From a virus, in the IMG/VR virus record IMGVR_UViG_3300000553_000224, positions 1-30,009 of that record: a stretch of DNA of 30,009 bases, one strand, 5' to 3'. Shown here one piece after another: positions 1-30,009 of the stretch (within the stretch, counting starts at the first letter, position 1; each line of letters starts with the position of its first letter). The notes under the pieces are model-generated. The model did not search any database and was not told where the DNA came from. It worked only from the letters and a program-made list of their open reading frames with translations. Position numbers and translations under genes: made by a program.

Positions 1-1
1 A

Positions 2-793
2 ACAGCAGGAATGTCTGGGCTAGCAGGGTTGACTGAACAACTAGCAGGTGTGTTAGGAAAGTTGGCTGGTAAAGAAGGAAGAGTTGGAGGCGGTAGTACA
101 TTGCTAGAAAAATTTGGATTTAAATCGTCGGCTGCCGGTGGAGCAGCTGGTGGCACAGTTCCAGCAGGCAGCGGCCCACCGAGTGGAGCAAAGGCTGGCG
201 AAAATATTGATGATGTAATTAAATTTTCTGGCGGCACAGGCGACAAAAGTCATTTTATGCAATTAAATTCTTCTGTGCTACAAAATTTTGTGGCCATGGC
301 GTCAGATTATTTTGGTGCTACTGGTGATAAATTGCAAGTTAATAGCGCATTTAGATCAGCAGATGAACAAGCTGCCGTAAATTCAGGCGGAAATCCCAAA
401 GCTGCTCCTGGTAAAAGTTTACATAATATAGGTAAAGCAATTGATATTAATGCTAGCCAAGTTAGTGCGTTGCAATCAAAAGGATTATTGAGTCAGCATG
501 GATTTAGTCCATTGAATGGTGATCCTCCGCATATTCAAATGCCCTCGGCTGCTACAGGTGGCATATTAACTGGACCAAGTACTGGATTCCAAGCCATGCT
601 ACACGGTACCGAAGCAGTAGTTCCTACAACTAGTGATAAGTCTATTCCAGTACAAGATACAAATACTGGTAGCAGTGGATCAAAATATACAACACAATTA
701 TTAACAATGGAATTGGAGAGATTAGATTCAATATTAAAAATAATGTCTAGACAAAATGCTGTTTCAGATAGAATTTTGCAACTTCAACATTAA
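2..793 (+). CDS. Virion-associated protein with M15-type peptidase domain (5' partial)
   Basis: The frame is open to the left edge (codons from base 2), so the Met at base 11 need not be the start and the N-terminus is probably missing. Numbering from that Met, residues about 80-180 form an M15 (VanY / L,D- or D,D-peptidase-like) zinc peptidase domain: a SAFRS segment, the signature HNIGKAID with His138 and Asp145, and a late PPHIQ with His174 as the third zinc ligand. These enzymes cut peptide cross-links in peptidoglycan. Gly/Ala-rich linkers flank the domain. A tail with GPSTGF...LHGTEAVVP, common at tape-measure C-termini, is followed by a short helical segment rich in Leu and Met. It precedes a second muralytic gene and the portal gene, so a tail or virion-entry role is inferred. 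The peptidase fold is well supported; the exact virion position is not. Confidence 0.72.
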   Translation, partial: TAGMSGLAGLTEQLAGVLGKLAGKEGRVGGGSTLLEKFGFKSSAAGGAAGGTVPAGSGPPSGAKAGENIDDVIKFSGGTGDKSHFMQLNSSVLQNFVAMASDYFGATGDKLQVNSAFRSADEQAAVNSGGNPKAAPGKSLHNIGKAIDINASQVSALQSKGLLSQHGFSPLNGDPPHIQMPSAATGGILTGPSTGFQAMLHGTEAVVPTTSDKSIPVQDTNTGSSGSKYTTQLLTMELERLDSILKIMSRQNAVSDRILQLQH

Positions 794-801
794 TATAAAT
801 T

Positions 802-3093
802 ATGGCTAATTATAGTTCCGAAGAATACCAACAAATAATAGATGAATATAATCAAGCAATAGCGGCTCATCGCCCAATTTCTGATGATTTGTCTCAACGC
901 ATAAAAGCTGCTCAGCGCAGTATTACTCAATACGCTGGTGATACAGGTGCTGGCAATAAAACATTAAAAGATTCTGCTGTAAAATTGGGATCAGACTTAA
1001 TGGCAGGCAAGGAAGGACTCAGTGCGTATAATGAGGTAACTGCTAAAGGACTAACTGATTTAGGAAATTATTTAGAAACAACTGGAAAATTTGGTAAAGG
1101 AGCCAAAGCAGCCGCTGATGCAGCGGCTTTTGCAATACCATTAATTAATCAGCAAGCAGATGGATTATTTGATGCTTTTAGAGATATAAGTCGTTCAGGT
1201 TTGGCAGTTGGAATGGATGACACATTTAAAAATCTTCAAAAATCTGGATACACAGTGGCACAAATTTCCGAATACGGAAATTTATTAAAACAAAATGCTG
1301 AAACTTTGGCAAGATTTGGTGGCACGGCAGCAGATGGAGCAAAAAACTTTGCTGATGTGTCAAACGCAATTACAAATTCTGAATTAGAAACTGAATTTAT
1401 GAACATGGGATTGACCCAAACGGATATAAATTCTGGTATAGTAAATTATATAAAAAGACAGCAACTAAGCGGATCATCGAGAACGCAATCCTTACAGGAA
1501 TTGAAAGAAAGTGCCAGTGCTTTTATTGATGAACAAGATAGATTAACTAGATTAACTGGCATGAATTCCAAAAAACAAAATGAATTGATGGAACACGAGT
1601 TAGCACAACAAGAATATTCGGCTCATGTATACGAATTAAAACAAAGAATAAACAAAGGCGGTGCCGACGGACAAGCTGCCAAAGAACAATTAGATAAAGA
1701 ACAGGCTGCTTTTGTAAATGCGTCTGCAAATGGAAACCAAAAGATAGCAGATGGGTTGGCATTGGCATTTTCTGGTAGTGTTAGTGATCAAGCTCAGGCT
1801 TATAAAAGAGCTTTTAGTACAACTATAAAAACAGTAAAAGATCCCACAAAGAAAATCGCAGATGTTTTTGCAGCTCAAGGTCAAGACTCTAGAGAAACAA
1901 TGGATAAAATTTCAACTACCATGGGAAAATATGGTGGTAAAGCAGGGGAAACTTTTGGTGATATTCCGGGAATGGTAAAATTGGCAAGTACCAATAAACA
2001 AGATGCTCAAGAAAATTATGAAAAGGCAACCAAACAACAAAACGACGCAAAAGCAGGAGGCGATGAAGGAGTAAAAAATCAAGTAAAAATTAGAGAAAAT
2101 CAAAGAGATACAACTCAAACATTGGATTTATTACTTAATCAAGGCATTGTTCCTGTTGCCACAGGATTTGCAAATTTATCTGATGCCGCTCAACAATTAG
2201 TCAGTATGTCAAATCCAGTACTTGGTAAAGGAGGTCAAGTTGGCGGTGGTACCTCCTTGCCAGCAAAAATAGGACAAGCGTTAGGATTTGGTGGAGGCAC
2301 CGCCGGAGCGGCAGGTAGTGCTGGTGGAGCCACGAGATCTTTGGGCGGAGGTCCAGGCGGCAGTCCAGGCGGGGGGTCTAGCGTAGGCAACTTTTTTAAT
2401 AACTTAATGAGTGGGGGCGGTGCGGCTGCCGGAGCGAGTGCAGCATCTCCTGGTATACTTGAAAAGATATTGGCAACGATTCGGCAAAGAGAATCTGGTG
2501 GAAATTATCAAATCAAAGCTAAAGGATCTTCAGCATCTGGCGCATATCAATTTATTGATAGTACTTGGCAATCACTTGTAAAAAAATATAATGTAGGAAA
2601 AGAATTTCTTAGTGCTAACTTAGCACCACCTGAAATTCAAGATCAGGTAGCTCGAAAATATGTAGAAGAAATACTGGCAAAAAATAATGGAGACCTAACT
2701 GCTGTACCAAAAACATGGTATACTGGAAACGCTCAAGGTAAAATGTCTGCTAGTGCGTTGGCTGCTAATAAAGGAATGACAGCCGATACGTATGCTCAAA
2801 AATGGCTAGGAGATCTTAATAAAAACGGGGGCACCACTGTGGCAGGTAATGCTCCAGAAATTGGTAAAAAATTAAGTGGACCATCAAGTGGATATAATTC
2901 AACATTGGCCAATACTAAACCAGTGGTTCCGTTGCCTGATGGAAATAAAATACCAGTGCAATATGCTAAAAATGAGCAACCTGATGAAAATGATAATTTA
3001 ATGAGCATGAAAATAGCAAAATTAGATTTATTAATCAGCAGTTTACAAAAACAAGTGGGCACATCAGAAAAGATATTACAGCAGCAAGCATAA
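802..3093 (+). CDS. Tape-measure-like virion protein with C-terminal lytic transglycosylase domain
   Basis: 763 residues. Residues 1-460 are polar, mostly helical and coiled-coil-like with no family I can name. A Gly/Ser/Ala-rich linker (about 475-550) leads to a goose-lysozyme/SLT-type transglycosylase domain at about 552-650: RESGGNY with likely catalytic Glu564, then SGAYQFIDSTW. Such domains cleave the glycan strand of peptidoglycan. The C-terminus has GPSSGYNS...PVVPLPDGNKIPVQ and a final amphipathic helix that parallels the tail of the preceding gene product, so the two proteins may dock to the same partner or derive from one ancestor. It begins 8 bases after the upstream stop. No Shine-Dalgarno is visible; TATAAATT abuts the ATG but lies too close to serve as a promoter for this gene. 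Likely role: local murein digestion during DNA injection. Confidence 0.75.
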   Translation: MANYSSEEYQQIIDEYNQAIAAHRPISDDLSQRIKAAQRSITQYAGDTGAGNKTLKDSAVKLGSDLMAGKEGLSAYNEVTAKGLTDLGNYLETTGKFGKGAKAAADAAAFAIPLINQQADGLFDAFRDISRSGLAVGMDDTFKNLQKSGYTVAQISEYGNLLKQNAETLARFGGTAADGAKNFADVSNAITNSELETEFMNMGLTQTDINSGIVNYIKRQQLSGSSRTQSLQELKESASAFIDEQDRLTRLTGMNSKKQNELMEHELAQQEYSAHVYELKQRINKGGADGQAAKEQLDKEQAAFVNASANGNQKIADGLALAFSGSVSDQAQAYKRAFSTTIKTVKDPTKKIADVFAAQGQDSRETMDKISTTMGKYGGKAGETFGDIPGMVKLASTNKQDAQENYEKATKQQNDAKAGGDEGVKNQVKIRENQRDTTQTLDLLLNQGIVPVATGFANLSDAAQQLVSMSNPVLGKGGQVGGGTSLPAKIGQALGFGGGTAGAAGSAGGATRSLGGGPGGSPGGGSSVGNFFNNLMSGGGAAAGASAASPGILEKILATIRQRESGGNYQIKAKGSSASGAYQFIDSTWQSLVKKYNVGKEFLSANLAPPEIQDQVARKYVEEILAKNNGDLTAVPKTWYTGNAQGKMSASALAANKGMTADTYAQKWLGDLNKNGGTTVAGNAPEIGKKLSGPSSGYNSTLANTKPVVPLPDGNKIPVQYAKNEQPDENDNLMSMKIAKLDLLISSLQKQVGTSEKILQQQA

Positions 3094-3097
3094 TAGG

Positions 3098-3104
3098 CTA
3101 AATA
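3098..3104 (+). promoter_or_regulatory. T4-type late promoter box before gene 20
   Basis: CTAAATA matches the T4 late -10 box (TATAAATA) as it recurs through this window. Only 7 bases separate it from the portal ATG. With T4 spacing (box at -13 to -6) transcription would start about 2 bases before the ATG, giving an essentially leaderless mRNA. Confidence 0.6.
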
Positions 3105-3111
3105 ATAAACT

Positions 3112-4950
3112 ATGGCAACTACAGACGGACGTAATGGTCGCAATGGCGGCTGGCGCAAATATTTTAAAGTCGCTGATGTAAATCAGCTAGGACAACTAAG
3201 TCCAATTTCTGGCAAAAATAACTTTGGTTTACCGGGTTATAATCGCACAGGTGCTGATCAAGAAGGCAGCAATCGTAATGAATTTGCTTTCCGTAACTAT
3301 GCATCACGCTTGCCAGAAGTATATTCTGGTCACCCAAACAGATTAGAACGTTATAATCAATATGAAAATATGGATTGTGACAGTGAAGTTAATGCTTGTT
3401 TAGATATTATTGCTGAATTTAGCACACAAGCTAATACAGATAATGAAACTCCCTTTGATGTTCATTTTAAAGATAAACCTACTGATCACGAAGTAGAAAT
3501 TATTACAAAACAATTAAAACAATGGACTAAACTTAATAAATTAGATCAACGCATATTCAAATTATTCCGTAATACTATTAAGTACGGTGATCAAGTGTTT
3601 GTTCGTGATCCGGAAACATTTGAAATGTACTGGGTTGACATGATTAAAGTTGCACGTATTATTGTTAACGAATCAGAAGGCAAACGTCCCGAACAATATG
3701 TTATTCGAGACATCAATCCCAACTTTCAAAACATGAGTATGGCAGCAAAAACAACATCAGATTACTATGTAAGTCGTTCAACTGGTTCAGTTACCACTGG
3801 CAATAACTATAATGCTCCTAATGGGGGAGCTGGTGGCGGAGCTGGTGGTGGTTCTGGCAATAGTCGTTTTACACAAGCCATGAATGAATCATGTATTGAC
3901 GCTAAACATGTTGTGCATTTGAGTTTAAATGAAGGATTAGATTACTTTTGGCCGTTTGGACAAAGTATTCTTGAAAATATTTTTAAAGTTTACAAACAAA
4001 AAGAGCTATTAGAAGATTCAATACTTATTTATCGTGTTCAACGGGCGCCTGAACGTCGAGTATTCAGTATTGATGTGGGTAATATGCCAAGTCATATGGC
4101 TATGCAATTTGTTGAGCGTGTTAAAAATGAAATGCATCAGCGCAGAATCCCTACTACAACGGGCGGTGGTAACAACATGATGGACGCCAGTTATAACCCA
4201 CTGGCTGTAAATGAAGATTATTTCTTTCCAAAAACAAGAGATGGTGCCGGTAGTAGTGTTAGTATCCTAGAAGGCGGCAAAAATTTAGGTGAAATTGACG
4301 ATTTAAAATATTTTAACAATAAAATGGCACGTGGTTTGCGTGTGCCAAGTAGTTATTTGCCAACTGGTCCTGATGATAGTGGCGCTACAACTAATGATGG
4401 ACGTGTAGGAACAGCATTAATACAAGAATTCCGCTTTAACAAGTACTGTGAACGCCTACAAAAGCTGATTATGCAGAAGTTAAATGAAGAATTTAAACTG
4501 TTTTTACATTGGAGAGGCTTTAATATTGACAGTAGTTTGTTTGATGTTAGCTTAACAGAACCACAAAACTTTGCAAGTTATCGTCAATCTGAGCTTGATA
4601 CTGCTCGCGTTGCTACATTTACAGCTATTGAACCACTTAACTACCTCAGTAAACGCTTTATGCTAGAGCGTTATTTGGGCCTAAGCAAAGAAGAAATTCT
4701 TGAGAATGAAACATTATGGAAAGAAGAACGTGATCTTGCTGACCTAGTTACTAGTACCGGACAAGATTTACGTTCTGTAGGCATAAATCCCGCAGGTATT
4801 GAAGCAGATTTATCTACAGGTGCTGAAATGACCGATACTAATTTAGGGCAAGCTGAAACTGATACTGGTGCTGGACCTGCGGCAGTACCTAATCCTGCTC
4901 CCGGTGCTGGCGGCGCTGGTTCCCCAGCCGGTCAAACAGCTGGCGCTTGA
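3112..4950 (+). CDS. 20: Portal vertex protein gp20
   Basis: 612 residues, the dodecameric portal through which DNA is packaged and to which the neck and tail attach; in T4 it also nucleates prohead assembly. Recognised by T4 gp20-family segments: YENMDCDSEVNACLDIIAEF (about 82-101), KYGDQVFVRD (about 158-167), YRVQRAPERRVFSIDVGNMP (about 306-325) and LRVPSSYLPTG (about 405-415). It is longer than T4 gp20 (524 residues). The extra length includes a Gly-rich loop at about 233-250 and an Ala/Gly/Pro-rich tail after about residue 580. It is followed by core, protease, scaffold and capsid genes in canonical T4 order. No Shine-Dalgarno is seen; a late promoter box sits directly upstream of the ATG. 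Confidence 0.96.
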   Translation: MATTDGRNGRNGGWRKYFKVADVNQLGQLSPISGKNNFGLPGYNRTGADQEGSNRNEFAFRNYASRLPEVYSGHPNRLERYNQYENMDCDSEVNACLDIIAEFSTQANTDNETPFDVHFKDKPTDHEVEIITKQLKQWTKLNKLDQRIFKLFRNTIKYGDQVFVRDPETFEMYWVDMIKVARIIVNESEGKRPEQYVIRDINPNFQNMSMAAKTTSDYYVSRSTGSVTTGNNYNAPNGGAGGGAGGGSGNSRFTQAMNESCIDAKHVVHLSLNEGLDYFWPFGQSILENIFKVYKQKELLEDSILIYRVQRAPERRVFSIDVGNMPSHMAMQFVERVKNEMHQRRIPTTTGGGNNMMDASYNPLAVNEDYFFPKTRDGAGSSVSILEGGKNLGEIDDLKYFNNKMARGLRVPSSYLPTGPDDSGATTNDGRVGTALIQEFRFNKYCERLQKLIMQKLNEEFKLFLHWRGFNIDSSLFDVSLTEPQNFASYRQSELDTARVATFTAIEPLNYLSKRFMLERYLGLSKEEILENETLWKEERDLADLVTSTGQDLRSVGINPAGIEADLSTGAEMTDTNLGQAETDTGAGPAAVPNPAPGAGGAGSPAGQTAGA

Positions 4951-4964
4951 TTTAATTCAATTGA

Positions 4965-4971
4965 ATAAATA
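4965..4971 (+). promoter_or_regulatory. T4-type late promoter box before the 72-residue gene
   Basis: ATAAATA, 8 bases before the ATG at 4980. As at gene 20 there is no Shine-Dalgarno in between, so a near-leaderless transcript would start at about -3 relative to the ATG. Confidence 0.55.
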
Positions 4972-4979
4972 ATATTACT

Positions 4980-5198
4980 ATGATTCTTAACGAACTTTAC
5001 GACCGCAGCCCTAGTGCATACCAGGATTTATCACAAGATAATACACAACCAGAAATGGGCCAACTGAGAAAATCTCGTCTTACATTAAAACAATTAAACA
5101 AATTGCGTAAAATGAATGAACTTCGTGAAATAGAATTTCAAAATAAATTAAAATTTTTAAGTATGCAATACTCCCCGCCCATGCAGCCGGCAGCGTAA
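4980..5198 (+). CDS. Small conserved protein between gp20 and the prohead core gene
   Basis: 72 residues, basic in the middle (SRLTLKQLNKLRKMNELREI, about residues 33-52), followed by a short hydrophobic/proline tail (MQYSPPMQPAA). Proteins with an RLTL..LNKLRKM-type core occur at this place in other marine T4-like phages from general recollection; no function is known to me. Its position corresponds to the T4 gene 67 slot, but T4 gp67 is acidic and this is not, so I do not assign that name. It may be a minor head or prohead component. A late promoter box lies immediately upstream. Confidence 0.7.
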   Translation: MILNELYDRSPSAYQDLSQDNTQPEMGQLRKSRLTLKQLNKLRKMNELREIEFQNKLKFLSMQYSPPMQPAA

Positions 5199-5294
5199 TA
5201 AAACCCGCATAAAATAACCATTTTTTAGTCATTATATACTAGTTTTTAACTATAACAGTTAAATACTTTCACGAGCCATCTAAAGGAGAAATAA
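5199..5294 (+). promoter_or_regulatory. Intergenic region with late promoter (TTAAATA at 5259-5265) and strong RBS
   Basis: The 96-base gap before the prohead core gene has TTAAATA at 5259-5265, fitting a late promoter with transcription from about 5271, and a strong AAAGGAG ribosome binding site at 5282-5288, 6 bases before the ATG at 5295. Unlike the promoters ahead of 3112 and 4980, this one gives a normal leader. Confidence 0.55.
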
Positions 5295-6446
5295 ATGACA
5301 TCGAAATTTGAACAGTTAATTGAATATGTAATTAACGATGAAGAAGCGAAAGCTAAAGAATTATTCCACGACATCGTAGTAGAAAAAAGTCGTGAGATTT
5401 ATGAAAACCTTATGAGTGAAGAAGATGAGGTAGAAGAAGGTTTGATCGGCGGAGCACTAGGTGGTTATGGTGCTTATAAAGCTAATCGCGCAATGGGCGG
5501 CGGCGTTCTCGGCAGTCTTGGCGCAGGTTTAGGCGGAGCCATTATGGGCAGTAACGCACAAAACGAATTAGAAAAGCATTCAGGTAGTGATGAGCATGAT
5601 GGATCAAGTGCTCCTGCTAATCCTAATGAAGCTAAAATAAAAGATTTACTTGACCAAGCTATGAAATTATCACAAGCAGGTGGTGCTAGTACTCCGCAAA
5701 GTGAAATGTTGAAAAAAGTTATGGCTGCGTTGCAAGCCAAGCAAGGCGGTGCTGGATTAAGTGAAGGCATGGATGACACTTCCGGTAACGCTTCCGAAGA
5801 TTTAATGAGTGAAGTTGAAACTGATGAATCTGGTATGTATGAAGAATCAGATGCTGAGTTTGATGACGAAGCTGAAGAAGACGGCAAAGATATGACACAT
5901 GATATGGAACATGATCATGATGAAGAAGGTTTAGAAGATCGCGTAGTTGATCTCGAAGACAAACTTGACGAATTAATGGCTGAATTTGAGCAACTTATGG
6001 GTGACGAAGATCACGAAGGCGGCGAAGATGAATTTGATATGGAACCAAATGATGATGAAGTAGGCGGCGATGCTTATGCTGACGACGACACAAGTGAATT
6101 CCATGACGAGCCAATGCGTGAAAACATTAGTTTGCCAGCTGCTCCTAAGCCAGTTACAACAGAGCCAGCCGGAACAAACACACGTTCAACGACAGCTTTT
6201 AACTCTGGTAAAGCCGGAATGCAAGGTGCTCCAGTACGCAATGTAGCATCTGAAGCTAATCCAGATGGCACATCCGCTTACAAAGCTCCAACAAGTTATG
6301 CTGACAAAGGTCGTGGCGATCTTCCAGGCGCAAACAAGTTTAAAAACGTCCCAGCAAAAGACGGTAGCAAGCAAGAACCAGCAACTAAGCCACATTTGGC
6401 CCAAGCAACTGGTGTTAACACACGCACACCTTTCCCAAAAGGTTAA
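5295..6446 (+). CDS. Putative prohead core protein with glycine-rich segment and acidic region
   Basis: 383 residues. The N-terminal helix (about 1-45; VINDEEAKAKELFHDIVVEK) is of a kind seen in marine T4-like core proteins from general recollection. Residues about 49-88 are a hydrophobic Gly/Ala-rich stretch (GALGGYGAYKANRAMGGGVL and following) like a glycine zipper. Residues about 155-275 are strongly acidic with many Asp, Glu and His, including a predicted coiled coil (VVDLEDKLDELMAEFEQLM). The C-terminal 100 residues are Pro/Ala/Lys-rich and low complexity. The slot between gp20 and gp21 holds the internal core proteins gp67 and gp68 in T4, and acidity suits a protein removed or processed when DNA enters. 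A prohead core role is inferred from position and composition. Confidence 0.68.
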   Translation: MTSKFEQLIEYVINDEEAKAKELFHDIVVEKSREIYENLMSEEDEVEEGLIGGALGGYGAYKANRAMGGGVLGSLGAGLGGAIMGSNAQNELEKHSGSDEHDGSSAPANPNEAKIKDLLDQAMKLSQAGGASTPQSEMLKKVMAALQAKQGGAGLSEGMDDTSGNASEDLMSEVETDESGMYEESDAEFDDEAEEDGKDMTHDMEHDHDEEGLEDRVVDLEDKLDELMAEFEQLMGDEDHEGGEDEFDMEPNDDEVGGDAYADDDTSEFHDEPMRENISLPAAPKPVTTEPAGTNTRSTTAFNSGKAGMQGAPVRNVASEANPDGTSAYKAPTSYADKGRGDLPGANKFKNVPAKDGSKQEPATKPHLAQATGVNTRTPFPKG

Positions 6447-6455
6447 TCCATAGAT

Positions 6456-7109
6456 ATGGCTCGCAACACTTATCTTAAGGAACATCTAAGCTTCACTCAG
6501 GCGGGCATTGAATTGCTCACTGAGGAAGCTGCCGATGGATCCGGCAAAACTCTTTACATGAAGGGTATTTGTATTGAGGGCGGAGTTCGCAATGCAAATG
6601 AACGTATCTATCCAGTACATGAAATTTCTAAAGCAGTAGATACTATCAATGAGCAAATTAAAACTGGACATTCAGTTTTGGGAGAAGTGGACCATCCGGA
6701 TGATTTAAAAATTAATTTAGATCGCGTAAGTCACATGATTTGCAACATGTGGATGGAAGGTCCTTGTGGTTACGGAAAATTAAAAGTATTACCAACACCA
6801 ATGGGAACATTAGTAAAAACAATGTTGGACAGTGGTGTTAAATTAGGTGTTAGTAGTCGTGGATCAGGAAATGTAAACGACCATAACGGACATGTCAGTG
6901 ACTTTGAAATTGTCACTGTGGATGTGGTTGCCCAGCCTTCTGCGCCCAATGCGTATCCAACAGCTATCTATGAAGGCCTCATTAACATGAAGCACGGTCA
7001 TAGAATCTTTGAGATGGCAAAAGAAGCAGGACAGGACAACAAAGTACAGAGATATTTGAAAAACGAAGTATTAAAGTTGATTAAAGATCTTAAGATTGAA
7101 GGAAAATAA
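6456..7109 (+). CDS. 21: Prohead core serine protease gp21
   Basis: 217 residues, matching the T4 gp21 prohead protease family (peptidase S77). It matures the prohead by cutting scaffold, core and capsid proteins after L/I-x-E motifs. Likely catalytic residues are His80 in GEVDHPDD, Ser133 or Ser134 in GVSSRGSG, and Asp156 in VTVDVVAQPSAPNAYP. The N-terminal MKGICIEGGVRNANERIYP segment is also typical. The start lies 9 bases after the upstream stop, and AAAAGG at the end of the preceding gene may act as a rather distant ribosome binding site. The scaffold gene starts immediately after its stop, so translational coupling is likely. Confidence 0.95.
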   Translation: MARNTYLKEHLSFTQAGIELLTEEAADGSGKTLYMKGICIEGGVRNANERIYPVHEISKAVDTINEQIKTGHSVLGEVDHPDDLKINLDRVSHMICNMWMEGPCGYGKLKVLPTPMGTLVKTMLDSGVKLGVSSRGSGNVNDHNGHVSDFEIVTVDVVAQPSAPNAYPTAIYEGLINMKHGHRIFEMAKEAGQDNKVQRYLKNEVLKLIKDLKIEGK

Positions 7110-7110
7110 A

Positions 7111-8208
7111 ATGCTAGACGCACTAAAACCGTTACTAGATAGTGAGCTTGTTACTGAAGAAGCACGTTCAGAAATCAATGAAGCTTGGGAAGCCAAGTTA
7201 GTTGAAGCTAAAGAACAAGCACGTGCAGAACTCCGCGAAGAGTTTGCACAACGCTATGAGCATGACAAACAAGTGATGGTGGAAGCCCTAGATCGTATGG
7301 TAACAGAAAGTCTCATCGCAGAAGTTGAGCAAGTAAAAGCTGAAAAGTTGGCACTTGCAGAAGACCGTGTCAAGTTTCAAGGCAAAATGAAAGAATCCGG
7401 AGTAAAGTTTAATAACTTTATGGTTTCTAAATTGGCTGAAGAAATTGGCGAGTTGCGCCGAGACCGTAAAACACATAACGAAGGTCTCCAGAAATTGGAA
7501 GGCTTTATCGTTCATGCGTTGGCTCGTGAAATCCAAGAATTTGCCCAAGACAAACGTGATGTAGTTGAAACAAAAGTTCGCTTAGTTTCCAATGCACGTC
7601 AACAGTTAGAAGGCTTAAAAGCACGTTTCGTAAAAGAATCTGCTAACAAGATGACACATGCTGTTTCCAAGCATCTCAAGGCTGAACTCGGCCAGTTAAA
7701 AGAAGACATCCAAGTTGCTCGCGAGAACAATTTTGGTCGTCGTATTTTTGAAGCATACTCAGCAGAATTTGGAGCTACTCATTTAAATGAAAAAGCCGAA
7801 GTTCGTAAATTGCATGATGTTATTGCTGCCAAAGATGCCAAACTGTCAGAAGCCATCAAATTCGCCAAGAAAGCAACTGTTCTTGTCGAATCCAAAGAAC
7901 GTGAATTACGTATTACTAAAGAATCCAATGAGCGTAGTAAGCTAATGGATGAACTACTTTCTCCTCTAAACGAAGAGAAAGCGGAAGTAATGCGCAATTT
8001 GCTTGAAAGCGTACAAACTCCACGTTTGAAAAACGCTTTTGAAAAGTATCTACCAGCTGTATTAGAGAATCGTTCGGTAAAAGCTCGTCCAGTAATTACT
8101 GAAACATTAACTGAAGCAACTGGTGATAAATCTGTCCGCCAAGAGCAAGATGACGAAGCTGAAGAAAACAGCAACGTTATTGACTTAAAGCGTTTGGCAG
8201 GGCTGTAA
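7111..8208 (+). CDS. 22: Prohead scaffold protein gp22
   Basis: 365 residues, highly charged, Glu/Lys/Ala-rich and almost entirely helical with long predicted coiled coils, lying between protease gp21 and capsid gp23 as in T4. gp22 forms the internal scaffold around which the capsid assembles and is then degraded by gp21. I chose the ATG at 7111 (MLDALKPLLDSELVTEEARS): AAGGA at 7099-7103 gives a good ribosome binding site, and it sits one base after the gp21 stop. A TTG at 7096 in the same frame would add five residues but overlap that ribosome binding site and the end of gene 21. Similarity is by position and composition, since scaffold sequences diverge quickly. Confidence 0.9.
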   Translation: MLDALKPLLDSELVTEEARSEINEAWEAKLVEAKEQARAELREEFAQRYEHDKQVMVEALDRMVTESLIAEVEQVKAEKLALAEDRVKFQGKMKESGVKFNNFMVSKLAEEIGELRRDRKTHNEGLQKLEGFIVHALAREIQEFAQDKRDVVETKVRLVSNARQQLEGLKARFVKESANKMTHAVSKHLKAELGQLKEDIQVARENNFGRRIFEAYSAEFGATHLNEKAEVRKLHDVIAAKDAKLSEAIKFAKKATVLVESKERELRITKESNERSKLMDELLSPLNEEKAEVMRNLLESVQTPRLKNAFEKYLPAVLENRSVKARPVITETLTEATGDKSVRQEQDDEAEENSNVIDLKRLAGL

Positions 8209-8230
8209 AAAAGAAAATAGGGAGACTTAA

Positions 8231-9427
8231 ATGTCACAACAATTATTAGAAAGCCGCTGGGGCGAAACTAAAGATGCATTGCTAGAAGGCCTACAAGGCT
8301 CAAAGCGTTCATCCATGAGTGTAATCCTAGAAAACACCCGTAAGTACTTGAAAGAGAATGCTACATCGGGTTCCACAGCATCAGGAAACATTGCTACACT
8401 TAACCGTGTAATTCTGCCAGTGATTCGACGTGTAATGCCAACAGTTATCGCTAACGAGTTGGTAGGTGTACAACCAATGACAGGACCTGTAAGCCAGATC
8501 CATACATTGCGTGTACGTTATGCACAGTCACTCCAGGACAATAGTCTTGCTGCAACTTCTGTATCAGCTGGTCAAGAAGCCCTAAGCCCATTTACCATTG
8601 CTACAGCATACTCCACATTGCCATTTGATCAAAGTCAAGCTAACGGTTATACCGGTAACAACACAGCGACAATGGAAGGTACTGGCGGTAAGCAAATTTC
8701 CATCCAGATCTTGAAACAAGCTGTTGAAGCTAAGACACGCAAGTTACAAGCTCGTTGGACATTTGAATCTGCTCAAGACGCACAAGCTATGCATGGTATC
8801 GACGTAGAAGCTGAAATCATGGCTGCTCTCGCACAAGAGATCACAGCTGAGATCGATCAAGAAATTCTTTTAAGTCTTTCTTCTTTGGCTGCTACAGAGT
8901 ACACATACAACCAAGCTACAGTTTCAGGTACAGCTACATTCGTTGGTGACGAACATGCCGCATTGGCAGTGCTCATCAATCGTGTTGCTAACTTGATCGC
9001 TCAACGCACACGTCGTGGCGCTGGCAACTGGGCAGTGGTAAGTAGTGCTGCTTTAACAGTATTGCAATCTGCAACAACTTCAGCTTTTGCTCGTACAACA
9101 GAAGGAACTTTCGAAGCTCCAACAAACACCAAGTTTGTAGGTACTCTCAACGGTTCATTACGTGTATTCGTAAACAGCTATGCTCCAGATACACAATCAG
9201 TATTGGTTGGTTACAAAGGATCTTCAGAGGCTGATGCCGCTGCGTTCTATTGCCCATACATTCCGCTGATGAGTAGTGGAGTTGTGTTGGATCCAACAAG
9301 CTTCGAACCAGTCGTTAGCTTTATGACACGTTACGGATTCGTAGAATTAACAAATACTGCAAGTTCTTTTGGAAATGCAGCCGACTATGTGGGGGAGATA
9401 GCTGTCCAAAATCTGAGCTTTTCCTAA
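8231..9427 (+). CDS. 23: Major capsid protein gp23
   Basis: 398 residues, clearly T4 gp23 family: NIATLNRVILPVIRRVMPTV (about 53-72), ELVGVQPMTGPVSQIHTLRV (about 76-95), and a C-terminal MTRYGFVEL region. It is shorter than T4 gp23 (521), as marine relatives often are. The N-terminus holds L/I-x-E sites for gp21; cleavage after Glu42 (YLKE) or Glu34 (VILE) would remove a prepeptide, the first being more like known marine homologues. GGGAGA at 8220-8225 is a good ribosome binding site. A strong terminator follows 55 bases after the stop. Codon use is richer in C-ending codons than the neighbouring fibre genes, as expected for a highly expressed gene. Confidence 0.97.
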   Translation: MSQQLLESRWGETKDALLEGLQGSKRSSMSVILENTRKYLKENATSGSTASGNIATLNRVILPVIRRVMPTVIANELVGVQPMTGPVSQIHTLRVRYAQSLQDNSLAATSVSAGQEALSPFTIATAYSTLPFDQSQANGYTGNNTATMEGTGGKQISIQILKQAVEAKTRKLQARWTFESAQDAQAMHGIDVEAEIMAALAQEITAEIDQEILLSLSSLAATEYTYNQATVSGTATFVGDEHAALAVLINRVANLIAQRTRRGAGNWAVVSSAALTVLQSATTSAFARTTEGTFEAPTNTKFVGTLNGSLRVFVNSYAPDTQSVLVGYKGSSEADAAAFYCPYIPLMSSGVVLDPTSFEPVVSFMTRYGFVELTNTASSFGNAADYVGEIAVQNLSFS

Positions 9428-9481
9428 GAGAAAGACAAATTTTGTACTGCGTCTTTTCGACGTATTCAAAAAGCAACAAAC

Positions 9482-9507
9482 AAAAAGACACTTTCGGGTG
9501 TCTTTTT
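9482..9507 (+). terminator. Intrinsic terminator after gene 23
   Basis: A perfect 10-bp stem (AAAAAGACAC, 9482-9491, with its complement at 9498-9507) encloses a TTTCGG loop containing UUCG and is followed by a T run (9503-9508). It ends the head operon and separates it from the homing endonuclease. Confidence 0.92.
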
Positions 9508-9562
9508 TGTTGACTTTAAATTCATAATATGTTACATTAGTAGATGAAGTTGCGTTACAAAA

Positions 9563-9569
9563 CTAAATA
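9563..9569 (+). promoter_or_regulatory. T4-type late promoter box before the homing endonuclease
   Basis: CTAAATA, only 5 bases before the ATG at 9575. With T4 geometry the start codon would be the transcription start itself. No Shine-Dalgarno is present. Confidence 0.6.
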
Positions 9570-9574
9570 CTATT

Positions 9575-10339
9575 ATGAAACTAATAAATGAAATTCAATC
9601 ATACACTTATCTTATTAAATGTAAAGTAACCGGGCAAGTCTACTATGGTAGTAGAACCAAAAATGTTCGATTAAAAAGAACCCCACTTCAAGATTTAATG
9701 ATCTACTACACAACTAGTAGTAACGATGTTAACGATTTGATAAAACAATACGGTATAGAAGCATTTGATTGGGAAGTAAGACAAACATTCGATAATGTAG
9801 ACAAACCTGGTGCGTGGGAAACTAAAGTATTGCGTAGAATGAAAGTATTACAACGTAGGGATATTTGGTTAAATGGAAATATTGCTGGCAAAAAAGTACT
9901 AACCAAAAGCGGAGCAAAACGTATTAGCGAAACACACAAAGATAAACCTAAAACAGAAGAGCATAAACGCAAACTTAGCGAGTCTAATATAGGCAAAAAG
10001 AAAGGCGAGAGATCTAACGAGTATCGAGAAATTATGTCTAAGATTAAATCGGGAGCAGGTAATGCTATGTACGGAAAACCTTGTACTAAAGAAAGAGCAG
10101 CCAACATTAGTGCTGCTAAGAAAGGTAAGCCTGCTAAAAACAAAGGACATAAAGAAACTCGCCCAGAAGTATTAGAAAGAATTAAACAAGCCGCATTAGC
10201 TCGTAAACCACAAACAAAAGAACAGCGAGAAAAACAAGCACAAAAAACTCGTGGCCAAAAAAGAACACCCGAACAAAAAGAAAGAATACGTCAAGGAATA
10301 TTACGCAAACTAGCTGAAAAACAAAAGGAAACAATATGA
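9575..10339 (+). CDS. GIY-YIG homing endonuclease (Seg / I-TevI-like) with NUMOD3-like repeats
   Basis: 254 residues. The N-terminal nuclease domain has YTYLIK (about 10-15) and VYYGSR (about 22-27) as GIY and YIG motifs, with Arg27 and a probable catalytic Glu82 in GAWETKVL. The C-terminal two thirds is Lys-rich with DNA-binding NUMOD3-like motifs (KRISETHKDKPKTEEHKRKL; GNAMYGKPCTKERAANISAA). It is free-standing just after gene 23; in T4 the GIY-YIG gene segD also follows gene 23, so this is a conserved insertion hotspot. It would nick or cut alleles lacking it and spread by repair. It overlaps the next gene by ATGA at 10336-10339. The promoter box is directly upstream. Confidence 0.9.
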   Translation: MKLINEIQSYTYLIKCKVTGQVYYGSRTKNVRLKRTPLQDLMIYYTTSSNDVNDLIKQYGIEAFDWEVRQTFDNVDKPGAWETKVLRRMKVLQRRDIWLNGNIAGKKVLTKSGAKRISETHKDKPKTEEHKRKLSESNIGKKKGERSNEYREIMSKIKSGAGNAMYGKPCTKERAANISAAKKGKPAKNKGHKETRPEVLERIKQAALARKPQTKEQREKQAQKTRGQKRTPEQKERIRQGILRKLAEKQKETI

Positions 10340-10521
10340 ACTCAAGACAATACGAACGAATGATGAAAGAAGTATTTGCAAATGCCTGCGCCAATGCTGG
10401 TATTGACAAAGAAGATGTAGTGGGCGCAAATTTAGAAGCGCACCGCACTTATTACACTATCAAACTCAAAGACGGTACAGAAAAAATTATTGACAGCGGT
10501 CTTGAGTGGTGCCCGGACTAA
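10336..10521 (+). CDS. Small hypothetical protein overlapping the endonuclease gene
   Basis: 61 residues, starting inside the end of the homing endonuclease gene (ATGA overlap), so probably translated by coupling; AAAGGAA lies upstream at 10324-10330. The sequence has an N-terminal helix (SRQYERMMKEVFANACANAG) and a beta-like C-terminal half (YYTIKLKDGTEKIIDSG). I do not recognise a family. It could be cargo moving with the endonuclease. Confidence 0.6.
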   Translation: MNSRQYERMMKEVFANACANAGIDKEDVVGANLEAHRTYYTIKLKDGTEKIIDSGLEWCPD

Positions 10522-10577
10522 AGTAAAATAACGTCCGCTGGCACGGTATAAATTGTAAGTCCTACTCTTGACCGCTA

Positions 10578-10584
10578 CTAAATA
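10578..10584 (+). promoter_or_regulatory. T4-type late promoter box within a short palindrome
   Basis: CTAAATA lies inside CTACT-AAAT-AGTAG (10575-10588). Transcription would start near 10590, before GGAG at 10602-10605 and the ATG at 10612. It probably drives the small gene at 10612 and the large fibre gene coupled to it. Confidence 0.6.
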
Positions 10585-10611
10585 GTAGATAATATATCAA
10601 CGGAGTAGATT

Positions 10612-10776
10612 ATGACAACATGTGCAGTGATCAACGCAGACGGTCTAGTGGTAAACCTCATCGTAGCCGAACCTACAGATACGCCACCCGAAGGCTGTAG
10701 CCTAGTACTAATACCATTCTGTGACATTGGATATACCTGGGATGGCCAGCAGTTTAACCCACCGGTAAGCGACTAA
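10612..10776 (+). CDS. Small tail-fibre-associated protein (54 residues)
   Basis: 54 residues, starting MTTCAVINADGLVVNLIVAE and ending WDGQQFNPPVSD. This pattern (short protein with an xAVINxxGxVVNxIVA start and a [GW]xTWDG end) is common beside phage fibre genes; the precise role is not known to me. GGAG at 10602-10605 gives good ribosome binding spacing. Its TAA overlaps the ATG of the next gene (TAATG at 10774-10778), so translation of the two is probably coupled. Confidence 0.72.
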   Translation: MTTCAVINADGLVVNLIVAEPTDTPPEGCSLVLIPFCDIGYTWDGQQFNPPVSD

Positions 10777-12840
10777 TGGCAACGTACTATTGGGTTGGTG
10801 GTACAGGGACCTGGAACACATCTTCCACAACTAACTGGGCAACAAGTTCAAGTGGTACTGGTGGTGCTGGTGTTCCTACTTCTACAGATAGTGTAATTAT
10901 TGATACAAGCTCTGGTACAGGAACAATTACTTGTACTTCTGCTTCTGCTACCTGTCAAAATTTAACTGTTACCGCAACACAAGCTATTACCTTAGCTGGT
11001 ACTTTATCTTTACTTAAAGGTAGTCTAAGTTATCCATCTAGCGGTTCTTTTGCATCAACGGCTTCATTAACATTTACAGCTACAACAACTGGATTTACTG
11101 TAAATACTGGCTCTATTACTTTAGGTGGAACAATTACATTTAATGGTGTTGGTGGAGGTTGGACTTTAGCTGGTAATTTAAATGGAACAAGTATTTCTAG
11201 CGCATTAGTTTTAACTGCAGGTTCTTTAAATACTGCAAACTATACAATCAATTATGGCTCAATAAATATATCTGGTTCAACAACTCGTTCCTTAACTTTA
11301 GGAACATCTACTTTAAATCTCAGTCAAAACAGCACACCTTGGACTGCAACCACTACAACAGGTTTGACTTTTAGTGGTGCAAGTTCAATAATTAACCTCA
11401 CTACTGCTAATGCTGGTTTAGGATTTGCTCCTGGTGGATTATCTTACGGAACAGTAACTTTCCCCACAAATACAGCATCATCAGGCATTGGAAGCACCAT
11501 TAGTGGCGCAGCAACTTTTGTCAATTTAACTATTCCTGGAAATAGCACAACCTCAGGTGGTAATGAAGGTATTTATTTATACAATATATCAAACTCAATT
11601 ACTGTAACAGGAACATTTACATCAGGTACAGCAACATCCCCAACCGCAAGGACTGGAATAATAAGCGGTACATTTGGAACTCAAGTAACCATTACAGCAG
11701 CTAATGTAGTTTTAAATAACACTGATTTTAGGGACATTGTAGGCGCTGGCGCAGCCACTTGGTCTGGCACAAGCATTGGTGATGCTAAAGGAAATTCAGG
11801 CATTACTTTTACAACACCCAAAACTGTTTATTGGAATCTTACTGGCACACAAACTTTTACTTCTGCTGGGTGGGCAACAACTCCAACTGGTACTCCATCA
11901 GTAAACAATTTTCCAATACCACAAGATACTGCAACTTTTACTAATTCTGGCGCAGCAACAAACATAACTCAAACTTTTGGTTATTGGTTTTGTAGCGGCA
12001 TTGATGCGTCTGCTAGAACAACAGCAATAACATTAACAATTAACGTATCCATTCCGTATTTTGGTGACATATTATTAAACCCATCAATTACAAGTCCCTG
12101 GGGTGGACAACTTCAAATACAAGGTAGAAATACGCAAACTATTTCTGCCTCTGGTGCAGGTTTTTCAAACGCGCTTCTCATTAGTTCCCCTGGTGGTACT
12201 GTTAATCTTGGAGCAAATTTTTCTTCTACTTCCACTTTCAATTTAAGCAATGGAACTTTTAACACACAGAATAATAATTTAACTTGCACTACATTTACCT
12301 CCTATAGTGCCACAGGAACAGCCGCCATAACTCTTGGTACTTCTACAGTTACATTAACTGGCACAGGAACACCTTGGAATTTAAGTACACCTACAGGCCT
12401 TACATTTAGCGGCGCTTCTTCTACTATTGTATATGCCGTTACAACATCTTCAAATATAATTTTTGAAGGTGGCGGATTAACATACGGAACATTTAACATA
12501 ACAGGAAGTAGTGCTGGTGCAGCAACAACTATTTCTGGTTCAAATACTTTTGGAACTTTTACCAGTAATAGAACTTTTTTGCATACTATTAAATTTACAG
12601 CTAGCACAACGCAAACTATTGGCACATGGTCTGTAACTGGTAATTCAAGCGGTATAGTTTATTTAGTTTCTACTACTGGTGGTACAACAGCAACATTATC
12701 AATTACCAATCAAACATCAGGAATTGATTATTTAAACATTCAAGATATAACTGCAAATCTTGCGCCTGTAACTTTTTATGCTGGAACTCATACTCAACTA
12801 CAGTCAAATGTGCTTGGTGTTGCGGCAACAACTCCTATTA
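10776..12840 (+). repeat. Internal duplication of about 1 kb in the fibre gene
   Basis: Unit 1 (about 10776-11815) and unit 2 (about 11820-12840) code for related beta-rich modules, each beginning with a YYW or YW...GT...W segment and carrying a TPW..GLTFSGASS block. Similarity is evident at the protein level and weak at the DNA level, so the duplication is old. Confidence 0.5.
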
Positions 12841-13805
12841 CTAAGCAATACATTTATGTATTAACAAGCGGGACTTCTTGGACTGTTCCTGCAGGTTGGA
12901 CTAACTCTAGTAACGAAATTCATCTATTTGGCGGTGGCGGAGGTGGTGGTGGAGGAACCTACGGTTCCCCTAACGGGGTTGGTGGTGGCGGAGGTGGTGG
13001 AGGCGGATATACCAAAGCAACCAATGTAACTTTATCAGGCACAATTTCTTATGCTATTGGTGCTGGTGGCACTGCTGGAGCAAATTTTGGTGGCACTGGC
13101 GGTACAGGCGGAGCAACCACTTTTAATTCTGGCGTTTATACAACTACTGGTGGAATTGGTGGATCAACCACGGCAACTCCAACATCCGTTGGTGGTGCTG
13201 GCGGCACAGGAGCAACAGCAAATGGTGGTATTGGGGGGCAAGGCTCTTTAACAACAGTTTCTGCTGCTGCTGCAAATGGCGGCGGTGGCGGCGGAGGCGC
13301 TGGTGGGCCATTAGGAAACGGAGCTGCTGGTGGAAATGCTTTTGCTGGCGGTGCAACAGTAGCTAATACTGCTGGCGGTGGGGGTGGCGGTAATGGGGGT
13401 GGTTCTACTGGCGGTAATGGGTCATCTGGAGTAGGGGGAACAGGCGGTAATAATAATGCTGGTGTAGGTGGTGGAGCGTCAAATAATGTAGGATTTAGCG
13501 GTGGTGGCGGGGGCGGTGGAACTAATGCAGCAAATAATATTAATGGTTCTTGCGGTGTAGATATTGCAAATGCAGGGATGGGAGGTGGAAGCGGTGGCGG
13601 TGGAGAGGCAACAGGAGCTACTGTAACTGCTTCTACTGGATTTTTTGGAGGAGCTGGAAGTGGTGGTGGTTCAGCTGTAAATGGAGCACCAAGACCTGGT
13701 TCTGCTGGCGCACAAGGCGCAATTATTATTGTTTACAAAGCCTCCCCACCTGTTGTCATAGGAGCAGGATTTACAATAGGCTCTGGATTTGTCCTTGGAT
13801 TCTAA
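10776..13805 (+). CDS. Large fibre/adhesin protein with duplicated beta modules and Gly-rich C-terminal domain
   Basis: 1,009 residues, rich in Thr, Ser, Gly and Ala with almost no charged residues. The N-terminal unit starts YYWVGGTGTWNTSSTTNWAT. A diverged copy begins near residue 350 (YWNLTGTQTFTSAGWATTP), and paired segments TPW...GLTFSGASS recur at about 187-210 and 530-552, so an approximately 345-residue unit is duplicated. Residues about 695-1000 form a Gly-rich domain: a WTVPAGW entry strand, IHLFGGGGGGGGG, many poly-Gly turns, and the closing strand GAQGAIIIVYKA, as in phage Gly-rich adhesin domains. Such domains serve receptor binding in T-even adhesins. A host-recognition role is inferred. 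Its stop codon lies within a CTAAATA (13802-13808). Confidence 0.75.
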   Translation: MATYYWVGGTGTWNTSSTTNWATSSSGTGGAGVPTSTDSVIIDTSSGTGTITCTSASATCQNLTVTATQAITLAGTLSLLKGSLSYPSSGSFASTASLTFTATTTGFTVNTGSITLGGTITFNGVGGGWTLAGNLNGTSISSALVLTAGSLNTANYTINYGSINISGSTTRSLTLGTSTLNLSQNSTPWTATTTTGLTFSGASSIINLTTANAGLGFAPGGLSYGTVTFPTNTASSGIGSTISGAATFVNLTIPGNSTTSGGNEGIYLYNISNSITVTGTFTSGTATSPTARTGIISGTFGTQVTITAANVVLNNTDFRDIVGAGAATWSGTSIGDAKGNSGITFTTPKTVYWNLTGTQTFTSAGWATTPTGTPSVNNFPIPQDTATFTNSGAATNITQTFGYWFCSGIDASARTTAITLTINVSIPYFGDILLNPSITSPWGGQLQIQGRNTQTISASGAGFSNALLISSPGGTVNLGANFSSTSTFNLSNGTFNTQNNNLTCTTFTSYSATGTAAITLGTSTVTLTGTGTPWNLSTPTGLTFSGASSTIVYAVTTSSNIIFEGGGLTYGTFNITGSSAGAATTISGSNTFGTFTSNRTFLHTIKFTASTTQTIGTWSVTGNSSGIVYLVSTTGGTTATLSITNQTSGIDYLNIQDITANLAPVTFYAGTHTQLQSNVLGVAATTPITKQYIYVLTSGTSWTVPAGWTNSSNEIHLFGGGGGGGGGTYGSPNGVGGGGGGGGGYTKATNVTLSGTISYAIGAGGTAGANFGGTGGTGGATTFNSGVYTTTGGIGGSTTATPTSVGGAGGTGATANGGIGGQGSLTTVSAAAANGGGGGGGAGGPLGNGAAGGNAFAGGATVANTAGGGGGGNGGGSTGGNGSSGVGGTGGNNNAGVGGGASNNVGFSGGGGGGGTNAANNINGSCGVDIANAGMGGGSGGGGEATGATVTASTGFFGGAGSGGGSAVNGAPRPGSAGAQGAIIIVYKASPPVVIGAGFTIGSGFVLGF

Positions 13806-13868
13806 ATAGATGATCTCAACAAAACTCAGTGCCAATATAACCCTATAATTTTTTAATACAACTGTTTT

Positions 13869-14447
13869 TCAAGGATTTGTTGGCGCAGGATTGCCAGCTG
13901 TGGACCAATTCTTCAGAGCATTACGTCGATTGGCAGCACCAGCTTGGCCTTGAGTTATTCGGCCACCACTGCGAACACTTTGTGCATAAGGTATGTTATC
14001 GTAAGCAGGGTTGTTGGGATCAGCGTCAATTTTTTTCCTAAATTCTGCTGCCGCTGCATAAGGCAAAGCAAATAAACCTGCGATACCAGCTGCTCCACCC
14101 AGCTCTGGCAGCACTCTACTCAGTATTGAATTGGCAGTTTCGGCATTTCTCAGAATGTCATTTACAGCCCCGGCTTCTGCTCCAGCTTGTATATCAGTGC
14201 CCAAGGAGTTGCGCAATCCGTCAATGGCCACTGAGCTGAGTTTGCCAGTGGCTAGATTTTGTATGTATGAGTATGCTGATGGAGCATGAGCTTTAATGCG
14301 CTGAACTATGGGATTTGACATTATGCCCTTTAAGTAGTCGATAGCTGGTTCAGCTTTTGCGATGGCATCTACCGCAGGTGCTGGTAATTTCTGCATTATA
14401 GCGGCAGCATCTTCGTTTAATGGGCGTGAAAATTCTTGGTATCTCAT
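13869..14447 (-). CDS. Alanine-rich protein of unknown function, minus strand
   Basis: 192 residues from the ATG at 14447 (MRYQEFSRPLNEDAAAIMQK). The frame is open further upstream, but a TATAAATA box on the minus strand (14455-14462) would start transcription about 2 bases before this ATG, so the longer form would not be made from it. The protein is Ala-rich and helical, with a hydrophobic stretch LGGAAGIAGLFALPYAAAAEF at about residues 116-136 that could contact membrane or pack in a helix bundle. The C-terminus is basic and Asn/Pro-rich. I do not recognise the family. It lies against the direction of its neighbours, like an inserted cargo gene. Confidence 0.65.
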   Translation of the reverse strand: MRYQEFSRPLNEDAAAIMQKLPAPAVDAIAKAEPAIDYLKGIMSNPIVQRIKAHAPSAYSYIQNLATGKLSSVAIDGLRNSLGTDIQAGAEAGAVNDILRNAETANSILSRVLPELGGAAGIAGLFALPYAAAAEFRKKIDADPNNPAYDNIPYAQSVRSGGRITQGQAGAANRRNALKNWSTAGNPAPTNP

Positions 14448-14454
14448 AGTATAA

Positions 14455-14462
14455 TATTTATA
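14455..14462 (-). promoter_or_regulatory. Minus-strand late promoter, exact TATAAATA
   Basis: On the minus strand this is the exact T4 late consensus TATAAATA, followed by 7 bases and then the ATG at 14447. No Shine-Dalgarno lies between, so the transcript would be leaderless. Confidence 0.65.
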
Positions 14463-14506
14463 CATTCTTTGGTTATTGTATGTTAAGTTAGATGCGCTAA
14501 AAACCG

Positions 14507-14513
14507 CTAAATA
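14507..14513 (+). promoter_or_regulatory. Late promoter for the LamG-like gene
   Basis: CTAAATA, with transcription expected near 14519, followed by GAGGA at 14531-14535 and the ATG at 14542. It is divergent from the minus-strand promoter 45 bases away. Confidence 0.6.
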
Positions 14514-14541
14514 CAAGCATAATATTATTTGAGGACACGCA

Positions 14542-15273
14542 ATGTCATTATCAATAGGAGCAGGGTGGACAATAGGAGCAGGGTGGGCTATAACTACCTC
14601 CTCTACATTGGCAGTTTATAATTTTGAAGGTACTGGATATACTAGTAGTACCGGAACGTTGGGCCAGCTTTCTTTATCTGGTACGGTGACAACTAGTACT
14701 GCACAAGCCAAAAGCGGAACACAAAGTGCAGTCTACGGAACATCTAACTCTAATACATACTGGATTACCTTTCCTCAGACACTTACCACCTATGCTTACA
14801 ACGGTGGGTTTACTATTGAAGGATTTATATATCCCACCGCCACGCCCGCAGCCTATGCCAGTTGGGTTGGAGTTAGTGACAGTGCCAATGATTATATTAC
14901 AACAACTGCTTACCGCGATGTACAAGGATTCCCAGTTGATAGTAGAAGTAGTAGTGGGGGTGGTCAGGTTATCTCTATGACATTAAATACATGGAACCAC
15001 GTGTTTATGGCATGGTACAACGGATATTGTTATTACGGTAGTAATGGAGCTTATTATTATGCCCCATCTGGTGGTCCTTATTATCGAGATCTAGCGTTAT
15101 TTCCCAATATAAATTTAGCAACAGTAGGCTATGTTCCGTATTGTATTTATACAGGATCTTGGCCCACTACTTATGTAGATCAAATGCGTGCCAGTAGTGC
15201 TTGTCTTTATGTGGCCAATCCCACTGGTGGCGGAAACGGAACGTATACAGTACCCACTACTCCACTAACTTAA
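14542..15273 (+). CDS. LamG / concanavalin-like lectin fibre protein
   Basis: 243 residues. The N-terminus repeats GAGWTIGAGW. The body fits a LamG-like jelly-roll lectin: AVYNFEGTGYTS, then a WITFPQTLTTYAYNGGFTIE strand pair and GFIYP, LNTWNHVFMAWYNG at about residues 149-162 (typical of LamG 'W.H' strands), and VDQMRASSACLY near the C-terminus. Such domains bind glycans, so this is likely a small receptor-binding or fibre-tip protein. Its GAGWTIG start resembles the GAGFTIGSGF end of the 1,009-residue fibre gene upstream. GAGGA is the ribosome binding site. Confidence 0.72.
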   Translation: MSLSIGAGWTIGAGWAITTSSTLAVYNFEGTGYTSSTGTLGQLSLSGTVTTSTAQAKSGTQSAVYGTSNSNTYWITFPQTLTTYAYNGGFTIEGFIYPTATPAAYASWVGVSDSANDYITTTAYRDVQGFPVDSRSSSGGGQVISMTLNTWNHVFMAWYNGYCYYGSNGAYYYAPSGGPYYRDLALFPNINLATVGYVPYCIYTGSWPTTYVDQMRASSACLYVANPTGGGNGTYTVPTTPLT

Positions 15274-15381
15274 ATTTTTAAGGCAAATTGTACTTTGCTA
15301 AGTAATGTTGACTCCTGACTTAGTGGAGTATAAAACATTAAGCTGGTGGGTCGGACGTCTCTGTAGTGCAAAAGGAAAAAA
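15274..15381 (+). promoter_or_regulatory. pcyX upstream region: sigma70-like promoter and competing hairpins
   Basis: No TAAATA late box is present. Instead TTGACT (15308-15313) and TATAAA (15329-15334) each match the sigma70 consensus at 5 of 6 bases, with a short spacer of 15 bases. Two hairpins could form: CTAAGT (15298-15303) with ACTTAG (15318-15323), and ACTCC (15311-15315) with GGAGT (15325-15329). AAAGGAA at 15371-15377 is the ribosome binding site for 15382. The promoter call is tentative because AT-rich DNA gives many such matches. Confidence 0.4.
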
Positions 15382-16056
15382 ATGAGTAAAGTTTGGGATA
15401 GAATATTGGCATTAGCCAGTACAGTAGAAAGTCGTTTTGCAGCAACGGGAGAATTAATTCCTGAACAAGCTGCAATTGATGGATACGATTGGTATAATAA
15501 AATTTATACTGGAAAAACATATCGTCGAGCTCACGTTGAGATTGTGGACAAGCGTGAAGATTTTAAAATATTAATATTACATTGTACTATATTCCCACAC
15601 TATAATGATCCCTCACCAATTTGGGGTTTTGATGCTGTATGTGGAGCCAATAAAATTACTGGTGCTTTTCATGATGTTAGTTCAGGTGGCGTTCCCAATC
15701 ATTTTATGGTAGAATGGTTTGCTGAACAAAGTCGGGCGTTAACTTGGAACAAAAAACGTGAATTGCCTGAATGGGCCGCGGAAATATTTTCACCCTATAT
15801 CATAGCCGCGGGCAATGTATCGGAAGATGCTGAGTTAGACATGCTGACAACTTTGGCATTAACTAGTTTAGATTATTATCTTGAAAATGTGGGCAAAACA
15901 GCACAAAATGAAGTTGATTACTACCCTGTACAACTCAAATACAATCAAAACAACAAACTAAATCCACATGTAAAACGCTCAATGATCAGTATGGGAGTGC
16001 CTGAACCAGTTATTACTAAGTTTATTGACGAAGTGTTATATCCCGAAGCCAGATAA
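15382..16056 (+). CDS. pcyX: Ferredoxin-dependent bilin reductase, PcyX/PebS-like
   Basis: 224 residues, matching the HY2/FDBR family (PcyA, PebS, PcyX), which uses reduced ferredoxin to reduce biliverdin IXalpha to open-chain bilins. Diagnostic core: PSPIWGFDAVCGANKITGAF (about 77-96) followed by HDVSSGG, then LPEWAAEIFSP (about 128-138). Asp84 and His67 are 17 residues apart, exactly the spacing of catalytic Asp105 and His88 in PcyA. Family knowledge: PcyX, known from uncultured oceanic phages, makes phycoerythrobilin. PebS from cyanophages is an alternative label; length and motif wording favour PcyX, which I infer rather than prove. No heme oxygenase, the usual source of biliverdin, is in the window. 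It lies among fibre genes and may have its own sigma70-like promoter. Confidence 0.85.
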   Translation: MSKVWDRILALASTVESRFAATGELIPEQAAIDGYDWYNKIYTGKTYRRAHVEIVDKREDFKILILHCTIFPHYNDPSPIWGFDAVCGANKITGAFHDVSSGGVPNHFMVEWFAEQSRALTWNKKRELPEWAAEIFSPYIIAAGNVSEDAELDMLTTLALTSLDYYLENVGKTAQNEVDYYPVQLKYNQNNKLNPHVKRSMISMGVPEPVITKFIDEVLYPEAR

Positions 16057-16068
16057 TTCAAAAAACAA

Positions 16069-16075
16069 ATAAATA
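16069..16075 (+). promoter_or_regulatory. Late promoter before the gene at 16101
   Basis: ATAAATA, transcription expected near 16081, followed by GGAG at 16091-16094 and the ATG at 16101. Confidence 0.55.
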
Positions 16076-16100
16076 GTTTTATATTATTTAGGAGTTGTAG

Positions 16101-17150
16101 ATGGCAAGTCCACCCCCACCATATGCTAATATAACCGGCATTAGTCGCTCGGTTATGAAAGACAATGCTCAAGAAAGCCTTGTCAACTATGACGGCCATG
16201 CTCGTCCTGGTGAATTAGTATTAAATCTTGAAACAGATCCTCCCGCACTTTATGTGGGTAATAATCTTGGGCAATTAACACTAGTTTCTACAGGCAGTGG
16301 TGGCGCCAGTAATAAAATTTACAATGGCACAAGTTCGGCCAATATTGACACTGCCGATGGTAATTTAATAATCAATATTAACAGTAACAGTTGGACTTTT
16401 GGCACAGATGGTGAATTGTATACTCCACAAGGCGGCCGTTTGGGCGTTGCTGGCAAGGGTTGGACAGGACTAGATGGTGGTAATGGCAATCCAGTTAGTG
16501 TAGTCAGTTATTATGCCAACGGATTCTATGCTGGTTGTTTTAGTGCATATTCTGATGGCAATGTAAGCATCAGCACTTATACCGGCTCTAATAACTATTC
16601 GTGGAATTTTGATAATACTGGCGTGCTATCATTACCAGTTGTTGCCACAGGAGCCCAAGGTATAGTAGCAACAGGCAATGCTTACCCAACATTATTGGCC
16701 TATGGCAGCGGTGGACAATTTGGTATTCACGGTGGTCCAGAATTAGACTGGATGGATGCAGACGATCCTGCCAACACATTTTACGATGGTAACACCGTTC
16801 GCAATACATTATATCTAAACGGTACTGGATTGTATGTTGGGTTGAATGAAAACGGAAATGTCAATCAGTTTCAAGGCAATTTAACTTTAAGCAGCACCAA
16901 CGGAGATTTGACTGTTCCTGGAAATATTATAACTAATGGGGCAAGCGGTAATATTACAGGTGCCAATGTTATTACTGCCAATGTATTTTCATCAGCGGGA
17001 AATACAACTGTTGGAAATTTATTAACATTTGCTAATCTAGCTGTTAGCGGTGGAAATCCGTTAACTGCTACAGACACTACGATTGCGTTTAAAATTCCAG
17101 TTACAATTAACGGCAATGTATACTACCTTTCGTTAACTGCCGCTCAATAA
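16101..17150 (+). CDS. Tail fibre / virion structural protein
   Basis: 349 residues. The N-terminal part ANITGISRSVMKDNAQESLV leads into ARPGELVLNLETDPPALYVG (about 34-53), a segment common near the N-terminus of fibre proteins in marine T4-like phages. The middle is Gly/Asn/Tyr-rich and beta-like. The C-terminal 100 residues contain TGN/NIT repeats (PGNIITNGASGNITGANVIT) similar to the repeat units of the giant fibre at 23033. It ends 2 bases before the end of the convergent minus-strand gene. I infer a fibre subunit that attaches by its N-terminus. Confidence 0.7.
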   Translation: MASPPPPYANITGISRSVMKDNAQESLVNYDGHARPGELVLNLETDPPALYVGNNLGQLTLVSTGSGGASNKIYNGTSSANIDTADGNLIININSNSWTFGTDGELYTPQGGRLGVAGKGWTGLDGGNGNPVSVVSYYANGFYAGCFSAYSDGNVSISTYTGSNNYSWNFDNTGVLSLPVVATGAQGIVATGNAYPTLLAYGSGGQFGIHGGPELDWMDADDPANTFYDGNTVRNTLYLNGTGLYVGLNENGNVNQFQGNLTLSSTNGDLTVPGNIITNGASGNITGANVITANVFSSAGNTTVGNLLTFANLAVSGGNPLTATDTTIAFKIPVTINGNVYYLSLTAAQ

Positions 17151-17152
17151 AA

Positions 17153-18307
17153 TTAAATTTTAAATAATTTTAAATTGTTGTGTATGCGTTCAATGGGATC
17201 ATCCCAGTTACCTGTTGTAGGTTGACGGAATATACGACAACTAGCATACCAGGGACTGTCTTCTCTTTCAAGTAACCAGCGCCAATCTTGTCCGTATTTG
17301 TTCAGCGGCAACCAAAACGGTCTGCCTAACGCTCCAGCTAAGTGCCCAACAGCAGTATCCACAGCAATAACCACATCAAGATGATGTATTAGACCAGCGG
17401 TATCATCCCAGTTTGCTATAGAACCTGGGTAAACAGCAACACCCGCGGCAATTAGTTGTGCTTCTTCTTCTGGTGAACAGTCAGCTTGTAAATTAATCCA
17501 TTCATATTCGGGATTACGTTTAATTAATTCAAACATTTTTTCAAATGGCATTGCCTTATGTTGATTAATCCAGCTATCTCTACGACCAGACCAGCAAAAT
17601 CCCACACGCAATCTCTTTTTTAATCCTAATGTTTTGTGCCATTTTTGTTGCGATTCCTTTGAAGCTGTCAAATATTGTAATTTGTGCTGTAAATTACTGT
17701 ATGTTATCTTTAAAAATCCTGGGATACTCATAATAGGAGTCCAGTAATCAAACTCAGGTAACAAATCTTCGGGACCTATGATAGTAACTGTCGGCGCCAT
17801 AAATGAATTTTGTAACAACGGTTTTAAATTGTTATCTACGGCAATGTAAATTTTAGCTCCCAGTCCGGCTAGCTCTTCGGCAAATCGACAAAATTGTATA
17901 TTATCACCGTGCCCTTGCTCGCCGGTTATCATTATAGATTTACCTTTGAGATCTTGCCCTTCCCAACGCGGTTGGGGTAGTTTGGGAAGTTTACCGTCTA
18001 AGTGTTCAAAACGCCAGCGGCGCTCATATTGAGCCCATCCACGTTCTAAATCCCCGGCAATTAAGTAAGCCACTGCTAAATTAAACTGGGCAGTAGTGTC
18101 ATTTTCGTTGATAGCAATAGCATTTAATAAAAACCCTATTGCTTGTTTTGGAAATCCCATTTCTCTAACAACATTACCGTAATTATTATAAGCGGCGCCA
18201 GAGTAAGGATCTTGAATAAATGCTTGGGCATAGCAAGCAAGTGCTCGTTCGGGTTCTACTGTGGATCTAAAATGGTTGCCTTGCGTGATTAATTCGTCTA
18301 TGGTCAT
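17153..18307 (-). CDS. TPR protein with glycosyltransferase-9-like domain
   Basis: 384 residues. Residues about 1-100 contain tetratricopeptide repeats (ALACYAQAFIQDPYSGAAYN; AIGFLLNAIAINENDTTAQF). WAQYERRWRFEHLDG leads into a Rossmann-type half resembling heptosyltransferase/GT9-like proteins: GEQGHGDNIQFCRFAEELA (about 129-147), YWTPIMSIPG (188-197), VGFCWSGRR (235-243), and DVVIAVDTAVGHLAGALGRP (311-330) with Asp317 and His322. Bacterial proteins of this layout are common in glycan modification. The acceptor here is unknown; it could be a virion protein, host LPS, or host surface. It lies opposite its neighbours with its stop 2 bases from that of the fibre gene, suggesting acquired cargo. 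A GTAAATA box sits 6 bases before the ATG. Confidence 0.78.
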   Translation of the reverse strand: MTIDELITQGNHFRSTVEPERALACYAQAFIQDPYSGAAYNNYGNVVREMGFPKQAIGFLLNAIAINENDTTAQFNLAVAYLIAGDLERGWAQYERRWRFEHLDGKLPKLPQPRWEGQDLKGKSIMITGEQGHGDNIQFCRFAEELAGLGAKIYIAVDNNLKPLLQNSFMAPTVTIIGPEDLLPEFDYWTPIMSIPGFLKITYSNLQHKLQYLTASKESQQKWHKTLGLKKRLRVGFCWSGRRDSWINQHKAMPFEKMFELIKRNPEYEWINLQADCSPEEEAQLIAAGVAVYPGSIANWDDTAGLIHHLDVVIAVDTAVGHLAGALGRPFWLPLNKYGQDWRWLLEREDSPWYASCRIFRQPTTGNWDDPIERIHNNLKLFKI

Positions 18308-18313
18308 GGGTAA

Positions 18314-18319
18314 TATTTA
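18314..18319 (-). promoter_or_regulatory. Minus-strand late-like box before the TPR/GT gene
   Basis: On the minus strand the sequence reads (G)TAAATA, 6 bases before the ATG at 18307. It lacks the preceding A or C seen elsewhere, so it is a weaker match to the late consensus. Its position resembles the leaderless set. Confidence 0.45.
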
Positions 18320-18357
18320 CTGGAGTTAACACAACACATTAAAATTTACCATAATAA

Positions 18358-18364
18358 CTAAATA
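18358..18364 (+). promoter_or_regulatory. Late promoter of the MGRPLK virion gene
   Basis: CTAAATA, with transcription expected near 18370, about 79 bases before the ATG at 18449. This is the longest plus-strand leader of any promoter in the window. Confidence 0.6.
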
Positions 18365-18371
18365 TTAACAC

Positions 18372-18424
18372 AAGCAATAGTGCTTTTATGCGGTCTTATC
18401 CCCGCGTAGCGAATTAGAACTCGC
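18372..18424 (+). promoter_or_regulatory. Three consecutive hairpins in a 5' leader
   Basis: Hairpin 1: AAGCA (18372-18376) / TGCTT (18381-18385), loop ATAG. Hairpin 2: ATGCGG (18388-18393) / CCGCGT (18402-18407), one G-U pair. Hairpin 3: GCGA (18409-18412) / TCGC (18421-18424). They begin about where the mRNA 5' end should be and stop before AAAGGA (ribosome binding site). They may protect the mRNA from decay or tune its translation. Confidence 0.45.
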
Positions 18425-18448
18425 AGGACAAAACAAAGGAAATTCAAA

Positions 18449-19606
18449 ATGGGCAGACCCCTTAAAATTCAAAAACAAGGTTACGCAGGTAATCCAGGAG
18501 ATCCCGTTAACGCGGCGTATCCACAAATCGGTACACTAACTGATCCAGTAACGCCACCTGGATTAACAGCCACAAATTTTTATGGTGTTGTTGGCGGTAA
18601 TGTACAAAATAGTCAACCTGTTGGCTATCCTAATGGCAATATAACAACCGCTGATGGTTCGTCTGAGTACCCAGTAATTTGGGCAAACGCTAATGTGTCT
18701 GGCACAGCAACCAATTATGCTTATATCACTCGTCAAAAAGGATCTAGTAAATTTTTAGTAACAGATATGAACACAGATGAAACTGGAGTTTGCTATCTAA
18801 CTAACAGCAATACATTAACCAAAGGTCAAATGAATATTAAAATTTCTGATCCTAATGGAACCGGTGGTGAAAATTTTGTGTATCTCAAACGTATTACCAA
18901 CAAGTATGGTATAGGTTACGATAACGTACAGTATTTTGTAAACTTTTTTGCTCCTATTGACACCAGTGGTTCATTGGGGGTTGTAAGTATCACTGGCGTT
19001 GCTGGTACATTTAGTTGTCCATCTGCTCCATTGTTAGTTAATGATCCAGTTACAGTTACTGGAGCAGCAAGCGCAACTACTGTTACTGGTGTTGTTATTA
19101 CTGGTGCTGCCGGTCAATTTAGTTGCACAGCTTCAAGTAAGCCGTTAGTTGTTGGCCAACGTGTAACTATTAGTGGAACAAATACTGGTACTGGAAGTAT
19201 TGATACTCCTGCTTATAGTGATCCAACAACGTACTACATTATTGCTACCAATGGATCAACAACATTTACATTGTCTGCTACATTGGGCGGTGTTGCTGTA
19301 GTGACTACAGCTGGCACTCCAGTTGGCTTTACTTACACACTAAATGCGGGATCAATTGTTGGTTATGCTGCTCCACAAACTTACTACATTACTGCTACTA
19401 ATGGATCGACCTCGTTTACGTTGTCAACTACTATTGGTGGAAGTGCTGTAACTACAGTAGCTGGTCAAACTAACGGATTGACATTTAATTTAGCTGGTGG
19501 AGCCGCGCAAGCTGCTAAATCCGGTGCTGATAAAGCAACATTTACTAATGGTACAGGTAATATTACTTTAGCTTTGGTTCCAAACACAGATAATAACTAT
19601 TGTTAA
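18449..19606 (+). CDS. Virion structural protein of the MGRPL type, with tandem beta-rich repeats
   Basis: 385 residues. It begins MGRPLKIQKQGYAG; proteins starting MGRPL with a following KGSSKFLVTD / TGVCYL segment (about 96-116) recur as structural proteins in marine T4-like phages. From about residue 175 there are two imperfect duplicated units: (S)ITGVAGTFSCPSAPLLVN and VITGAAGQFSCTASSKPLVV, and then two copies of TYYIxATNGSTxFTLSxTxGG (about 258 and 312). This suggests Ig-like or beta-sandwich decoration modules. AAAGGA precedes the ATG with good spacing. A strong terminator follows, so this is a single-gene transcript with its own promoter and structured leader, fitting high expression. 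Surface decoration of the head or tail is an inference. Confidence 0.7.
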   Translation: MGRPLKIQKQGYAGNPGDPVNAAYPQIGTLTDPVTPPGLTATNFYGVVGGNVQNSQPVGYPNGNITTADGSSEYPVIWANANVSGTATNYAYITRQKGSSKFLVTDMNTDETGVCYLTNSNTLTKGQMNIKISDPNGTGGENFVYLKRITNKYGIGYDNVQYFVNFFAPIDTSGSLGVVSITGVAGTFSCPSAPLLVNDPVTVTGAASATTVTGVVITGAAGQFSCTASSKPLVVGQRVTISGTNTGTGSIDTPAYSDPTTYYIIATNGSTTFTLSATLGGVAVVTTAGTPVGFTYTLNAGSIVGYAAPQTYYITATNGSTSFTLSTTIGGSAVTTVAGQTNGLTFNLAGGAAQAAKSGADKATFTNGTGNITLALVPNTDNNYC

Positions 19607-19634
19607 GAATTAAGTCAAAGTAGCTAATTAGGTT

Positions 19635-19660
19635 AAAAAACCGCCTCAGGGCGGTTTTTT
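19635..19660 (+). terminator. Intrinsic terminator after the MGRPL gene
   Basis: An 11-bp stem (AAAAAACCGCC, 19635-19645, with its complement at 19650-19660) and a TCAG tetraloop, ending in six Ts. The flanking A and T tracts make it symmetrical, so it could work on both strands. Confidence 0.93.
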
Positions 19661-19685
19661 AATGATTGATAAGTCCAAAAATTAA

Positions 19686-19693
19686 TATAAATA
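19686..19693 (+). promoter_or_regulatory. Late promoter, exact TATAAATA
   Basis: Exact T4 late consensus, directly after the terminator. Transcription should begin near 19699, so the mRNA would start within AAAAAGGA, the ribosome binding site for the ATG at 19712. Confidence 0.68.
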
Positions 19694-19711
19694 GTAAAAA
19701 GGATCTTGGTA

Positions 19712-20338
19712 ATGTCTTCATACAAAAATGTAAACACTGATTATACACTAACATGTAATGTTGGCGCTGGATTATTCACCATTGATGCGTCATGTGATAT
19801 TACGGGAAATTTAACGGTTCAAGGTAATACAGTTTTTGTTATTCCGGCAATCACTGATAGCCCGTTTCTTACAGTAGCAGCTAATAATACTGGAACTGTT
19901 ACAGATGGCGGATTATTAATGCGTACAGGGCAAACTACCTATGCTGGTTTGCGATTTGATACAATAGTTAATGCCTGGCAAACTAGTAATAGTGTAACAA
20001 GTTTTGGTGATCCAGTAACGCCTTATTCCAATATTGGAAATACTGCTGCTGGAGCAAATACACAAATACAGTTTAACTACAATAATGGTTTTGCGGCGTC
20101 TCCAAATTTTACATTTGATGAAGCAATAAATCAATTGGCATTAACTGGCGACATAACAGTTGATGGATATCAAGTATATGGAAATACCAATTCTACCCCA
20201 GCTAATGTAGCTAATTCTGTTGTGGTATATAGCAATTCAGTTAGTAGTGGTGGCACAGGATTATATGTTACTTCCACAGCGGCTAACGATGAATTAGTTA
20301 GTAACTATAAAGCAATTATTTACGGTATTATATTTTAA
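19712..20338 (+). CDS. Fibre-like virion protein
   Basis: 208 residues. I chose the ATG at 19712 (MSSYKNVNTDYTLTCN), which has AAGGA at 19698-19702; a TTG two codons upstream is in frame but badly spaced. The protein is beta-rich with many Asn, Thr and Gly. Residues about 110-140 (ANTQIQFNYNNGFAASPNFT) match a module repeated in the giant fibre (ANTDILYNNQGNVGASTAFT), so the genes share parts. The C-terminal segment NDELVSNYKAIIYGIIF resembles the ends of small fibre proteins. The function is inferred as tail or fibre structural. The next gene starts 10 bases after the stop. Confidence 0.68.
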   Translation: MSSYKNVNTDYTLTCNVGAGLFTIDASCDITGNLTVQGNTVFVIPAITDSPFLTVAANNTGTVTDGGLLMRTGQTTYAGLRFDTIVNAWQTSNSVTSFGDPVTPYSNIGNTAAGANTQIQFNYNNGFAASPNFTFDEAINQLALTGDITVDGYQVYGNTNSTPANVANSVVVYSNSVSSGGTGLYVTSTAANDELVSNYKAIIYGIIF

Positions 20339-20347
20339 GGAAAAATT

Positions 20348-20662
20348 ATGACTTTAGCAGTCTCAACTCTTACAACCACAGCAAATACAATTTATGTTAG
20401 CACTGGTAATTCGGCTATTACTTCTTTAACATTGTGTAATTATTCTCCAGGGAACGTTACAGCAAATTTATATGTGGTTCCAAATAGTGAATCACCAGAT
20501 ACTACAAATATCATGTTAGCAGCAATATTGATAACTTCTGGAGATACATATCAGATTTATAATGCAGCAGAAAAATTATTATTGGGCCCAGGTGACAGCA
20601 TTTGTGCCAATGCATCTGCCAATACCACAATTACTGCTATTACTTCTTATACACCACTTTAA
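20348..20662 (+). CDS. Small virion protein, beta-rich
   Basis: 104 residues, Thr/Ser/Asn-rich and beta-like. The pattern NSAITSLTLCNYSPGNVTAN followed by LYVVP...AAILITSGDTYQIYN and a PGDSICANAS end resembles small fibre-attached or dimeric beta-sandwich proteins; the 110-residue product at 22699 has the same overall layout, so they may be paralogues. AAGGA at 20338-20342 is the ribosome binding site. The stop overlaps the start of the next gene (TAATG at 20660-20664). Confidence 0.65.
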   Translation: MTLAVSTLTTTANTIYVSTGNSAITSLTLCNYSPGNVTANLYVVPNSESPDTTNIMLAAILITSGDTYQIYNAAEKLLLGPGDSICANASANTTITAITSYTPL

Positions 20663-21063
20663 TGGGATATTTTGTTAAAAATCGTCAACTCCAATCAGGA
20701 AGTTCGGGTGTAGTACTACCCGCTGGACCAGCATCTACTCGTCCAAATGATCCTGTTTTTGGACTGATGAGATTTAACACTGACAGCGGACTTATTGAAT
20801 ATTTTAATGGCACAGTCTACACCAGTGTAATGGATGCTAACGTAGTATATTCTGTTGATAACTTTACTGGTGACGGAGCAACCACAGTTTATACTATGAC
20901 CCAGCCTGTTAGTGTTGCCACTGATATTATTGTATTTGTAGGTTCAATTTATCAGCAGGCCAATACTGTATACACAGTAAATGGTGGTTATGACATAACA
21001 TTTACAAGTGCCCCTCCCTTAAACGTATCTATCAACGTTATACACACAAACAACGCAGTATAA
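20662..21063 (+). CDS. Virion/fibre protein with MRFNT-type module
   Basis: 133 residues from the ATG at 20662 (MGYFVKNRQLQSGSSGVVLP), overlapping the upstream stop; an earlier in-frame Met lies inside the previous gene and gives an implausible Cys/Tyr-rich extension. Residues about 20-55 read RPNDPVFGLMRFNTDSGLIE followed by YFNGTVY, a common phage fibre segment in which a short beta repeat binds a trimer shaft. The second half is also beta-rich (TGDGATTVYTMTQPVSVATD). A fibre or attachment role is inferred. Confidence 0.7.
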   Translation: MGYFVKNRQLQSGSSGVVLPAGPASTRPNDPVFGLMRFNTDSGLIEYFNGTVYTSVMDANVVYSVDNFTGDGATTVYTMTQPVSVATDIIVFVGSIYQQANTVYTVNGGYDITFTSAPPLNVSINVIHTNNAV

Positions 21064-21081
21064 AGTAAATTCCCAGTATGC

Positions 21082-21088
21082 ATAAATA
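21082..21088 (+). promoter_or_regulatory. Late promoter before the gene at 21108
   Basis: ATAAATA, transcription expected near 21094, followed by AGGG at 21097-21100 and the ATG at 21108. Confidence 0.55.
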
Positions 21089-21107
21089 TATGATACAGGG
21101 ATAATCT

Positions 21108-22667
21108 ATGTCAATTAGCAAAATCGCGGGGCAAATGCTACAAGGCAATCTCGAAAGAGATGGCAATAGTCTAGCATTTGTTAATAACGCAAACAGTACT
21201 CCAACACTTTTTTTGGATGTTGCTAACAGCAACGTTGGTATAAACACAGCTACCCCAGGTTCGGCGTTAGATATAGTTGGAAATCTTAGTGTTGATTCAA
21301 TTAATTCTCATACAGCCAACGGTAATATTACAATTGCCGCTACTAATACTGGAAATGTCAACGTTTCTACCAATGTCAGCGTTGTTGGAAATGTAACGGC
21401 CAACAATTTTATTGGTAACATTAGCGGTAATATTACTTCGAATAATATCAGTGTTACTGGCAATGTAACTGCTAATAATTTTATTGGCGGTACTTTTATT
21501 GGTAAAGTTCCGGGTGTATCAAACACAATTTATGTAGCAACTAACGGAAATGATAGTAATGACGGAGGATTTAATACTCCGTTACTGACAATTAAAGCTG
21601 CCATGGCACGTGCGGCTATTGAAGGCAATGTATCAGTTCATGTTTCGTCAGGTGAATATTATGAAGATAATCCTGTCACCATACCTCCATATGTTGCACT
21701 TATGGGAGATAATGTTCGTACTGTTTTTATCTACCCAAATACGCCTACAGAAGATTTATTTTATATGTCTAGCGGTTGTTATGTATGGGGAATTACCATT
21801 AGAAATTACTTAGCAAATGGTTTTGCATTTAATCCTGCGATATCAAATCAAAATATATATGTTAGCCCTTACATACAAAATATAACTTCCAAGACAACTA
21901 CCGGTACAGCAGTAAGAATTGATGGAGCATTAAGTAGTCAATACAGTACCAAGGCTATGATTGTGGGATTTTTTACCATTATCAACGAAGGCGGTGTTGG
22001 AATTTACCTCACAAATCAAGCATATAGTCAGTTAGTTAACATTTATACCATTGCCACTGACATTGGAGTATATGCTGACAATGGATCATTTTGTACATTA
22101 AACGGATCAGATAATAGTATTGGTAATTACGGACTTGTAGCTCGAGGAACTGGACCTTTACAAACTAGTGGCACATTAGTAAGTACTTTTCAAGGTAATT
22201 TTACAATAACTAATTTGTCAAATGGTCAACCACACGTTAATACTGTCATGCTTATTGACGGCGATCCACAATATTATACTATTGACACTATTGTTCCTGT
22301 TGATGCCATAACATCAGACGTATTAGTACAACAAATTTATATTGGCAATGCCGCTCCAGGAACTAACATTCAATTTTTTGTTCGTAGTGCTATTATTGCT
22401 TCGGCACATACATTTGAATATGTTGGAGCGGGAACTAATCCCGCTACAGCATTACCACAATATGGTGGCATACCTGATGAAGCAAAGGAAGTTGTCTATA
22501 CTGATGGTGGAGTTGTAACTTTTACATCTACAGATCAAAAAGGTACTTTTAAAGTTGGGTTAGGATTTGCAATTAATCAAGCCACTGGAACCATTACGGG
22601 TATTGACTTTTATAGAAGTTTATTTGCACAAATGACACCGTTTATTTTGGCACTATCTGAAGGTTAA
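21108..22667 (+). CDS. Fibre/tailspike-like protein with parallel beta-helix region
   Basis: 519 residues. Residues about 1-60 hold a fibre head: GNLERDGNSLAFVNNANSTP and TLFLDVANSNVGINTATPGS. Residues about 65-130 have GN-xx-V/I repeats (SVVGNVTANNFIGNISGNIT) shared with the giant fibre. From about 138 (NTIYVATNGNDSNDGGFNTP) a right-handed parallel beta-helix of the pectate-lyase type is likely, with TIKAAMARA, VHVSSGEYYE and VALMGDNVRTVFIYP rungs. No catalytic carboxylates can be assigned by eye. The C-terminal part includes DQKGTFKVGLGFAINQATGT and ends ILALSEG. A structural fibre or tailspike role is inferred; whether it degrades polysaccharide is open. Confidence 0.72.
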   Translation: MSISKIAGQMLQGNLERDGNSLAFVNNANSTPTLFLDVANSNVGINTATPGSALDIVGNLSVDSINSHTANGNITIAATNTGNVNVSTNVSVVGNVTANNFIGNISGNITSNNISVTGNVTANNFIGGTFIGKVPGVSNTIYVATNGNDSNDGGFNTPLLTIKAAMARAAIEGNVSVHVSSGEYYEDNPVTIPPYVALMGDNVRTVFIYPNTPTEDLFYMSSGCYVWGITIRNYLANGFAFNPAISNQNIYVSPYIQNITSKTTTGTAVRIDGALSSQYSTKAMIVGFFTIINEGGVGIYLTNQAYSQLVNIYTIATDIGVYADNGSFCTLNGSDNSIGNYGLVARGTGPLQTSGTLVSTFQGNFTITNLSNGQPHVNTVMLIDGDPQYYTIDTIVPVDAITSDVLVQQIYIGNAAPGTNIQFFVRSAIIASAHTFEYVGAGTNPATALPQYGGIPDEAKEVVYTDGGVVTFTSTDQKGTFKVGLGFAINQATGTITGIDFYRSLFAQMTPFILALSEG

Positions 22668-22698
22668 TAAAACGATAAGTAATAGATAAGGAAAAATT

Positions 22699-23031
22699 AT
22701 GTCAGGCGCATTAAACATATTTAAAACAGTAACAGCAAATGTGAACACAGTCACTACGTCTGTGTATAGCACACCACTGGGCTATGCTACTGTAATATTA
22801 TTGGCACAAATTGCCAATACAGGAAATACCACTATTCAAGTTAGCGCAGACTTATTTAGATCGGGAAATACCACAGCGTTAGTTCAAGGGATTAGTGTGC
22901 CTGTTGCAGATGCTGTAAGTGTAGTAACCGGAAGATTAATAATGAATTATGGCGATAGTTTTGATGTAAGTTCTAGTGATAATACAAGTGGCCAATTAAC
23001 ATTAAGTCTTTTAGAAACTCTTGTAGGATAA
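22699..23031 (+). CDS. Small virion protein, beta-rich
   Basis: 110 residues (MSGALNIFKTVTANVNTVTT...), Val/Thr/Asn-rich and beta-like, with QIANTGNTTIQVSADLFRSG and NYGDSFDVSSSD. The layout is similar to the 104-residue product at 20348. AAGGA at 22689-22693 is the ribosome binding site. The stop is one base before the start of the giant fibre gene, so the two are probably translationally coupled. It may be a fibre connector or tip protein. Confidence 0.62.
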   Translation: MSGALNIFKTVTANVNTVTTSVYSTPLGYATVILLAQIANTGNTTIQVSADLFRSGNTTALVQGISVPVADAVSVVTGRLIMNYGDSFDVSSSDNTSGQLTLSLLETLVG

Positions 23032-23032
23032 A

Positions 23033-26000
23033 ATGTCTGTAAATAAACCAAAACTTCTTAGTGGTCGTGTACCAGTTGTTGACTATGGCAATCTCACCGC
23101 TGATCGATATCAATTTTTAGGTTTAGGACAAGCCGAACCAAATCTTGGACCCGGAAACGCTAACAGCGTTTTAACTCTTTCAACTGATAATACTAGAGTT
23201 TGGGCCAACGCTTTATCATTAACAGCTATTTCTGTAACTGGAAATATATCAGCAACAGGAAATATAACAGCCAATTATTACTTTGGTAATGGATCTTTTT
23301 TAACTGGTGTACAAGCAACCAATGTTAATGCTAATGCGTTAATTGGAAATACTTTATCTGGAAACGTACTTTATAGTAGTTTAACTAGTTTGGGTATTTT
23401 ATCAAATTTATCAGTTAACGGTAATATATCTATTAATGCTGTTGGTAATATTTTACTTCAAGGTCTTGTAAGTGCCACCGGAAATGTGTATGGATCTAAT
23501 TTAACTATTACTACTAATATCAGCGCCGGGGGCAACATATTTTCAGGCGCCAATATTTCAGTTGTAGGTAATATTAGAGCTAATAATATTTCAACTAGTA
23601 ATATTATAAGCGCCGCCGGAAATATTTTTGGTGGTGGTATACGTTCTACTTCTAGCCCAACTGCTCCTGTCAATCCTTCTGTTGGTGATTTTTGGTATAA
23701 CACTGACACTAATGTGCAATATAGATTTACTTTTGACGGAACTTCTTACTACTGGGTAGATGATTACGGTGCAACATTAGGGGCCAACGGTAGTTTTACC
23801 AGTATTATTAATGGTAATTCTAATGTTTCTGTATTTAACAACAGTAACATAGTAGTTGGAGTTGCCGGGGTAGGCAACATTGTAACATGGGCAACTACTG
23901 GCGAATATGTTAATGGCGTAATAAGCGCCACAGGTAATATTTACACAGCTGGCCAAATATCAACCGTTGGTAATATTACAGTTGGCCCTACCGGATTTTT
24001 TGTAGGCAATTTAATTGGCAATATTACTGGTAATTTGGCAGTACCAGGTGCTAACACTGATATATTATACAATAATCAAGGCAATGTAGGAGCAAGTACA
24101 GCGTTTACATTTGATTCTGCGTCAAATATTTTAGCAATCACTGGTAATGTTATAAGTGAAAATTTATCAGTATCAGGAAATACTACATTAGGAAATTTTA
24201 CATTTGCCAATTCAAATATTAGCACAAATAGTACTACTGATATTATTATCAAATCTGCTGACAATAAAAATACTTTAATTGTTAGCGGCGGTGCTGATGC
24301 GTATACTGCACTAGCGTGGATAGATAGTGGCAATTTAGCTAACGCCAATGGTAGTCAAAATACCAATTACATTTATGTAGATGTCGATGGTGCTTTTTTA
24401 CAAACATTCGATCCTGTATCCCAACAATCATATCAGTTACACCTTGATCCTAATGGAAATTTAAGTGCTCCTAGTAATGTTAGTGCTGTTGGTAATATTA
24501 TAGGTGAAAATTTATATACAATAGGCGAAGTATCAGCTACTGCTAATATTACTACTAACAATTATTTTATTGGTAATGGAGCTTTTTTAACAGGAGTAGA
24601 AGCTACCAATGCCAATGCCAATGCGTTAATTGGCAATACTTTATCCGGCAATGTACTTTATAGTAGTCTAATATCAGTTGGTACACTATCTAACTTATCA
24701 GTTAGCGGTAACATTAATACTGACGGTAATTTAAGTGCCGTTGGCAATATTTTCAGTGGAAACATATTAACTACTGGTTTATTATCTGCTTCCGGCAACA
24801 TAACTGGTGGAAATTTATTAACTATAGGACTAATTAGTTCGACTGGTGATCTCACTACAGCAAATATAAGTGCTGGCGGAAACGTATTAGCTTCAGGATT
24901 GATATCTGTTGCTGGTAATTTGACTAGCGGTAATATATTAACAACAGGCGTAATTTCGGCTACATCTAGCATTACTAGTTCTGCTAATGTTAGTGCTGGT
25001 AATATTTTAACAACTGGTTATGTTAGTGCTTCGGGAAATGTTAAAGGCGGTAATTTATTAACTACTGGATTGATTAGTGCTCAAGGAAATGCCTTTTTTG
25101 GTAATGTATCACTACTCAATTTAATATCAGCCGCCGGTAATATTATTTCTAATGCTAACATTACAGGTGGAAACATATTAACTACTGGTGTAATTTCGGC
25201 CACTGCCAATATTACTTCAAATAATTATTTTATTGGTAACGGATACTATTTGACGGGTGTAATTGCTGTTAATGTGCCCGCCAATGCTTTAGTTGGTAAT
25301 ACTTTATCTAGTAACGTACTTTACAGCAGTTTAACATCAGTTGGCGTATTGACTAATTTATCAGTATCGGGAAATACTACAAGTGGCAATTTATTAATTG
25401 GTGGGTTAATATCTGCTACATCAAATATTACATCTGCGGCTAATATTACAGCTTCTAATTTATTAACTAGTGGATTAGTAAGTGCTACCGCTAATATTAT
25501 AGGTGGTAATGTTATTACTGCTGGACAAATAAGTGCTAGTGGCAACTTAAATGGTGGTGGTCTTTCTGTTAATGGCAATGCTGTTATTGTTGGAAATCTC
25601 AATGTCGAAGGTAACGTAACATTTATTGGTAGTAATGTTATTACTACTAACGATTTGTACATTGAGTTAGCAAATAATCAGTCAACATATGCCAATATTA
25701 ACAATGCTGGATTAGCGGTAGGCCCAAATAGTTCACCATTAACTTATTGGCAATACAATACTGGTGCCAACGCTTGGACAACTAATGTGGCAATTAGTGC
25801 TACAAGTAATATCATTGGTGGCAATGTATTAACTAACGGATTAATTAGCTCAACTGGTAATTTAATCAGTGGCAATGTGTTAACTAACGGATTAATTAGC
25901 TCAACTGGTAACGTAACTGGTGACAATGTGTTAACTAACGGATTAATTAGCTCAACTGGAAATGTTACAGCTGGCAACATATTAACTAGCGGAATAGTTA

Positions 26001-29000
26001 GTTCAACTGGAAATGTTTTTGCAAGCAACGGTAACTTTACTGGAAATCTTTTACCAACAGCTAATGTTACATATAGTTTAGGAAATAATTCTTTACGCTG
26101 GTCAAATTTATGGTTATCTAATTCTACAATTTACATTGGCAATGTTATTGTTGGGGCAACGGCTACTACATTAACAGTCAACGGGGCTAATGTAGTAACT
26201 TCAGATGCTAATGGAAATATTAGTACTATTGGCAATATAACTGGCGGCAATTTATTAACTAGTGGATTAATTTCAGCAACAAGCAATATTATAGGTGGCA
26301 ATATACAAACAGCTGGCAATATATCTGCTACTGGTAATATTAATATTGCTCCTGGCAGTTATTTTGTTGGAAATGTATACGGTAATCTTACTGGAAATAT
26401 TACTGTACCAGGCTCAAATACACAAGTTATATACAACAACAATGGTAATGCAGGAGCCAGTACTGGCTTTACATTTAATCAAGCATCTAATACAGTAACA
26501 GTTTCTGGAAATATAAACGGCGCCAATGTATTAACTAGTGGCATAATTAGTTCAACTGGTAATGTCACAAGTGGTAATGTATTAACCGCTGGTATAGTTA
26601 GTTCTACCGGCAACGCTATACACGGAAATGTATTAACTGCTGGATTGATATCAGCTACTTCAACTATTACATCCGCGGCAAATATTACAGGTGCCAACAT
26701 ACTAACAGGCGGCCTAGTAAGTGCCACTGGTAATGTAACTGGAAATTATATAATTGGTAATGGAAGTCAATTAACATCAATTACAGGTGGTAATGTAACT
26801 GGTAACGTCAATTCTGCTGTTACTGCCGGTACTGTTACTACTAATGCTCAACCAAATATTACTAGCGTTGGCACATTAACCTCAGTTACTTCTTCTGGGT
26901 TGATATCAACTACAGGTAATGTACAGAGTGCCAATGTATTTGCCACAGCAAATATTTCAGCTACTGGTAACGTAACTGGAAATTACCATATTGGTAATGG
27001 AAGCCAATTATCATCAATTACAGGTGGTAATGTAACTGGTCAAGTTGGCAATGCGTTGATAGCCGGCGCAGTTTATACAAATGCTCAACCAAATATCACC
27101 TCAGTTGGTACACTAACAAGTGTTACTTCTTCTGGGTTGATATCAACCACAGGTAATGTACAAGGAGCTAACATATTTGCTACTGCTAATATTAGTGCTA
27201 CTGGTAATGTAACTGGAAATTATATAATTGGTAACGGATCTACATTATCATCAATTACAGGCGGTAATGTAACTGGTCAAGTTGGCAATGCTTTAATAAG
27301 TGGTACAGTTTACACTAATGCTCAACCAAATATTACATCAGTTGGTACATTAACATCTATTACTTCTTCTGGATTAATTTCAACTACAGGTAATGTACAA
27401 GGCGCTAACGTATTTGCCACAGCAAATATTTCTGCTACTGCCAATGTAATTGGTGGTAATTTATTAACTGCTGGGCAAATATCCTCCACTGGAAACATTA
27501 CTGTTAGCCCAACAGGTTTCTTTGTAGGTAATATTATTGGTAACGTTACTGGCAATTTGGCAGTGCCTGGGGCCAATACTCAAATATTATATAACAATCA
27601 AGGCAATGTAGGTGCCAGTGCCGGCTTTACATTCAATGCCGCAACTAATGCTATGGTTGTTACTGGTAATACTACTTCAGGTAACATATTAACTGCCGGA
27701 TTGATATCAGCAACCGGTAATGTAACCGGTAATTATATAATTGGTAACGGAAGCCAATTATCATCAATTACAGGTGGTAATGTAACTGGTCAAGTTGGCA
27801 ATGCGTTGATAGCCGGCACAGTTTATACAAATGCTCAACCAAATATTACAAGCGTTGGCACATTAACCTCAGTTACTTCTTCTGGGTTGATATCAACTAC
27901 AGGTAATGTACAGAGTGCCAATGTATTTGCTACTGCTAATATTAGTGCTACTGGTAATGTAACTGGAAATTATATAATTGGTAATGGATCTACATTATCA
28001 TCAATTACAGGTGGTAATGTAACTGGTCAAGTTGGCAATGCTTTAATAAGTGGTACTGTTTATACTAACGCTCAACCAAATATTACAAGCGTCGGTACAT
28101 TAACATCATTAACTGTAACTGGCAATACTACAAGCGGCAATTTATTAACTGCTGGATTAATATCAGCTACTTCAACTATTACATCTGCGGCTAATATTAC
28201 AGGCGGCAATGTATTAACCGCTGGATTAATTAGCTCGACTGGAAATGCTACAGCTGGCAACATATTAACTAGTGGTTTAATTTCAGCAACAAGTACTATA
28301 ACAAGTGCCGCAAATATTATAGCGGGAAATATTATTACTGCTGGGCAAGTAAGTGCGACTGGCAATTTAAATGGTGGCGCACTTTCTGTTAGTGGCAACG
28401 CTGTTATTGTTGGTAATTTAAACGTTCAAGGTAATGTGACATTTATTGGTAGTAACGTAATTACTACCAATGACTTGTATATTCAACTTGCTAATAACCA
28501 GTCAACATACGCCAATATTAATAATGCCGGCTTAGCTGTTGGCCCTGCCGGAACCCCATTGACATATTGGCAGTATCAAAACGCATCAAATGCTTGGACT
28601 ACCAACGTATCAATCAGTGCTACTGCCAACGTAATTGGTGGTAATTTATTAACTGCTGGGCAAATATCTTCCACTGGAAACGTTACAGTCAGCCCAACAG
28701 GATTCTTTGTAGGTAATGTCATAGGTAACATTACTGGTAATTTGGCAGTGCCCGGAGCTAACACTCAAATATTATATAACAATCAAGGCAATGTAGGTGC
28801 CAGTGCCGGCTTTACATTCAATGCCGCAACTAATGCTATGGTTGTTACTGGTAACGTAACAGGTGCTAATATATTAACTGCTGGGTTTGTAAGTGCTAGT
28901 GGCAATGTAACTGGTAATTATATAATTGGTAATGGATCTACATTATCATCAATTACAGGTGGCAATGTAACTGGTCAAGTTGGCAATGCCTTAATAAGTG

Positions 29001-30009
29001 GTACTGTTTATACTAACGCACAACCAAATATCACCTCAGTTGGCACACTAACAAGTGTTACTTCTTCTGGATTAATTTCAACAACTGGCAATGTACAAGG
29101 AGCTAACATATTTGCCACAGCAAATATAAGTGCTACTGCCAATGTAATTGGTGGTAATTTATTAACTGCCGGATTGATATCAGCTACTGGTAATGTAACT
29201 GGTAATTACCATATTGGTAACGGATCTACATTATCATCAATTACAGGTGGTAATGTAACTGGTCAAGTTGGCAATGCGTTGATAGCCGGCACGGTCTATA
29301 CTAATGCACAACCAAATATTACTTCAGTTGGTACATTAACATCAGTTACTTCAAGTGGATTAATTTCAACTACAGGTAATGTACAAGGAGCTAACGTATT
29401 TGCCACAGCAAATATTTCAGCAACAAGCAATATTATAGGTGGTAACATATCTACTAGCGGGCAAATATCAAGTACTGGAAACATTACCGTCAGCCCAACT
29501 GGATTCTTTGTAGGTAATATTATTGGTAACGTCACTGGTAATTTGGCAGTGCCTGGGGCCAATACTCAAATATTATATAACAATCAGGGCAATGTAGGAG
29601 CAAGTGCTGGATTCACATTCAATGCTGCCACAAATGCCATGGTTGTTACTGGCAATACTACTAGTGCTAATATACTAACAGGCGGCCTAGTAAGTGCCAC
29701 AGGTAATGTAACTGGCAATTATATAATTGGTAATGGAAGTCAATTAACATCATTAACTGGCGGCAATGTAACTGGACAAGTTGGTAATGCTTTAATAAGT
29801 GGTACAGTTTATACTAACGCACAACCAAATATTACCTCAGTTGGTACATTAACTTCGTTGAGTGTAACTGGCAATATCACAAGCGGTAATTTATTAACTA
29901 GCGGATTAATTTCAGCAGCTGGCAATACTTACGCAAATATTTTCATAACAGCTGGATCTGGTGGTAATATATCTGGTACAGGTAATATCACTGGTGGCAA
30001 CTTATTAAC
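23033..30009 (+). CDS. Giant repetitive tail fibre protein (3' partial)
   Basis: An uninterrupted frame from the ATG at 23033 to the window end, at least 2,325 codons with no stop; the frame was checked at several points (25742, 26882, 29942) and stays consistent. The start (MSVNKPKLLSGRVPVVDYGN) follows the previous stop by one base. Residues about 70-200 are TGN/ANN repeats; about 203-245 hold PSVGDFWYNTDTNVQYRF, a fibre module. The rest alternates modules: 17-residue GNxLTxGLISxTGN units, an ANTQILYNNQGNVGASAGFT module, an NAQPNITSVGTLTS module and others. Such repeats form trimeric shafts in long fibres, and a C-terminal tip or peptidase S74 chaperone may lie beyond the window. Confidence 0.88.
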   Translation, partial: MSVNKPKLLSGRVPVVDYGNLTADRYQFLGLGQAEPNLGPGNANSVLTLSTDNTRVWANALSLTAISVTGNISATGNITANYYFGNGSFLTGVQATNVNANALIGNTLSGNVLYSSLTSLGILSNLSVNGNISINAVGNILLQGLVSATGNVYGSNLTITTNISAGGNIFSGANISVVGNIRANNISTSNIISAAGNIFGGGIRSTSSPTAPVNPSVGDFWYNTDTNVQYRFTFDGTSYYWVDDYGATLGANGSFTSIINGNSNVSVFNNSNIVVGVAGVGNIVTWATTGEYVNGVISATGNIYTAGQISTVGNITVGPTGFFVGNLIGNITGNLAVPGANTDILYNNQGNVGASTAFTFDSASNILAITGNVISENLSVSGNTTLGNFTFANSNISTNSTTDIIIKSADNKNTLIVSGGADAYTALAWIDSGNLANANGSQNTNYIYVDVDGAFLQTFDPVSQQSYQLHLDPNGNLSAPSNVSAVGNIIGENLYTIGEVSATANITTNNYFIGNGAFLTGVEATNANANALIGNTLSGNVLYSSLISVGTLSNLSVSGNINTDGNLSAVGNIFSGNILTTGLLSASGNITGGNLLTIGLISSTGDLTTANISAGGNVLASGLISVAGNLTSGNILTTGVISATSSITSSANVSAGNILTTGYVSASGNVKGGNLLTTGLISAQGNAFFGNVSLLNLISAAGNIISNANITGGNILTTGVISATANITSNNYFIGNGYYLTGVIAVNVPANALVGNTLSSNVLYSSLTSVGVLTNLSVSGNTTSGNLLIGGLISATSNITSAANITASNLLTSGLVSATANIIGGNVITAGQISASGNLNGGGLSVNGNAVIVGNLNVEGNVTFIGSNVITTNDLYIELANNQSTYANINNAGLAVGPNSSPLTYWQYNTGANAWTTNVAISATSNIIGGNVLTNGLISSTGNLISGNVLTNGLISSTGNVTGDNVLTNGLISSTGNVTAGNILTSGIVSSTGNVFASNGNFTGNLLPTANVTYSLGNNSLRWSNLWLSNSTIYIGNVIVGATATTLTVNGANVVTSDANGNISTIGNITGGNLLTSGLISATSNIIGGNIQTAGNISATGNINIAPGSYFVGNVYGNLTGNITVPGSNTQVIYNNNGNAGASTGFTFNQASNTVTVSGNINGANVLTSGIISSTGNVTSGNVLTAGIVSSTGNAIHGNVLTAGLISATSTITSAANITGANILTGGLVSATGNVTGNYIIGNGSQLTSITGGNVTGNVNSAVTAGTVTTNAQPNITSVGTLTSVTSSGLISTTGNVQSANVFATANISATGNVTGNYHIGNGSQLSSITGGNVTGQVGNALIAGAVYTNAQPNITSVGTLTSVTSSGLISTTGNVQGANIFATANISATGNVTGNYIIGNGSTLSSITGGNVTGQVGNALISGTVYTNAQPNITSVGTLTSITSSGLISTTGNVQGANVFATANISATANVIGGNLLTAGQISSTGNITVSPTGFFVGNIIGNVTGNLAVPGANTQILYNNQGNVGASAGFTFNAATNAMVVTGNTTSGNILTAGLISATGNVTGNYIIGNGSQLSSITGGNVTGQVGNALIAGTVYTNAQPNITSVGTLTSVTSSGLISTTGNVQSANVFATANISATGNVTGNYIIGNGSTLSSITGGNVTGQVGNALISGTVYTNAQPNITSVGTLTSLTVTGNTTSGNLLTAGLISATSTITSAANITGGNVLTAGLISSTGNATAGNILTSGLISATSTITSAANIIAGNIITAGQVSATGNLNGGALSVSGNAVIVGNLNVQGNVTFIGSNVITTNDLYIQLANNQSTYANINNAGLAVGPAGTPLTYWQYQNASNAWTTNVSISATANVIGGNLLTAGQISSTGNVTVSPTGFFVGNVIGNITGNLAVPGANTQILYNNQGNVGASAGFTFNAATNAMVVTGNVTGANILTAGFVSASGNVTGNYIIGNGSTLSSITGGNVTGQVGNALISGTVYTNAQPNITSVGTLTSVTSSGLISTTGNVQGANIFATANISATANVIGGNLLTAGLISATGNVTGNYHIGNGSTLSSITGGNVTGQVGNALIAGTVYTNAQPNITSVGTLTSVTSSGLISTTGNVQGANVFATANISATSNIIGGNISTSGQISSTGNITVSPTGFFVGNIIGNVTGNLAVPGANTQILYNNQGNVGASAGFTFNAATNAMVVTGNTTSANILTGGLVSATGNVTGNYIIGNGSQLTSLTGGNVTGQVGNALISGTVYTNAQPNITSVGTLTSLSVTGNITSGNLLTSGLISAAGNTYANIFITAGSGGNISGTGNITGGNLL
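23268..25370 (+). repeat. Three copies of a YYFGNGSFLTG-type module
   Basis: Copies near 23268-23410, 24548-24690 and 25208-25350 code for NYYFGNGSFLTGVQATN followed by ANALIGNTLSGNVLYSSLTS. They frame the first third of the giant fibre. Confidence 0.7.
25541..28617 (+). repeat. Paired 257-bp module, copies 2,820 bp apart
   Basis: 25541-25797 and 28361-28617 align without gaps and code for GNLNGG..LSV.GNAVIVGN, NVTFIGSNVITTNDLYI and LTYWQY...AWTTN. The two copies differ at scattered, mainly synonymous, positions. Confidence 0.8.
25820..26023 (+). repeat. Four tandem 51-bp repeats (17 residues each)
   Basis: Units begin at 25820, 25871, 25922 and 25973 and code for GNVLTNGLISSTGNLIS-type units. 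The first three are almost identical in DNA; the fourth has changed. The exact multiple of three keeps the frame. Near identity suggests recent tandem duplication. Confidence 0.85.
26730..29880 (+). repeat. Interspersed 237-bp fibre module
   Basis: The module codes for TGNYIIGNGSQLSSITGGN, TGQVGNALIAGTVYTNAQPN and ITSVGTLTS. Using its CAACCAAAT as a marker, copies lie at 26849, 27086, 27323, 27836, 28073, 29021, 29309 and 29822. Three consecutive copies, and the 27836/28073 pair, are spaced exactly 237 bases. Other spacings are 288 (237 plus 51) and 513 (twice). All are multiples of three. Confidence 0.82.
27441..29653 (+). repeat. Interspersed SPTGFFVGN/ANTQILYNN module, three close copies
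   Basis: Copies at 27441-27670, 28628-28855 and 29432-29653 code for ISSTGNITVSPTGFFVGN followed by NLAVPGANTQILYNNQGN and GASAGFTFNAATNAMVV. More diverged copies lie near 23976-24150 and 26331-26513. They differ mostly at third codon positions. Confidence 0.8.

Follow-up and report, generated by a model that had tools for sequence, protein, structure and literature searches.

The window analysed here is the whole of a 30,009-nt stretch, positions 1 to 30,009 of the IMG/VR virus record IMGVR_UViG_3300000553_000224. It contains a gene of the ferredoxin-dependent bilin reductase (FDBR) family, located between two fibre-like genes of a phage with T4-type gp20, gp21 and gp23. The features of the locus are as follows.

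3112-4950, + strand: portal protein gp20 (profile match)
6456-7109, + strand: prohead protease gp21 (profile match)
8231-9427, + strand: major capsid protein gp23 (profile match)
9428-17152, no strand: hypervariable fibre/cargo island, from gp23 to the glycosyltransferase gene
14542-15273, + strand: fibre-like protein directly upstream of the FDBR gene, in the place that haem oxygenase takes in relatives, without similarity to haem oxygenase
15382-16056, + strand: FDBR gene of the AX clade with a PcyA-type active site, 224 aa (ORF, profile, structure matches, alignment and tree)
15538-15540, + strand: codon of Glu53, at the position of PcyA Glu76 and PcyX Asp55 (alignment, numbering from 2D1E and 5OWG)
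15574-15576, + strand: codon of Ile65, at the position of PcyA Ile86, which is Met in all sampled PcyX-side sequences (alignment)
15580-15582, + strand: codon of His67, PcyA His88 (alignment)
15631-15633, + strand: codon of Asp84, PcyA Asp105 (alignment)
16101-17150, + strand: fibre-like protein directly downstream of the FDBR gene
17153-18307, - strand: TPR/glycosyltransferase-9-like gene, right-hand boundary of the island (76% identity in the relative L006)

The reading frame at 15382-16056 starts with ATG, preceded by a Shine-Dalgarno-like AAGGA, and runs for 224 aa without an internal stop. Its product scored 39.9 bits with the PF05996 profile (cut-off 31) and also matched phrog_7278. By sequence, the closest solved relative was PcyX (5OWG, residues 33-221, E 1.1e-40) and the cyanobacterial PcyA structures ranked behind it (E about 1e-7). 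Among isolated phages, the best match was the FDBR of Pelagibacter phage Mosig with 35% identity, followed by cyanophage PcyA with 24-30%. An AlphaFold model built on 54 sequences from the window and related loci (mean pLDDT 92.6, pTM 0.91) has the α/β/α sandwich of the family. Its best fold match was the PcyA-biliverdin complex 2D1E (Z 25.5, rmsd 2.4 Å over 217 residues), and it superposed on PcyX 5OWG with Z 22.3 and rmsd 1.6 Å over 174 residues. The original prediction had assigned the gene to this family, proposing a PF05996 search as a check and saying that it would fall if the protein lay outside the family or lacked the biliverdin-binding Asp and His in a model. Since the profile match, the match to 5OWG and the superposition on PcyA agree, the assignment is confirmed, and both residues are present in the model.

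Residue numbering was anchored on the alignments with 5OWG and 2D1E, in which Asp55/His69/Asp86 of PcyX and Glu76/His88/Asp105 of PcyA occupy the same columns as Glu53/His67/Asp84 of the window FDBR. The catalytic trio of PcyA is hence present, and the His67/Asp84 pair, already singled out from its PcyA-like spacing of 17 residues, aligns with PcyA His88 and Asp105. Ile86 of the PcyA pocket is present as Ile65. High conservation among PcyA enzymes has been described for Ile86, Glu76, His88 and Asp105 (PMC9800206), and Glu76 is reported to be PcyA-specific, required for 18-vinyl reduction and missing from PcyX (PMC10151467). The Glu76/Asp55 position is thus the one reported to distinguish the two activities. 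The catalytic Asp55 of PcyX is absent, as Glu fills that column in the window FDBR and in all its clade mates.

When 170 sequences were aligned, the Asp105 column was kept in all of them and the His88 column in all but PebS. The diagnostic column is Glu in the window, in 46 distinct phage loci and in the PcyA references, whereas it is Asp in all remaining sequences, including 5OWG and Mosig, and a gap in PebS. At the Ile86 column of the non-redundant set, sequences of the Glu group have Ile or Val, whereas 45 of 45 Asp sequences have Met. Comparing the window FDBR with known enzymes, PcyX (5OWG, GOS EBK42635) and the Mosig FDBR share its fold, the His/Asp pair and the AX branch but carry Asp55 and, at the Ile86 position, Met in place of Glu53 and Ile65. 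PcyA (2D1E; P-RSM4, P-TIM40) shares all four pocket residues, while its Tyr238, the partner of Glu76, is Phe214 in the window FDBR as on the PcyX side; an NPH motif is likewise shared with the PcyX side. PebS (P-SSM2), PebA and PebB have the FDBR fold and the Asp105-type aspartate in common with it, although PebS has Asn at His88 and their clade lies far from that of the window.

For the tree, relatives were gathered from IMG/VR by two scans, the alignment scan contributing the best 80 of 552 matches; three further FDBR contigs came from bacterial genome records (L168-L170), and PcyA, PebS, PebA, PebB and PcyX served as references. The phage Glu sequences came out as a single group (support 98/91) whose sister is formed by the Asp sequences; the window FDBR paired with that of L002 (86% identity). 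The group persisted with an SH-aLRT of 93 when the diagnostic column with its neighbours and the far outgroups were left out, and on the tree made without the diagnostic columns, a single change explains the residue at that position. The gene thus lies outside the PcyX clade of 5OWG and Mosig, in its sister clade, and with about 21-30% identity it is also separate from cyanobacterial and cyanophage PcyA. Because the bootstrap was not fully settled, long reference branches were joined and the cyanobacterial PcyA outgroup is distant, the split within the phages is more certain than the position with respect to cyanobacterial PcyA. The tree that had been proposed as a check therefore upholds the AX branch (PcyA/PcyX) and not the PcyX side, and the label "PcyX-like" has to be given up, considering Glu53 and Ile65 against the Asp and Met of the PcyX side and the separate, well-supported clade.

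The most unusual feature of the locus is the lack of an adjacent haem oxygenase, which the original prediction had missed. Its authors had suggested a search for a haem oxygenase and a ferredoxin, and neither was found in the 30-kb record: tblastn with haem oxygenase gave only chance matches (E 2.7 or worse), and a Fer2 ferredoxin gene was found neither in the window nor in 31 relatives. Of the 152 testable FDBR relatives, 151 have a haem oxygenase upstream of the FDBR and on its strand; these 151 distinct loci correspond to 44 Glu-side entries, one contig being counted twice, and 108 on the Asp side, and a Pfam check recovered the haem oxygenase in 43 of 46 records. The two genes abut or overlap in nearly all cases, and are spaced by 0.6-1.5 kb in six Asp-side loci. 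The one true lone FDBR is that of L092, with no haem oxygenase in its 35.8-kb record; in all other loci without the partner, the contig breaks off at the FDBR, and these were excluded as untestable. Upstream coupling, usual for PcyX if not strictly defining, and present in Mosig with haem oxygenase directly upstream, is thus missing from the window. As the window covers 30 kb of a genome of perhaps ~300 kb, "orphan" here means that the partner is not adjacent, rather than absent.

That the two genes are so tightly coupled in almost every relative suggests that their enzymes normally serve to draw haem towards a bilin as end product, perhaps also freeing iron. In the Glu-clade records of L113, L115, L116 and L123, a 5-ALA synthase gene is encoded a few kb from haem oxygenase and FDBR. 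The haem oxygenase matches in the records of L111, L113, L115 and L116 (G071, G073, G075 and G076) are each reported with one in-frame TAA, and three of these four records also carry the 5-ALA synthase.

The gene sits in an island whose content differs between close relatives. L006 and L007, the nearest by gp23 (95-96% identity), keep both flanks of the island and have different cargo with no FDBR: one carries a LamG-like protein together with a giant fibre, whereas the other has genes resembling those of a 2OG-oxygenase, an ATP-grasp protein and a methyltransferase, these names being read from sequence. The FDBR gene is thus sporadic cargo of a hypervariable island. The gp23 and fibre surroundings described in the original prediction are borne out, as the window has gp20, gp21 and gp23, with fibre-like genes on either side of the FDBR gene. 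Its late promoters are not, since the window holds 4 copies of the motif TATAAATA against 4.4 expected by chance, none of them just upstream of the FDBR gene on its strand. Base composition gives no sign of recent arrival, because the GC3 of the FDBR gene (0.26) falls within the range of its neighbours (0.19-0.34). A perfect 11-nt inverted repeat precedes the gene (15258-15268, TACTCCACTAA, and 15320-15330, TTAGTGGAGTA, with a 51-nt spacer); its fold is modestly better than that of shuffled sequences (z -2.0), and its 10-nt core was not found in L002-L004, L006 or L007. At the far end of the window, a giant open frame of more than 2300 aa with TGN/ISATGN-type repeats (23033-30007) runs off the record.

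To place the phage, we compared its gp23 with those of isolates. The nearest are jumbo phages of proteobacteria with 62-66% identity, among them Vibrio phage 2.275.O (349 kb), Sinorhizobium phage Phosso (469 kb), PA5oct-like Pseudomonas phages (about 285 kb) and 121Q-like phages (about 350 kb). Considering this proximity, the window appears to be part of a jumbo phage genome with a proteobacterial host, and a light-harvesting role in a cyanobacterial host, one of the uses first envisaged, is unlikely. In 47 whole records with gp23 of 78-96% identity (up to 303 kb), neither FDBR nor haem oxygenase was found; the FDBR contigs of L002 and L004 were added as controls, and only these two matched. 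An FDBR, of the Asp type and accompanied by a nearby haem oxygenase, does occur in two more distant records whose gp23 shares about 75% identity, L148 (280 kb) and the L169 contig (335 kb). This FDBR lies about 170-190 kb from gp23, so the window gene differs from theirs in both place and partner status. T4-type gp23 is missing from 16 Glu-side records (4-208 kb, including L002-L004), all of which are fragments, and this suggests that the FDBR gene moves between unlike phages.

Taking the locus as a whole, we regard it as probable that the gene encodes a functional PCB:ferredoxin oxidoreductase of the phage AX lineage, carried as cargo by a large T4-like phage that probably infects a proteobacterium. 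That the product is phycocyanobilin (PCB) rather than phycoerythrobilin (PEB) is predicted with good confidence, based on Glu53, Ile65 and the separate clade. The closest precedent is the FDBR of CB_2, a complete 527-kb freshwater phage (PMC7674155, PMC11480375). This enzyme, vPcyA/X, groups between PcyA and PcyX, lacks Asp55 and was demonstrated to make PCB (Wegner et al. 2024, PMC11480375), which argues for PCB over PEB in the window as well; it presumably belongs to the same Glu clade. CB_2 carries a broken cassette with 5-ALA synthase (PMC11480375), a layout also seen in several of the Glu-clade relatives collected here, and keeps a haem oxygenase beside the FDBR, whereas the window has none. 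It is unlikely that the window FDBR is instead a PEB synthase of the PcyX type, converting biliverdin to 15,16-dihydrobiliverdin and then to PEB. PcyX is its best match by sequence among solved structures, the NPH motif and Phe214 are shared with the PcyX side and the two clades are sisters, but the catalytic Asp is Glu in the window and all clade mates, the Met of the PcyX side is replaced by Ile as in PcyA, and the CB_2 enzyme yields PCB without Asp55. Very unlikely is a cyanophage gene serving phycobilisome assembly during infection. The cyanophages P-RSM4, P-TIM40 and P-SSM4 do carry pcyA without an adjacent haem oxygenase, yet their PcyA forms a separate group at only 24-30% identity, and the gp23 of the window is nearest to Vibrio, Sinorhizobium and Pseudomonas phages, not to cyanophages.

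For a PCB-forming enzyme, biliverdin IXα would be bound in the FDBR pocket, with Asp84, His67 and Glu53 as putative proton donors and four electrons supplied by host ferredoxin, the likely donor because no Fer2 gene was seen in the window or the 31 relatives. The 18-vinyl group would be reduced first in a Glu-dependent step and the A-ring side next, yielding PCB. Since no haem oxygenase is adjacent, biliverdin would have to be supplied either by a haem oxygenase encoded outside the sequenced stretch of the phage genome or by the host. The first of these sources, a broken cassette in which the haem oxygenase is merely displaced and the full haem-to-bilin pathway is kept, has about an even chance; it is compatible with the PCB reading and would settle where the biliverdin comes from. 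The adjacent partner in 151 of 152 testable relatives, the existence of broken cassettes with displaced alaS (PMC11480375) and the 30-kb span of the record favour it, while no haem oxygenase was found in the 47 records of gp23 relatives, the longest of which reaches 303 kb, and L092 likewise has an FDBR without one in 35.8 kb. Alternatively, in a phage without any haem oxygenase an orphan PcyA could work on host biliverdin, for example by turning the biliverdin chromophore of a host bacteriophytochrome system into PCB and so altering host light signalling during infection, which seems rather improbable. It is also quite unlikely that the gene is a stray, non-functional passenger of the fibre island heading for decay. 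The hypervariable island, the absence of an FDBR from the same place in near relatives and the missing partner would fit such a passenger, but the ORF is full-length with all catalytic residues retained and AAGGA before its ATG. Against the L002 gene, dN/dS is about 0.07, indicating purifying selection, although a recent loss of function would stay hidden, since this value is an average of both lineages and dS (1.37) is near saturation. For the PCB-forming enzyme, the most likely benefit may be that biliverdin is drawn off while the infected cell breaks down haem, PCB being the end product.

Published work already covers FDBRs of phages, a PcyA of phage origin that groups between PcyA and PcyX, and the occurrence of such enzymes in a large freshwater phage, and it calls enigmatic why phages of heterotrophs carry haem-to-bilin genes (PMC11480375). 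A literature search turned up no publication describing jumbo-phage PCB genes by that name. The view that such genes have little genomic context is outdated, given the Mosig isolate, the 527-kb CB_2 and IMG/VR records of up to 280 kb. What is new here is a further member of the clade, without an adjacent haem oxygenase and placed in a fibre island, together with a Glu/Asp split that is clean, as judged by alignment, over some 160 phage sequences. This split would predict which phage enzymes make PCB and which make PEB, and an FDBR apart from haem oxygenase allows the value of the reductase to be considered separately from haem cleavage and iron release.

We also considered a bacterial origin of the gene. 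The only three matches in the genome_contigs set were L168, L169 and L170, all of which resemble phage contigs binned with MAGs, and the alphaproteobacterial FDBRs among 385 genomes (L253, L256) are remote and on very long branches, so no bacterial donor was found. The MAGs of the three contigs are labelled Halobacteroidaceae, Neomarinimicrobiota and Rickettsiales; their FDBR contigs look like misbinned phage and carry an Hsp20-ClpS-haem oxygenase-FDBR set, and the 335-kb contig of L169 also bears T4-type gp23. Hsp20 and ClpS genes recur beside haem oxygenase and FDBR (1109-3256 in L002, 3090-5131 in L168), possibly a conserved neighbourhood, since the contigs belong to phages that are only distantly related. 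In L004, the gene that follows the FDBR directly (10701-12554) reads from its sequence as a UvsW-like helicase, apparently split over two ORFs with an intein-like stretch.
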